Shown here piece after piece: positions 1-58,103 of a DNA stretch of 58,103 nt (its first letter is position 1; each line of letters opens with the position of its first letter). The DNA is taken from NCBI GenBank assembly GCA_021324885.1, contig JAJPIF010000015.1, forward strand, positions 1 to 58,103. Direction: 5' to 3'. The position numbers were made by a program, and so were the translations under genes. Source of the stretch: Pseudomonadota bacterium. GTDB taxonomy: Bacteria > Desulfobacterota > Binatia > Binatales > Binataceae. The notes under the pieces were generated by a model. The model searched no databases. It saw only the letters and a list, made by a program, of their open reading frames with translations, and was not told the origin of the DNA.

Positions 1-288
1 ATTACGCAGAGCGGCAGCACCATCACGGTCAACGGCAGCGGCTTTTCGACCTTGACGGTGATCAATCTGTTCAACACGCAAGCGGGCGGGGTGGTGGTCA
101 ATCTGGGTGGGTTTGGGGCGGACGGCAAACCCAACATCCCGCTGACCATCGTAAGTTCGACCCAGTTCACTTTCACCAAGCCGGTGGGAGCCGCAGCGGG
201 CGCCTCATTCATCCAGGCCTTCAATCCGCCCTTCGTGCCGTTCACCAGCACCGGCAACGACCCCTGCGCCGCCTTCATTTTGAATTGA
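1..288 (+). CDS. C-terminal fragment of a TIG/IPT-like protein
   Basis: The reading frame is open from the first base of the window and stops at 286-288, so only the last 95 residues are seen. The fragment is rich in Gly, Thr, Val and Phe and has alternating beta-strand-like segments (TITVNGSGFS, then VVVNLGGFG, then STQFTFTKP). This is the pattern of an IPT/TIG or Ig-like fold often found in secreted bacterial proteins. It ends five bases before the next gene, which also looks exported, so the two are probably cotranscribed. The family call is by eye only and the function is unknown. Confidence 0.6.
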   Translation: MTQSGSTITVNGSGFSTLTVINLFNTQAGGVVVNLGGFGADGKPNIPLTIVSSTQFTFTKPVGAAAGASFIQAFNPPFVPFTSTGNDPCAAFILN

Positions 289-292
289 GGAT

Positions 293-751
293 GTGAGGCC
301 CATGCGCTTGTTCACAAGAAGGCCCGAACTCAGTTTGAGGTTGGCCAGGCAAGGCTCAAAGGGGCTGGTGATATCGGCTTTGCTGGCGCCGATACTTGGA
401 ATCGCGATCGCATTGGTTAGAGCCGAAGTTCCTGGAGTTTCGGGAGACACCACCGCCGACAGCGAGCTGGGACAGGTCGATTTCATTCACAGCACAGCGG
501 GATTCGTGCGTCCGCAAGCGCTTAATCTCGCCGGCGATAATTCGAGCGCTAACGGCGTCGCGATCGACGAGGCGAGCGGGCATGTGTATGTGGTCGATCC
601 CGCCAACGCGCGCGTCCTCGGATGGCCCAGCGCGTCGGGCTTTCACAATGATTCATACGCCCAGCCCGACGGTAACTCTGCGGATGCCCAGTCTTTCAGC
701 GCGGCGCCCAGCCCAACGCCGACTGCGGTCCCGACGCCCGATCCGATGTAG
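293..751 (+). CDS. Short exported NHL-repeat-like protein, probably truncated
   Basis: The product has 152 residues from a GTG at 293; an ATG at 302 is an alternative start. The N terminus is basic (RLFTRRPELSLRLARQGSK) and is followed by a hydrophobic stretch (ISALLAPILGIAIALV), so it looks like a signal peptide or anchor. Residues of about 75-110 carry one NHL-like blade (NGVAIDEASGHVYVVDPANARVLGW). Proteins of this type normally contain several such blades forming a propeller; here the frame ends in a Pro/Thr tail (SPTPTAVPTPDPM) after one. It is either a decayed gene or a minimal member. It lies directly after the TIG-like gene and converges on the OmpA gene. Confidence 0.55.
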   Translation: MRPMRLFTRRPELSLRLARQGSKGLVISALLAPILGIAIALVRAEVPGVSGDTTADSELGQVDFIHSTAGFVRPQALNLAGDNSSANGVAIDEASGHVYVVDPANARVLGWPSASGFHNDSYAQPDGNSADAQSFSAAPSPTPTAVPTPDPM

Positions 752-775
752 CCACGGCTGCGCGCCGCAGAAATC

Positions 776-1603
776 TCAGCCAGTTGGAGTTTCCACCAGC
801 GGCTCGAGTTCGACGCGGCGATTGATCGCCCGTCCGGCCTCCGTTGTGTTGGGCGCCAGCGGATGCGTCGCGCCCATCCCGACCACGATCAACTGGTCCA
901 ACGCCACGCCCTGGCTGATCAGATATGCTGCGACGGTGGCGGCCCGATCCTGCGAGAGCCTTTCGTTCAGGCGCCTGCTGCCGCGAGAGTCAGTGTAGCC
1001 TTTGACATAGATCCGAAGTCTGGGATGCTCTTTGAGCGCGGCCACGGCGTCGTCCAACGCATGTTTCTGTGCGTCGTTGAGGTCCGAACTTTTTCTGGCA
1101 AAGAACACGCCGCGAAAAGCGATTTCCGGGGCAACCATTACGGGAACTGCAGCGGCCTTCGGTTCGGGCACAGCGGGTGCGCGAGAGGGCGGAACCGGAG
1201 GCGGCTTCACCGGCGCGGATTTTGGTGAGGTCGAGACCGGTTGAGGCGGCTGTGATGGGATCGTTATCTGCGAGGCGCCTGGGGGTAGCGTCGCCCCCTG
1301 TTCTGCGGTGATCGCAGCCGGCTGTGCAAGCGATTGCTGCGCCATCACAGGAGGGGTCGTTTGCGGCGGCGGCTCTTCGAGCGATTCCGAATAATCAACT
1401 AAAGCGCCGGGCGTGCTGCCGGCCTGCGATAGCGGTAGGGCGGTGAACGAGATTGAATTTGGCGCAGCGGGCTCAGCCGCGGCCCCAGCCGTAAGGGAAG
1501 CGCCAGTCATCGTCCCTGGAAGCTTTGCCCGCCACATCGCGCATCCGGGCAGAAACGACAAGGACGCCGCCCCGATCAGGCTCACCGCTTTGACTTTGCG
1601 CAT
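776..1603 (-). CDS. OmpA-family outer-membrane lipoprotein (Pal-like)
   Basis: The protein has 275 residues. Residues 1-21 form a lipoprotein signal peptide ending in LPGC, so Cys21 is the probable lipidated residue. A long Pro/Ala-rich linker follows (about 25-165), then a C-terminal OmpA domain (about 165-270). That domain has the peptidoglycan-binding features KGYTDSRGSRRLNERLSQDRA and GATHPLAPNTTEAGRAINRRVE, including the Asp and Arg that contact diaminopimelate in the family. The likely role is tethering the outer membrane to peptidoglycan. AGGAAG lies six bases before the ATG. The linker is unusually long and Pro-rich for Pal; no tol genes are nearby, so a specific Pal role is not shown. 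Confidence 0.85.
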   Translation of the reverse strand: MRKVKAVSLIGAASLSFLPGCAMWRAKLPGTMTGASLTAGAAAEPAAPNSISFTALPLSQAGSTPGALVDYSESLEEPPPQTTPPVMAQQSLAQPAAITAEQGATLPPGASQITIPSQPPQPVSTSPKSAPVKPPPVPPSRAPAVPEPKAAAVPVMVAPEIAFRGVFFARKSSDLNDAQKHALDDAVAALKEHPRLRIYVKGYTDSRGSRRLNERLSQDRAATVAAYLISQGVALDQLIVVGMGATHPLAPNTTEAGRAINRRVELEPLVETPTG

Positions 1604-1731
1604 TGGTCTTCCTGTCAGTTTTTACACCTGATCAGGAAAACAATTAAGTAGATTCAGCTTAATTTTTGCAAGCGTTGTATGTCGTACTGATTATTACCTG
1701 TCCACATGCGCAGTAGCGCATGAAGGCGCCC
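1604..1731. promoter_or_regulatory. Leader of the OmpA lipoprotein gene with a palindrome
   Basis: This AT-rich gap separates two minus-strand genes. On the minus strand, TTGCAA (1666-1671) followed after 16 bases by TACTTA (1644-1649) is a weak promoter candidate. A perfect 10-base palindrome, CCTGATCAGG, sits at 1627-1636 between that box and the start codon, where an operator would act. All of this is pattern matching. Confidence 0.3.
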
Positions 1732-2532
1732 CTAAACCGGCTTGAAGCGCGGCGGACGTTTCTGCACGAAGGCGAGGACGCCTTCCTTGAAATCGCCCTG
1801 CTTGAACATGCTGAACATGATCGCGGTGCTGTCGTCGGTGGCCATCTGATAATCGCCCGTCAGATGCTGCCAGAGCATGCGCTTGGCCTCCGCCATCGCG
1901 GTCGGCGAACAATTGACCGCGATCTCACGTGCCATCTCGACCGCGGTGCTGACCAACTGGTCGTCGGGCACGACGCGGCTGACCAGCCCCATCGCCATCG
2001 CCTCCTGGGCGTTGATGATGCGCCCGGTCAGCGCCAGGTCCATCGCATGCGACATCCCGATCAGGCGGGGCAGCAGCCAACTGGAACCGTGTTCCACCGA
2101 AAGGCCGCGGCGGACGAAAATCGCGCTCATGCGAGTGCCCTCGCCGGCGATGCGGATATCGAAATGCAGCGCCATACTGAGCCCCATCCCGACACAGTTG
2201 CCGTTGAGCGCGCCGATTATGGGTTTGCGCATCTTCAGCATGAAGCCGAACAGCGAATGGTGATTGATGTCGATCGCGGAGGCCGGCGCCGGCTCGCCTT
2301 TTTTGCGCTCGGCCGCGGCCTGCAACACGCCCATGTCCATCCCGGGACAGAATGACTTCCCGGCGCCGGTTACCACGATCGCGGCGATTGCCGGATCGCG
2401 CTCGGCGTCGGCCATCGCGTCTTTCAGTTCGCCGGCCAAAGTCGGCGTGATGGCGTTCATCCGCTCGGGGCGGTTGAGCGTGATGATTGCGACCTTGTCC
2501 TGCTTGTCGTAGATGATTTCGCTGTAAGCCAT
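1732..2532 (-). CDS. Crotonase-family protein (enoyl-CoA hydratase/isomerase-like)
   Basis: About 266 residues; the ATG at 2532 has GGGAGA six bases upstream and is preferred over the GTG one codon earlier. The crotonase fold is clear: NRPERMNAIT near the N terminus, the first oxyanion-hole segment GKSFCPGMDM, and the second segment NGNCVGMGLSMALHFDIRIA. By eye alignment to rat mitochondrial enoyl-CoA hydratase, the two catalytic glutamates (Glu144 and Glu164) fall on Ser and Phe here, so classical hydratase activity is doubtful. The acyl-CoA thioester-binding fold appears intact. It lies about 120 bases downstream of an SDR on the same strand, consistent with acyl-CoA or related catabolism. 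Substrate unknown. Confidence 0.85.
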   Translation of the reverse strand: MAYSEIIYDKQDKVAIITLNRPERMNAITPTLAGELKDAMADAERDPAIAAIVVTGAGKSFCPGMDMGVLQAAAERKKGEPAPASAIDINHHSLFGFMLKMRKPIIGALNGNCVGMGLSMALHFDIRIAGEGTRMSAIFVRRGLSVEHGSSWLLPRLIGMSHAMDLALTGRIINAQEAMAMGLVSRVVPDDQLVSTAVEMAREIAVNCSPTAMAEAKRMLWQHLTGDYQMATDDSTAIMFSMFKQGDFKEGVLAFVQKRPPRFKPV

Positions 2533-2653
2533 CACACTTCTCCCGCGGGCGGCGTGCCCGCGGCCATTATGCCCAACGCCCCCTCAGCAAAAAAGCACCC
2601 TGCCGCGTCGCTCCAATGCCCACGACGCGCAATTCAGAGCCGCTGCGGCGCAA

Positions 2654-3415
2654 TCAATGCGCGGTGTAGCCGCCGTCAACCGGCAAGGCGACGCCGGTTA
2701 CAAAGGACGCCTCGTCGGAGCACATCCACATCACCGCCTCGGCGATCTCCTCGGGCGTGCCGAGGCGGCCCAGGGGATGCGACTTTTTGTAGGCTTCCTC
2801 CAGCCGCGGATCGCGGTCCAGCCCCTGACGCATCATCGGCGTCATCGTCGAGCCCGGACACACCGCGTTGACGCGGATGTTGCGGTTGGCGTACTCCAGC
2901 GCCGCCGTTTTGGTCAGCCCGACGACGCCATGCTTGGCCGCGCAATAAGCGCCGGTGCGCCGCTCGCCGACCAATCCCATGATCGAGGCGGTGTTGACGA
3001 TAACTCCGCCACCCTGCGCGACCATCTGCGCCAGTTCGTATTTCATGCACAACCACACGCCGGTCAGGTTGATCGCGATCACGCGGTCCCAGTCGTCTTC
3101 GGGAATTTCGCCGATTTTGCCGCCGGCGGGGCTGACACCGGCGTTGTTGAAGCCGAAATCTAGGCGGCCGTAATTTTTCACCACCTGCTCGACCATCGAC
3201 TTGACCTGGGCGGAGTTGGAAACGTCGCACCTGACACTGAAAGCCTCGCCGCCGCCCTCTTTGATCCTCGCAACGGTCTGATCGCATCCATCAAGATTGA
3301 CGTCGGCGACCGCCACCTTCGCTCCCTCGCGCGCGAAGATCAGCGATGCGGCGCGCCCGATACCCGAGCCGCCCCCCGTGACCAGCGCCACTTTGTCCTG
3401 AACCAATCCCGCCAT
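2654..3415 (-). CDS. SDR-family NAD(P)-dependent oxidoreductase
   Basis: A classical short-chain dehydrogenase of 253 residues. Visible features: cofactor-binding TGGGSGIG (13-20), Asp38 at the end of strand 2 (AVADVN), which favours NAD over NADP, NNAG (90-93), and the catalytic set Asn115, Ser144, Tyr157, Lys161 (AYCAAK). The C-terminal FVTGVALPVDGGY signature is present. The start has a strong GGGAGGA ribosome-binding site. It is upstream of the crotonase on the same strand and may act on a hydroxyacyl or alcohol substrate in the same pathway. Substrate cannot be told from sequence. Confidence 0.9.
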   Translation of the reverse strand: MAGLVQDKVALVTGGGSGIGRAASLIFAREGAKVAVADVNLDGCDQTVARIKEGGGEAFSVRCDVSNSAQVKSMVEQVVKNYGRLDFGFNNAGVSPAGGKIGEIPEDDWDRVIAINLTGVWLCMKYELAQMVAQGGGVIVNTASIMGLVGERRTGAYCAAKHGVVGLTKTAALEYANRNIRVNAVCPGSTMTPMMRQGLDRDPRLEEAYKKSHPLGRLGTPEEIAEAVMWMCSDEASFVTGVALPVDGGYTAH

Positions 3416-3567
3416 GCGATCCTCCCTGGCAGCCGGCGACGTCGATCATTGCGCTCGGCTTGCACGGTGGAAACTTGCCACAGTTCAGGCCCGATGGCGA
3501 GTCTGCTGCCGGACCAATCAGCTGGTCCAACTCCGGATGCGGCGAGGGCGGTGGCTGGATCGATTAC

Positions 3568-4005
3568 CTATTGGAGCTTTGGTGGAGTGGCGGTGCGGGC
3601 GAGAAAGCCGCAGGCGGCAAGTTCCTGGCCGTCTACCACGAACGCCACCGCGTATTTGCCCGGCCGCGGGATGGTCATCCCGTTGATCACCAGGTCGATG
3701 TTGGAGATGTACGTCCCGGTCAGTTCATCGCGGCCCTCGGTCAGCAATTGTCCCGCCAGTTCGGTGTTGAAGTCGCCCTCTTCGCTGCCAATGCGCAAGG
3801 TGACGCTATGCGGCCCCTCATTGGGCACCCCGACTTTTGCAAAGATATGGAAAGAAGGCAGCGGCGCCGTATACGCAGACACATTGAAAGTGTCGAAGAT
3901 CCCCATCAGGCTGACCTTTCCTCCCACCTCATGACGAACGTCATCGCATAACACCGCCAGCAGGATTTGAGCTTTTTCCATGTCATGCAGGCCGCGCAGT
4001 GCCAC
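3568..4005 (-). CDS. Conserved hypothetical protein, DUF6941-like
   Basis: About 145 residues. The chosen start is the GTG at 4005 because GGAGGA lies about six bases upstream; the ATG at 3981 (MEKAQILLAVLCDD) has no good site. The product has no signal peptide or membrane segment. Its pattern is a short all-beta protein: LLAVLCDDVRHEVGGKVSLMGIFD at the start, then FHIFAKV and TLRIG strands, and PGKYAVAFVVDGQEL near the end. It resembles the small DUF6941-type family of unknown function; that match is from memory. It is the last chromosomal-looking gene before the phage block. Confidence 0.6.
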   Translation of the reverse strand: MALRGLHDMEKAQILLAVLCDDVRHEVGGKVSLMGIFDTFNVSAYTAPLPSFHIFAKVGVPNEGPHSVTLRIGSEEGDFNTELAGQLLTEGRDELTGTYISNIDLVINGMTIPRPGKYAVAFVVDGQELAACGFLARTATPPKLQ

Positions 4006-4119
4006 AGCCGATCCTCCGCGCGTCAATATAGCGCGGCCGGATCGGATTATCGAAACGGTCAACACATCTGCGCTTCGATTCGTTCTCTGAACCCGTACCC
4101 CGCGCGGCCCGCATCCCGC

Positions 4120-4290
4120 TCAATGGCCGCCGTCTTTGGCCGAAATCAGACCGACGCCGCCGGCGGCGCCCAACAATGCCGTCAGGTCGGCCACGCTCAG
4201 CGCGCCCATCAGTCCGTGCGCAACGACCATCAGCAGCGACGCCGCCAGCATCAGGTAGCCCGTGATAGTAGTTTTCGGATTACTCAACAT
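4120..4290 (-). CDS. Small holin-like membrane protein
   Basis: A 56-residue product starting at the ATG at 4290, which has an excellent GGGGG ribosome-binding site. It contains two hydrophobic segments (GYLMLAASLLMVVAHGLMG and LTALLGAAGGVGLISA) and a short charged tail (KDGGH). Size, topology and position next to an endolysin suggest a phage holin or accessory lysis protein. No family can be named. A longer in-frame extension upstream is low-complexity Arg/Lys/Phe sequence made by a repeat element and is not believed. Confidence 0.6.
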   Translation of the reverse strand: MLSNPKTTITGYLMLAASLLMVVAHGLMGALSVADLTALLGAAGGVGLISAKDGGH

Positions 4291-4327
4291 CGTTTCCCCC
4301 TTTTTATTAATGAACTCAACCCAACAT

Positions 4328-4427
4328 GAGCGAGGAGTAACGGAAAAGAAGCGAGAAGTGAGAGAAAAAAAGCGCAACAGCCGCTTCTCTCGCTTTTTCC
4401 CATTTCGCCTCTCACTACTCACTGCTC
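4328..4427. repeat. Dispersed intergenic inverted repeat, copy A
   Basis: About 100 bases between the endolysin and holin-like genes. On the minus strand the left arm begins at the endolysin stop codon (GAGCAGTGAGTAGTGAGAGG) and the right arm contains CTCTCACTTCTCGCTTC. The arms are imperfectly complementary (for example GTGAGAG against CTCTCAC), giving a long hairpin. The right arm matches those of copies B and C. Confidence 0.7.
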
Positions 4428-4854
4428 ATGCCGCATGTTCCAGGTCAATCAAATGCAAATACCAGTAGCTGACGTTGCGGCACCAATTGCGGTTCAGCCC
4501 CTCCGGATCATTCGATGCGCCATTGGGGGCCCAGATACCGGCAAACCATGAGATGAACTCCCGCCCGTAGGTTACCGTCTGCTTGCCATCGGGCGTGTCG
4601 TGCAGTTCCAAAGCCGCGTTTTGCGCATCGTACTCGACCAGACGATGGCGCACGGTCTGGCAGCAGACTTCAAGCTGAGCCGTATAGGTCGGCGCGTTGA
4701 CGCTGAGCACGCCAAACTCCCGCCCGGGACCTCCGTCCTCGGCCTTGCGGATCGCCGCCACGAAATGCCAGTCGAGCCCGTAACGGGCCGCGGCAATCTT
4801 GATCAACGCGACTTCATCCAGCCATGCGGCCGGCGTCCATTCAGGATTGCCCAT
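4426..4854 (-). CDS. Putative phage endolysin (lysozyme/transglycosylase-like)
   Basis: About 142 residues from the ATG at 4854, chosen because a GGGAGG site lies five bases upstream; the ATG at 4869 has its site too close. No signal peptide. The segment ALIKIAAARYGLDWHFVAAIRKAEDGG, with a conserved-looking Glu, followed by FGVLS and the C-terminal FISWFAGIWAPNG and GLNRNWCRNVSYWY, resembles small phage cell-wall hydrolases with a lysozyme-like fold. The Glu in RKAEDGG is the best catalytic candidate. The start overlaps the end of the upstream membrane protein by 14 bases, as in lysis cassettes. Enzyme class is inferred. Confidence 0.55.
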   Translation of the reverse strand: MGNPEWTPAAWLDEVALIKIAAARYGLDWHFVAAIRKAEDGGPGREFGVLSVNAPTYTAQLEVCCQTVRHRLVEYDAQNAALELHDTPDGKQTVTYGREFISWFAGIWAPNGASNDPEGLNRNWCRNVSYWYLHLIDLEHAA

Positions 4855-5143
4855 CAACCTCCCTCCCATTCCTCCATCGCAGTTCGCTCACGGTCTCAAG
4901 CCGGGTGACTGCCGCCTCCTGCCGCGAGGTTATTTTCTCGGCGCGGTTGACGACCGACTCATGGCGTTCGACCACGTGGCGAATACCGGCGACCAGCTTG
5001 TCGGCGAACTCGTCCATGATCTTGCGAAAGACTTCGAGCAGGCGCAGGGCGTAGCGCGGCGCCAGCACTACCAGGAGCAGCAGCAATGCGGCGGGAAAGC
5101 CGACCTGCTGTATTATCTTTACCATATGGTCAAGAGGGTCCAT
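4841..5143 (-). CDS. Phage lysis-cassette protein: one TM segment plus coiled coil
   Basis: 100 residues from the ATG at 5143, which has AGGGA upstream; the ATG at 5125 has no site. Residues of about 8-30 (IIQQVGFPAALLLLLVVLAP) form one membrane segment. Residues of about 38-90 are charged and helical with heptad character (EVFRKIMDEFADKLVAGIRHVVERHESVVNRAEKI is the core). This topology fits a holin-like, XhlA/BhlA-like or spanin-like protein. The gene overlaps the endolysin start, so the two are translationally linked. Confidence 0.6.
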   Translation of the reverse strand: MDPLDHMVKIIQQVGFPAALLLLLVVLAPRYALRLLEVFRKIMDEFADKLVAGIRHVVERHESVVNRAEKITSRQEAAVTRLETVSELRWRNGREVDGQS

Positions 5144-5183
5144 CCGCTGTCCCTATGCGTTGCCCGCGACTGGGCCGTATCGT

Positions 5184-8100
5184 TCAGTGAATCTTCCAGG
5201 CGCTGCCGTCACAAAATACCGGGCAGCTCACCGAGCCGCCGCCCGCCGGGGCGGCGCCGTACGAGCAGGCGGCGTTGTTGTCGGTAACCGCCATCCAGCT
5301 GAACCGGTTCGACGAGTTGCAGGCTCCCAGACCGCTGACCGTGGTGCTGCCCACGACCAGGCTGCCGCTTCCCGAAATACTCAGTCCCGAAGTGACTAGT
5401 CCGCCTCCGAGCAGAGTGAACGCGCCGGCGTTGGTGATCCCGAAATCCAGGCTTTGCGCGCCGTTGCTGCCCATCCACAGCGCGCCGGTGCCCGCGGTTC
5501 GCGCCGCCGAGAGGTCACCCGCTCTTGCACCCAGGGCGGCCGCGCCTGCGGAAAGTACTCCGGCCACCGCCGCGTTCCCGGTGCTGTTGAAGCTCGGCAG
5601 CCCGCGGCCCAGGCTGGCGTCGGCGGTGGCGTCGCTGAACGAATTGGAACCCAGTACCGGCACCCCAATCGAGTTGGCGGGGATACTCATCGCCAGCTTT
5701 TCCGTTCCGGTCCCGCCGTTGGCCGCAGTGCGATAGATGTTGTAGCTATCTGCGCCAATCACGGGAAAGATGGCTCCAGACACGAACACTCCGCCAACTC
5801 CGATGTTGCCGGCGCAGGAGACCGACGATTCGGAGGACGAGGCCAGAGTTTCGCCGCTGCCGCTGACGGCGGTATAGCGGTACAAATAGGTATTGTTGGC
5901 CGGCGATCCGCCGTCGCTGCAGGAAAGCTGGAATGGCCCGCCCGACGGGTTGGAGAGCTGCTGAACCGTCAAAGGACCGCCGAATTCACGCAACTTGCCG
6001 GGTAAGTCGTATCGCAAATCATCGGCGCCGGCCGGATCGCCGTTGACCAGGGCATTGATGAAATACTCTCCGATGCCCTGGTTGCCGACGTTGCCGTTGG
6101 GGCCCGGCAAACGTTGCATGTCTATGTATGTAATCTGGCGTGAATCGCCGCCCGCGACCGCGACATTGAAGTTCGGCTTGGTGATTCCCCGGCAGCCGCG
6201 GCAAAGAAACGTGCGCGACGCGGTGCCGGTGACGCCCAAATCGACGATCGGAACAGTCGACGGCGGCGCCTGCTCGGAGTTTACCAGCCGGAAGTCGTTT
6301 CCGATGAAGGTGAAATCCGCATTATTGCCCGCGATGAAATCCGAGTTGTAGGGCAACTGATTGGTCGCATCCCAGTCCGAGTCGGTAAGCACCAGCGTCC
6401 CGCCCGCATTGCCGCCGCTGCCGGCAAAAAGGGCAAGCTGGGCAAAGGCCGTAGCAGTGCCTGTGTTGAGCCAGTTGATTCCATTGTCCGCGGTTGCATG
6501 ATAGGCGATTCCACCGCTGCTCCCCCCGTTCGAACCCGTTTGATTGTAGGTAAACTGGTTCGCGGCGGGAACCGAGGTTATGGTGAAAGCACCGTCGAAA
6601 CTCGGATCCGAAACATTGACTATTCCCACCAGTTGCCCGACTGAGAAATCATGCGTGCTGGCGGTGGTCACCGTAACCACATTGGAGTTGCGGGACACGG
6701 TGCTGATAGTGAAGTTCGTGCTTTGCGTGGTCCACGCCGGTTGGGAAGCGCCACTGATTCCCGAATTGCCGGCGATTTCAAAGTTGCCGTTGCTGTCCTT
6801 GATTACAAAATTCTTCGGATACGTGAATCCCGGGTTCCACGGCGGCGCAATCGTCGTGGGACCATCGGTTTCGTCGCTGTAGTTTCTTATCGTGAGGTAA
6901 GCGGCCTGACCCAGGAAGAAGCTCAGCGCGGACTGGAGATCCTCGATTTGGGTGAACTCGATCTGGCTGAACCCGGCGTGAGCGTCGATACAGATGCCGT
7001 CGCGATTGCAATGCAGATTGCGCACGCTCCACTCGATCGCCTGATTCTGTCCAAATTGAATCCCGTAGATACCGTGAGTGACCGTGACATTTTCGACGAT
7101 GTTGCGATCATCCTGAGTGCCGCTCGGATCCGCTTCGATACCAGCTCCGACAGTCGGGTTTCCCCCGCCTGCGCCAGGCATACCCAGTTCGGACAGGTCG
7201 CCGCAGTAGATATTGGAAATGACGTTGAAGCTGTTCGGATGACCGGTCAGATTCCCGCTGCTGTTGTTTAGCAAATCCACGCAGGCGCTGGGCATCGTGC
7301 TCGCCTGGTCGCTGCCCATGATCGCGAAATCGTGCACCCGCGCTCCATAGCTGTCGACGATCTGGATGACCGGCTGATTGCCGCCAGCCCATACGATCAC
7401 CGTTCCACTCCCGTTGGGAGTGAGATTTGCGCCCGCGCCCTGACCCGCAAACTCTTCGCTGCGCCCGGCCACGGTCAGGGTCGTGGTGGTCATGATCACG
7501 CCACCGGGGACTTTCACCACTCCGGAGTTGTTAAGCGCCACCGCCTGGAGGGCCGTGTTGACCGCGGCCCCATCGTCCGTCCCGATGAACGCGGACGCAT
7601 TGCTCTGAGTCGGCCCGGGATACGGCGCGCTCAGGACCGCCGAGGGCGCCGCCACCGCGGTTATTGTTCCAGTGAACGTCCGCACGCTGGCGAGACCGTT
7701 GGACGCGGTCCAGATAACGATCAGCTTTCCGATGTCCGCCGAGGTGAATTTCGCGCTGTTGGAAGTGACTGACGTGGAACCGTTGACCACGCTCAAATCG
7801 CTCACGCGGCGCGCGTCGAGCTTGGCGCCGTACTGCATCGGATTGAATTCGTTGTTGACGTTGTAATCGGAAATCGAGAACGGCCCGCCCGAACTTTTCC
7901 CCGTGATGTTGCCGCCCGCGGCTATCCCGTTGATCGCCAGCGTGCCGTCGGCGGCAAGCGCGGCGTCCCCGGTGATCGATTCCGGCTGCCAAAGGTTCGC
8001 TCCAATGCTGAATATGGGCACCTGCGCATCCGCCGGCGCCGTCGGCGAAAAGCCAAAACCCTGGATGGCGCTGACCTTGCCCGGCTGCAGGACTGCGGTG

Positions 8101-8549
8101 CCGACGGATCCCGTGGCCGGATTGGTCACGGACAATCCATAATCGCCGCCGCTGGCGATGGACAAGGCGGAGATTACTGACGGAGGATCATTGTTGGCCA
8201 GAATCAGGGTCGCCAGATCGGCCGTCGCCGCCAGGGGTATTTGGATCTGTACCGGCTGCCCGCTGCCAACCGTGACCTGTACGATCGCGCCCTGCGGCAG
8301 CGTGACGCCCGCCGGCAGATTGCCCTGCGAGTCGGTGAAAACCGAAAAGGAAGAGGGCGGAATCACCGTGCCCCCGAACGACTGGGTCGAAATAGTTTGA
8401 AAGAAAACCTGCGCGTTGGCTCCAGCCTGTCCGTCGATCAGCGTGAGATTGCCGGTCAAGGTGCACAGATTGACCGCCGCGGCCATGCCGCCGGCCAGCA
8501 CAGTTGCGAAAACCGCGGCGGCCGCCGCTTTCGTTCGCCGACACCACAT
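5184..8549 (-). CDS. Phage tailspike with pectate-lyase-like beta-helix
   Basis: 1121 residues. The start is secure: ATG at 8549 with AAGGGGGG upstream. The first ~25 residues (MWCRRTKAAAAAVFATVLAG, then GMAAA) look like a Sec signal peptide, unusual for a virion protein. Residues of about 25-110 form a beta-rich head-binding-like region. Around residue 226 the beta-helix entry appears (NEFNPMQYGAKLDARRVSD), with DDGAAVNTALQAVALNNSGVV near 330, the hallmark of pectate-lyase-3-type tailspikes that bind or cleave surface polysaccharide. The middle is Asn/Gly/Thr/Ser-rich, and residues of about 870-960 look like a fibronectin-type module. It is the receptor-binding candidate. Confidence 0.8.
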   Translation of the reverse strand: MWCRRTKAAAAAVFATVLAGGMAAAVNLCTLTGNLTLIDGQAGANAQVFFQTISTQSFGGTVIPPSSFSVFTDSQGNLPAGVTLPQGAIVQVTVGSGQPVQIQIPLAATADLATLILANNDPPSVISALSIASGGDYGLSVTNPATGSVGTAVLQPGKVSAIQGFGFSPTAPADAQVPIFSIGANLWQPESITGDAALAADGTLAINGIAAGGNITGKSSGGPFSISDYNVNNEFNPMQYGAKLDARRVSDLSVVNGSTSVTSNSAKFTSADIGKLIVIWTASNGLASVRTFTGTITAVAAPSAVLSAPYPGPTQSNASAFIGTDDGAAVNTALQAVALNNSGVVKVPGGVIMTTTTLTVAGRSEEFAGQGAGANLTPNGSGTVIVWAGGNQPVIQIVDSYGARVHDFAIMGSDQASTMPSACVDLLNNSSGNLTGHPNSFNVISNIYCGDLSELGMPGAGGGNPTVGAGIEADPSGTQDDRNIVENVTVTHGIYGIQFGQNQAIEWSVRNLHCNRDGICIDAHAGFSQIEFTQIEDLQSALSFFLGQAAYLTIRNYSDETDGPTTIAPPWNPGFTYPKNFVIKDSNGNFEIAGNSGISGASQPAWTTQSTNFTISTVSRNSNVVTVTTASTHDFSVGQLVGIVNVSDPSFDGAFTITSVPAANQFTYNQTGSNGGSSGGIAYHATADNGINWLNTGTATAFAQLALFAGSGGNAGGTLVLTDSDWDATNQLPYNSDFIAGNNADFTFIGNDFRLVNSEQAPPSTVPIVDLGVTGTASRTFLCRGCRGITKPNFNVAVAGGDSRQITYIDMQRLPGPNGNVGNQGIGEYFINALVNGDPAGADDLRYDLPGKLREFGGPLTVQQLSNPSGGPFQLSCSDGGSPANNTYLYRYTAVSGSGETLASSSESSVSCAGNIGVGGVFVSGAIFPVIGADSYNIYRTAANGGTGTEKLAMSIPANSIGVPVLGSNSFSDATADASLGRGLPSFNSTGNAAVAGVLSAGAAALGARAGDLSAARTAGTGALWMGSNGAQSLDFGITNAGAFTLLGGGLVTSGLSISGSGSLVVGSTTVSGLGACNSSNRFSWMAVTDNNAACSYGAAPAGGGSVSCPVFCDGSAWKIH

Positions 8550-8788
8550 AGACCCCCCCTTTTCACCCGCTCCACTGCGCCGTGTCTAACCGATCATTTA
8601 CGAACGTGTCAGAACCCTGAAAGGCCTGACGTGCCCGTGCTTGAACTCAAGATGCAGCCGAATCGATGCGTACTCTCAAATGCGATAGTCAGTCGTTATG
8701 CTATGCGGTCCGTCGGCAATAGCTAATCGGCTGACTTGACATCACGCCGCTCTATCCGGCCGCGCCGCAATCTCGTTGAAGTTGCGGC

Positions 8789-9403
8789 TCAGGCGTAAAC
8801 GCGCAATTCGCTGCCGGGTCCGGCATAAACCGGATTTCCAGTTTGTTTCTCGTATCCATAGAGTTCCCAACCGCCGGGCAGCGAAGCGGGATGGTCGAGG
8901 CGGCGGCCCAGCGAGCCTGTGAATTTGCGCAGCCTTCGGCGCCCCGACGGCGCTGCGCCTGATGGCTCCAGCGTCCCGCCCGCGCGCAGCCGCGCCGCAG
9001 CTTGCAGCGCGCCGGAAGCCAATCGTGCCGCGCCATCCGCGGCGGCGCCGCTCCTGCGCCGCGGGCGCGCCCCGCTGCCCAGTGCCTCAATCCCGGCGTG
9101 CGGCAGTCCTCTGCGACCATCGAGCGCCGCGAAAATTCCGGTTGGTATGGCGCCCCGATCGTAGCTTCCCAGTGCGGCGCCGAGGCCCGCTCCCAGCCTT
9201 TGCAGCGGTCCCAGTGGATAACGGTTCGGACTTGGCGTGAGCAGCCCTGCGGCTGCCGCCAGCATCGCATTGGCCAGCTGTCGGCGGTCCTGTCCGCGTG
9301 CAAGCTGATCCAGCGTCGCCGCTCCAGCCGGCTGCAGGATTCCCAACAGCCCGGGCAGCTGATTTGCGACGAGTGTGCCTGATGAATCAGTATCGATAGC
9401 CAT
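8789..9403 (-). CDS. Phage-block protein of unknown function (Ala/Gly/Arg-rich)
   Basis: About 204 residues from the ATG at 9403, which overlaps the end of the preceding gene by 17 bases and has GGGAG upstream. The N-terminal third (TLVANQLPGLLGILQPAGAATLDQL) is helical, the middle is Ala/Gly/Arg-rich, and the C terminus is a distinct aromatic segment (GGWELYGYEKQTGNPVYAGP). No family recognised. Position after the injection-like gene suggests a virion or internal protein. Confidence 0.5.
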   Translation of the reverse strand: MAIDTDSSGTLVANQLPGLLGILQPAGAATLDQLARGQDRRQLANAMLAAAAGLLTPSPNRYPLGPLQRLGAGLGAALGSYDRGAIPTGIFAALDGRRGLPHAGIEALGSGARPRRRSGAAADGAARLASGALQAAARLRAGGTLEPSGAAPSGRRRLRKFTGSLGRRLDHPASLPGGWELYGYEKQTGNPVYAGPGSELRVYA

Positions 9404-9809
9404 TTCCCATCTCCCACGCGTCTGAGGCAATCGCACCCTTGCCGCCACTGCGCGGCAGCGGCGTACTGTTCACTGGACTACCGGTCGCCGTAATTCCCAT
9501 TCCGAGACCGGGCATATAATTGATCGCGACCGGAGCAGTTGTCGCGGAGCTCGGATTGATCAGATTCAACAGTGCGCTGAGCTGGCCTGCATCGCTGGCC
9601 CTTTGCGCCACCGGCGCGACGCTGCTCAACGGCGCGGCGGAAGGCGTGGCCGTTATGGTTCTGGAGTCTGAAGCGGGTCCGCCCATCACGCCGTTGACGG
9701 GCAGAGGTGCGAGCGCGCCGATATTCGTGCTTCCAGCAGCTCCCAGGGAAGCGGGCACGCCATAACCGCCGGGACTCAATGCTCCGATTCCAGACGGAAC
9801 GTTCGCCAT
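9387..9809 (-). CDS. Phage-block protein of unknown function (Gly/Ala/Pro-rich)
   Basis: 140 residues with an AGGAGA ribosome-binding site before the ATG at 9809. The sequence is low in charge and rich in Gly, Ala, Pro, Ser and Thr (SGIGALSPGGYGVPASLGAA), with a helical patch ASDAGQLSALLNLINPSSA. It sits between the injection-like gene and the 204-residue gene and overlaps the latter. Probably a minor virion protein; no family recognised. Confidence 0.5.
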   Translation of the reverse strand: MANVPSGIGALSPGGYGVPASLGAAGSTNIGALAPLPVNGVMGGPASDSRTITATPSAAPLSSVAPVAQRASDAGQLSALLNLINPSSATTAPVAINYMPGLGMGITATGSPVNSTPLPRSGGKGAIASDAWEMGNGYRY

Positions 9810-9844
9810 TGATTTTCTCCTGACTTCCTCGATGAGTTTTGCAA

Positions 9845-10741
9845 CTAGAAAGGCAAAAGCGACGCGAGTCCGCCCAGCAGACTGTCAATTCCGCCGCCGA
9901 GACCGCCTCCTCCGCCCAACGCGCCGAGCAAGCCGCCGACTCCCAGCAAACCCGCCAGCCCGCCCGATAACGGATCGATCGCGTTCGGATTTGGCCCGGT
10001 CTGCTGCGACTGATATGCGCCGCCCACCGCAGTAGGTATTGCAGCTCCCAGTTGACCCAGTATCTGAAACGGCCAGTTATACTGGTTTTCCGCGTTTTGC
10101 AGCGCGGTATTAAGGCCCTCCTGGCCGAACTGCTGCTGGATACTTCCGATATCCATCAGTTCGGCGGCGGGAGCAAAGGCGGCGTTAGTCAGGCCCGGCA
10201 GCAGTGCCTGCTGACGAATCTGATTCTGCCTTTCCTGTTCGTAATTGCCGCCGTAGATGTTGGTGGCCAGATTCTGCAGAACATCGCCAAGGTTTTGCTG
10301 CGCTATACTCTCCGCCTGGTTCTGCGCCGAACCGCCGAAACTGCCGGCCTTCGCGAACTCCGCCTGGATCCCGGGTTCGGTCGCGTCGCGGAACTGCTGC
10401 ACGACCGGGGCTGCCGCCGCATTGTATGTCGCCTGCAGGTACGGATTGGACTGCGGCGACAAGTATGCGCCCGACTGCGTGGCCGACACGTTGGCAGCCG
10501 CCGGCCCGAGAATATCCGCAGCCGTATTCATCGCGCTCTGCGACCCAAGGTTCATTCCCTGCAGCTGATCGGGCGTGAAGCCGTACAATTGCTCGGGGGG
10601 GAATGGGTATCCCGACTTCAATCCCTGGTTTACGTAGTTTCCGATGTCGCCCAGGAATTGCACCGCGTAGGGTTGCGCCCAAGCCGGCAATTTAACCTGG
10701 TTGGTCACCGTGGTATTTCCCGATCCGCCTCCGCTTCCCAT
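9845..10741 (-). CDS. Putative phage internal/DNA-injection protein
   Basis: About 298 residues. The ATG at 10741 is chosen because it overlaps the stop of the upstream gene as ATGA. The N terminus is Gly/Ser/Thr-rich (GSGGGSGNTTVTNQVKLPAW). The central part (SNPYLQATYNAAAAPVVQQF, FAKAGSFGGSAQNQAESIAQ) is a repeated pattern common in uncultured podovirus proteins thought to be ejected with DNA. The C terminus is hydrophobic and glycine-rich (GGLAGLLGVGGLLGALGGGG), possibly membrane-active. It is translationally coupled to the GNAT-like gene, a frequent partner. The role is inferred. Confidence 0.55.
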   Translation of the reverse strand: MGSGGGSGNTTVTNQVKLPAWAQPYAVQFLGDIGNYVNQGLKSGYPFPPEQLYGFTPDQLQGMNLGSQSAMNTAADILGPAAANVSATQSGAYLSPQSNPYLQATYNAAAAPVVQQFRDATEPGIQAEFAKAGSFGGSAQNQAESIAQQNLGDVLQNLATNIYGGNYEQERQNQIRQQALLPGLTNAAFAPAAELMDIGSIQQQFGQEGLNTALQNAENQYNWPFQILGQLGAAIPTAVGGAYQSQQTGPNPNAIDPLSGGLAGLLGVGGLLGALGGGGGLGGGIDSLLGGLASLLPF

Positions 10742-11163
10742 CACAGCACCTTCTCGAATTTCATTTCGCTGATTTCAAAACCGTCATTCGCAAGCCGCTT
10801 CGTCCAACCCCGTCGCGGAGAATGAAACACCAGCTTGCGAAGTCCAGCCCGCACCGCCATCGCCTTGACCTCGGCCAGACCGTATCCAAGGGCCAGCGGA
10901 TGACAGGTGTAAGCGGCCCATATCAGGAGACTGCGTTCCGCGCTGAACGGATCCGTGTTGATGGTCAGCACCAGCGCACCGGCATAATGCTGATCGATAT
11001 AGGCCACATGCATCGTGGCCGCGCCACTGCGCACCGCTGAGTAGATATCCTCGCACAACCAGGATGCCCTCGCCTTTGTGCGGACCCGCTCCAGTCCGGG
11101 CTTCACCTGTGGCCAGTAACTGTGCAACTCGACCGGGTTGACCTGTACCAACTTCCATTCCAT
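10741..11163 (-). CDS. GNAT-like protein of the phage structural region
   Basis: 140 residues with a strong GGAGGA site before the ATG at 11163. The sequence (SGAATMHVAYIDQHYAGALVLT, then LLIWAAYTCHPLALGYGLAEVKAMAVRAG) has the strand-helix pattern of a GCN5-related acetyltransferase. The acetyl-CoA-binding Q/RxxGxG/A loop is weak (LALGYG). Similar small GNAT-like proteins lie in the structural modules of many environmental podoviruses, where the role is uncertain. Stop and next start overlap as ATGA. Confidence 0.55.
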   Translation of the reverse strand: MEWKLVQVNPVELHSYWPQVKPGLERVRTKARASWLCEDIYSAVRSGAATMHVAYIDQHYAGALVLTINTDPFSAERSLLIWAAYTCHPLALGYGLAEVKAMAVRAGLRKLVFHSPRRGWTKRLANDGFEISEMKFEKVL

Positions 11164-11199
11164 GGTTCCTCCGCGCTCGGCGCCGCACAGCCGATGCCC

Positions 11200-11559
11200 T
11201 CAATGCCAGTTGGCTTCGGCATAACAGTTGGCGGCCCCGGCGGTTAGATCCGGAAGGGTTGTGCTGTTGGACCAGCAGATACCGTATTCGAAAGCCTTGC
11301 CGCGCCATCCGTAGTCGATCGAGGCGGTTGCGCCGGCGGCAACCTTGAAAGCCGCGACCGCGGCGGTCCCGTTGGCGGGAACCGATGGCGCATCGAATAT
11401 CAGGATGAACTGATCGGCGCTGTCCTGGCTGGTAACCGTCAGGTTATACAGCCGGGCCGGGCCGTCGCTTACCACAACGCCGCCGCTGACCAGCGCGCCG
11501 CCGCTGTTATAGGTGTAAGGTAATTCCCCGGGATCGAATTGCAGATTTCTTCGTGCCAT
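11200..11559 (-). CDS. Small beta-rich phage-block protein
   Basis: 119 residues. The sequence alternates short hydrophobic strands with Gly/Ser/Thr turns (ARLYNLTVTSQDSADQFILIF, TAAVAAFKVAAGATASIDYG) and ends in GAANCYAEANWH. This fits a small Ig-like or decoration/tail protein. No signal peptide. It lies between the Gly-rich protein and the GNAT-like gene in the tail region. Family unknown. Confidence 0.5.
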   Translation of the reverse strand: MARRNLQFDPGELPYTYNSGGALVSGGVVVSDGPARLYNLTVTSQDSADQFILIFDAPSVPANGTAAVAAFKVAAGATASIDYGWRGKAFEYGICWSNSTTLPDLTAGAANCYAEANWH

Positions 11560-11666
11560 ATTCTTTACTCACTCCCGCGTGAACTTAGTCTTCGCGAATT
11601 GTCCTGGCAGGGTGCGGAAAACAGATGAACTGCGTCTGTCTCTTTGATGTTACCTTCCGCGCTCTG

Positions 11667-12563
11667 CTAGTAATAACGCGACCATCCCGCCGATCCTCCT
11701 CCACCCGCGCCGGCGGTAATGCCGCCACTCGCGCCTCCCGCTCCACCGTCGAGCAGGACCGTGCCGCTGTTGGCCGGACTGTGAATGTAGGCAATCGCGT
11801 AGGTGAAGAAGTATCCGCCGCCGCCACCGCCTCCGCCGCCGTTGGGTCCCGCGGCCCCAGCAAATCCGTCCTGGCCCCTTAAATCGACGATCGCGGTTGA
11901 CTGAAAGTCGATTTCCCTGCACACAAGAACCAATCCGGCCCCGCCGCATCCGCCGTTGCCAGGCTGCGCATTGTGGCAATCGAACGGATTTGCGGCTCCC
12001 GCGCCGGCGCCGCCCGGCATCCCGCCCGAACTGTCAATCGTGCTGGGCAGGTCGTCGGCAATGAAGGTCTTAATCACGCTGCTCAGCGGCGTTCCGTCCT
12101 GACCGCTGCCGCCCGGATTGCCCTGCGCGCCGCCGGCGCCGCCGTTGAAGTCGAGGCTGGGCGAAATAACGCCCAGCGCCTGAAGGCCGGCCGCGGTCGG
12201 ACTGCCGCCGCCGCCCCCGCCCACCCCGCCTATCGTGTAGACTGGATTGGCGGCGCCGCGGCCGTTGATTGTACCCGCAATCGTACATGTTCCCGGCGAT
12301 CTGACTATCAGCGTCGATGACGGCGCAGTGTTGAAATCCTCGACAATGTTTACGGTAGCGCCGGCGTTAACGGTAAAGCTGGCGTAGCTGTGATCGCCCC
12401 CCAGCGTAATCGTGCCCGTGGGGCTGGGGTCGGGCTCGGAACCGTCGCCGAAATAGTCGAAAAAATGAGGTGCCGGTGGGGGCGGCGGGACATACGTCCC
12501 CATCGTGACGGCGGCGGCCGCCACGCACAGGCCCGCGAGCGCCAGCCGTATTTTCCTGTTCAT
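11667..12563 (-). CDS. Glycine-rich tail-region protein with signal-peptide-like start
   Basis: About 298 residues. The ATG at 12563 overlaps the upstream stop as ATGA, so it is preferred over an ATG 12 bases earlier. Residues 1-22 (MNRKIRLALAGLCVAAAAVT) form a typical signal sequence, followed by a polyproline stretch (VPPPPPAP). The remainder has beta-strand segments (GTITLGGDHSYASFTVNAGA) and long Gly runs (GGVGGGGGGSP, GPNGGGGGGGGGYFF) such as those forming polyglycine helices in some phage adhesin tips. A surface adhesin-like tail component is plausible. Export of a virion protein would be odd. Confidence 0.55.
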   Translation of the reverse strand: MNRKIRLALAGLCVAAAAVTMGTYVPPPPPAPHFFDYFGDGSEPDPSPTGTITLGGDHSYASFTVNAGATVNIVEDFNTAPSSTLIVRSPGTCTIAGTINGRGAANPVYTIGGVGGGGGGSPTAAGLQALGVISPSLDFNGGAGGAQGNPGGSGQDGTPLSSVIKTFIADDLPSTIDSSGGMPGGAGAGAANPFDCHNAQPGNGGCGGAGLVLVCREIDFQSTAIVDLRGQDGFAGAAGPNGGGGGGGGGYFFTYAIAYIHSPANSGTVLLDGGAGGASGGITAGAGGGGSAGWSRYY

Positions 12564-13288
12564 ATAATTGCCCATTTCCCCGCCGAATAATCGATTATGC
12601 TGAAGGCGGCGTAGCGCGTCAGGATGCCGAAGGAGCCCGCGCCGTCGTCGATCGTGTCGCTGCCTGCCGGCGTAACGGCTATGCTGTACGGGTTGGCATC
12701 AACTTTCTTGACTTCGAGCAGACGGGCCGATCCAGTGGCCGCGGGCAACAGAACCACCGTATCGGCGGAGGTGCCGGCCGATGCGATAATCAGATCGTCC
12801 TCCGGCTCAACACTGTATGGCGAATCGGCATAGCTAATTATTTTGATATTGAACTGGCCCGACGCGATCGGCACGCTCGCATACCAGTTTTTCCCGTCAA
12901 ACGTCATCGGCACCATTGCGCCGCTGGGCAGGGTTACGCTGCCGTTTGGCAGTACGATGTTGCCGGACGGCACCAGCGCAAACGGCGCCGCTGCGATCAG
13001 GTAGAACGTACCCGTGAATCCCCGCGGGGGTTTGATGGTCGCCAGCGAGACGCCTCCCTCGACGAAATGCATCAGGCTGGAAATGTCGATCGACGCATCC
13101 GCGCCCGAAAAGGAAATGGTGGTTACCGCCGAACCGGGATTGCCGCTGCTCCTGAGACCGGGATCCGCGCTGATCGAATTGATCACACTGGTAACCTTGG
13201 CCGCCCAGGTCGAAAGCTGGCGATTGGTCTCGCGCGCCGGCTCGCTGTGCGCCAGCGGTAATTGCAGTGAAGGAATCCTTTGCGGCAT
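12560..13288 (-). CDS. Tail-fibre-like phage protein
   Basis: About 242 residues from the ATG at 13288, chosen because it overlaps the upstream stop as ATGA. The N-terminal segment (LPLAHSEPARETNRQLSTWA) is helical. The rest is beta-rich with repeated short motifs (GNIVLPNGSVTLPSGAMVPM; PFALVP; DTIDDGAGSFGI). The C-terminal part (ILTRYAAFSIIDYSAGKWAII) resembles the end of phage tail-fibre modules. Both ends are coupled to neighbours by ATGA overlaps. Exact role unknown. Confidence 0.55.
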   Translation of the reverse strand: MPQRIPSLQLPLAHSEPARETNRQLSTWAAKVTSVINSISADPGLRSSGNPGSAVTTISFSGADASIDISSLMHFVEGGVSLATIKPPRGFTGTFYLIAAAPFALVPSGNIVLPNGSVTLPSGAMVPMTFDGKNWYASVPIASGQFNIKIISYADSPYSVEPEDDLIIASAGTSADTVVLLPAATGSARLLEVKKVDANPYSIAVTPAGSDTIDDGAGSFGILTRYAAFSIIDYSAGKWAII

Positions 13289-14742
13289 CAGCGCGTCCCC
13301 TGGATATCCCAATCCACGTCCATGCCGGTAATCTCGCAGTCACCCGAGGTTTCAATACGCACCGCGTGATAACGGGCCGCCTGTCTCATCGCAAACGCGC
13401 CGTAAGGCGTCAGTTCGCACTGGGGTCCCGCCATCTGCAGGTCGCCGAGGTTGTAGCGGTAGAGCGGAGTCGCTTTAGCCCCGTTGCTTGGAGGGTAGGT
13501 TTTGAATCTCGGCCGCACCGTTCGCACCATCGAATAGTGCATCGGATCGCCGATATCGCCGGTCGTGACAAACCCGCTCGCAAAATCTCCCGAAAAGCTG
13601 TACAGGTTGTGGTCGCCAAGAACCAGGGACATGCCGAACACCGCCGTCGGTGAATAGCTAATGGCGCCATCCGGCGTAACTGGCGCAAACGGTGTGACTA
13701 CCGCTTCAACATTGTTCGCGACCTTCCCAGTCATCCAGCGGTTGGTGTCGGGATGCCAACATATATATCGATCCAGCGCTCCTGGCGGATTGGCCGCAAC
13801 CGACGGATAAAACCATACGATCAGGTTGTGCAGCTTGTCCCACACACCCCACACGTTGGTGGCGTGCGTGCAGTCCAGGCTGCTTTCGTAAAACCATCGC
13901 CGCAGAGGATTTTCCAGAACGCGCGGCGGCGCCCCGTCGCAGGTGTAGAAGTTTTCGACCCCCATCGCCACCTGCAGACCGCCGTATGACACGACCGCTT
14001 CGTCGCAAATCGCGCCCGCGTCGTCAGCCAGCAACGAAAAGCTCCAGATCACGGGCGGGCCAAGGTAAGTGCCCAGATAAGTCGCGCGCTGTTTATAGAC
14101 TAAAAGATTGGCGCCCAGCGCATGCGCCGCTACGATCGGACCGGGTGTGTCGCCAAGCGTTCCATTCGCCGCCTGCGTGCCGATATCGGGAGTCCAGGTG
14201 CTATCGTTGCCAATTCCGCAACAGTTCCAGTCGTTGCCCGCGCTGTCCAGGATGAAGACGAAATCGCCCACCGCCTCCACGATCGAACCATGCGGAGGAT
14301 TGCCGCCCAGCGCCGCGGCCGCGCTGTAAGCCGGAGCGGTAAGCACCTGCGGCGGGTCGCCGGGGTTCAGAACGATGAGGTCGCCGCCAAACATGGTCCA
14401 ACGCCAGCGCGCGCTGCGGTAACCGGCGGGATTGGCGGGCCCATTGAAGGTCTGCCCGCCCGACACGTCGAGGAAGGAATTGGAAACAATATCGTAAGTG
14501 TAAAGCTTGTTCGCGGACGCAACGAAAATGGCGCGTCCGGCGTTGATTGCATCCTGCTCGAAAAACGCCCCGTAGCAGGTAAGCGGCAGGGGTCCGCCGG
14601 TGCTCTCGATTCGCAACTGGCGCAAGGGGCGATAGCCGGCGGCGGTGGGAAACATCTGATCCGCGTCGACGAAAATCCCGGTTTCCGTCGGATCCAGGTC
14701 GGGCGCGAAACCCCGATTGAACTTCACGCTGAGTCTCGCCAT
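13288..14742 (-). CDS. Phage tail stopper/nozzle-type protein (beta-propeller-like)
   Basis: About 484 residues from the ATG at 14742 (ATGA overlap with the adaptor stop; MARLSVKFNRGFAPDLDPTE). Repeated blade-like segments (ARWRWTMFGGDLIVLNPGD; GDFVFILDSAGNDWN; NLLVYKQRATYLGTYLG; YICWHPDTNRWMTG) suggest a beta-propeller or beta-sandwich protein like P22 gp10 or T7 nozzle proteins, which close the head-tail channel. Position directly after the adaptor supports this. The family match is by pattern and context. Confidence 0.65.
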   Translation of the reverse strand: MARLSVKFNRGFAPDLDPTETGIFVDADQMFPTAAGYRPLRQLRIESTGGPLPLTCYGAFFEQDAINAGRAIFVASANKLYTYDIVSNSFLDVSGGQTFNGPANPAGYRSARWRWTMFGGDLIVLNPGDPPQVLTAPAYSAAAALGGNPPHGSIVEAVGDFVFILDSAGNDWNCCGIGNDSTWTPDIGTQAANGTLGDTPGPIVAAHALGANLLVYKQRATYLGTYLGPPVIWSFSLLADDAGAICDEAVVSYGGLQVAMGVENFYTCDGAPPRVLENPLRRWFYESSLDCTHATNVWGVWDKLHNLIVWFYPSVAANPPGALDRYICWHPDTNRWMTGKVANNVEAVVTPFAPVTPDGAISYSPTAVFGMSLVLGDHNLYSFSGDFASGFVTTGDIGDPMHYSMVRTVRPRFKTYPPSNGAKATPLYRYNLGDLQMAGPQCELTPYGAFAMRQAARYHAVRIETSGDCEITGMDVDWDIQGTR

Positions 14743-15377
14743 CACCAATACGCCCGCAGTCTGCCGGTAAACTTCTTCGCGCCGGTTTCCTGCTTGAGTT
14801 TGCGGAAATACAAATCCGCCATCTGCCGGTCCGACTGCGCGCCCTGCGGATCGTTGAGCACATTCATTCTCAGCAGGAATTTCGCATAGGCCCGCACCAT
14901 CTCCCGGCCCTGCATCGTCCAGAAATTACTGTCCGTATCAAGCACGGGCGGCGGAATGATTTGAACGTAATCGTATTGGAGGCGATATGCGCCGTCCGGC
15001 GTGGGGAAAAGTCGAATACTCATTCCGCTGGCAGGCAGGTTGACGGCATATTCGACCGGCGGACCTGTGACCGGCGAAAGTGTATTGGAATCCTCGGCGT
15101 TGATGTATTCCCAACTCCGCAGCCGCAGCGGGTACTTGGTGTTCGCGACCGTAATCGTCAATTGCCGGATTTCGGCGACGTCCGCCGGCGCCGAATAGAC
15201 GTTGATGCCGGCAGTGGTAACGGTCGAGCTGTCCTGCGCGTCATTGCGGAAGAAACCGTCGCGCCCGAAGTAGTCGGCGGCTTCAATAATCGCGTTGTCG
15301 ATCTGCGCCGCCAAATCGTTGCGCTGCAGCTCGTCCATTATCCGCGCCCGCATGTCCGCCAGAGTAGAATCCGCCAC
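14742..15377 (-). CDS. Head-tail adaptor protein (P22 gp4 / T7 gp11-like)
   Basis: 211 residues from a GTG at 15377 with AGGAGAG upstream. The N-terminal helix (ADMRARIMDELQRNDLAAQI), the DNAIIEAADYFGRDGFF segment, a beta-rich middle ending in MSIRLFPTPDGAYRLQYDY, and the C-terminal MVRAYAKFLLRMNVL helix match the usual layout of podovirus adaptor/tail-tube A proteins. Such proteins dock on the portal ring. Its presence without any recognisable portal gene in the block is notable. Confidence 0.7.
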   Translation of the reverse strand: MADSTLADMRARIMDELQRNDLAAQIDNAIIEAADYFGRDGFFRNDAQDSSTVTTAGINVYSAPADVAEIRQLTITVANTKYPLRLRSWEYINAEDSNTLSPVTGPPVEYAVNLPASGMSIRLFPTPDGAYRLQYDYVQIIPPPVLDTDSNFWTMQGREMVRAYAKFLLRMNVLNDPQGAQSDRQMADLYFRKLKQETGAKKFTGRLRAYW

Positions 15378-15499
15378 TTCGCTCTCCTGGTTATCCTGCG
15401 CCCGAACCTTTCACCTCGCCCGCCGATCAGACCGCGGCCCGAAAGCGCCGCAGACGCCCGGCCCGCAGGCCGGGCGTACTTGTGCGCTTGCGGCCCGCC

Positions 15500-15742
15500 T
15501 TACTGGCGCCGGACCTTCCTTGAGCGTTTGCGTCCCCGCGGATCGTCGTCGTAGGGATTGCCGACGCTTTCCGTATCCACGCCGGCGCCCATCTCCGCCC
15601 TGGCAAACGGTATATGCCACATCGCGGCGTCGCGATCGGTCGCCTCAACGGTGTCCATCACTTTGGTTTTGCGGCGCGGAGCGGACTTCCCGCCGCTGCG
15701 CATCGCCGACTCCTCCGTCTTCTCACGCTTTCTTGCTGCCAC
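15500..15742 (-). CDS. Small basic phage-block protein
   Basis: 80 residues from a GTG at 15742 with GAGG upstream (an internal ATG is possible). The N terminus and C terminus are strongly basic (ARKREKTEES; PRGRKRSRKVRRQ) with an acidic middle (VDTESVGNPYDDD). It lies between the capsid and adaptor genes. It could be a small head or scaffold-like protein; no family recognised. Coding status is supported by position and ribosome-binding site only. Confidence 0.45.
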   Translation of the reverse strand: MAARKREKTEESAMRSGGKSAPRRKTKVMDTVEATDRDAAMWHIPFARAEMGAGVDTESVGNPYDDDPRGRKRSRKVRRQ

Positions 15743-15859
15743 TTCGATAACCTCGATTGGTTTTGATATTTCGCTTTTTCCCTGGATCGGAGTTCGCGTC
15801 AGGCGGGACCACGGCGCGGACTTAAGTCCTCAGCCGCGGTCCCAGCCGGCAACTCGCTA

Positions 15860-16957
15860 TCAGGAAAGTTGGGACCAGGTGCTCACCACGATGGTGGCGA
15901 AATCCGCCGAGTTGAAGACCGACTTGGTTGCTCCCCAAACCGAGCCCACGGCGACGCCAACCTGGTCCTCGTAGTCATCGGCCTGGGTTACCCACTTGTA
16001 CTTGGTGGGCCAGTTGTAACTGCGGCCAAACGCGATTACTGCCGCCTGCGCGCCGCAGAAAATCGCGCGCGCAACCGAAGTCGTCCCCACCGCAGGGGCG
16101 CCGAGGTCGGTATGGAGCAGGTTCTGAGTATTGTCGCCGTACGGAACCCGCGCGTCCTCATGCAGAATCACGCCGTTGAACATCCCCAGCGCACCGGTAA
16201 AGATCGGGTTGTCCTCGATCTGGCCGCCCTGCATCGCCGCCATCTGGATATCCTTCCAGTCGCCGGCGGTGGTCGATTTTCGCAGCGCCTGCACCTGGAA
16301 CGGATGCAGGAACATCACGTAGTACTCGCCGTTCTTCAACCGCACCGGCCGAATCGCCGGCGTCAGCGTCTTTGCGGTCGCGACGCATTGGTCGACCAGC
16401 GAGAGGGTGAAGGTCATGGTCGAAGTCAGCGTAGCCTCGCTGGTCGCGCCCCCGGCGAAAATATGATGGGCTGCGTCGGGCGCGATCGGTGAGTTGTTGC
16501 CGGTGAAAAGCGGATTTGCTTGCGCGGTGTTGCCGCCCAGGTGGTTGAGCAACGCCACGTCGTAACGGCTCGCGTACCAGTCTGAAAGCGCGATTTTGGC
16601 CTCGTTGAGCAGATCCCACGGCACTCGCTGTTGCGACACGCTTCCCTGCAATTTGACCGCGTGACGCAGGTTGTCGATGAGCAGCGAATTGGTGTAAAAG
16701 GTCATCGCCTCTTCGTTGCCTTCGAGCAAGCCGAACCCGAGCACGCCGGTCCCGCTGAGCTGCATACGCAGAGTATAGGTAATCTGGTCGCCGGGATGTT
16801 TCTGGGTGTCGTCGAGAATCTGAATCAGCGCATCGGAGGTCGCGCCGATAAACTTGGTCGCAACCGTTTTTTTGCGGGTTTCGCGATAAAGTTCCTTCGA
16901 CCACAGTTTGTTGGTCGAAGGATCGGTTGGGTTGAAAAAGGTGTTAGCCACAGCCAA
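15860..16957 (-). CDS. Major capsid protein, N4-gp56/DUF4043 type
   Basis: 365 residues; the start is a TTG at 16957 or, more likely, the GTG two codons later, with GGAG upstream. Family-like features include KKTVATKFIGATSDALIQIL, the polar segment GDQITYTLRMQLSGTGVLG, QQRVPWDLLNEAKIALSDWY, LNHLGGNTA, YYVMFLHPFQ and ARAIFCGAQAAVIAFGR. These fit the N4-gp56 family of HK97-fold capsid proteins. No protease or scaffold gene is adjacent. The gene has a long leader with its own promoter-like box and several hairpins, suggesting control separate from the gene upstream. Confidence 0.8.
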   Translation of the reverse strand: MAVANTFFNPTDPSTNKLWSKELYRETRKKTVATKFIGATSDALIQILDDTQKHPGDQITYTLRMQLSGTGVLGFGLLEGNEEAMTFYTNSLLIDNLRHAVKLQGSVSQQRVPWDLLNEAKIALSDWYASRYDVALLNHLGGNTAQANPLFTGNNSPIAPDAAHHIFAGGATSEATLTSTMTFTLSLVDQCVATAKTLTPAIRPVRLKNGEYYVMFLHPFQVQALRKSTTAGDWKDIQMAAMQGGQIEDNPIFTGALGMFNGVILHEDARVPYGDNTQNLLHTDLGAPAVGTTSVARAIFCGAQAAVIAFGRSYNWPTKYKWVTQADDYEDQVGVAVGSVWGATKSVFNSADFATIVVSTWSQLS

Positions 16958-17041
16958 TCGCTCCGTCCGTTAAAGTGAGTTACTCTGGCGCTTGCGCGCC
17001 GTCACACTCCTTCTTCAACGCCGAAGGACTGGGCTCATTGG

Positions 17042-17183
17042 CGCCCGGTTTCGGGCGTCAATGCATCCGTTATAGCCCGGAAGCGGCTGACCCGCGCATC
17101 CGCGGGTCCCGGCGATCTTTCGCAGCCGCCGGTTCTGCTCGTCCCAAACACCGGGACGCATCGGCTATAGCCCCGATGCGGCT
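17042..17183 (-). ncRNA. Cluster of five hairpins in the capsid mRNA leader
   Basis: Perfect inverted repeats: CGCCCG/CGGGCG with 4-base loop (17042-17057); GACCCGCG/CGCGGGTC with 4-base loop (17089-17108); CGTCCC/GGGACG with 7-base loop (17140-17158); GCATCGG/CCGATGC (17158-17179). A near-copy of the last stem-loop is at 17063-17088: the 26-base units at 17063 and 17158 share 22 bases. All lie between the promoter-like box and the capsid start. Could be a structured leader RNA or attenuator; not matched to a known RNA family. Confidence 0.45.
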
Positions 17184-17194
17184 TTGATTTAGTA

Positions 17195-17224
17195 ATTATA
17201 TATATACATTTTTGCCGGATGCAA
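17195..17224 (-). promoter_or_regulatory. Candidate promoter for the capsid gene
   Basis: On the minus strand, TATAAT (17195-17200) lies 18 bases after TTGCAT (17219-17224). The -10 is perfect and sits in a rare AT-rich run; the -35 is poor. Transcription would start near 17188 and give a ~235-base leader. Confidence 0.45.
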
Positions 17225-17307
17225 ATAGCAAGTGCATCGGCAGGTGATGGACACTGCGGAAATCGGGCCTGTAGTTATTTAACCAAACGCGGACTGCCGA
17301 TCGTCGG

Positions 17308-17355
17308 AGAAACCGCGGCCTTGCCGCAGCGGATGGGATTGCTCATCCGCGGTTT
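17308..17355 (-). terminator. Hairpin just downstream of the HPr-kinase-like gene
   Basis: Perfect 10-base arms GAAACCGCGG (17308-17317) and CCGCGGTTTC (17346-17355), with an inner CGGATG/CATCCG pairing. It begins 33 bases after the stop of the gene at 17388. The following minus-strand sequence is only modestly T-rich, so it may be a hairpin terminator of weak type or a processing site. Confidence 0.45.
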
Positions 17356-17387
17356 CGCATCGCGCCGAATCCACAATTTTGTGCTCT

Positions 17388-18311
17388 TCAACGAAGTGAG
17401 AGATTCAGCCTCGTTCCCTTGTCGGCTGCCGCGGATCCCGGCAACAAATTGAGGATGTCTTCGGGCTCGCCGCAAACCCCTTTTAGTATCGACGCTCGCG
17501 CCAGGGCCTTCGAAATCGCCGGCGGTATGGCGTTCGGATCATGCCTGGAGAGCAGGGTGTCGGCAGTCAACTCCATGGCCGCTGCAAAGCGCCCGACAGG
17601 AAAGAAACGCGTTTGTGCGCCGGGCCGCAGGGAGGCAAAAACCACCGTTGTGAGCGGCAAGGGCTTGATGCCCACCTTCGCCCCGAGATCTTCAGGCCGA
17701 TAGCGGATCGGATTTCCATAAGTGCCGCGCCTCAACCACAAAGGACGCGGATAAGGATGGATCCGGCCAAGACTGTCCAACACCGCATACCGATCCGAAT
17801 AATACGAGGCTCCGGCACGCAACAACGCCGCAACCAGGGCTGAAATTTCAAAGTGAGCGGGACCTTTTACCACGATCGCGCGTCCGCGCCATCCTACCGC
17901 TCCGGCCTGAATAAAGAGCCGGTCCTGCGAAACACTCACTCCCACCCGGCGGTCGAGCTCCGCTTCGAGCGCCCCCAGCACCGGTTCGAGCTTGTACGCA
18001 GCCGAAATCAGCAGGCGGCCGCGGAACAGAAGATGGAGCCGTTCCAGTCCCGGCGGAGCTGAGTCATTGCCGACCACCAGGGAGTATTGCGGGTCTCCGG
18101 CCGATTCCTGGATCTCACGCCATCCGGGAGGCAGCCGAAGTTTTATTGGCACCAACGCCGCCGGCTCGGTTACCTGCAATATGGTCTGCACGCCGTGGCT
18201 GCTGAAGCCGATCCTGGCGCGCCAATGCCAGTTCTCCAGTCTCACGCATCCCGAGTCGCGTTTGATCCGGGCCACGGCCAGCGGAACAGGGGAAGACGGA
18301 CCAGAAACCAT
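17388..18311 (-). CDS. HPr-kinase-like (HprK-related) protein with destroyed Walker A
   Basis: About 307 residues from the ATG at 18311; the frame is open for 28 more codons upstream but without a good site. Residues of about 1-135 form a beta-rich N-terminal part. Residues of about 140-190 match the HprK-like kinase core: a strand leading to a P-loop position, a helix (ALVAALLRAGASY), then YYSDRYAVLDSLGRIHPYPR, which is very like active members. The P-loop itself reads GPAHFEIS (149-156) where GPxxxGKS is expected, so the Gly and the ATP-binding Lys are both lost. It is therefore probably not an ATP-using kinase. It stands between terminase and capsid, where a portal gene would normally be, with its own promoter box and downstream hairpin. 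Confidence 0.7.
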   Translation of the reverse strand: MVSGPSSPVPLAVARIKRDSGCVRLENWHWRARIGFSSHGVQTILQVTEPAALVPIKLRLPPGWREIQESAGDPQYSLVVGNDSAPPGLERLHLLFRGRLLISAAYKLEPVLGALEAELDRRVGVSVSQDRLFIQAGAVGWRGRAIVVKGPAHFEISALVAALLRAGASYYSDRYAVLDSLGRIHPYPRPLWLRRGTYGNPIRYRPEDLGAKVGIKPLPLTTVVFASLRPGAQTRFFPVGRFAAAMELTADTLLSRHDPNAIPPAISKALARASILKGVCGEPEDILNLLPGSAAADKGTRLNLSLR

Positions 18312-18394
18312 CGTCACGAATTTCCGCGGTTGCACTCTAGCACGTAACAAAAAGTCACGCGGGCGCAAATGATTGTGTAAGCTGTTTTTATGCA

Positions 18395-18427
18395 ATTATA
18401 GACCTGTTTTGATTGAAATCGGGTCAA
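18395..18427 (-). promoter_or_regulatory. Candidate promoter of the HPr-kinase-like gene
   Basis: On the minus strand TATAAT is at 18395-18400, 83 bases before the ATG at 18311. A TTGACC box (18422-18427) lies 21 bases upstream, longer than ideal. The perfect -10 is the main support. Confidence 0.4.
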
Positions 18428-18616
18428 ATGTTTGGTGCTTTTCGTTCCGTTCCCTGATCACAATTCATGCCCCCCGCACAGGCGAGTTGGTGGCGGAAAA
18501 CGAGGTCTTCGCCTCTTTTGTTTGCTTCCCCCTCAGACGCGTGACAAGCGTGTTCGCCTAAACGCCTGTCCGGAAAACTAAGCGCGTTGATTCTGCCCAA
18601 AGCCGACGTTCACAAA

Positions 18617-18637
18617 TTGTTGTCATTTGTACAACAA
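18617..18637. promoter_or_regulatory. Operator-like palindrome
   Basis: TTGTTGT (18617-18623) and ACAACAA (18631-18637) are perfect 7-base inverted arms separated by 7 bases, the geometry of a dimeric repressor site. It lies in the AT-rich gap after the terminase gene. No regulator gene is nearby. Confidence 0.35.
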
Positions 18638-18719
18638 AGCGTGAAGGAATGCAAGGGTAATCAAACTTTTTGTGTGGAAAAAGTTCGAGAATGTTACAAA
18701 ACTGCGAGTAAGGTCATAT

Positions 18720-20366
18720 TCAGGCTGACATCCAGTTGTTGCGTCCTGCTCGGCGTTGCTCGCGCCAGCGGCGCAGTTCTTCAGCTTCGCCTCCGTCTTC
18801 AGCGGGTGCGGGCCATGGCAGATCCACATCAAACAGCCGGCTCAGCGCGTCGAGCATGTCGTCGTGACGGCATCCTCCGCCCCCAACCAGATAATTGGCA
18901 TATTCCTCCTCGATGAAAACCCGGACCAAATCTTCCTCCACGCCATGGCTATTGGTGCGATAAAGATTCAGCGGCATCACCAGGCGGCCTTGTTCGAAAA
19001 GCGCGACCAGGCGCGCGACGCGATCGGCCTTGCTCAAGCGTCCGCCGACATCCCGAATCGAAAAGCGATAATTCTCCCGCGCCATGCGGTCATTGAGATA
19101 TGAGATGTCGGCCTGAAGGCCGTAATTCTCGTACACCACGGCGCTGCGGCTGCGCGCGAATTGCCATTTGCGATGCAGCCCCAGAACCGCGTCGCCGCGC
19201 TCGGTCAGACTTAACCGGTCGCGCACCATGTCGAGCACGTAATAATTGCGATCCGCCGCCAGCCCCAGCACCCAGATACTGGTGTAGTCGGCGTTGCGGC
19301 TTTTGGAATTGGCCGGATCGACCAGCATCAGCTTGTTCATCGCGCGATGGTTGGGCGGATGGCGCACGGGATCGTAGCGGCAATTCATGTTGGCACCCTC
19401 GAGCCATTCACGGCGGAACATCCGCGCGCCCGCCCCGGCCGGCCGCTGCTGATAGAGCGCCTGAAACGCCATCGGATCATTGATGCGCCGTTTTTCCAGA
19501 TCCTCGAGCGAATAACGTTCGGGCCATAACGGCTCGCCCGGCGCCCGCCCCAACGGATCCTGCTCTTCGGCAATGGCCGGCAGGTTTATCACACACCAAC
19601 CCTCCTGCGCGTGTTCGGTCAGCAGCCATCCGATCAGGTCGTCTTCGTCCCAGCGGGTGTGGATTATTACGACGATCGCGTCCGGCGCCAGGCGCGTGTA
19701 GATTACCTTGCTCCACCAACTGCGGATCTGGCGCCGCACCGCCTCGCTGCGCACCTCTTCTTCGTCCTTGTAGGGATCGTCAACGATAAACAAATCGGCG
19801 CGGCGCCCGGTCGCGGATCCGCCTCGTCCGACCGCGAAATAGGTGCCGCCCTGTTCAGTGGTGAAGCGCAGCGCGCTATTGGAATCGCGCCGCACCGCGA
19901 ATTGTGGAAAGGCCAGCCGAAACAGCGGATCGTTTACCTGATCCTTCACGCTGAGCCCGAAATCCAGCGCCTTGGTTTCGTTGTACGCCGCGGTGATTAC
20001 CGAGTGTTCGGGATGGCGGCCGAGATACCAGGCCGGAAAATGCTGGCTGGTAGTCCATGACTTCCCGTGCTGCGGCGGCATGGTGATGACCAGCCGGGTC
20101 AGTTCACGCCGTTCCGCCGCCATCAGCCGGTCGGCCAGATACAACAGATGGCGCGCCGGCCGCCATCGCGGATTGAGCGCGAGGCAATACTGTACCAGGT
20201 CCTCCCGGATGAGGGGCAGCAGACTTTTCTTGTCAGGATAGAGTTTCTCCAGTTCGCTATCGTCTGGATATTCACTCGCCGCCGCCTCTATATACTCGCG
20301 ATTTTCAATCTCCTCTCCCAACTGACTACTGAAATATTTTACCCGCCGCCCAGCCGCCGCCGCCAC
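18720..20366 (-). CDS. Phage terminase large subunit
   Basis: 548 residues from a GTG at 20366, which directly follows an in-frame stop; no clear ribosome-binding site. ATPase motifs: Walker A variant MPPQHGKS (96-103) and Walker B LFIVDD (192-197), with a coupling segment VVIIHTRWDEDD. The C-terminal RNase-H-like nuclease has its acidic residues at Asp350 (MLVDPANSKSRNADYTS), Glu414 (VVYENYGLQ) and Asp503/504 (HDDMLDAL). All expected motifs are intact, so the enzyme could be functional. It packages DNA by docking on a portal, yet neither a small terminase nor a portal gene is next to it. It is the first gene of the phage block. Confidence 0.92.
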   Translation of the reverse strand: MAAAAGRRVKYFSSQLGEEIENREYIEAAASEYPDDSELEKLYPDKKSLLPLIREDLVQYCLALNPRWRPARHLLYLADRLMAAERRELTRLVITMPPQHGKSWTTSQHFPAWYLGRHPEHSVITAAYNETKALDFGLSVKDQVNDPLFRLAFPQFAVRRDSNSALRFTTEQGGTYFAVGRGGSATGRRADLFIVDDPYKDEEEVRSEAVRRQIRSWWSKVIYTRLAPDAIVVIIHTRWDEDDLIGWLLTEHAQEGWCVINLPAIAEEQDPLGRAPGEPLWPERYSLEDLEKRRINDPMAFQALYQQRPAGAGARMFRREWLEGANMNCRYDPVRHPPNHRAMNKLMLVDPANSKSRNADYTSIWVLGLAADRNYYVLDMVRDRLSLTERGDAVLGLHRKWQFARSRSAVVYENYGLQADISYLNDRMARENYRFSIRDVGGRLSKADRVARLVALFEQGRLVMPLNLYRTNSHGVEEDLVRVFIEEEYANYLVGGGGCRHDDMLDALSRLFDVDLPWPAPAEDGGEAEELRRWREQRRAGRNNWMSA

Positions 20367-20463
20367 TCAACGTCCGGCTCTCAGGCAAGGAAATTCCTGA
20401 TTGGCGCGCGCGGCACCCGCCTTTACCCGGCCCTCTGCAACGCCCGCAGCGCTAATCGCGAGC

Positions 20464-21240
20464 CTACTCCCCCTTCCATTGGGGTTTGCGCTTCTCGACG
20501 AACGCGCGCGCCCCTTCTCGGGCGTCCGAGCTCTTCAAAATAACCTTGACCATCTCGTCGAGATCCTCGTGCTCCGCCAAAAACGCGTCCCTCATGCAGC
20601 GCCGCAGGGTCGCCTTGACGGTGCGCAGGGAAAGCGGCGCATTGCCGGAAATCTTCTCCAGCAGCCTGCGCCCGGCCGCTTCCACCTCCGCTTCGGGCGC
20701 AACTTCATTGACCATCCCCATCTCCAGCGCGCGCCTGCCGTCGACTGGTTCCGCACTGAACAGCAGATAGGCGGTTGCCGGCGCGCCGATTACTTCGATC
20801 AGTTTGCGCGTGAAATCAAACGGCGGAATCAATCCAACCTTCGCCACTGGCATGCCCAGGCGGGCGGTTTCAGCCGCGATGCGCAGGTCGCAATGCAAAC
20901 CAAGCTCCAGTCCCCCGGCCAGCGCCGCTCCCCGGATCACCGCGACCGTCGGAATCGGCAAGGCCTCCAGCCGGTGGAACACCGTCTCCAGACTCAGCCC
21001 GCCGCCAATCTCGGTGGTGTCCACGCGATGGCCCTCGGCCAGATCGATCCCGGCGCAGAAATGTTTGCCCTCGCCGGTCAGCATCAGCGCCCTGATACTC
21101 TTGTCCTTTTCCGCCGCCGCGAACGCCCTGTCCAGCGCCGCCAGCATTGCGTTGTTGATCGCATTGCCCCTCTCAGGCCGGTTCAATCTGACCGTCAGAT
21201 AATCGCCCGAGCGCTCCACCTTGACCAATTCATCCGCCAT
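20464..21240 (-). CDS. Enoyl-CoA hydratase/isomerase (crotonase family)
   Basis: 258 residues; ATG at 21240 with AAGGAG upstream. Crotonase features: NRPERGNAINNAML, oxyanion-hole segments GKHFCAGIDLAEG and RGAALAGGLELGLHCDLRIA. By eye alignment to rat enoyl-CoA hydratase, Glu144 is kept (GGLEL) but the Glu164 position is Val (LGMPV). One-glutamate crotonases are often isomerases or other acyl-CoA enzymes. It lies just outside the phage block, on the same strand as the other crotonase on the far side. Divergent from the MFS gene. Confidence 0.88.
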   Translation of the reverse strand: MADELVKVERSGDYLTVRLNRPERGNAINNAMLAALDRAFAAAEKDKSIRALMLTGEGKHFCAGIDLAEGHRVDTTEIGGGLSLETVFHRLEALPIPTVAVIRGAALAGGLELGLHCDLRIAAETARLGMPVAKVGLIPPFDFTRKLIEVIGAPATAYLLFSAEPVDGRRALEMGMVNEVAPEAEVEAAGRRLLEKISGNAPLSLRTVKATLRRCMRDAFLAEHEDLDEMVKVILKSSDAREGARAFVEKRKPQWKGE

Positions 21241-21376
21241 TGAATTCTCCTTATGAAAACTTCGGCCCAGTTGACTCCGGCGGTCCAGAACATCCAACAA
21301 AAGCCGGATTTACCGGCCGCGCAGACCTTTCATCCGGTCGCCGTTTGCGCAGAGAGTAGCTCAAACCTTCCTGCGT

Positions 21377-23095
21377 GTGGACCGGATCGCCGGGCCGGCG
21401 ATTCATCCTTTACTAAAACATCCCCCTGCCGTAGCTTGCTACTCATCCGTGGTTGCCAGTCCCAAAACCCAATCCGCCGAGCTCCAGGCGCCCTTATCCG
21501 TGGCCGAGGCGCCGTCCGCGCACAAGTGGATTATTGCCTTGTCGGTAATGCTCGGGACCATTCTTGAAGTCCTCGACGTTTCAATCGTCAATGTCGCGCT
21601 GCCGCACATGCAAGGCAGTTTTTCGGCCAGCGTCGACGAGATCACCTGGGTCGCCACCAGTTACCTGGTCGCCAACGGGATCATGATTCCGATGACCGGA
21701 TGGATCTCGGCGCGATTCGGCCGCAAGCGCTATTTCATGCTGTCGGTCACCGGTTTCGTGCTCGCCTCGGCCGCTTGCGGCGCCGCCCAGTCACTCAATC
21801 AGATGGTGTTCTTCCGGTTGCTTCAGGGCCTGGCCGGCGCCGCGATGCAACCCTCCTCACAGGCCATCCTGATGGAGACTTTTCCGCCCGAAGAACAGGC
21901 GATGGCGATGGCGTTCTGGGGCATCGGCATGATGGTCGCGCCGGTCATGGGACCGACTTTGGGCGGCTGGATTACGGACAACTGGTCATGGCGCTGGAAT
22001 TTCTACATCAACGTCCCCATCGGTGTCGCCGCCATCCTGATGGTCTCCACTTTCCTCCACGACCCGCCCTACCTGCGCCGGATGCGCGCCAGGGGCGGCC
22101 GCGTCGATTACCCAGGCATCGTGCTGATCGCGCTCAGCCTCGGACTGATTCAAATCGTCGCCGATCGCGGACAGCGCGCCGACTGGTTCGCGTCGCCATG
22201 GGTCACCTATGCCGCGATCGGAATCGTGCTGTCCCTGGTTTTGCTCATCTGGCGGGAATTGAGCTTCCCCGAACCGATCATGGACCTGCGGATCCTCAAG
22301 ATTCCGATGTTCACGATCGCGATCATTATCCTGGTGCTGATGAGCTTCATGCTTTTCGGCACCAATCTACTTAATCCGGTCTTTCTCCAGGAATTCATGG
22401 GGTACTCGGCATGGCAGGCCGGCCTGGTGCTGGCGCCGCGCGGACTGGGGGCGGCGTTGGCGATGCTGCTGGTCGGCCAGCTCGCGCGCTACCGTTTGCC
22501 GATCAAACCCTTCTGGGTGGCGGGTTTTTTGATGCAGTGTTACGCGCTCTATAAAATGGCGACCTGGAACCTGTCCGTCGATTACTGGCAGGTGCTCTGG
22601 CCGACGATTCTGATCAGTTCGGGCTTCTCGATAATTTTCCCGCCGCTCTCCGCCGCCACCCTGACCTGCGTGGCGCGGGAGAGGATGGGTTACGCGGCCA
22701 GTCTGTTCAGCATGATTCGCAACACCGGCGCCGCAATGGGCATCTCAATCATGAGCACGATGCTGGTGCGCAACGAGCAGACCCATCAGAGTTATCTCAC
22801 CGAGCATGTTTCGGTATTCGATGCCTGGCGCATCGCGCAAGCGCCGCCGCGGATGCCCGGAGCGCCCCATTTCCTTTCCCCGCAGAACATGGCCGGCGCC
22901 AAATCCGGCCTCGCGATGCTTTACGGTGAACTTCAGCGTCAGGCGGCGATGCTGGCGCTCAACGACATCTACTGGACCCTGTTCTGGCTGAGCACTCTGC
23001 TCACTCCCGTCCTGCTCCTGGCCTGGTTGTGGGCCAACAATCGTCTCGATCGCTCCGCTGCCGCATCCGCCGACGCCGTCGCGATGGCCCATTGA
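21377..23095 (+). CDS. DHA2-family MFS multidrug exporter (EmrB/QacA type)
   Basis: Up to 572 residues from a GTG at 21377; a GTG at 21449 is an equally possible start because the first ~45 residues are hydrophilic and variable. About 14 membrane segments. Family features: LEVLDVSIVNVALPHMQGS in TM1, GWISARFGRKRYF (motif A), GLAGAAMQPSSQAILMETFP, and GPTLGGWITDNWSWRWNFYI with NVPIG after it (motif C region). Uses the proton gradient to export drugs or lipophilic compounds. No EmrA-like adaptor gene is adjacent. One of three related exporters in the window. Confidence 0.9.
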   Translation: MDRIAGPAIHPLLKHPPAVACYSSVVASPKTQSAELQAPLSVAEAPSAHKWIIALSVMLGTILEVLDVSIVNVALPHMQGSFSASVDEITWVATSYLVANGIMIPMTGWISARFGRKRYFMLSVTGFVLASAACGAAQSLNQMVFFRLLQGLAGAAMQPSSQAILMETFPPEEQAMAMAFWGIGMMVAPVMGPTLGGWITDNWSWRWNFYINVPIGVAAILMVSTFLHDPPYLRRMRARGGRVDYPGIVLIALSLGLIQIVADRGQRADWFASPWVTYAAIGIVLSLVLLIWRELSFPEPIMDLRILKIPMFTIAIIILVLMSFMLFGTNLLNPVFLQEFMGYSAWQAGLVLAPRGLGAALAMLLVGQLARYRLPIKPFWVAGFLMQCYALYKMATWNLSVDYWQVLWPTILISSGFSIIFPPLSAATLTCVARERMGYAASLFSMIRNTGAAMGISIMSTMLVRNEQTHQSYLTEHVSVFDAWRIAQAPPRMPGAPHFLSPQNMAGAKSGLAMLYGELQRQAAMLALNDIYWTLFWLSTLLTPVLLLAWLWANNRLDRSAAASADAVAMAH

Positions 23096-23293
23096 TTTGC
23101 TCGCGCTTGCCTGTCTCACCTCACTTGATTTTCGCGCGCCTGCCCGCCCCGGGACCACGCCGACGCGGGTCCTGCCTCTTATTCGTTGTTAGCTCCGGTG
23201 CGGCGCCATATTCTTGATCCAGATGGTTTCGGTAATCGGGAGAAATGGCTCAAAGGCGACGCGGCAAGTTTCGCCATCCTGCCGTAGTCGCCT

Positions 23294-25135
23294 ATGACTT
23301 GGCTTTTTCGAGCGCTTCGTGCCCCGCTTGGGGCCGCAATTTTCCCGCTTTTATGCTGCCATCCGGCCTGGGCGATCAAGCTCCAGGACCTCAGACCCGA
23401 GGTCACCTACCGGGTCAACAGGATTGTGTTCGTGGGCAATCACGCCTTCTCGGACAGCGCGCTGCTGGCCAACATGCAAACGAAGGAGCGGCCATTTTAC
23501 CAGTTGTGGAAAAAGCGTCCCGTTTTCGATCCCGACGTCTTTACCCAGGACCTCAAGGAGCTGGAAATTTTTTACCACTCCCATGGCTATTTCCGGTCAG
23601 CGATTAACTACGACCTGAAAGTTCAGGATCATCTCGTAACGCCGGTAATCAAAATCAATGAAAACCAACCGGCCCGGATCCAGCGCATCGAGATTGTCCT
23701 CGACCGCCGGGAGCTTCCCCGCTCCGATCCGCTTTACAGGAAAATAAAGCTACAACCCGGAGATCTCTTTGACGACAACGCCTACGTCGGCGCGGAAAAT
23801 GCTCTGGGCACCTTCTTTCGCAACGGCGGTTTCGCGCATACCAAAACCGAGCGACGCGCTGAGGTTAATATCACCGACAATCAGGTCCGCATCTGGTATT
23901 ACGTGCAGCCGGATAGCGCGGGCGTGTTCGGAAAAACCACCATCACCGGCCTCACCACGATACAGCCCTACATTGTCCGCCGCGAAATCGCCTATCACGC
24001 GGGAGAGCCGTTTTCGCAAGCCAAGCTGGACGAAACTCGCGATCGTCTGCTCAAGCTCAGGCTGTTTTCCGTCGTTCGGCTTACGCCGCTTTCCAATGTC
24101 GAGGATCCCCACATCGTGCCCATCCGCCTCACCGTCAGGGAAAGACCCAAACATTCCATCGCCGCGGGAGGCGGCTATAACACCGAAAGCCAGTTTATCG
24201 CCAATTTCGCCTGGAGCGACATGAACTGGCTCGGCGGCGGGCGCCAGCTCACCGCATTCCTGCGCTATTCGAATATCGACAGCGCCGCTCGGCTGTCCCT
24301 TACTCAGCCCTACCTCTTCAACGCGCGCGCGATGACCGGCATCCTGGGTTTCGGCGAAGATATACAGCAGGTTCCTCCGTATACCCTCTTCGGCACGCGG
24401 TTCACTCCCTCGATCCGCTACAATATCTCGGAAAAAACCAAGGCCTTCATCGGCTATCGACTCGAATACGACAAGCTCACTTCGGTCGATGAGGAGCTGG
24501 TACAGGCGCTCGGCGGCATCAGGATGAGCGGAATCGTTTCGGGACCGGAAGCCGGCTTTACGATGGATACCACCAACGACCTTTTCAATCCGAGCCAGGG
24601 CTACGTGATCGATCTGGAAGCGATGCAGGCCGGGGAGATCTTCGGCGGCTCATTTAATTTCTACCGCTTGTGGGGTCAGGTTAAGCATTATCGGCTGCTC
24701 GGATGGAAAACGATTCTGGCCACCCGCCTCAAGCTCGGCTTTGGCGATTACTTCGGTCACAATCTGCAAAACTATCCGCTTTTTTACCGCTTCTTCATCG
24801 GGGGCGAGGGCAGCGTCCGCGGATGGCGCTACTGGCAGTTGGGACCACACACTCCCGACGACACTCCGATTGGCGGCCTGACCGATCTTGAAGGCAGCGT
24901 CGAATTCCGCCGCCCCATCTGGGGCAATCTTTCGGGCGCAGCCTTCCTCGATTTCGGCCAGCTCTCCGTCGATCCTTACGACATACCCATTAACCACCTG
25001 GATTTCGGCGCCGGTCCGGCGCTCTCTTACAACACCCCGGTCGGCCCCATCCGCATCGACCTGGGTATTCCATTTCACAAGCCGCGCAATCAAACTCAAT
25101 GGCAGGTTTACTTCAGCATCGGTCAATACTTCTGA
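23294..25135 (+). CDS. tamA: Omp85-family outer-membrane protein, TamA-like
   Basis: 613 residues. A signal peptide (about 1-27, ending in HPAWA) is followed by about three POTRA domains (about 40-290; for example VNRIVFVGNHAFSDSALLANM and KTTITGLTTIQPYIVRREI). A C-terminal 16-strand barrel follows, with the Omp85 lid-loop motif GGEGSVRGWRYW near residue 508, and the last residue is Phe. It acts in the outer membrane. The next gene, 15 bases downstream, encodes TamB, which makes TamA more likely than BamA. TamAB is tied to autotransporter assembly and to phospholipid traffic between membranes. Confidence 0.85.
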   Translation: MTWLFRALRAPLGAAIFPLLCCHPAWAIKLQDLRPEVTYRVNRIVFVGNHAFSDSALLANMQTKERPFYQLWKKRPVFDPDVFTQDLKELEIFYHSHGYFRSAINYDLKVQDHLVTPVIKINENQPARIQRIEIVLDRRELPRSDPLYRKIKLQPGDLFDDNAYVGAENALGTFFRNGGFAHTKTERRAEVNITDNQVRIWYYVQPDSAGVFGKTTITGLTTIQPYIVRREIAYHAGEPFSQAKLDETRDRLLKLRLFSVVRLTPLSNVEDPHIVPIRLTVRERPKHSIAAGGGYNTESQFIANFAWSDMNWLGGGRQLTAFLRYSNIDSAARLSLTQPYLFNARAMTGILGFGEDIQQVPPYTLFGTRFTPSIRYNISEKTKAFIGYRLEYDKLTSVDEELVQALGGIRMSGIVSGPEAGFTMDTTNDLFNPSQGYVIDLEAMQAGEIFGGSFNFYRLWGQVKHYRLLGWKTILATRLKLGFGDYFGHNLQNYPLFYRFFIGGEGSVRGWRYWQLGPHTPDDTPIGGLTDLEGSVEFRRPIWGNLSGAAFLDFGQLSVDPYDIPINHLDFGAGPALSYNTPVGPIRIDLGIPFHKPRNQTQWQVYFSIGQYF

Positions 25136-25150
25136 CATCAAGAACCGATC

Positions 25151-28100
25151 GTGGGTCGAGATATGAAGCGGGTGTGGCGAAGAGCACGATGGCTGCTGCT
25201 GGGATTTCTACTGTTCGCCGCGCTATCATTGATTCCCCTGTTCACAATCCCGGGCCTTTCATTTATTGACAATTTTCTCCGTACGCGTCTGGTTCAATAC
25301 CTCAATGCCACCTATGAAGGACAAGTCGCTATAGGACAACTTCACCTTTCCATCTGGGGGCCCATCAGCCTCGAGGACGTAACGCTTGACTACCGCGGCA
25401 AGCGAATCGCCTCGATCTCCCAAGTGAGTATCGGGTACAAGCTGGTTCCTCTCCTGCGCAAGCGGATCGTTCTTTCCAGCCTCGACGTAATCAGGCCGTT
25501 AATGGATGTGGCCAGGGAACCCGATGGTCAATGGAACCTGGCCGCCGCGCTCAAAGAGCGCGAGCCGTCAACCTCCGAGCCGTCATTCAGCCTTGATCTG
25601 CGCGGCGTGCGCATCGCACAGGGCGCCGCCCGTATCGAGACGGCGCCCTCCGCTGCCTTCAACGTCAGTCAATTCAATGCCGCCGGTTGCGCCCGCATGA
25701 ATCAGCCGCGGACGCAGTTCAAGTTCACCGCGGTCGCTTTCGCACTGAGCGGCCCTGAAGTTCCGGGCACGGCCCGGGTTAAAGGTAGAGTCGAGTATGA
25801 TCAGACGCACGCCGCAACCATCAAAGTAAGCGACCTGAACATACGAACGAAAAAATCAGACATCGTGGTGGACGGCACTATTGACGATCTCGCGGCGAAA
25901 CATGTAAGCGCCACAATCAATATCAAAAATCTGGACCCAGCCGACGTTGATTCTATCGTTCCTGCCGCCAAACTTGCCGGCAATCTGGAGGGAATCGTGC
26001 GGCTCACAGGTCAGGCCTCCAGGCTGCGGGCCGGCCTCGATCTCAACGCCGGACCGGGGCACCTCAATGCCGCGCTTGAAGCCGACATTGCCACAAATCA
26101 ACCGCCCTGGAACGTCCAGGCGAAGCTGGTCAAACTCGATCTCCATAAGCTGCTCAAGCCCGCTGTCGCCGCTCAATTGCCCGGCGGCGTCATCGATGCG
26201 GCCGTGCGGGCCAACGGTGTTGCTCTCAACCTGCCATCGATCAAAGGGAGGCTTGACGCTCATATGGCGGATATCTCTGTGCGCGGGATGCGTCTGGGCG
26301 ATCTTTCGTTCAGTGCGGGCGTGGTCAGACAGATTGCCGACATCGACGCACAGCTCAAAGGAGCCAACGCCGCCGGGCGCATTCAGGGAAAAGTCGGTAT
26401 CGCCCGCAATCCCTCCTATCAGCTTGTGCTCGCGCTTGAACATTTGCATCCGGCGCGCCTGACCGCCTCCCGCGCGATTCCACCAGCCGACCTCAATTTT
26501 ACCGCCGATATCAACGGCGCCGGCTATCAACCCGCCACGATGCGCACGCAGGCGCGAATCAGATGGCTTCGTTCGACGGTTGAGCGTGTCACGATCGATT
26601 CCGGCCTGGTTGACGCCCGCATCGCAAACGGCGTGGCGCAGATTGCCAGCGTCACTTTCAGAGCCGGGCAAACCACCCTCGACGCCAGCGGCGAGGTGGC
26701 GCTAACCGCCAATCACGTCGGCCATCTCAACTACCGGCTGGCCGTCGGCCAACTCTCTCAGTGGCTGCAAATGGCTGGACGCGCGGGAAGCGGCCAACTC
26801 CAGATGGCCGGCCGCATCACCGGCAATCTCTCAAGGTTGCGTGCCGTCGGCTCGGCGCAGCTCCGTCAGGTCAAGTTTGATAAATACTCCGTCGCACATG
26901 GCGATATAACCTACGATGTCGGCGGACTCGGGAAAGAAATGCGGCCCGACGGGCGTGTTGATCTGGCCATGGCGGAAATCACGGCCGGCATCGAGTTGAA
27001 GACTCTGCGTGGCGGCATTCGCCTGGTCCCCGGAAAATTTGAAACCGCGGCGGTCAGCGCCGACGCTACCGACCGCCTCCTGCATTCGGCGCGGCTGCGG
27101 ACGGACATTGAATTCAGACGCCACGAAATATCAGCCGATCTTAGTCAGATGTCCATTGGCACCAGTCATGGAACCTGGCGCCTGGTCCAGCCCTCCCGCT
27201 TCGTCATGAAGGGGCAACGTCTGGAAGTTCGTGATTTCGCAGCGCACAATCAAAACCAAAGTGTCGCGCTTGGGGGTGTGATAGCAGTTGGCGGTCCCCA
27301 GGATCTCACCGGCCGCATTGAGGCGCTCAACATTTCGGATTTCTCCTCGTACTTTCCCAAAGGAGCGAATTTCAAAGGACTGCTATTTGCGAATCTGTCG
27401 GTGCGCGGCAGCGCGTCCGCGCCCGTGATTTCGATCGCCGCGGACGTCGATCGGGTTGATATCGACCACGTCGCATACGCCAAAATCGCTGCACGTTTGC
27501 GCTACGGGCAGGGGCAGGCGCAAGTTCAGTCGACCATCACTCAGGACCCAACTCATAGCCTCGAAGCATCCGCAACCCTGCCGATGCAGCTAAGCTGGTC
27601 CCATGGTTTTGAGGCGAAGATTACCGGCGACCTCGACGCCCGCGCGGTTTCCCCGGGAATCAGTCTGGCTTTTCTCAATAGTTTCGCGACCAAACAGATC
27701 AGCGGCATCGGCGGAATACTGGCGGTAAATATCAGCGCGCACGGCCCGCTTACCCATCCGGCTCCCAACGGTTTCCTGCGCCTCATCGACGCTCACGCGA
27801 CGGCCCGCCAATTGGCGGTCAATGTCACCGATATCAGCGCCGATGTCGAGTTGAGTCCGAGTGAAATCAGGATAGCCAGTCTGTCGGCCAAAGCCGGCAC
27901 GGGAATCCTGAGCGCAGGCGGCTTTGCCACGCTGGGTGCCGACGCCCGGCCGCGCCTGCTTGACCTCCATGTCCAGGCCGAGAAATGGCCGGCGATACAG
28001 ACCGCGGAATTTCACGCAACCAGTGACGCGCGCATAAACCTGACCGGCACCATGGAAGCGCCGAGCATCACTGGTCGGGTGGAAGTCCTTTATGGAGTGA

Positions 28101-28945
28101 TGCGGCCCGATATCTCGGTCACGGGCAGCAAACCGCGCCTCGACCGCACAATCGTTATCGTCCGCAAATGGCAGGCGCTGCCGGCTCACGCTCCACCTCC
28201 GCCGCCGTCCCAACCGTCAGAGGTTGGTCCGCTTCCACCCGCGCTCGCCATGAATATCGAAGTGGTAATCGATCGCAATACGTGGGTGAAAACCGCGGAT
28301 TTCGCCGTCGAGTTGGAAGGCAGACTGCATCTGCTTAAAAAGCGCAACGCCAAGCTGATGATTTCCGGCGCCATCACCACGGTCAGAGGAACCGTGGTAG
28401 TTGCGGATCGGCAATTTGACGTAAAACGCGGCCAGATCCTGTTCACCGGCGGCCATCAGCTAAACCCCGAACTCGATCTGGTCGCGCAAATCGAGGTCCC
28501 CAGCTATATAGTATCCGTGAATATCAGCGGAACCGCGGAGAAGCCCAAACTCACCCTCAGCAGCATTCCCGAACTTCCGCAGTCCGATATCCTGTCCGTA
28601 ATAATGTTCGGCAAACCGGCCAACCAGCTAAGCGGTAATCAGCAACAGGATTTGCAAAATCAGGCGATTTCCATGGCCGGCGGATATGCCGCCGCACAGA
28701 TCGGCCATGCGGTCGCTCAGGCTCTTGGCCTCGGCGAACTCGGCGTGACCACTACTTCGGGCGGAGTGGGTCTGGGCCGCTACATTACGAAAAATCTTTA
28801 CGTTTCGGCTACTCAGTCATCCGCGAATATGCAGGATCGCAGGGCGGAAATTCAGTATTATATAACTCGCAATATAACGATTAACTCCTCGGCTTCGACC
28901 AACTACGGCAACGAGATTACGCTGCAATGGCACAAGGAGTACTGA
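25151..28945 (+). CDS. tamB: TamB-like translocation/assembly protein (DUF490 domain)
   Basis: Up to 1264 residues from a GTG at 25151; the ATG at 25163 (MKRVWRRARW) is a good alternative. An N-terminal membrane anchor (LLLGFLLFAALSLIPLF) precedes an AsmA-like start and a very long beta-strand-repeat region forming the periplasm-spanning groove. The C-terminal ~400 residues carry the DUF490/TamB domain (GRVEVLYGVMRPDISVTGSK; LMISGAITTVRGTVVVADRQ; QILFTGGHQLNPELDLVAQI; SVIMFGKPANQLSGNQQ). It begins 15 bases after tamA, so they form an operon. Likely carries lipids across the periplasm. Confidence 0.87.
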   Translation: MGRDMKRVWRRARWLLLGFLLFAALSLIPLFTIPGLSFIDNFLRTRLVQYLNATYEGQVAIGQLHLSIWGPISLEDVTLDYRGKRIASISQVSIGYKLVPLLRKRIVLSSLDVIRPLMDVAREPDGQWNLAAALKEREPSTSEPSFSLDLRGVRIAQGAARIETAPSAAFNVSQFNAAGCARMNQPRTQFKFTAVAFALSGPEVPGTARVKGRVEYDQTHAATIKVSDLNIRTKKSDIVVDGTIDDLAAKHVSATINIKNLDPADVDSIVPAAKLAGNLEGIVRLTGQASRLRAGLDLNAGPGHLNAALEADIATNQPPWNVQAKLVKLDLHKLLKPAVAAQLPGGVIDAAVRANGVALNLPSIKGRLDAHMADISVRGMRLGDLSFSAGVVRQIADIDAQLKGANAAGRIQGKVGIARNPSYQLVLALEHLHPARLTASRAIPPADLNFTADINGAGYQPATMRTQARIRWLRSTVERVTIDSGLVDARIANGVAQIASVTFRAGQTTLDASGEVALTANHVGHLNYRLAVGQLSQWLQMAGRAGSGQLQMAGRITGNLSRLRAVGSAQLRQVKFDKYSVAHGDITYDVGGLGKEMRPDGRVDLAMAEITAGIELKTLRGGIRLVPGKFETAAVSADATDRLLHSARLRTDIEFRRHEISADLSQMSIGTSHGTWRLVQPSRFVMKGQRLEVRDFAAHNQNQSVALGGVIAVGGPQDLTGRIEALNISDFSSYFPKGANFKGLLFANLSVRGSASAPVISIAADVDRVDIDHVAYAKIAARLRYGQGQAQVQSTITQDPTHSLEASATLPMQLSWSHGFEAKITGDLDARAVSPGISLAFLNSFATKQISGIGGILAVNISAHGPLTHPAPNGFLRLIDAHATARQLAVNVTDISADVELSPSEIRIASLSAKAGTGILSAGGFATLGADARPRLLDLHVQAEKWPAIQTAEFHATSDARINLTGTMEAPSITGRVEVLYGVMRPDISVTGSKPRLDRTIVIVRKWQALPAHAPPPPPSQPSEVGPLPPALAMNIEVVIDRNTWVKTADFAVELEGRLHLLKKRNAKLMISGAITTVRGTVVVADRQFDVKRGQILFTGGHQLNPELDLVAQIEVPSYIVSVNISGTAEKPKLTLSSIPELPQSDILSVIMFGKPANQLSGNQQQDLQNQAISMAGGYAAAQIGHAVAQALGLGELGVTTTSGGVGLGRYITKNLYVSATQSSANMQDRRAEIQYYITRNITINSSASTNYGNEITLQWHKEY

Positions 28946-28986
28946 CCCCAATCACAGGCTGGCGGCGTCAACGGTCAGGGCTCGCT

Positions 28987-29700
28987 TCATGATCCGGGTT
29001 CCCCGCTTCGGGCCGGGGTTTTCGCACGCGCGGCCACGATCGCAAGCACCTCGGGGCTAAACGGCATGCTGTTATGACCCGCCCGCACCTCGATCGCCTC
29101 GATGTTCGGCCCCGATTCGATACAGCTTCTCCAGTCCACCACGGCATCACTGCGCGAATAGATGATGGTCTGGGCGATTTCCGGCGACACGGGCTCCGCC
29201 CTGTGCGCCCCGCACAGTGAACTCAGATGGTCCAGGCAGCTTCCGCCCTCGTGATGGAACCGGCGGGTCGCCATGAACCACATCCGCACGAACGGATTGC
29301 TGTTATCCAACGGCCTGCGGATTGCCGAACCCAGCAGAATCGTGCGCTCGACCAGGTGCGGATGGCGCCGCGCCAGTTCCCTGGCATAAATGCCCCCAAG
29401 GCTGTGCCCCAGCACAACCACCTTGCATCGACCGGCTGAGGACGCGTCAGTTAGCGCTTTGGACAGGCGCGCCATCGTCCGGCGCGGACAGTCCATGTTG
29501 CTCCAGATGCCGGCAAAAAACACCCGATGGCCCATTCCTCGCAAAGCGGCCGCCAACGGGTAAAGGCTCGCATCCCCCGCCATAAAACCGGGGATCATCA
29601 TGATTTTCGAAGTGTTCCCGTGATGCGATGCTGCAATCGAAACCGGCCACCCGCCCGCATTCAAAGGAAGAAACTCATAAAGCACGCCCGTCAGCCTCAT
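28987..29700 (-). CDS. Alpha/beta-hydrolase (lipase/esterase-like)
   Basis: 237 residues. The nucleophile elbow is GHSLGG with Ser100; Asp185 (YSRSDAVVDW) and His209 (AGHNSM) complete a likely triad. The N-terminal region has IMMIPGFMAGDASLYPLAAA, the oxyanion strand of lipase-like enzymes. No signal peptide. It is convergent with tamB, with only about 40 bases between stops. Substrate unknown; similar proteins act on lipids or esters. Confidence 0.8.
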   Translation of the reverse strand: MRLTGVLYEFLPLNAGGWPVSIAASHHGNTSKIMMIPGFMAGDASLYPLAAALRGMGHRVFFAGIWSNMDCPRRTMARLSKALTDASSAGRCKVVVLGHSLGGIYARELARRHPHLVERTILLGSAIRRPLDNSNPFVRMWFMATRRFHHEGGSCLDHLSSLCGAHRAEPVSPEIAQTIIYSRSDAVVDWRSCIESGPNIEAIEVRAGHNSMPFSPEVLAIVAARAKTPARSGEPGS

Positions 29701-29911
29701 GCTTTCGCAGTCTGGCAGAGCTCATAGCAAAAACGTGGACGCAGGCAAAGCTTCGCACTAAAGTGATCATTCGTCCCTATTCGTCGGCGAATGGTCTCTC
29801 CTCTCCTATTTATTTACAGCACTGCATCTAATTGGAAGCTTACTTTCCCGCTTCTATGATGACTGGAATCGACCTGGCACCGGCCGTTTGTTGGGCTGCA
29901 ACCAGACACCG

Positions 29912-31171
29912 TCAGTTTTTCGCGGCTTTGACCGGCTCCGGTTCGTGGGCGAAATGGCGAATCTGCCGGCCGTCGGCGCGAAAGGCGTAATTCTCGTCAT
30001 AGGGCGGGGCTGGCGGCTCGACGCGCGCTTTCATCGCCTTTTCGATCACGGGTTCGAGCTGTTTGACCTTCTCGCGCGAACGTTTCTCCTCGCGCTCGAT
30101 AAACTCGGGCAGAACGGTTTTGCCGAAAAGTTCGAGACCGCTGCAAATGTCGGCATGCTGCAGGCGTCCCATCTGATGCATGAAGATGACCTGGTCAACT
30201 CCCGCCGACTCGTATTCGAGCAGCACTTTGCGGATATGTTCAGGGGTGCCCATGCAGGCATAGGCGGCGAGTGCCGCGAGCGCGGCGGGGTCAGGCGGCG
30301 GCTCCTGCGCGGCGATCCTGCGGCCTTCCTCGATCACGCTGGTCCTGCCCGGCCGATGGACGCCGTCGGTATAGTAATGCCTGAAGCCGTAGCCGAATTC
30401 GCCCCACGCCGCCGCCATCTGAGCGACGCGCCGCTCATCGCGCCCGCATACAAACATGGAGAGGAATCCGACATTTGGATTAACGCGGTAGGTGATCGGA
30501 TGGCAGTCGCTGGCCAGGGTTGCGTAATAATCCTGGGTCCACTTGCGCGCGTCCACCGGTGACAGGAAGCCGAAGGTGACCGCGCCCAAGCCCAGCCGCG
30601 CCGCCATCACGATCGTCTCCTGGCGCGAGCAGGCGACCCAGACCGGCGGATGCGGCTTTTGAATCGGTTTGGGAATGATGTTGCGCGGCGGCATTTGCAC
30701 ATATTTGCCTTCGAGCCCGCGAAACGGTTCCTCCACCATCATGCGGCAGACCGCGACCAGCGCTTCGCGCCACATCGCGCGCTTTTCCGTGCGCGAGACG
30801 TGGAAAGCCTCGAGTTCGGCGAAGGTGGACGATTCGCCGGTGCCCAATTCCGCCCGTCCGTTGCTCAGCAAATCGAGCATCCCCACACGCTCGGCCACGC
30901 GCACCGGATGGTTGTAGTTGGGCGGCAGCAGCGTGATGCCCGACGCCAGGCGCATCCGTTGGGTACGCTGGCTGGCGGCCGCCAGAAAGCTTTCGCCGGC
31001 CGAGGAATGCGAATATTCCTCCAAAAAATGATGCTCGACCTGCCACAGGTATTCGATTCCCAGGCGGTCCGCGAGTTCGACCTGCTCCAGCGCTTCCTGG
31101 ATAAGTTTGAGTTCGGAGTCAGGTTGCCATGGCCGCGGAAGTTGCAAAATTCCCAATAAACCGAATTTCAT
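29912..31171 (-). CDS. LLM-class (luciferase-like) flavin-dependent oxidoreductase
   Basis: 419 residues. Features of the bacterial-luciferase-like TIM barrel include WQVEHHFLEEYSHSSAGESF at the start, RLASGITLLPPNYNHPVRVAERVGMLD, GRAELGTGESS, KPHPPVWVACSRQETI and AYACMGTPEHIRKVLLEYES. Such enzymes use reduced FMN or F420. The C terminus extends about 60 residues past the core with a charged helix. Its start is 16 bases from the stop of the SDR gene read after... that is, the two minus-strand genes lie side by side, with the SDR upstream, and are probably cotranscribed. Confidence 0.88.
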   Translation of the reverse strand: MKFGLLGILQLPRPWQPDSELKLIQEALEQVELADRLGIEYLWQVEHHFLEEYSHSSAGESFLAAASQRTQRMRLASGITLLPPNYNHPVRVAERVGMLDLLSNGRAELGTGESSTFAELEAFHVSRTEKRAMWREALVAVCRMMVEEPFRGLEGKYVQMPPRNIIPKPIQKPHPPVWVACSRQETIVMAARLGLGAVTFGFLSPVDARKWTQDYYATLASDCHPITYRVNPNVGFLSMFVCGRDERRVAQMAAAWGEFGYGFRHYYTDGVHRPGRTSVIEEGRRIAAQEPPPDPAALAALAAYACMGTPEHIRKVLLEYESAGVDQVIFMHQMGRLQHADICSGLELFGKTVLPEFIEREEKRSREKVKQLEPVIEKAMKARVEPPAPPYDENYAFRADGRQIRHFAHEPEPVKAAKN

Positions 31172-31187
31172 GTCGCTGCTCCGATTT

Positions 31188-32021
31188 TCAGGAAGTCAGC
31201 CCGCGCGCCTGGCGCGCCAGCACGTTGGTCATGCCGCCGTCCACCAATATGTCGATTCCGGTGACGAACGATGCCTTGGGCGAGCACAGGAAAACCGCGA
31301 CCTCGGCGATTTCCCCCGCCGTTCCCCATCGTCCCAGCGGCGTCTGCTCCAGCATCATCGCCATCATCGGCTGATTGGCAAATTCCAGCTTGCCCATCCC
31401 GGTGTCGATCAGGCCCGGCGAGATCGAATTGATGCGCGCGCCGCGCTTGGCCCAGGCCGGCGTCACGCGCTGGCACAACTGGATCACGCCCTGCTTGGAC
31501 AAGCCATAGGCGGAGCCCGGATCGATTGGCCCGGCAACTTGTTCGAGGCGTTCAATAAAATCGGGAGCAAGCGGGCGATCGAGCACGGCCGCGGCCGCGG
31601 CGGCGTTTTGCACCGTATGCCCCGCCATCGACGCGATGAATACCGCAGCGCCGCCGGGCGCCATCAGGGGCGCGAACGCGCGCTCGATCAGTGCCGATCC
31701 GATCAGGTTGACGCTCATGATACGCCGCCAATCGGCCATCGTCGGCGATATTCCCGCGGTATGGATCAACGCCTGCACCTGCCCGGCCGCCGCCGCCTTT
31801 TGCGCCAGTGCGGCGACCGAATCCGCCGCGCTGACGTCGCACAACACCGAGGTCACCTCGCCGCCCGCTTTGCGCAGTTGCGCCGCGGCGGATTCAAGCT
31901 CGCGCGCCTTGATATCGGCGATAATGATCGGCCCTTCGCTGGCCAGCAGCCGGGCGCACTCGATCCCCATTCCGCCGCTGCCGCCGGTGATCACGCTGAC
32001 ACGTCTGGTTTCCTGCGCCAT
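31188..32021 (-). CDS. SDR-family dehydrogenase with insertion like 3-alpha-hydroxysteroid dehydrogenase
   Basis: About 277 residues from the ATG at 32021; a TTG three codons earlier is closer to the GGGGGAGA site. Cofactor loop TGGSGGMG, acidic residue in IIADIK (NAD preference), and catalytic Ser (FIASMAG) and Tyr/Lys (AYGLSKQG). The Ser-Tyr spacing is 41 residues instead of the usual ~13, an insertion of about 28 residues. The 3-alpha-hydroxysteroid dehydrogenase subgroup is known for an insertion of this size at this point. The C-terminal FVTGIDILVDGGM is typical. Probably an operon with the LLM oxidoreductase. Confidence 0.85.
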   Translation of the reverse strand: MAQETRRVSVITGGSGGMGIECARLLASEGPIIIADIKARELESAAAQLRKAGGEVTSVLCDVSAADSVAALAQKAAAAGQVQALIHTAGISPTMADWRRIMSVNLIGSALIERAFAPLMAPGGAAVFIASMAGHTVQNAAAAAAVLDRPLAPDFIERLEQVAGPIDPGSAYGLSKQGVIQLCQRVTPAWAKRGARINSISPGLIDTGMGKLEFANQPMMAMMLEQTPLGRWGTAGEIAEVAVFLCSPKASFVTGIDILVDGGMTNVLARQARGLTS

Positions 32022-32099
32022 CGCTGTCAATCTCCCCCGATGTTATCCGGGGTAGCTAACACGCGCCCGCGCCCCGGCGCAAACAGCATCATCAAGCTT

Positions 32100-33650
32100 T
32101 TAATCGCCTGCCATCTCGATACCCGTGCCGCTGGCCGGGCGCTTGAGCAACAGACAGCTTGGCGCGACGACCATCAGGACGAACATCAGGGTGCGGTAAA
32201 CGTCGTTGTACGAAAGCAGCCAAGCGGTTGGACCAATGGCCTTGAGCGCGATGCCCGCGGCGGCGGCGGGACCGACGTGGTTCATCCCCATCGCGGTCAG
32301 ACGGGCCAGGTAGGAGCGGTGATGGCTGGTCAGCAGACTGCTGAACAGCGCAATCCCGGTGGCAGAGCCCAGGTTGGACATGATGTTGAAAAGGCTGGAG
32401 GCAAAGCCGAGCCGCTCTTTGGGAATTTCGCTCATCCCGGCCGCCGTCAGGACCGAGAAGGTCCCGCCAATCGTCAGCCCGAACACGAAGATCGGCCAAA
32501 TCAGGCCCTGCACGCCCGTATCCAGACGCCAGTGCGACATCACCCACAATTCATAGGCGGCGATCCACAGGCCGAGCGCCGGATAGTAGCGCATGTCCAG
32601 GTTGCGGCGCGACAACTGTCCGACCAACACCAGGCCGATTGCCAGTCCGATCGCGCGCGGCGAGACCAGGATTCCGGTCTTCTCCGCGTCCAACCCCAGC
32701 ACCTCCTGCATGAACAGCGGATTGAGCACATTGACGGTAAACACAGCGGCCGTGTAAATCGGCACCAGCAAAGCCGCGAGGGTGAAGCTGAAAGTTCTGA
32801 GCAGGCGCAGATCGACGATCGGATGGGGAAATCTCAGTTCCTGACGCACCAGCAGGATCACAAAGAATGCGGCAAGGATCGAGCAGTAACGCACCCACGG
32901 CGCCGCCAACCAGCCGACGTTCTGGCCGCGGCTCATCACGAACTCGAACAGGCCGAACGCGGCGGTGATATAGATCAGACCCATGTAGTCGATTGGCTCG
33001 CCGGCGCGGTCCTTGCGCAGATGGGGCGGATCATGGACGAAGGTGTACACCATGATCGCCGCCAGCGCGCTGACCGGAACGTTGATGTAAAAGTTCCAGC
33101 GCCAGTTCCAATGCATCGTGATCCAGCCGCCCAGCGTCGGCCCGAACACCGGCGCCATCACCGAGCCCAGCGACAAGGTGGACATCGCCAGCGTATGTTC
33201 ATAGGGCGGGAAGGTTTCGAGCAGGATGGCCTGCGCCAGCGGCAGCATCGCGGCGCCCGCCGCCCCCTGGACCAGCCGGGCGATGACGATCTGGGTGAGC
33301 GATCGCGCCGCGCCGCATAAGGCCGAGGCCAGCATGAAAGACGTGATCGATGCGATGAAGTAAACGCGCCGCCCGATCCGCGCCGCCAGCCATCCGGTCA
33401 TCGGCAGCACGATTCCAATCGCGATCAGATAGCTCGTCACCACCCACGTGATCTGATCGACGGTGGCATGGAAGCTGCGCTGCATATAGGGCAGGGCCAC
33501 GTTGATGATCGAGATGTCGAGCGACTGCATGAAGGTGCCGAGCATCACCGAAACGGCGATTAGCCATTTGCGGGCTGAACGGTTTGCGCTCTCGGTCGAT
33601 CCAGGTGCAGACGCAACCGGGGCGCTCTCGGCGATGGAAATCTCGCTCAT
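32100..33650 (-). CDS. DHA2-family MFS exporter
   Basis: About 516 residues from the ATG at 33650 (MSEISIAES); an upstream GTG at 33701 is possible. Fourteen or so membrane segments. TM1 motif FMQSLDISIINVALPYMQRS, motif A GWLAARIGRRVYF, GAAGAAMLPLAQAILLETFP, and GPTLGGWITMHWNWRWNFYI with NVPVS after it. Divergent from the next exporter gene across a 204-base gap, so one control region could serve both. It precedes the SDR and LLM genes on the same strand, suggesting export linked to their substrate or product. Confidence 0.9.
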   Translation of the reverse strand: MSEISIAESAPVASAPGSTESANRSARKWLIAVSVMLGTFMQSLDISIINVALPYMQRSFHATVDQITWVVTSYLIAIGIVLPMTGWLAARIGRRVYFIASITSFMLASALCGAARSLTQIVIARLVQGAAGAAMLPLAQAILLETFPPYEHTLAMSTLSLGSVMAPVFGPTLGGWITMHWNWRWNFYINVPVSALAAIMVYTFVHDPPHLRKDRAGEPIDYMGLIYITAAFGLFEFVMSRGQNVGWLAAPWVRYCSILAAFFVILLVRQELRFPHPIVDLRLLRTFSFTLAALLVPIYTAAVFTVNVLNPLFMQEVLGLDAEKTGILVSPRAIGLAIGLVLVGQLSRRNLDMRYYPALGLWIAAYELWVMSHWRLDTGVQGLIWPIFVFGLTIGGTFSVLTAAGMSEIPKERLGFASSLFNIMSNLGSATGIALFSSLLTSHHRSYLARLTAMGMNHVGPAAAAGIALKAIGPTAWLLSYNDVYRTLMFVLMVVAPSCLLLKRPASGTGIEMAGD

Positions 33651-33854
33651 GGAAAGGCGCAAGCGGCACACTGGCCGCAAGCATCGAAGCTGTCGGGGCA
33701 CCTCTTTAGCCGCCCAGTCTGTACAGGTTGTCCCTTCCAGTCAAATTGCATCATATTTTCTAATGCCGGCATGCTGTTTCGCTGAACTCGCACCGTGGGA
33801 TAAACAGGATCAGACGGCGTTTGGACGCAGGTCACGGGCTGAAGTTAAAGGCTG
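33651..33854. promoter_or_regulatory. Shared upstream region of two divergent exporter genes
   Basis: This 204-base gap must hold both promoters. The middle part (about 33720-33780) is AT-richer than its surroundings. I see no clear -35/-10 pair and no strong palindrome. No regulator gene is adjacent. Confidence 0.35.
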
Positions 33855-35492
33855 ATGGCACTGGATCAACAAAGTCTGCCACTGGAAAATCCCGCGCAGG
33901 CGGCGCCGGCGCCATCGCACAGGCAACCGCCCTCCGACTATCCCGTCGGCAGCATCGCGGGTGCGGGCAAATGGCTGATTGCCGCCTCGGTCATGCTGGG
34001 CACGTTCATGTCCGTGATGGACGTAACCGTGGTCAACGTCGCGATGCCGCATATGATGGGCACCTTCGGCTCCGACCTGCTGACCATCACCTGGGTTTCC
34101 ACCGCCTACAGTATCGCCGAGATTATCCTGGTCACGATGAGCAGTTGGTGGACCACGCTGCTGGGCCGCAAGCGCTTCTTCCTGTTTTCGATGGTGTTGT
34201 TTCTGATCGGCTCGTTCATGGCCGGCGCCTCGCGGACGCTTACCCAGATGATCATCGCGCGCATCGTCCAGGGCATCGGCGGCGGCGGTCTGATTCCCTG
34301 CGCTCAGGCCATCGCGCGCGAGACTTTCCCGCCGGCCGAGCAGGGGATGGCGATGGCGATCTTCAGCATGGGCGTTATCCTCGCGCCGGCCCTGGGTCCG
34401 ACGTTGGGTGGATGGCTGGTCGATAACCTGAGCTGGCAGTGGGTGTTTTACATCAACCTGCCGATCGGGGTAATCGCGATCCTGATGGTCAGCACGTTCG
34501 TGCACGACCCGCCATACTTAAGGCGCGGAGTCCAGAATATCGACTGGACCGGCATCATCCTCCTGAGCATCGGGCTGAGCGCATTTCAGGTGGTGCTGGA
34601 GCGCGGCGAAGAGGTGGACTGGTTTTCCTCCAACTGGATCGTGATGGGCGCGATCACTGCGTCGGTTTCCCTGATCGGCCTGGTCGTGTGGGAGCTTTTG
34701 ACCGAGGAGCCGGTTATCAACCTGCGCCTGCTGTCCAATCCTCAACTGCGGATCGGCACTACCATGAACGCGGTAATCGGCTTCGTTTTGTTCGGTTCGA
34801 GTTTTGCCCTGCCGCAGTGGACCGAAACGCTGCTCGGCTATCCGGCCCTCCGCGCGGGACTGGTGCTGCTGCCGCGGCCGGTGACGATGATGATCATGAT
34901 GCCGATTATGGGCCGGCTGTATAACCACCTCAATCCGCGAATCCCGGTGACGCTTGGCGCCTGCCTGCAGATCTACGGGGTCTGGAGCCTGGCGCATTTC
35001 CCGCTGGGCGTGGGATTTTCGAACTTCGCGCCGATCCTGGTGCTGATGGGATTGGGGTCGTCGTGCTTCGCGGTCACCATCGGCACGATTTCGCTCAGCA
35101 CGATGCGCGCCGCCGACATGACCGGCGCCTCCGCGATTTTCACCGTCTTCCAGCGGGTGTCAGCCAACGTCGCTTACGCTTCGCTCGCAACCCTGTTGGC
35201 GCGCCGCACGCAATTTCATCACCTGAGTTTGATCGACGGGATCAATCCGTTGAACGACAACTACCGGATTGTTCGTGAGGGATTTCTTCAGCAATTCATG
35301 CGTCACGGCACGCCTGCCCAAGGCGGGGCGGTTATTTCGCTGATGAACAATATGGTGAACCGCCAGGCCACGATCATGGCCTACAATGACATCTTTATGC
35401 TGATGGCGGTGCTGTTCATCTGCGCGATGTTCCTGATTCCATTCCTGCCCAGCCGCCCGCCGCATATCCGAAGCGGCGCCGCCGCACATTGA
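33855..35492 (+). CDS. DHA2-family MFS exporter
   Basis: 545 residues from the ATG at 33855 with AAAGG four bases upstream. Fourteen or so membrane segments. TM1 motif FMSVMDVTVVNVAMPHMMGT; motif A is atypical (SSWWTTLLGRKRFF), with Trp residues where G-x-x-x-D is usual; GIGGGGLIPCAQAIARETFP; GPTLGGWLVDNLSWQWVFYI with NLPIG after it. Only moderately similar to its divergent neighbour, so not a recent duplicate. The stop lies at the start of repeat copy B. Confidence 0.9.
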   Translation: MALDQQSLPLENPAQAAPAPSHRQPPSDYPVGSIAGAGKWLIAASVMLGTFMSVMDVTVVNVAMPHMMGTFGSDLLTITWVSTAYSIAEIILVTMSSWWTTLLGRKRFFLFSMVLFLIGSFMAGASRTLTQMIIARIVQGIGGGGLIPCAQAIARETFPPAEQGMAMAIFSMGVILAPALGPTLGGWLVDNLSWQWVFYINLPIGVIAILMVSTFVHDPPYLRRGVQNIDWTGIILLSIGLSAFQVVLERGEEVDWFSSNWIVMGAITASVSLIGLVVWELLTEEPVINLRLLSNPQLRIGTTMNAVIGFVLFGSSFALPQWTETLLGYPALRAGLVLLPRPVTMMIMMPIMGRLYNHLNPRIPVTLGACLQIYGVWSLAHFPLGVGFSNFAPILVLMGLGSSCFAVTIGTISLSTMRAADMTGASAIFTVFQRVSANVAYASLATLLARRTQFHHLSLIDGINPLNDNYRIVREGFLQQFMRHGTPAQGGAVISLMNNMVNRQATIMAYNDIFMLMAVLFICAMFLIPFLPSRPPHIRSGAAAH

Positions 35493-35639
35493 GAGATGGG
35501 AAATGAGATAAGAGCGGCTCCGCAACCCCATTTTCTTCCCGACCCGCGAGCCTGTTCTGTCCCTGACGGAGGGCCGGGGTGGTCCTGTTGCTCTGCTCTC
35601 ACTTCTCGCTCCTCTTCCCTCACTTCCTTTCTTCTCTTA
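35490..35639. repeat. Dispersed intergenic inverted repeat, copy B
   Basis: Fills the gap between two convergent genes. The left part starts at the stop codon of the exporter gene (TGAGAGATGGGAAATGAG). The right arm, from 35595, reads GCTCTCACTTCTCGCTCC, then TCTTCCCTCACTTCC, and reaches the stop codon of the GMC gene. The right arm matches copies A and C. The central ~70 bases are unrelated to the others. Confidence 0.65.
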
Positions 35640-37181
35640 GCGGCCCGAGCGGATGAAATCGGCAATGCGCTCGCCAATCATCATCGTGGTCACGTTGGTA
35701 TTGGCGCGGATGCAGTCGGGCATGATCGACGCGTCGGCCACGCGCAGGTTGCGCACGCCGCGCACTTTGCCGAATTGATCCACGACCGCCATCGGATCGG
35801 ACGCCGGGCCCATCTTGCACGTCGCCGAAATATGCATACAGGTGGTGGCGTTGCGCAGCGCGAATTCGTCGAGCGCCTCGTCGCTGCTCAATTCGTGCGG
35901 CCGGGGCTCGATGCGCTCGACGGTGATCGCCTTGAAATCGGGATGCTCGCCGAGGCGGACGGCCAGGCGGATCGCCTCGCGCATCCGGCGGCGATCGAAA
36001 TCCTCGCGCAGGTAGCCGTAATCGATCAGCGGCTGCACGTCGGGATCGGGCGACTGCAGGCGCAATTCGCCGGCGCTTTGCGCCAACTCGACGGCCGGCA
36101 GGATGCGCGTTCCCACCGGCGCGAAGCGGCCCATCTCGAACTGCTGCGCGTAGGAATACATCAGCAGTTGCAGATCGTTGCGCAGGGGCGATCCCGTGGC
36201 GGTGCAGCGCAGCACCAGTTGCATCCGCGGCGCCATCGGATCGAGCGCGTAGTCCGCGCGCGTGCGCCAGGTGACATTGCAATAAACATGATCACGGAGG
36301 TTTTGCCCCACGCCGGGCAGATGGTGAACGACCGGGATTCCTGACTCACGCAACTGATCCTGCGGGCCGACTCCCGACAGCATCAGCAGATGGGGCGAGC
36401 AGATTGCCCCGGCGCTCAAGATGATTTCCTCACCTTCCACCGTAAACTTTTCGCCGCCGCTTAACACTTCGACTCCGGTGGCGCGATTGCCGTCAAACAG
36501 GATGCGCCGCACTTCGCATCGCGGCTTGATTGTAAGGTTCAGCCGATGGCGCGCCGGGTTGAGATAGCCGATCGCGGTGCTCCAGCGGACAGAGTCGACG
36601 TTGTTAAGTGGCGCGGGTCCGATTCCGGTGCCCTGCGGATGGTTGAAGTCGGGGCAGTCGGGAAACCCCTCGGCTCGGCACGCATTATAAAACGCGCGCT
36701 GATCGGGCAGCCATTCCTCGCGCTTGAAGCGCCGCACGATAATCGGGCCGCTTGAGCCATGGAAGTCATCTCCGCCAAAATCCCGGTCGGCCTCCAGCTT
36801 GCGCAAGAACGGCAGGCATGCCGCGAACGTCCACTGATCGTTGCCCCTCGCCGCCCATGAATCGAAGTCTTCCGGGATGCCGCGCAGGAAGACCTGGCCG
36901 TTGACGGAGCTGCCGCCGCCGGTCAGCCGTCCCGCCGGCACCATCATCGGCGGCGCCTGTTCCGTGGCCTTGGCCGTGAACCAGCGCACGTGCTGGTCGT
37001 TGACCATCACGTCGGCGGCGGTGGCGTAACCGTACTTGACGTCGTCGGGCAGATGCTCCAAATCGGGATAGTCGGGTCCGGCTTCTATCAGCAGCACCGA
37101 ACGACGCGGATCTTCGGAAAGTCGCGCGGCGACGATCGCGCCCGCCGACCCCGCCCCCACCACGATATGGTCGTACTTCAT
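35637..37181 (-). CDS. GMC-family FAD oxidoreductase (choline dehydrogenase-like)
   Basis: 514 residues; ATG at 37181 with AGGAC upstream. ADP-binding VVGAGSAGAIVAARLSED and EAG at the N terminus, the GMC signature around GRLTGGGSSVNGQVFLRGIP, and the second signature GAICSPHLLMLSGVGP. Active-site His450 lies in CMHISATCKMG and Asn496 in ANTNVTTMMIGE. Oxidises a primary alcohol or similar substrate. It is followed by a SnoaL-like gene upstream on the same strand (spacing 66 bases), so they may be cotranscribed. Substrate unknown. Confidence 0.9.
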   Translation of the reverse strand: MKYDHIVVGAGSAGAIVAARLSEDPRRSVLLIEAGPDYPDLEHLPDDVKYGYATAADVMVNDQHVRWFTAKATEQAPPMMVPAGRLTGGGSSVNGQVFLRGIPEDFDSWAARGNDQWTFAACLPFLRKLEADRDFGGDDFHGSSGPIIVRRFKREEWLPDQRAFYNACRAEGFPDCPDFNHPQGTGIGPAPLNNVDSVRWSTAIGYLNPARHRLNLTIKPRCEVRRILFDGNRATGVEVLSGGEKFTVEGEEIILSAGAICSPHLLMLSGVGPQDQLRESGIPVVHHLPGVGQNLRDHVYCNVTWRTRADYALDPMAPRMQLVLRCTATGSPLRNDLQLLMYSYAQQFEMGRFAPVGTRILPAVELAQSAGELRLQSPDPDVQPLIDYGYLREDFDRRRMREAIRLAVRLGEHPDFKAITVERIEPRPHELSSDEALDEFALRNATTCMHISATCKMGPASDPMAVVDQFGKVRGVRNLRVADASIMPDCIRANTNVTTMMIGERIADFIRSGR

Positions 37182-37247
37182 CTTGTCCTGTTCAAACTCC
37201 AGGGACCCGCTGGAAAGCCTCCGGCAACATGTCCGCTCAGTTGCAAA

Positions 37248-37637
37248 TCAGGGCCGGAACACTTCGGACGCGTACAGGAAATCGCAGTATTCCTTGCCGG
37301 TCTGGATCTTCCCGTCCCGGACGATGAACAGGAAATGGTAGAGGTTTTCGTAGGTTTTGCCGCTCTTCAGTTTGGCATAGCCCTGCGCCTCGACCGCGAC
37401 CCGATCTCCCTCGGCGGTGACGCCAGTGACCGTGAACTTGACCGGCGCCTCGAAACGGGCGGTGTTCTGTTCGATGATCTTGAGCAATTCGGCCTTGGAC
37501 TTGCTCCCGCCCATCGCGCCTTTGGCCATGATCATCCACTGGGCGGAATCGGCGAAGCGGTCGAAGGCGCGGGGATTTCCGGCCGACCGATCCTCGAAAT
37601 AACCCAGCACGATTTTTTTGTTTTCTTCGGTACTCAT
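37248..37637 (-). CDS. SnoaL/NTF2-like protein
   Basis: 129 residues. The alpha+beta cone pattern is visible: helices ENKKIVLGYFEDRSAG and NPRAFDRFADSAQWMIM, then strands VKFTVTGVTAEGDRVAVEAQ, YHFLFIVRDGKIQTGKEYCD. Such proteins bind small hydrophobic molecules and include isomerases and cyclases; this one lacks a feature that fixes its role. It lies upstream of the GMC gene on the same strand. Confidence 0.8.
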   Translation of the reverse strand: MSTEENKKIVLGYFEDRSAGNPRAFDRFADSAQWMIMAKGAMGGSKSKAELLKIIEQNTARFEAPVKFTVTGVTAEGDRVAVEAQGYAKLKSGKTYENLYHFLFIVRDGKIQTGKEYCDFLYASEVFRP

Positions 37638-37764
37638 AGCGCCTAACCATATTGCGGCCTCAGCGCAACGGCAAGGCCGCGGCCGGAGCGGCGTTTCGCG
37701 GCCGCCGCTGATGATTTAGAATTAAGGCGCATTAACCAAGCGAGGTTGATCGAATTCTAATCCG

Positions 37765-40200
<2,436 letters not shown>

Positions 40201-40332
40201 ACTGAACACCGCGATTTTGCGGCTGCTGTTTTTCAGAGTAGGGAGCAGAGAGATTTTTTCGGGTCACATCGCTGCGAGCGAGCGGAGTATTAAATAGCTT
40301 ATTAACTTTATTGGCGACAACGGAGAATTGCC

Positions 40333-41013
40333 ATGAGCCTTAACCTGATCCCGCCGAACGATTTCGCCGCTTCTGAGGAAACGGCCACCGAGTATCTGCA
40401 TTCGGTGCTGGATGGCGCCGTTGCCAACGGCCGTCATGCTTCAACGGCGCGCCGGCCGCAGGCTGCGGTCGGGATGCTCGCTTCGCCAGCCCTCGGACCT
40501 CTGCTCGGACCTCTGATGGTAGCGGTCAGCGCCCAGGGCATCGTGCTGATCCATTTCCTGCACCAGGAGCCCGATTTCGCAAATGCGCTAGGCCGGTTGC
40601 GGCGGCGCTTCGATCCCGTGATTGACCACAAAGCGGTGGCTATCGTTGGCCAGGAATTGCGTCGTTTTATGTCCGGAGACGAAACCGCCCTGCGCAGCAA
40701 ACCGGACCTGAGCCTCGTCAACGGCGCGTTCCAGCGCAAGGTCCTCGATCGTCTGTTGCAGGTCGGGCGCGGTTCGACCGTCACCTACTCCTGGTTGGCG
40801 GCCGCGGTGAAAGCTCCTGGCGCGGCCCGCGCGGTTGGCACGGCAATGCACGACAATCCGATTCCCATCTACGTTCCCTGCCATCGGGTAGTCCGTTCCG
40901 ATCTAAGCCTCGGCGGCTACGGCGGCGGCCTGGAGCTGAAGCGCAGGCTGCTGGAACTGGAAGGCATCGCATTCGACGCGAAAGGACGGCTGGCGCGGGC
41001 AAGCGGTGAGTAG
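40333..41013 (+). CDS. ogt: Methylated-DNA--protein-cysteine methyltransferase
   Basis: 226 residues. The C-terminal AGT domain is complete: helix-turn-helix region (VLDRLLQVGRGSTVTYSWLA), the Asn/Arg segment RAVGTAMHDNPIPIYVPCHR with acceptor Cys183, and GGYGGGLELKRRLLELEG. It removes alkyl groups from O6-guanine by a suicide transfer. The N-terminal ~55 residues are extra and low in similarity to the core. It converges on a 2OG-Fe(II) oxygenase gene across repeat copy C. Its stop codon TAG lies in the repeat's left arm. Confidence 0.9.
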   Translation: MSLNLIPPNDFAASEETATEYLHSVLDGAVANGRHASTARRPQAAVGMLASPALGPLLGPLMVAVSAQGIVLIHFLHQEPDFANALGRLRRRFDPVIDHKAVAIVGQELRRFMSGDETALRSKPDLSLVNGAFQRKVLDRLLQVGRGSTVTYSWLAAAVKAPGAARAVGTAMHDNPIPIYVPCHRVVRSDLSLGGYGGGLELKRRLLELEGIAFDAKGRLARASGE

Positions 41014-41170
41014 TGAGGAAATAGCAGTAAAGCAACGGTGGTGAGAAGCGAGAGGCGGAAATGGAATATTTCTGCCTTTCCCTTTCAGGGAAGCTGCCGG
41101 CGGTTGGATTTCTCCATTTTCTTTTCCTCCGCTCTCACTGCTCACTCCTTTTCCCTCACTACTCACTCTT
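41006..41170. repeat. Dispersed intergenic inverted repeat, copy C
   Basis: The left arm GTGAGTAGTGAGG (41006-41018) contains the ogt stop codon. A second block, GCGAGAGGCGGAAATGGAA, matches copy A. The right arm, from 41131, is GCTCTCACTGCTCACTCC, then TTTTCCCTCACTACTCAC. The arms can pair to a long imperfect hairpin. It lies between convergent genes. Confidence 0.7.
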
Positions 41171-41183
41171 CCTGTCCCCCTGA

Positions 41184-41888
41184 CTAAGCCGCGTTGTGGA
41201 AGATAATGCCCAGCGTGTATCTCATTCCGCTGCGCACGGTGCTCACGCCATGGCGGATGCGCGCGCGGTAGTACCCGCGCCGGCCATGGATCGGGCGGAA
41301 GTTGGAGGGAAAGATCACGGCCTCGCCGATTTCGAGCGTGATTGCGGAGCATCGGGCTTGCGAACGCGGGCGATCCTCGAGCAGGAGAAATTCGCCGCCG
41401 CTGTAATCGGTTTCGCGCCGGCTCAGCGCGATTGTGATTTGGAGCGGGAATACCTCGTCGCCGTAGATGTCCTGATGCATGCAGTTGTAGCCGCTTGCTT
41501 CGTAGCGCAGCATCAGCGGCGTCGGTTTGGTCTGGCCGCGCTCGGCGCAATAGCGCAGGTAATCGGCAAGCTCAGGCGGCAGCGGCCGGGCTGAGGCGTC
41601 GAGCGCAAGCATCCAGCGGTTGGCGATCGGGACGAGATGGCGATAGAAGGCGGCGCGCAATTGCTGGACCTGCGCCGGCAGCGGATCGGCGAAGTACTTG
41701 TACTCACCAACGCCGAAGCGCAACCGCGCCATGTCGATCTTTTTACGAAAACGCTCCCGCTGCGCATACAGGCCAATCAACTCCGCGCAATGGCGCGCAG
41801 GCAGGATCGGCGGCGTGACTGCGTAACCATCCGCATCGAGCGAGTCCGCCAGACGCCCCCAGTCCAGCCGCTCGACCCGTTGCTTCAT
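41184..41888 (-). CDS. 2OG-Fe(II) dioxygenase (COG3826-like)
   Basis: About 234 residues from the first ATG at 41888; a TTG at 41945 would add 19 residues, but the conserved part begins at RLDWGRLADSLDADGYAV. The iron ligands are His138 and Asp140 (CMHQDIYG) and His213 (IRHGVST), with Arg223 (GMRYTLG) to bind 2-oxoglutarate. The region FRKKIDMARLRFGVGEYKYF is typical of a subfamily often met beside alkylation-repair genes, and here the neighbour is ogt. A repair role is inferred from context only. Confidence 0.85.
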   Translation of the reverse strand: MKQRVERLDWGRLADSLDADGYAVTPPILPARHCAELIGLYAQRERFRKKIDMARLRFGVGEYKYFADPLPAQVQQLRAAFYRHLVPIANRWMLALDASARPLPPELADYLRYCAERGQTKPTPLMLRYEASGYNCMHQDIYGDEVFPLQITIALSRRETDYSGGEFLLLEDRPRSQARCSAITLEIGEAVIFPSNFRPIHGRRGYYRARIRHGVSTVRSGMRYTLGIIFHNAA

Positions 41889-41959
41889 ATCAAAGTGGCT
41901 GCGTGAGATGGGTTTCCCGGCGGTCGTGTCCGTTGGTCCTTTCAAAAGCGCACTGGCGT

Positions 41960-42982
41960 TCAGTCCTGATTGAGCGTCCGGCGCAGCGCGCCGACTGAAT
42001 CGAAAATTCCCTGCGGCAGATTCAGGGTGCCGGCGACATTGGAATAGGGAAAGCGGCGCACGTTGATATGCGCGTGAAGCGGCATTCCGGCCGCCTGATG
42101 GATTTCGTAGTCCAGCGGTATCGGTCCGATGAATCTCAGGATTCGGTGCATCGCGCGGGCGAACGCGCTCAGCCCGGCGGGGTCCAGTTGATGCAGCAAT
42201 CCACGATGATGCGGCATTACCACGTCATAGCTGCGGGGGAAGATGCCAATCGGGCTCGCGTAACTGACGACCTCCGGGCCGCTGTCGATGGTCAGGCCAA
42301 GCTGGTCCATCAAGCCGATCAGGTCGTCCCACAGCCGCGGCTCCGAGCGCAACAGCCGCAGTTCGACCTCCAGCACGGGCAGATTCACCGGCGAGCCGAT
42401 GATCTGCTGATGGATATGCGGCTGCGAAGCGCCCGATTCCGGCCCCTGATTTTTGCGCACCACCACCGATTGCACGGCGGGATTGCTCAGGGAGCGCTCG
42501 ACCACCTGCGCGTTTACCTCCATCAGGCGGACGAATTGCTGCTCGCCGATCGCGCCGGTGAACAGCAACTCGCTGGGACCGCGCGCGTCCGGCAGGAAGT
42601 GGCGCGAATCCTCGACTACCACGTATGACTCGTTTTGTCCGCCGGTCAGCTCGGCCGGGATGCGCGGGAACAGATTGTTGAAGACGCGAATCGTCCAGGG
42701 GCATGCCGGATCGCCGGGCCAGTGCGGAATTTCACCAGGGGGCACGCGGATTATTTCGGAGGGCGCTTTGGACTCATTGCCGGGACAGAACGGACAAACG
42801 GCCAACGCCCGCGCCATCCGCTCCCGGTCCGATTGGCTCGGCGGCGGCGGCGAAAGGCTGTGCGCCCCGAGCGTGAAAGCGAAGCTTTTGTCGCGCAGAT
42901 CGACGATGTAGGAAATCGCCCCGGTAAACGGGTTCTTGATCCAGACCAAAGCGCCGGCGCGCAGCTCGTATTCGATCGGCAT
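41960..42982 (-). CDS. Galactose-1-phosphate uridylyltransferase-like nucleotidyltransferase
   Basis: 340 residues. The first zinc pair CPFC (63-66) with GNE, and the active-site segment NQGPESGASQPHIHQQI (from Asn178) are clear GalT-superfamily features. The catalytic motif is His189-Ile190-His191 followed by Gln-Gln, where GalT has HPHGQ. His191 is the expected nucleophile. PHHRGLLHQL and HAHINVRRFPYSN are further HIT-fold segments. No galK or galE is near. It may use a different sugar phosphate or nucleotide. Confidence 0.75.
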   Translation of the reverse strand: MPIEYELRAGALVWIKNPFTGAISYIVDLRDKSFAFTLGAHSLSPPPPSQSDRERMARALAVCPFCPGNESKAPSEIIRVPPGEIPHWPGDPACPWTIRVFNNLFPRIPAELTGGQNESYVVVEDSRHFLPDARGPSELLFTGAIGEQQFVRLMEVNAQVVERSLSNPAVQSVVVRKNQGPESGASQPHIHQQIIGSPVNLPVLEVELRLLRSEPRLWDDLIGLMDQLGLTIDSGPEVVSYASPIGIFPRSYDVVMPHHRGLLHQLDPAGLSAFARAMHRILRFIGPIPLDYEIHQAAGMPLHAHINVRRFPYSNVAGTLNLPQGIFDSVGALRRTLNQD

Positions 42983-43170
42983 GATCTTACCGAATCACTT
43001 TTAAGCATCGGCGCACGCCTGATTCAATGAACACGGCTGAGGCGGCGTGATCGCTTGCTCCACGAACCGGAGTTCCAACTCGCCGCCGAGATTGGGCGGA
43101 TGCGCAAGGCGCGCGGCGATTCTGATCAACAGCGCCCTGCAGGGAATGATCGAATCGCAGGCGCGTGCGG

Positions 43171-43605
43171 CTATTTGAGGCCGACGAGATAAATTGCAAG
43201 GGCGACGAACAGCATCACCGCCGCCGTCGTAAACCATCGGCTGGTCAGCGGCTCCCGGTCTTCGATCACTTCCGGCACCGGATCGCCAAATCTTTCCAGC
43301 GGCTGGATTGCGCGCAGAAAACGGCCCGACAGCACGCTTGCCTGAAGCCCCAGGAAATCGGCGTAGCTGCGCACAAAGGGCAGCAGATACAGTTCATCTG
43401 CAATCGCGCCGTAGTCGTTGGACTCAAGCATCGTCAGATACCGGGCGGGGATTCTGATCCGTTGCGCGACTTCCCCGATGGTCAGCTCCCGCGATTCGCG
43501 CGCCGAGCGCAGGATTGCGCCCACGCTGCGCAATTTTTCCGGTTGGCCGTCCGCGTCACCGCCGGTCTGTTTGTGATCGACATCGTTGCTTAGCATCGGT
43601 TTCAT
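43171..43605 (-). CDS. Short RodZ-like helix-turn-helix membrane protein
   Basis: About 144 residues; ATG at 43605 (a GTG precedes it and an ATG follows at 43593). Residues of about 28-100 form a RodZ-type HTH domain (GAILRSARESRELTIGEVAQ; RIRIPARYLTMLESNDYGAI; LYLLPFVRSYADFLGL). A single membrane segment ends the protein (WFTTAAVMLFVALAIYLVGL). The periplasmic part normally found in RodZ is absent. RodZ links MreB to the cell wall; whether this short form does is unknown. Confidence 0.8.
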   Translation of the reverse strand: MKPMLSNDVDHKQTGGDADGQPEKLRSVGAILRSARESRELTIGEVAQRIRIPARYLTMLESNDYGAIADELYLLPFVRSYADFLGLQASVLSGRFLRAIQPLERFGDPVPEVIEDREPLTSRWFTTAAVMLFVALAIYLVGLK

Positions 43606-43783
43606 CACTCAAAAGCGTAACGACTGCCCGCCTGTGCAACTGTTAATCCTGGCCCGGAACTTGAGTGACAAAAGATTGGAACCGCCTCGGCTCCTCCCGT
43701 CCACCTCTTCCGCGACCGCCATCCTCCGAACCACAACGCGTCTATTGTGCACAAAAAAGGCTCAATGTCCAAGAAACCAGGGC

Positions 43784-45496
43784 TTATTTTGTGACAATCT
43801 GACCGGCTGGCGGCTGATTCGTAACGGCCAGCTTTTTGCCCTCCGCGCCGATTCGGCGCGGTGCCGGCGCCAACATCGCCGCGACCCGCGCGAAATCACG
43901 CCGGTTGATCACCAAAATCGTGCATGCCCCCGAATTCCAGCGCTCCTGCAGCGCCCGGTCGCTGACGATAAAGCTGGGCGCGGCGTCGGCGCTCCAACTC
44001 CACGGCGCCAACTCTCCGCGGTAACCCACCAGGGCCTCGCGCTTTCCCGTATAAAACGGCAGCGCCTGCACGTGATGGCGATAGGAAGCGATGACGCATC
44101 CGGGCCGCAGTTCGCCAGCGATCTGCGCCGCCAGCATTCGATAGGAGTTCAAGGGGGCGGAGTCCTGGCGCGCCTTAACCATCGTGGCCAGCACCACGAC
44201 CATGCTCAACGCAATCGCGCCCACGGTGGCAATGGTGCCGGCGGCGATGCGCCACAGGGCGAATGCAATTATCGCCCCCAGCGCCATCGCGCTTACCCCG
44301 ACAATCAGGTCGGACCGCAGCGCGGCTACCCGGCGCAGGTCCCGGATCATTGGCGCTGCCGCCAGCGCCGCCGCGAGCACGAGGATGTCTACCGCGGCGA
44401 TCCCTGAAAGGAGGCGCGAGACCGCGCGAGGATCGATTCGGGGCAACCGGCTGATACCGTAGCCGGCCACAATCGCGGCGGCTGGAATCGCCGGCAGAAT
44501 GTAGGATCCCAGCTTGGATCGGGGAATGGAAAAGAACACGAACACCACCGCAAACCAGATCAGCGCGAATAGCAATGCGTTTCGATGGCGCTGATAATCC
44601 GGATCGTCGCCGGACCCGGACGGCCGCCGCAAGCTCCCGACCATCGCGATCGGAACAAAGCAGATCCAGGGCCACATCCCGGCCGCCGTCACCACGAAGA
44701 AAAAGTACGGTCCCCAGGCGTGCTCGGTGCTCTCGGCATAGCGTTGGATATGTTCGTGGATAAAAAAGAATCTCAGAAAGCCGGGGTTACGCCATGACAC
44801 TGCCGCAAACCAGGGCAGGTTGAGCGCGGCCACAATCAGCGCGCATCCCAGCCATGGCACCTGCCCAAGTTCTCTGCCGCGCTTGCCTGCGAGCAGGTAA
44901 ATCAGACCGATTCCGCCGCACAGCACGAGGGCGACCGGACCCTTGGTTAACGTTCCGAGACCGGCGAACAGCGCAGCCATATAGAGCCATTTGCGCCCGT
45001 CACGCAGGGTTTCCTTGCGCGTTGCCGCATAAATGCAGGCCAAGGCCGCGGTGACGAACATCGAAAGGACGGGGTCCAGGGTCAAAAACCGGCTGAAGCC
45101 GAAAAATATCGGGCTCAGCGCCAGGCAAAGCGCGGCCCAGATGCCGGCCGACAGACCAAACATCGATTCGGCCAGCACTTCGACCATCGCAATCTGCGCG
45201 ATACTGGCCAGCGCGATCGGTAGCCGCACCGCGGTCTCATTGCGGCCCAGAATCCGGATCGAAGCCGCGGTTGTCCAGTAAACCAGCGGCGGCTTTTCGA
45301 AGTACCGCACCCAGTCGTCGCGGGGGGTGATGTAATCGCCGCTGACCAGCATCTCGCGCGCGATCTCGGCGTAACGTCCCTCATCCGGCTCCCACAAAGC
45401 GGCGGCGCCCAGACGCGGAAGATAAAGCGCGCATGCGATGATTACGCACAGCACCACAGGCGCCCATCGGCTACGCAACCAAATCACGAGGACCAA
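43784..45496 (-). CDS. Glycosyltransferase family 39-type membrane protein (ArnT-like)
   Basis: Up to 570 residues; the first codon is TTG at 45496, and a GTG three codons later is possible. Twelve or so membrane segments. The periplasmic DE motif of GT-C enzymes is seen at Asp38-Glu39 (LWEPDEGRYAEIAREML), followed by YFEKPPLVYW, typical of ArnT/PMT-like proteins. The C-terminal ~130 residues form a soluble part. It would move a sugar from a lipid carrier to lipid A, protein or a polymer. Divergent from glcE. Confidence 0.85.
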   Translation of the reverse strand: MVLVIWLRSRWAPVVLCVIIACALYLPRLGAAALWEPDEGRYAEIAREMLVSGDYITPRDDWVRYFEKPPLVYWTTAASIRILGRNETAVRLPIALASIAQIAMVEVLAESMFGLSAGIWAALCLALSPIFFGFSRFLTLDPVLSMFVTAALACIYAATRKETLRDGRKWLYMAALFAGLGTLTKGPVALVLCGGIGLIYLLAGKRGRELGQVPWLGCALIVAALNLPWFAAVSWRNPGFLRFFFIHEHIQRYAESTEHAWGPYFFFVVTAAGMWPWICFVPIAMVGSLRRPSGSGDDPDYQRHRNALLFALIWFAVVFVFFSIPRSKLGSYILPAIPAAAIVAGYGISRLPRIDPRAVSRLLSGIAAVDILVLAAALAAAPMIRDLRRVAALRSDLIVGVSAMALGAIIAFALWRIAAGTIATVGAIALSMVVVLATMVKARQDSAPLNSYRMLAAQIAGELRPGCVIASYRHHVQALPFYTGKREALVGYRGELAPWSWSADAAPSFIVSDRALQERWNSGACTILVINRRDFARVAAMLAPAPRRIGAEGKKLAVTNQPPAGQIVTK

Positions 45497-45568
45497 GTTT
45501 CTAGACCGCGATGCACACAGTCAACCGGGCCGGCGCCCGCATAGCCGGCTTTTGTCCTGAGATGGCTG

Positions 45569-46819
45569 GTGTTACAAGTTTCGACGGTGGCCTCCGATGC
45601 GCAAAACTTGTTTGCGGGCCTGCTTGACTCCGATCGGATGCGCGCGCCGCGCGGATTTGAAGCAGCGGTCGCGCCGCTCGTGCTGGAACCCGCATCAGTT
45701 GATGAACTGGCCGAAATAGTGCGCAAATGCGAGCGCGATCGGCTCACGCTGGCGCCTGTCGGCGCCGGCCGCACGCTGCGCTATCTGCGCGCCGCTCCGG
45801 TCCATTTCGCGGTCTCGCTCGCGCGGATAGCGCAGCTGATCTCCTACGAGCCCGACGACATGACCGTGGTGGTCGGTGCCGGGATCACACTGTCCGCTCT
45901 GGAGGCGGTCCTGGGGCGGCACGGGCAGCATCTGCCAATCGATCCCGCATCGCCGGATCAGACCACGGTGGGCGCGATGCTCGGCGCGGCGCAAAGCGGT
46001 CCGATGCGTCTGTCGGCCGGAACCGCGCGCGATCTTCTGATCGGCGTGCAGTTCGTGGGTCACGGTGGGGCGACGGTGCGCGGCGGTGGCAAGGTGGTTA
46101 AAAATGTCGCCGGGTATGATTTGATGAAGGTGATGATCGGATCTTTCGGAACCCTTGGCATCGTCACGCAAGCAATCTTCAAAGTCAGGCCCGTGCCGGA
46201 GATGTATGCGGTCGCTCTCAGCTATCATCGCACGATGCGCGAGGCCTTCGATATGGCTTTCCAGTTGTATGATGCGTTGCCGCTGACGCATCTCGAAGTC
46301 GTAAGCCCCGGTGTGGTTGTTCCGATGAGCCGCGAGGCCCAATTCGCACTGGCTGCGGGCGTAAGCGGCAATCGCAAGGACGTTGACTACCAGATGGAAA
46401 TTATCCATCAACTGGCGCCCGACTCGCTGGAACTGACAGGTGGGGATGCCCACAAATTCTATCGTGCGCTGCGCGACCTCCAATTGCCTGAGGCCGCGGT
46501 CAGGATGCAGCTTTCGGTGCTGCCGCGCGAACTGCCGTCGTGCCTGGAAAAAGTCAATGCGCATTTCCGCGCGCACGCAGCCTGTGGAGTTGCCCAGCTC
46601 GCCTTTGACGGCGACCCCGCAACCATCGCGCAGTTGCGCAACGCCGCCGCGCGGGCGCGCGGCCATGCGCGCGTGCTGTCGCTCGCTCCGGCATTGCGCC
46701 CTGCTGTGCCATTTTTCGAGCAGCCCGCCGACGGCGTGATGAAGCTGATGAGCCGTCTCAAAGCCGCTTTTGATCCGGCGGGCATCTTCAATCCCGGCTG
46801 TTTCATCGGAGGCATCTGA
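45569..46819 (+). CDS. glcE: Glycolate oxidase FAD-binding subunit GlcE
   Basis: 416 residues from a GTG at 45569; a GTG at 45587 is possible. The PCMH-type FAD-binding domain is clear (LAPVGAGRTLRYL; MTVVVGAGITLSALEAVLGR; GGGKVVKNVAGYDLMKVMIG; SFGTLGIVTQAIFKVRP). GlcE works with GlcD and GlcF to oxidise glycolate to glyoxylate at the membrane. The stop overlaps the start of glcF (TGATG). No glcD gene is in the window; the upstream neighbour is on the other strand. Confidence 0.88.
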   Translation: MLQVSTVASDAQNLFAGLLDSDRMRAPRGFEAAVAPLVLEPASVDELAEIVRKCERDRLTLAPVGAGRTLRYLRAAPVHFAVSLARIAQLISYEPDDMTVVVGAGITLSALEAVLGRHGQHLPIDPASPDQTTVGAMLGAAQSGPMRLSAGTARDLLIGVQFVGHGGATVRGGGKVVKNVAGYDLMKVMIGSFGTLGIVTQAIFKVRPVPEMYAVALSYHRTMREAFDMAFQLYDALPLTHLEVVSPGVVVPMSREAQFALAAGVSGNRKDVDYQMEIIHQLAPDSLELTGGDAHKFYRALRDLQLPEAAVRMQLSVLPRELPSCLEKVNAHFRAHAACGVAQLAFDGDPATIAQLRNAAARARGHARVLSLAPALRPAVPFFEQPADGVMKLMSRLKAAFDPAGIFNPGCFIGGI

Positions 46820-48108
46820 TGGACGCGCCAGACCAGATGCCGCAACGCGCCCCGGTGCGCGACGTGGTCGAATACGAACTGCTGTTCGATTGCGTCCATT
46901 GCGGCCTTTGCCTTGAAGCGTGCCCGACTTATCTGCTGACTCGCGCCGAGATGGATTCGCCGCGCGGGCGCATCTACCAGATGAAAGCGCTGGCCGAGGG
47001 ACGGCTTGACGCTGACACGGACGTCGTGCGCCATCTGGATTTTTGCCTGGGATGCCGCGGATGCGAGACCGCGTGCCCCTCGGGCGTCCATTACGGCGCG
47101 CTGATCGAACAGACGCGCGCCTGGGTCGAGGACAACTGCTCCCGCAGCATGCCGGAGCGGCTGAAAAGATGGGTCGTCGGAGCGCTGTTCCCCTACCCGG
47201 CGCGGCTTAGACTGGCGCTGGCGCCGCTGCGCATGATCGAACGCGCCGGACTACGGCCGATGCTTGAGCGCGCGATGCCCCAGGTTTTGCGGGAATGGAT
47301 CGATTTGCTGCCGCCGCTCAACGGCAGCGGCGAACTCCGAACCGAGCAGGAGTCCGCGCATGAAGGCCGGCGCGGTTCGGTGGCGGTGCATCACGGGTGC
47401 GTGGCGCAGGTGCTCGCGGACCGCGCCAATCGCAACGCCGAAAAACTGCTGGGGCGCGCCGGTTATGGAATCGCCAGGCTCGGTCGGACCGTATGCTGCG
47501 GGGCGTTGGACCTGCACAGCGGCAATCGCCGGCGCGCCCGCCAATTCGCCCGCGCCAACGTGCGGGCAATCAGGCAAAGCGGGGCCGATTTCGTCATCTC
47601 GACGGCGTCCGGATGCTCGACCGCGATGGCCGAATACGGCGAACTGCTCAAGGACGATCCGGAACTCGGCGCCGCCGCGCGCGAGGTGTCGGCGCGGGTC
47701 AGGGAATTGAGCAGGCTGCTGGTGGAAAGCGGCCTGCCGGCAAACGATCGATTCGAATGCACGCTGACCTACCACGACGCCTGCCATCTTGCGCACGGCC
47801 TTGGTATCCGGGAACAGCCGCGCACCCTGCTGCGTTCGATTCCCGGCGTGAAACTGATCGAGATGGACTCATCCGATCTCTGCTGCGGCTCGGCGGGAAG
47901 CTACAACCTCACCCATCCTGAAGCCGCCCGCGCGCTGGCGCGGCGCAAGGCCGACGCTATTATTGCCACGCGCGCCGAATACGTAGTGCTGGCCAACCCC
48001 GGCTGCCAATTCCAAATCGCCGCCGAACTCCGCCGCCGCAACTCATCGGTCAAGGTGATGCACCTGGCGGACTTCCTCGCCCTTGCGGCGTCTCCTCCGC
48101 AAGACTGA
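46819..48108 (+). CDS. glcF: Glycolate oxidase iron-sulfur subunit GlcF
   Basis: 429 residues. Two [4Fe-4S] motifs: Cys25, 28, 31, 35 (CVHCGLCLEACP) and Cys76, 79, 82, 86 (CLGCRGCETACP). Two CCG domains follow in the C-terminal half (VHHGC..., and YHDACHLAHGLG with DLCCGSAGSYNLTHP), as in GlcF and heterodisulfide-reductase-like proteins. It passes electrons from the flavin subunit to quinones. Translationally coupled to glcE. Confidence 0.92.
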   Translation: MDAPDQMPQRAPVRDVVEYELLFDCVHCGLCLEACPTYLLTRAEMDSPRGRIYQMKALAEGRLDADTDVVRHLDFCLGCRGCETACPSGVHYGALIEQTRAWVEDNCSRSMPERLKRWVVGALFPYPARLRLALAPLRMIERAGLRPMLERAMPQVLREWIDLLPPLNGSGELRTEQESAHEGRRGSVAVHHGCVAQVLADRANRNAEKLLGRAGYGIARLGRTVCCGALDLHSGNRRRARQFARANVRAIRQSGADFVISTASGCSTAMAEYGELLKDDPELGAAAREVSARVRELSRLLVESGLPANDRFECTLTYHDACHLAHGLGIREQPRTLLRSIPGVKLIEMDSSDLCCGSAGSYNLTHPEAARALARRKADAIIATRAEYVVLANPGCQFQIAAELRRRNSSVKVMHLADFLALAASPPQD

Positions 48109-48133
48109 CTTTGTCTTACAAATTGAATCATTC

Positions 48134-48245
48134 GGTGAACCAGGAACGCCGATCGCCCATCCGGGCGGGGCCGGGTTCACCACAATGAAGGGTCCCATCA
48201 GTTGCGGAGGAGGGCGCGCGGAGACTGCCTGATGGCACTTCAGGC
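48134..48245. terminator. Two hairpins in the gap after glcF
   Basis: First: GGTGAACC (48134-48141) with GGTTCACC (48174-48181), enclosing a smaller GCCC/GGGC stem. Second: GCCTGA (48227-48232) with TCAGGC (48240-48245), 7-base loop. They lie between convergent genes and could end transcription from both sides, though neither has a T-run. Confidence 0.4.
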
Positions 48246-48262
48246 AAATAATTTCGGCCTCG

Positions 48263-48604
48263 CTAATAAGGTGGAGGATGGTAAAGCGGGAGAGATGAGT
48301 GCCGGATGGTCCGATCGATTTTACTCTGCGGGACGTCTTCGCCCCGTTTGAGGCGCTCGATGAGTTTGTCGATCTTCAGAATTTTCAGATTGCGCAATGA
48401 TTCCTGGTAGCCGGTGGTCTCGCGCGCCTGGCGTTCCAGCCCCTTTTTGGCCGCTTCCAACTCGCTGATTTTGGCCTGAACACCCGGTTCATTTGCGGAT
48501 TGGAGCGGCTGTGCGAGCGCATGCGAACCAAATCGGGGAAGATAAAGCGCGCCCGGCAGGAGCAATGCAATCAGCACTGCGCGTTTTACCCGCGGCTTGG
48601 GCAT
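48263..48604 (-). CDS. Small exported coiled-coil protein
   Basis: 113 residues from the ATG at 48604. Residues 1-31 look like a signal peptide (KRAVLIALLLPGALYLPRFG, ending SHALAQ). Residues of about 43-75 are helical and charged (VQAKISELEAAKKGLERQAR), then a basic segment and a C-terminal YHPPPY. The N-terminal segment ALYLPRFG resembles the start of the GT39 protein in this window (ALYLPRLG), with 16 identical bases under it. Function unknown. Confidence 0.5.
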   Translation of the reverse strand: MPKPRVKRAVLIALLLPGALYLPRFGSHALAQPLQSANEPGVQAKISELEAAKKGLERQARETTGYQESLRNLKILKIDKLIERLKRGEDVPQSKIDRTIRHSSLPLYHPPPY

Positions 48605-48639
48605 TGCCTGACCCTAACAGATTAAAATGCGGCAGGAAA

Positions 48640-49947
48640 TCACAGTCCCGCGAGGAACTGCGGATGGCGCCAATCCCATACGCGCTGCGGATGCGAATTG
48701 ATCCTGACCTCCTTGCTCCACAGCGTCGGACTCGGAGACACGGCTCCCCACCCATTAATCAGTACCGCGACAATTACGAGCACTATGCCCAGCCTTCTCA
48801 CCGCAGCGCGCCCGGGGTCGTCTTGCAGGAAGCGGCATCCCAGGGCGCCCAGCAGCACGAACCATGGCACCGTGCCGGTCAGCAGCCGCGGTCCGTAACA
48901 CCATCCACCCCACCAATTGGGGAATGAGGCAACCAGCAGCACATTGCCGGCAATAACCGCCAGCGAAAGCGCCATCAGGCCGCGGTCCAGTCGGGTTCGA
49001 TAAAGCCAGGCCATGTAGAGCACCAGCGCTGACGTTGGCACGAAAACCAGCAGTCCTCGCGACGGGCTGAGCAAAATTGCGGGCAGCGCCTGGGCGAAAT
49101 GGTTGAGGCTCAGGAGATTGGCCTGCTGGTAGTAGTCCGGCAGCATCTGGCCGAAGACCAGTTTCGAGTACAGGAAAAAAAGCGCCGCCCATACCAGCAG
49201 GGTAAGCAGGTAAGCTGCCGCCTGGCGCCGGTGGCGAATCCAGACGTATGCGGTAACTGCGGCGATTGCAACGGCCGCGGAGGGCCGCACGAAGTACGTC
49301 CAGCCCATGAGTGTTGCGAGCGTAACCATCGGCACACCGCGCTTCCCGCCCCGGAGCAAAATCAGAACGGCGAAGCTGGAGAGGAAGACCTCCCATGTCT
49401 GCGACCACATTGTGAGGCTGGCCGAACTCCAGACCTGGCTCCCCAGCGCTGCGCTCAGCGCAACCACCGCGCTCCATGACACCCGCAGCCCCGCAGCCAT
49501 GCCGATCTGGAAGAAGACGCCCGCCACGCTCGCCATCAGCAGGGACGCGATCAGCTTCTCCTGCAGTACTTCGGACACCAGGTCGTAGGCGCGGTGGTCT
49601 TTGACGGTCGAGACGCCCAGCGAATCGAGCACTGCCACAAACGGCAGCGCCAGGAAACTGCCTCCATGCGGGTAGTCGTAGAGCACGCGGCCATCGACGC
49701 GGACCAGTTGGTAGAACATTCCGGGCTCTGCCAGACCCCGCCGCGGCGGCAGCCTTGCGGGATCCAAACCGTCGATTTTGAAAGAGTTAAGCGCCGGGGT
49801 TCCGCTGCGCAGCAGGCTTTCCGTGGTAAGCAGCGCGAATTGCGAATCGAGCAGGACGCTCACTGGCGAGGCGGAAAAGATCACGAAGCAACCAAAAGCG
49901 ATTGCCAGCCGCGCCCGCCCGGAAGTCACGTTTCGCACCGGCCGCAA
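48640..49947 (-). CDS. Multi-TM membrane protein, GT-C glycosyltransferase-like
   Basis: Up to 435 residues; first codon TTG at 49947, with GTG alternatives downstream. About ten membrane segments. SPSRGLLVFVPTSALVLYMA and FPNWWGGWCYGPRLLTGTVP resemble conserved segments of a family of predicted membrane glycosyltransferases without a known substrate. A luminal region (LPPRRGLAEPGMFYQLVRVD) follows TM1. Same strand and only 35 bases upstream of the small coiled-coil gene. Confidence 0.65.
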   Translation of the reverse strand: MRPVRNVTSGRARLAIAFGCFVIFSASPVSVLLDSQFALLTTESLLRSGTPALNSFKIDGLDPARLPPRRGLAEPGMFYQLVRVDGRVLYDYPHGGSFLALPFVAVLDSLGVSTVKDHRAYDLVSEVLQEKLIASLLMASVAGVFFQIGMAAGLRVSWSAVVALSAALGSQVWSSASLTMWSQTWEVFLSSFAVLILLRGGKRGVPMVTLATLMGWTYFVRPSAAVAIAAVTAYVWIRHRRQAAAYLLTLLVWAALFFLYSKLVFGQMLPDYYQQANLLSLNHFAQALPAILLSPSRGLLVFVPTSALVLYMAWLYRTRLDRGLMALSLAVIAGNVLLVASFPNWWGGWCYGPRLLTGTVPWFVLLGALGCRFLQDDPGRAAVRRLGIVLVIVAVLINGWGAVSPSPTLWSKEVRINSHPQRVWDWRHPQFLAGL

Positions 49948-49990
49948 TTAGCGCGGCGCGAACGAAAGCTCAGGAAAAAAATGACCCTTT

Positions 49991-50018
49991 CGTCAGATGC
50001 CGGCAGAAAATCCTGACG
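49991..50018 (-). terminator. Terminator-like hairpin after gltD
   Basis: CGTCAG (49991-49996) pairs with CTGACG (50013-50018). On the minus strand the stem is followed after about nine bases by a run of seven T (around 49977-49983). This could end the lrp-gltB-gltD transcript, but the gap before the T-run is longer than usual. Confidence 0.3.
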
Positions 50019-50098
50019 GAATCGACCCTATGTCGTGCGTTTTTCCCAAAAACGCCTCCCCTTCTGGCCAAACTCAGACCGGGGTCAGGCCAACCCGT

Positions 50099-51547
50099 CT
50101 AAATCTGCGGGTTGCTGGGGAGCGCGCTTTCTCCCATCAGGTATTGATCGACGCAGCGGGCGGCTTCGCGGCCTTCCCAGATCGCCCATACCACCAGCGA
50201 CTGGCCGCGGCGCGCGTCGCCGGCGGCGAATACTCCAGGCACGCTGGTCATGAAATTGCCGTCGCACTGGATATTGCCGCGCTGGTCCAGCTTCAATCCC
50301 AGTTGCGCGACGATGCCGTCGGGTTCGGGCCCCAGAAATCCCAAAGCCAAAAGCACCAAATCGCACTCCAGTTCGAATTCGCTGCCCGCAATCTCTTCCA
50401 TCACCATCCGCCCGTTGTCGGTCTTCCAGTTAAGCCGCACCCCGTGCAATTTTTCGACGCGTCCGTGGCGCCCGGTGAAGCTCTTGGTGTTGATGCTCCA
50501 GTCGCGGATGACGCCTTCTTCGTGCGAGGTTGACGTACGCAGAATCATCGGCCAGTTGGGCCACGGCATGTCCGCCGTACGCACCTCGGGCGGCTTGGCC
50601 AGCAGTTCGAACTGATGCACCGACACGGCACCCTGGCGATTGGATGTTCCCAGACAGTCCGATCCGGTATCGCCGCCGCCCAGGATCACCACGCGTTTGC
50701 CTTTGGCGCTGATCATGCGGCCTTCGGGAATAATGTCGCCGGCATTGATCCGGTTCTGCAGCGGCAGGAACTCCATCGCGAAATGGATTCCGCCCAGTTC
50801 GCGTCCGGGCACCGGAAGGTCGCGCGGCCTGGTCGCACCGATGGTCAGACAAATCGCGTCGAACTCCGAGCGCAGCCGGTCCGCCGAATAATCTACGCCG
50901 ATATTGCAACTGGTTTTGAACTCCACGCCTTCCGCCTTCATCTGCTCAATGCGCCGGTAGACGTGCGACTTCTCCAGCTTGAAATCGGGAATCCCGTACA
51001 TCAGCAGACCGCCGATTCGATCCGATCGTTCAAACAGCGTGACGCTGTGGCCGGCCCGGGCCAGTTGCTGCGCGCATGCCATCCCCGACGGTCCCGAACC
51101 CACAACCGCAACCTTCTTCCCGGTCCTGACCGCGGGCCTGATCGGTTTGACCCAGCCCTGGGCGAAGGCGTGGTCGATGATGTGCTTCTCGATCAGTTTG
51201 ATCGTGACCGGTTTGCTGTTGATATTGAGGACGCAGGCCTCTTCGCACGGCGCAGGACAAACGCGGCCGGTGAATTCGGGAAAATTGTTGGTGCGATGCA
51301 ACCGGTCGATCGCGTCCCGGAAACGCCCGCGATAAACCAGGTCGTTCCAGTCGGGGATGATGTTGCCCAGCGGACAGCCTTTGTGGCAGAAGGGAATTCC
51401 GCAATCCATGCAGCGGGCGCCCTGGGCCTGCAGCTTCTCCAGAGGCATCGGATTTTCATATTCGCGCCAATCGCGAACCCGCTCCTTGACCGGCCGCCGC
51501 TCGGGCGTCTCGCGATCGATTTCCAAAAATCCTCCAAGCTTACCCAT
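50099..51547 (-). CDS. gltD: Glutamate synthase [NADPH] small subunit
   Basis: 482 residues. N-terminal iron-sulfur cysteines [17 protein letters not shown] and [16 protein letters not shown]-binding [19 protein letters not shown] with a [18 protein letters not shown] segment, and NADPH-binding [20 protein letters not shown]. The C-terminal [19 protein letters not shown] is the second FAD contact. It supplies electrons from NADPH to GltB. It begins 89 bases after gltB ends, same strand. Confidence 0.96.
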
Positions 51548-51636
51548 TCACCAGTCGCTCCTGCGTGAGTTCAAGCATTCCCCCCTTGCGCTCCACAAGT
51601 TCCGCTTCCGTTAAGGAAGGAAAACCCGGGACCGGG

Positions 51637-54600
51637 TCAGACCGACGCCAGTTTTGCCGCTTCGGTGTTGAGATGCTGGCGTTCGAGCACCTTGCGGTAT
51701 TCCGAGGGCAGCACTTTGACGAACTTGTCGACGTAAGCATCCCAGTTGTCGAGCAGACGGCGCGCCACCTCGCTTTGCGTGTACTGGAAATGGCGCGTGA
51801 TCAGCGTATGGACCTGGCGGACTTCCGCGTCATCCTTGAAGCCGAGCAGTTCCACCATGCTGGTGTTGCAGCGCCGGGAAAAGGTGCCGTCTTCATCCAG
51901 CACGAAGGCGACGCCGCCGCTCATCCCGGCGGCGAAATTGCGTCCGGTCCTGCCCAGCACGACCACCATCCCGCGCGTCATGTACTCGCATCCGTGGTCG
52001 CCCACGCCCTCGACCACCGCGACGGCACCGCTGTTGCGCACCGCAAAGCGCTCGCCCGCGACTCCGCGGAAGAACGCCTCGCCGCTGGTCGCGCCGTACA
52101 GCGCGACGTTGCCGATCACGATGTTTTCCTCGGCCCTGAACGTCGCCTCGCGCGGGGGACGGACCGCAATCAGCCCGCCTGAAAGGCCTTTACCGCAGTA
52201 ATCGTTGGCGTCGCCTTCCAGGTACAGGGCCACGCCGCGTGCCAAAAACGCGCCGAAACTCTGGCCCGCCGAACCTCGCAGATGGATCTGGATCGTGTAG
52301 GGCGGCAATCCCTCTTCGCCCCATCGGCGCGACACTTCGCAGGAGAGGATCGTTCCCACCGTACGGTTGATGTTGCGCACCGGCAGATGAATTTCGACCG
52401 GCTTTTTGTGTTCGAGCGCATCCCTGCACAATTCGACGATCTGGCGGTCGAGCGCTTTTTCCAGGCCGTGGTCCTGCGGCTGGACCCAATGGATCGCGAC
52501 TTCGGGACCGACCTCGGGCTTGTGCAGCAGCGCGCTGAGGTCGATGTTGCGCGCCTTCCAATGGCTGATCGCGTCGTCAGCATCCAGGCATTCGACGTGC
52601 CCGATCATGTCGTCGAGTTTGCGAAAGCCCAGTTGCGCCATGTGCTCGCGCAATTCCTGGGCGATGAACATCATGAAGTTCACCACGTGCTCGGGCTTGC
52701 CTTCGAATTTTTTGCGCAGCACCGGGTCCTGCGTCGCGATTCCGACCGGGCAGGTATTGAGATGGCAGACCCGCATCATGATGCATCCCGACGCCACCAG
52801 CGCGGCGGTGGCGAAACCGAACTCGTCGGCGCCCAGCAAGGCCGCAATCGCCACGTCGCGTCCGGTCTTGAGTTGCCCGTCGGTCTCCACGCGGATGCGC
52901 CCGCGCAGATCGTTGAGCACCAGCGTCTGCTGCGTCTCGGCCAATCCCAGCTCCCACGGCGCGCCGGCATGCTTGATCGAACTCCACGGCGACGCGCCCG
53001 TGCCGCCGTCGTGCCCGCTGATGAGGACCACGTCGGCCTTGGCCTTGGACACGCCGGCGGCGATAGTGCCGACGCCGACTTCAGCGACCAGCTTGACGCT
53101 GATGCGCGCGCGGTCGTTGGAATTCTTGAGGTCGTGGATCAACTGGGCGAGGTCTTCGATCGAATAAATGTCGTGATGCGGCGGCGGTGAGATTAAACCG
53201 ACCCCCGGCGTCGAATAGCGGATCCTGGCGATGAATTCGTCCACCTTGTGGCCGGGGAGCTGGCCGCCCTCGCCCGGCTTGGCCCCCTGCGCCATCTTGA
53301 TTTGCAGCTCGTCGGCATTGACCAGGTAATTGCTGGTCACGCCGAAGCGGCCCGACGCCACCTGCTTGATTGCGCTGCGCCGCCAATCGCCGTTGGGATC
53401 GCGCTGGAAGCGGGCCGGGTCCTCGCCGCCCTCGCCGGTATTGCTCTTGCCGCCCAGCCGGTTCATCGCGATCGCCAGGTTTTCGTGCGCTTCCTTGCTG
53501 ATCGACCCGAACGACATCGCCCCGGTCTTGAAGCGCTTGACGATCTCGCTGGCCGGCTCGACTTCGTCGATCGGCACCGGCTGGTGGCGCGGCTTGAATT
53601 TGAGCAGCCCGCGCAGGGTCGCGCGGCGGGTGGCGATTTCGTCAACTTCGCGGGTGTATTCCTTGAACAGACGGTAACTGCCCGCGCGCACCGCGTGCTG
53701 GAGCTTGGCAATGGTGTTGGGGTTGTACATATGGAACTCGCCGCTGCGGCGCCATTGGTACTGCCCGCCCAAATCCAAATTGCCGTCCAGCTCGGGTGAA
53801 AACCTGAACGCATAGTCGTGCCGCTTGCGCGTCTCGGCATGGATCACATCCAGACCGACGCCCTCGATACGCGACGGGGTCCAGGTGAAATAGCGGTCGA
53901 TCACTTCGCGACTGAGCCCAATGGCCTCGAAAATCTGCGCCCCGCGATAGCTTTGCAGGGTCGAGATTCCCATTTTCGAAGCGGTCTTGATCAGTCCCTT
54001 GGTAACCGCTTTGGCGAAGTTGTGCACCGCCTCCTCTTCGCTGACCCCCTTCAAAAGGCCATCGCGGATCATCCCACCCAGCGTGGCGTAGGCCAGGTAC
54101 GGGTTGAAGGCGCCGGCGCCGTAGCCCATCAGCAGCGCGAAATGCATCACCTCGCGCGGCTCGCCCGACTCGACGACCAGGCCCGCCCTGGTGCGCGTGC
54201 CCTCCCGAATCAGGTGATGATGAACGGCCGCGGTCGCCAGCAGCGACGGAATCGCCATATGATCGGCGTCCACGCCGCGGTCGGACAGGATGATGATCGT
54301 GTAGCCGGCGGCAATCGCCGCCGAGGCGCTCTCGCACAGCTTGTCCAGCGCGGCTCTGAGTCCCGCCTCGCCGTCGGCCGGATGGTACAGGGTGGAAAGC
54401 GTGATGCTGCGCAGCCCCGGCATCGCCAGCCGCTTGATCTTCTCCAGTTCGGCGTTGGTCAGGATGGGCTGGGCCAGGCGCAACTGACGGCAATGCTGCG
54501 GGCTTTCCTCGAACAGGTTCTGCTCGGCGCCGATCGTGGTCTCGGCCGACATCACCAATTCTTCGCGAATCGGATCGACGGGCGGATTGGTGACCTGCGC

Positions 54601-56187
54601 GAAGAGCTGCTTGAAGTAGTTGAACAGCAGCGGATGATGGTCCGAGAGCACGGCCAGCGGCGCGTCATTGCCCATCGAGCCGACCGCCTCCTGCCCGTTG
54701 AGCGCCATCGGCGCGATCAGCATCTTGAGTTCTTCGATGGTGTAGCCGAAGGCCTGTTGTTCTTCGAGCAGTTGCGCCGGTCCGTGGCCGTTGAGCGAAA
54801 TGCCCGCCGGCAGTTCCGGCAGGTCATCGAGGTTGACGAGGTTCTCGTTGAGCCATTGACGGTACGGCCGCCGCGCCGCGATCCCTTCCTTGATTTCCTC
54901 GTCGTCGACGATGCGTCCCTGCACCGTATCGACCAGGAACATGCGCCCGGGCTGCAGACGTCCCTTAAGCGCCACCTCTTCGGGCGGAATATCGAGCACT
55001 CCGGTTTCCGACGCCATGACGACGAGACCGCCCTTGGTTACCAGATAACGCGACGGGCGCAGGCCGTTGCGGTCGAGTACGGCGCCAATCTGCCGTCCGT
55101 CGGTGAACGCGATCGAGGCCGGACCGTCCCACGGCTCCATCATGCACGAATGGAACTGGTAGAACGCGCGCTTCGCGTCACTCATCGACTCGTGATTCTG
55201 CCACGCCTCCGGGATCATCATCATCATCGCGTGCGCCAGCGAGCGTCCGGTCCTGACCAGCAGCTCCAGGACGTTGTCGAACATGGCGGAGTCGCTGCCG
55301 GTGGGCTGGATGATTGGCAACAGCTTCTTGATATCGTCGCCGAACAGCGGCGAGCTGAAGAGCTTCTCACGCGCGTGCATCCAGTTGATATTGCCGCGCA
55401 GCGTGTTGATTTCGCCGTTGTGGCACATCAAGCGGTAGGGATGGGCGCGGTCCCAACTGGGAAAGGTGTTGGTGGAAAACCGCTGATGCACCATGGCCAA
55501 CGCGCTCTCCATCGCCGGATCCAGCAGGTCGGGGTAAAACTGCGGAATCTGATGGGAAATCAACTGGCCCTTGTACACGATAGTCAGGGAGGAAAGGCTG
55601 CAAACGTAAAACAGGTCCTTCTCGGTCAGGTTGAGCGCCCCGATTTCGTTCTCGGCGCGCCGCCGGATCACGTAGAGCTTGCGCTCGAAAGCGTCGACGT
55701 CTTCGATATCCGAGCTGCGTCCGATGAAGATCTGGCGCACCGCCGGCATCGCCCGCCGCGCGATATATCCGCAGGCCGACTCCACCACCGGCACCTCGCG
55801 CCATCCCAGGAAATGCTGTCCTTCCTCTCTGACCACGCGCTCGAAGACCTGCTCGCAGGCGTCGCGTTCCTCGGCCCGCAGCGGCATGAAGACCGCGCCC
55901 ACGGCGTAGGCGCCGGGCGGCGGCAATTCGAACTCAAGTTTGGCGGCCTCCTTGCGGAAGAAAGCGTCGGGAATCTGCAGCAGGATGCCGGCGCCGTCAC
56001 CGGTCAGCGGGTCGCATCCGCAGGCCCCGCGATGGGTCAGGTTGTCGAGCACCTGCAGGCCCATCCGGATAATCTCGTGAGACTTGCGGCCCTTGATGTT
56101 GACGACAAAACCGACCCCGCAGGCGTCGCGTTCGAAGCCGGGCTGGTAAAGACCTTGTGGGGAGGGAAACCTTTGCAGTTGATGCAT
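51637..56187 (-). CDS. gltB: Glutamate synthase large subunit
   Basis: 1516 residues. The N-terminal glutaminase has its catalytic Cys at position 23 ([10 protein letters not shown]), so a 22-residue propeptide is removed. The central domain, the FMN-binding synthase domain ([59 protein letters not shown]), the [3Fe-4S] cysteines ([15 protein letters not shown]) and the GXGXG C-terminal domain are all present. It converts glutamine and 2-oxoglutarate to two glutamates with GltD. Only 2 bases separate it from the lrp gene, indicating one transcript. Confidence 0.97.
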
Positions 56188-56189
56188 CT

Positions 56190-56756
56190 CTACGCTCGCT
56201 TCGGATGGGATAGTCCCGACTTGGCGCCGTTATGGCGCGGGCGCCGGTTGTTGGCGGCCTCTCCGCCCTCCTCTTCCTCCTCCACCTCGGGCAACGCGAT
56301 CGTCACCCGTTCGATATAAGTTGACAGCACCACCATCGTTTCGGTGCGCGAAACTCCTTCAATAAAGCGAATCGTGCTGATCAGGCTTTCCAATGAAGCC
56401 GTGTTGTTGGTTTTGACCTTGAGCAGCAGGGTGTGCTCGCCGGTTACGTGATGGCATTCGAGCACGTCGTCCATCTCCGCGACCGCGCGTTCGAACTCGC
56501 CGATTAGCTTGGGATGGCTAATCGAGACGCCGATAAAGGCAGTTACGTCCTTGCCCAGCAAACGCGCGTCAACAGTGGCGTGATAACCAGTGATAATCCC
56601 ATTGTCTTCGAGCTTTTTGACGCGCTCGACCACAGAAGGGGCGGACAGACCGACCTGCTCGCCAAGTTTGGCCAGCGGAGTCTTACAATGATCCTGGAGC
56701 ATGGACAGAATCCGAAAATCGATCGCATCCAGCTCCGGGCTGGTTCCTAATTTCAT
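56190..56756 (-). CDS. Lrp/AsnC-family regulator
   Basis: About 188 residues from the ATG at 56756 ([16 protein letters not shown]). An N-terminal HTH ([40 protein letters not shown]) and a C-terminal RAM/ACT-like domain ([40 protein letters not shown]) are complete. A tail of about 35 residues follows, first acidic ([10 protein letters not shown]) then basic. It is the first gene of the operon with gltB and gltD, so it likely controls nitrogen assimilation in response to amino acids, and may regulate itself. Confidence 0.92.
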
Positions 56757-57057
56757 AAGCCAAAAACCTGTGGTTTCCGTAAAAACAACCAAAAGTCCGA
56801 TCTTCTGTCAAGGTTTGTTAGGCTATTAGCGCGAAGTTTCGAAGAAAATGGGAATTACGGCCCCCAGGAGGGTCCGATCCCGACGATTTGGAGCTGCAAC
56901 CGCTGAAATCGAAAGGCCCCCCGCTCACACCGCCTGAACTCGCTTTGCCATTATAAAAGCGGCGTGTTTTGCGCCGTTTCGTTAACCAACGTCCCGCTCC
57001 CTGGAAGTTGCAAAAGGTGTATGGTGTTGGGCGATCGCATCGGAGGCAAGCACCGCC
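56757..57057. promoter_or_regulatory. Divergent control region of lrp-gltBD and the dienelactone hydrolase
   Basis: 301 bases. A perfect TTGACA for the lrp side is at 56806-56811 (minus strand), but the -10 position is poor (TTGTTT, 17-base spacer). For the hydrolase side a TATAAA is at 56952-56957 without a good -35. A CGGCG/CGCCG hairpin follows near 56961-56978. No riboswitch is recognised. Confidence 0.35.
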
Positions 57058-57921
57058 ATGAGTTCGGCCGACGACGAAAACCAGCTTTCAAACCCGCCAA
57101 TTTCGCGGCGCGCGTTCGTGGTGGCGACGCTGGCCGGCGGATTCGCCCTGGCCGTGCTGCCGGTATCCGCCCAAACGATCACGACCGATAACAATGGCCT
57201 GATCGCGGGCGAGGTGAAGATTCCCGTGCCCGACGGTCAAATCCCGGCTTATCGCGCGATGCCGGCTGGCGGCGGTCCGTTTCCGACCGTGCTGGTCGCG
57301 CACGAGATATTCGGCGTCCATGAGCACATCAAGGATATTTGCCGGCGGCTGGCGAAGGCCGGATATTTCGCGGTCGCGCCCGCCCTGTATGCGCGTCAAG
57401 GCGATGTCAGCGGCATGACCGACATGCACGACGTGATGAAGGTCGTCAGCCGGGTGCCCGACGCCCAGGTGGCGTCGGACCTCGATGCCACCGTGAAATG
57501 GGCTGCCAGCACCGGCAAGGCCGATACGCAAAGGCTGGGAATCGTGGGCTTTTGCTGGGGCGGCCGGCAGGTGTGGCTTTACTCCGCGCACAATCCCAAT
57601 CTGAAGGCGGGGGTGGCCTGGTACGGCGTCCTGCGCTGGACCAAAAACAAACTTACGCCCCACGATCCGATCGACATCGTGCAGCAGATGCACGCGCCCG
57701 TTCTGGGATTATACGGCGGCGCCGACGAGCATATTCCGATCGACCAGGTGGAAGAGCTGCGTATATCGTTGAAGTCTCACGGCAAGCCATCGGAGATCGT
57801 GATCTATCCCGACACGCCGCATGGCTTTAACGCCGACTACCGTCCCAGCTACCGTCCGCGCCAGGCCAAAGACGCATGGAAGCGGATGCTCGCCTGGCTC
57901 AAGGACCACGGCGTCGGCTAA
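57058..57921 (+). CDS. Dienelactone hydrolase-family protein, Tat-exported
   Basis: 287 residues. Residues 16-21 read SRRAFV, a twin-arginine motif, followed by a hydrophobic stretch and VSA-Q (cleavage after about residue 38). The catalytic triad is Cys166 (GFCWGG), Asp223 (GADEHIP) and His255 (DTPHGFNAD); Glu83 (AHEIFG) is the residue that tunes the Cys in this family. It hydrolyses dienelactones or related esters, here probably in the periplasm. Stands alone, convergent with secA. Confidence 0.9.
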
Positions 57922-57965
57922 GCCGCAAAAGTCATGCGGGTTGGTCCGGTTTGCACCGCAACCCG

Positions 57966-58103
57966 CTACTTGCCGTGGCAGCGTTTGTATTTCTTGCCCG
58001 AACCGCAGGGGCAGGGATCGTTGCGGCCGACTTTTTCGCCTTCGCGTTTCACCTGAGTGCTGCCGACGGCTTCGCGCTCGGCGCCGTGACTCATCACCAT
58101 CTG
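57966..58103 (-). CDS. secA: SecA C-terminal fragment
   Basis: The last 45 codons of a minus-strand gene that enters from the right edge; the stop is TAG at 57966-57968. The translated end reads [19 protein letters not shown] followed by CHGK, the SecA zinc-binding tail (Cys-x-Cys...Cys-His) that contacts SecB. Other proteins also carry SEC-C tails, but the sequence before it fits SecA. The rest of the gene lies outside the window. Confidence 0.85.

Follow-up and report, generated by a model that had tools for sequence, protein, structure and literature searches.

Gene transfer agents (GTAs) are defined as caudoviricete-derived elements, endogenized often over multiple loci, which are inherited vertically, co-diversify with their hosts and have lost the ability to replicate, and which package mostly random host DNA rather than their whole own genome and deliver that DNA; RcGTA is described as comprising five loci and ~20 kb (PMC9662315). 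A podovirus-like, two-operon precedent has already been published: FpGTA of Faecalibacterium is GTA-like and most likely podovirus-like, and one operon carries terminase large subunit (TerL), portal, scaffold, and capsid genes and the other carries the tail and lysis genes (PMC12946183). The element described here shares with RcGTA and other GTAs, as outlined in the former source, its caudoviricete-type genes, its distribution over several loci, and vertical inheritance, but unlike RcGTA it has kept replication genes, and packaging and delivery of DNA are here candidate properties. Compared with FpGTA, it resides in another host phylum, is split into TerL, capsid, and tail genes versus portal and scaffold genes, has a replication trio at a third site, and carries a pseudokinase gene in the scar. 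Particles have been shown for FpGTA, whereas the present element is known from its genes alone and the two are compared by description. The literature searched contained no account of this element, nor of a pseudokinase of HprK type at a comparable position.

The window, by which we mean the whole stretch of DNA analysed here (58,103 nt), is the entire contig C6 of genome G000 (4.53 Mb, 30 contigs). It was compared with 2 congeners, G001 (Centralia_MAG_399) and G002 (Centralia_MAG_231), with G004 from another genus, and with the metagenome contig L062. We consider it probable, with some reservation, that the window contains one part of an ancient element of podovirus origin, spread over three loci and passed on vertically, with a host-derived HprK-related pseudokinase lodged in its scar, a composite without proven use. 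The features of this part, locus A, and of its host flanks are as follows.

2654-3415, minus strand: short-chain dehydrogenase, host flank on the side opposite TerL (PF13561; conserved in G001 and G002)
4426-5143, minus strand: a pair of small genes in the lysis position (4426-4869 and 4841-5143; called endolysin/holin by eye only)
5184-8549, minus strand: large tailspike-like protein (named by eye; only phrog_9998, of unknown function)
9845-10744, minus strand: DNA ejection protein-like (phrog_4287, 8.7e-15)
11667-12575, minus strand: no assigned function; G001 and G002 conserve this gene of the block (genome comparison)
12560-13312, minus strand: no assigned function; this gene, too, is conserved in the blocks of G001 and G002 (genome comparison)
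13288-14748, minus strand: virion structural protein (phrog_3287, 1.7e-39; positioned like the nozzle gene in Paracoccus phage KLEP18-1)
14742-15377, minus strand: tail adaptor (SU10_adaptor; PF24175, 1.3e-14)
15860-16957, minus strand: major capsid protein (PF13252, 3.4e-70; phrog_334)
17388-18311, minus strand: HprK-related pseudokinase gene (ORF; TIGR04352 at 19.5 bits, sub-threshold; same slot in G001, G002, and L062)
18720-20366, minus strand: TerL (Pfam Terminase_6N, phrog_38; Walker A PPQHGKS kept in 4/4 aligned copies)
20464-21300, minus strand: enoyl-CoA hydratase, host flank on the TerL side (PF00378; beside TerL in G001 and G002 too)

A tblastn search with the window ORFs recovered the same block, with the same host genes on either side, in both G001 and G002. 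By their Pfam names, the host genes on the TerL side are enoyl-CoA hydratase, MFS, Omp85, TamB, and hydrolase genes, and those on the other side are short-chain dehydrogenase, enoyl-CoA hydratase, and OmpA genes. The 2 small genes at the lysis place gave no family hit, portal and scaffold-like genes are absent from the block, and none of the window ORFs scanned matched an integrase at E <= 0.01, in scans with E limits of 1, 1, 0.1, and 0.01. An integrase PHROG for ORF 10741-11163 (E 0.29) was taken as a chance match.

The HprK-like ORF runs from an ATG at 18311 to a stop at 17388 (307 codons and 307 aa, no internal stop) and, as the initial annotation reported, it stands alone between the TerL and capsid genes, both of which are identified by Pfam and PHROGs. 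The ORF recurs in the matching slot of the 2 congeners at 55-61% identity, which goes beyond chance. The core SDRYAVLDSLGRIHPYPR is present in the protein as described. The same annotation noted that the Gly and Lys of the Walker A motif are lost while the helix and Asp motif around it are kept, and this holds: GxxxxGK[ST] is absent, and the surrounding motifs are conserved across the slot copies.

17790-17798, minus strand: SDR, residues 172-174, SDE in the outside copies (alignment)
17841-17864, minus strand: former P-loop GPAHFEIS, residues 150-157 (alignment against GTS in G001, G002, and L062 and GK[ST] in 7 outside copies)

Residues 155 (Gly) and 156 (Lys) are invariant in the 4 outside copies of alignment A1 and are Glu and Ile in the window protein; the Glu that follows the Asp in outside copies, residue 174, is Arg. 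At the P-loop the slot copies read EIS (window) or GTS (the other three), and at the Asp they read SDR or SDQ.

Judged by profile scores, the HprK kinship of the window protein is distant and lies under every curated cut-off. Its only curated-model match is TIGR04352 HprK_rel_A (19.5 bits versus a cut-off of 200), and the HprK-like core claimed for it stands as membership of an HprK-related family at this remove; relatives outside the element reach 48.4-48.9 bits with the same model, likewise far under 200. A Pfam search of the window protein gave no HprK model, no Hpr_kinase_C, and no kinase, and NCBIfam listed no TIGR00679 match for it; TIGR00679 matches outside relatives at 12.4 and 19.2 bits. 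In the PDB, phmmer with the window protein and a profile search with A1 both reached no HprK structure, and AlphaFold2 run from 4 sequences only gave the HprK-like protein a pLDDT of 35.9 and a pTM of 0.24. Likeness to HprK (TIGR00679, PF07475) is distant and runs through the outside relatives, and the window protein has lost the P-loop. The nearer comparison is with the HprK-related kinase A family (TIGR04352), the best curated match, whose PqqD and NTP_transf_5 neighbours recur beside the outside relatives; slot copies differ from these kinases in having neither the P-loop Lys nor, within the stretch examined, a PqqD-like neighbour.

Family-alignment matches at E <= 1e-10 occur in 13 of the 148 genomes of the class. 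These genomes and L062 together hold 11 genes with the YYSD core, 4 in the slot (window, G001, G002, and L062) and 7 elsewhere (G038, G066, two in G079, G101, G108, and a frame-broken copy in G070). The P-loop Lys is lost in all 4 slot copies, whereas GK[ST] and YYSDE are kept in 7/7 outside copies; GKS is also seen by eye in 4 weaker relatives (L086-L089). By Pfam, a PqqD-domain gene adjoins 4 of the 7 outside copies (G038, G066, G079 C79, and G101) and NTP_transf_5 adjoins 2 (G038 and G070). Within the stretch read, no PqqD-like gene adjoins the slot copies, whose neighbours are TerL and capsid genes, plus an AraC-type gene in G002. Elsewhere in the window's own genome (C29, L031:1105-2246) there is another kinase of HprK type, only very distantly related, in which GVSGSGKT is intact and whose gene adjoins a PqqD-domain gene. 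The survey of relatives that had been suggested as a check found that G001, G002, and L062 have the gene at this position, always with the P-loop Lys lost; the block that carries it is not an intact prophage.

A tree of 14 rows, comprising 10 of the 11 YYSD copies (the frame-broken G070 copy was left out) and 4 outgroups, places the 4 slot copies in a single clade (100/100, stem 0.96), with a long-branch warning. Since the slot copies form one clade, the P-loop Lys was most simply lost once. The window copy is the longest tip of this clade (0.48 versus 0.24-0.32), and the L062 copy is 56-57% identical to those of G001 and G002 versus 50% to that of the window.

Whether such a protein is being retained or is merely eroding can be weighed from its substitutions. 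Among the 3 genomes the gene has dN/dS values (NG86) of 0.287, 0.224, and 0.287, with dS of 1.04-1.44, and its frame is open in 4/4 slot copies. In a simple simulation of neutral evolution, with substitutions only and no indels, just 1 of 4000 and 4 of 4000 runs kept the frame open; at third-position rates the count was 0 of 4000. YYSD, GWRGRAIV, and LEPVLGALE are invariant across the 4 slot copies, and within alignment A1 the 3 genome slot copies keep Gly150, Tyr170, Tyr171, Ser172, Asp173, and Asp179. The sites that are invariant outside and lost in these copies include Lys156, Glu174, His135, and Asn251, and the same alignment has losses at non-catalytic sites. Catalytic residues lost amid surrounding motifs that are kept fit a pseudoenzyme. 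Because the frame is under purifying selection (dN/dS 0.22-0.29), these comparisons show the gene, at the level of its sequence, to be a lineage-wide pseudokinase rather than a case of fresh decay, and the initial annotation's preference for something other than simple decay agrees with the open frames, these dN/dS values, and the finding of intact GK[ST] only outside the slot.

The opposing account, in which an HprK-related host gene landed in the gap and is now dying and functionless, draws on the fact that this is the fastest block gene measured in loci A and B (0.22-0.29 versus at most 0.23), on the loss of the P-loop, His135, Asn251, and other outside-invariant sites, and on the long branch of the window copy. 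With 4 open frames of 4, neutral retention of the frame very unlikely, and 3 motifs invariant in all slot copies, we judge plain decay unlikely but worth keeping in view. The long branch of the window copy does make slow erosion possible, although other window block genes are also slightly faster (adaptor 79.5% versus 83.8-84.8%; virion protein 78.4% versus 81.5-82.1%). Even under the reading of a pseudokinase lodged in an ancient element, then, the gene might be a slowly eroding neighbour.

The initial annotation took the gene for a moron and suggested for its product a sensor, decoy, or binding role, perhaps touching host carbon regulation. As a rival explanation this would make it an accessory gene carried by a phage and expressed independently, whose HprK-like product would act as a decoy altering host carbon signalling. 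Much of the layout behind that proposal is present: the gene stands alone with gaps on both sides, the segment 18001-19000 has the lowest GC (0.55) of 57 one-kb windows, a TATAAT lies upstream of it at 18395-18400 on the minus strand, and an inverted repeat with perfect 10-nt arms (17309-17318 and 17347-17356, 28-nt spacer) begins 31 nt past its stop. However, a scan of 16900-18800 found 0 sigma-70-type promoter pairs versus 0.8 expected in shuffles, neither the congeners G001 and G002 nor L062 conserve the TATAAT box, and the long-spacer repeat (17309-17356) is not one of the six terminator-like hits of that scan. The box, the repeat, and the AT-rich flank therefore stand as sequence features, but the promoter, terminator, and moron layout read into them do not. 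The HprK-like protein has no match in 50,697 phage records and none in IMG/VR as a single query; with alignment A1 as the query, IMG/VR yielded a single locus, L062, which is the sole match in a viral collection and itself a piece of this element. Absence from other phages, which the initial annotation itself had named as counting against a phage function, is thus largely what is seen, and the block is not an intact prophage: it has no portal gene and occupies a fixed chromosomal place in 3 species. For carbon regulation nothing was found that speaks in its favour: HPr is present in 3/3 congeneric genomes but canonical HprK scores above its cut-off in 0/3, and relatives with intact P-loops adjoin PqqD-like genes (4/7 by Pfam), not PTS genes. 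A moron of this kind is very improbable.

Of 166 free phages with a capsid relative, 4 were inspected (Paracoccus phage vB_PmaP_KLEP18-1, Rhizobium phage RHph_Y1_10, isolate ctDrO704 (MW202512), and Microcystis phage Mae-JY35), and all 4 have the order TerL, portal, capsid. Among the matches listed, these podoviruses are the best capsid relatives (38.6-52.0%), and their portal relatives are at 29.5-34.3%. They keep TerL, portal, and capsid genes together, whereas those of the element are split, and the HprK-like gene fills the place of the portal gene that is missing between TerL and capsid. The stretches read of the 4 phages carry no annotation of an HprK-like gene, and 3 of the phages have HNH-type genes between portal and capsid. 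The usual order, with a portal relative upstream of a 36% capsid relative, is also found on a Chloroflexi MAG contig (L058, PUNJ01000016.1).

Upstream of the capsid leader, the HprK-like gene occupies the slot in 4/4 genus-type copies that show it. Other relatives of the element have other occupants, a VWA-domain gene in G004 (L027:288-1709) and a Kelch-repeat gene in L064 (L064:10-1392), and in G002 only, a gene for an AraC-type regulator (L010:8772-9668) lies between TerL and the HprK-like gene. Foreign genes thus come to lodge at the cut in the head module.

The missing parts lie elsewhere in the chromosome. G004 encodes a 681-aa P22-type portal (P22_portal, 1e-74) near its capsid gene, and this portal as a query found one copy each in G000 (C4), G001 (C85), and G002 (C3) at 74-75%, on contigs other than those with TerL and capsid in all 3 genomes. 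Similarly, a phrog_9804 protein that adjoins the G004 TerL has relatives in G000 (C5), G001 (C90), and G002 (C42). The 2 further loci are these.

Locus B, L040:4044-11150 (G000:C4), L041, and L042: portal, small genes, ATP-grasp-like gene (by eye), scaffold-like gene (by place), and one further gene
Locus C, L070:8285-10471 (G000:C5), L071, L072, and L054:3817-5894: replication-type gene, phrog_9804 gene, and 188-aa gene

The contents of locus B are collinear in the 3 congeneric genomes; both flanks agree between G000 and G002, and in the stretch examined G001 agrees only on the glyoxalase side. A papain-type peptidase was confirmed in locus B of G002, and the peptidase and ATP-grasp-like genes are unusual company for a head module. 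On one side of locus C, SAM_HAT, M50, dCMP deaminase, and M17 peptidase genes are common to G000, G002, and G004, while the G001 locus is on a contig of 7.9 kb where no match to a host flank was found. Host genes common to 2 genera imply that integration at locus C predates both. The element is split into A (TerL, HprK-like gene, capsid, adaptor, and tail), B (portal and scaffold-like), and C (the replication trio). In G002, loci C and A share one contig, ~15 kb apart with host genes between.

Loci A, B, and C are on different contigs in G000, and all genomes are MAGs of 30-160 contigs, so the 3 loci could in principle be assembly or binning artefacts of a single prophage. However, the loci are internal to their contigs, bounded by host genes wherever the sides are covered, and the same joins recur in independently named assemblies. 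We regard an artefact as extremely improbable.

The measured genes of the element evolve at the pace of host genes, in comparisons covering three to four species, all MAGs, with dS near saturation. For 13 phage genes from loci A and B, dN/dS is 0.049-0.226 (0.05-0.23) and dS 0.47-1.52; host genes used for comparison have 0.041-0.342 (0.04-0.34) and 0.71-1.83, a range that excludes the h_enoylB pairs with G001 (37-38%, a paralogue). For locus C genes dN/dS is 0.09-0.19 within the genus and 0.17-0.29 to G004. From within the genus to G004, identities fall in step for phage and host genes: TerL from 85-86 to 77%, capsid from 92 to 83%, M50 from 82 to 70%, and M17 peptidase from 72 to 59%. Capsid and portal relatives co-occur in the same 4 of 96 relative genomes; TerL relatives occur in 13 of the 96, at 76-100% in those 4 and at most 45% in the rest. 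In IMG/VR the portal query gave no match, and the TerL query gave 52 loci with a best identity of 41%, none of them element-type by identity. Set against the GTA definition, TerL, portal, capsid, and adaptor are caudoviricete-derived proteins; endogenization extends over loci A, B, and C; and shared flanks, host-like dS, and in-step identities from genus to family level, in three to four species, indicate vertical inheritance and co-diversification. The definition has replication lost; here locus C retains a replication-protein gene with its partners, all evolving under purifying selection. From these comparisons we are highly confident that this is a split, vertically inherited element under selection.

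An ordinary defective prophage, split by recent rearrangement and never domesticated, would account for the retained replication genes, for split points that differ between genera, and for the mixed host-type occupants of the slot, namely the VWA gene of G004, the Kelch gene of L064, and the AraC gene of G002. The capsid locus of G004 lacks the flanks of locus A, which indicates that part of the scatter is indeed later rearrangement. Against this explanation, every measured gene is open, under purifying selection, and at host-like dS across species, and locus C flanks are common to 2 genera; a minority chance, roughly that of plain decay for the pseudokinase, seems right for it.

Between the slot and the capsid gene lies a region that is itself conserved.

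16954-17184, minus strand: conserved hairpin-rich leader ending at the capsid start (alignment and folding of copies)
17195-17224, minus strand: capsid promoter, with a TTGC-type -35 (17219-17224), an 18-nt spacer, and a TATAAT -10 (17195-17200); 7/7 aligned copies have TTGC and TATAAT

The leader is ~230 nt long (264 nt in L064 and 260 nt in G004 by the same cut) and contains a GGCTATA-loop hairpin in 2 copies and an invariant TCCTTCGGCGTTGA block; promoter and leader are found in G004 and L064 too. Every copy can be drawn with eight hairpins, of which the fourth is weak in L062 and L059, and 92.9% of cells pair in a five-row alignment. Six pairs are changed on both sides, a count equally high in 30 of 500 shuffles, and the covariation score was reached in 3 of 500. 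A strong claim of covariation was rejected: the covariation term of the fold that RNAalifold itself proposes is +0.52, folding z-scores range from -1.66 to -5.32, and in 4 of the 9 helices of the five rows the pairs never vary (helices 5, 8, and 9) or nearly never. No Rfam family reached its gathering score in the window, the leader giving only chance-level hits at E <= 10, and the leader does not recur near loci B and C: apart from the capsid leader itself, blastn over the loci covered gave only hits at E >= 0.1 or the internal repeat. The leader may regulate capsid synthesis.

How such an element might work can be sketched. Particle genes at separate loci could still be expressed together, making short-tailed particles, and TerL would package DNA through the portal. 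Because no single site carries all particle genes, the packaged DNA would be mostly host DNA, a GTA-like use that is a likely candidate role, at a little under even odds. The pseudokinase would no longer transfer phosphate and would act, if at all, by binding a peptide or a PqqD-like or HPr-like partner. It is tied to the particle by position only, and we doubt that it has any part in a GTA-like use. The fullest version, a working podovirus-type GTA of an uncultured soil genus of proteobacteria, spread over 3 loci, with its own phage-derived replication site, a capsid operon controlled by a new structured leader RNA, and an exapted pseudokinase in the TerL-capsid gap serving as regulator or assembly partner, is somewhat unlikely.

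If the main reading is true, the element would be a second candidate, in another phylum, whose head module has been divided with a foreign gene in the gap, and it would show how a host dismantles and keeps a phage. The pseudokinase would offer a small natural experiment, in which a single loss of the P-loop Lys was followed by retention of the frame. A split relic together with its passenger pseudokinase may represent a new kind of gene-transfer particle.
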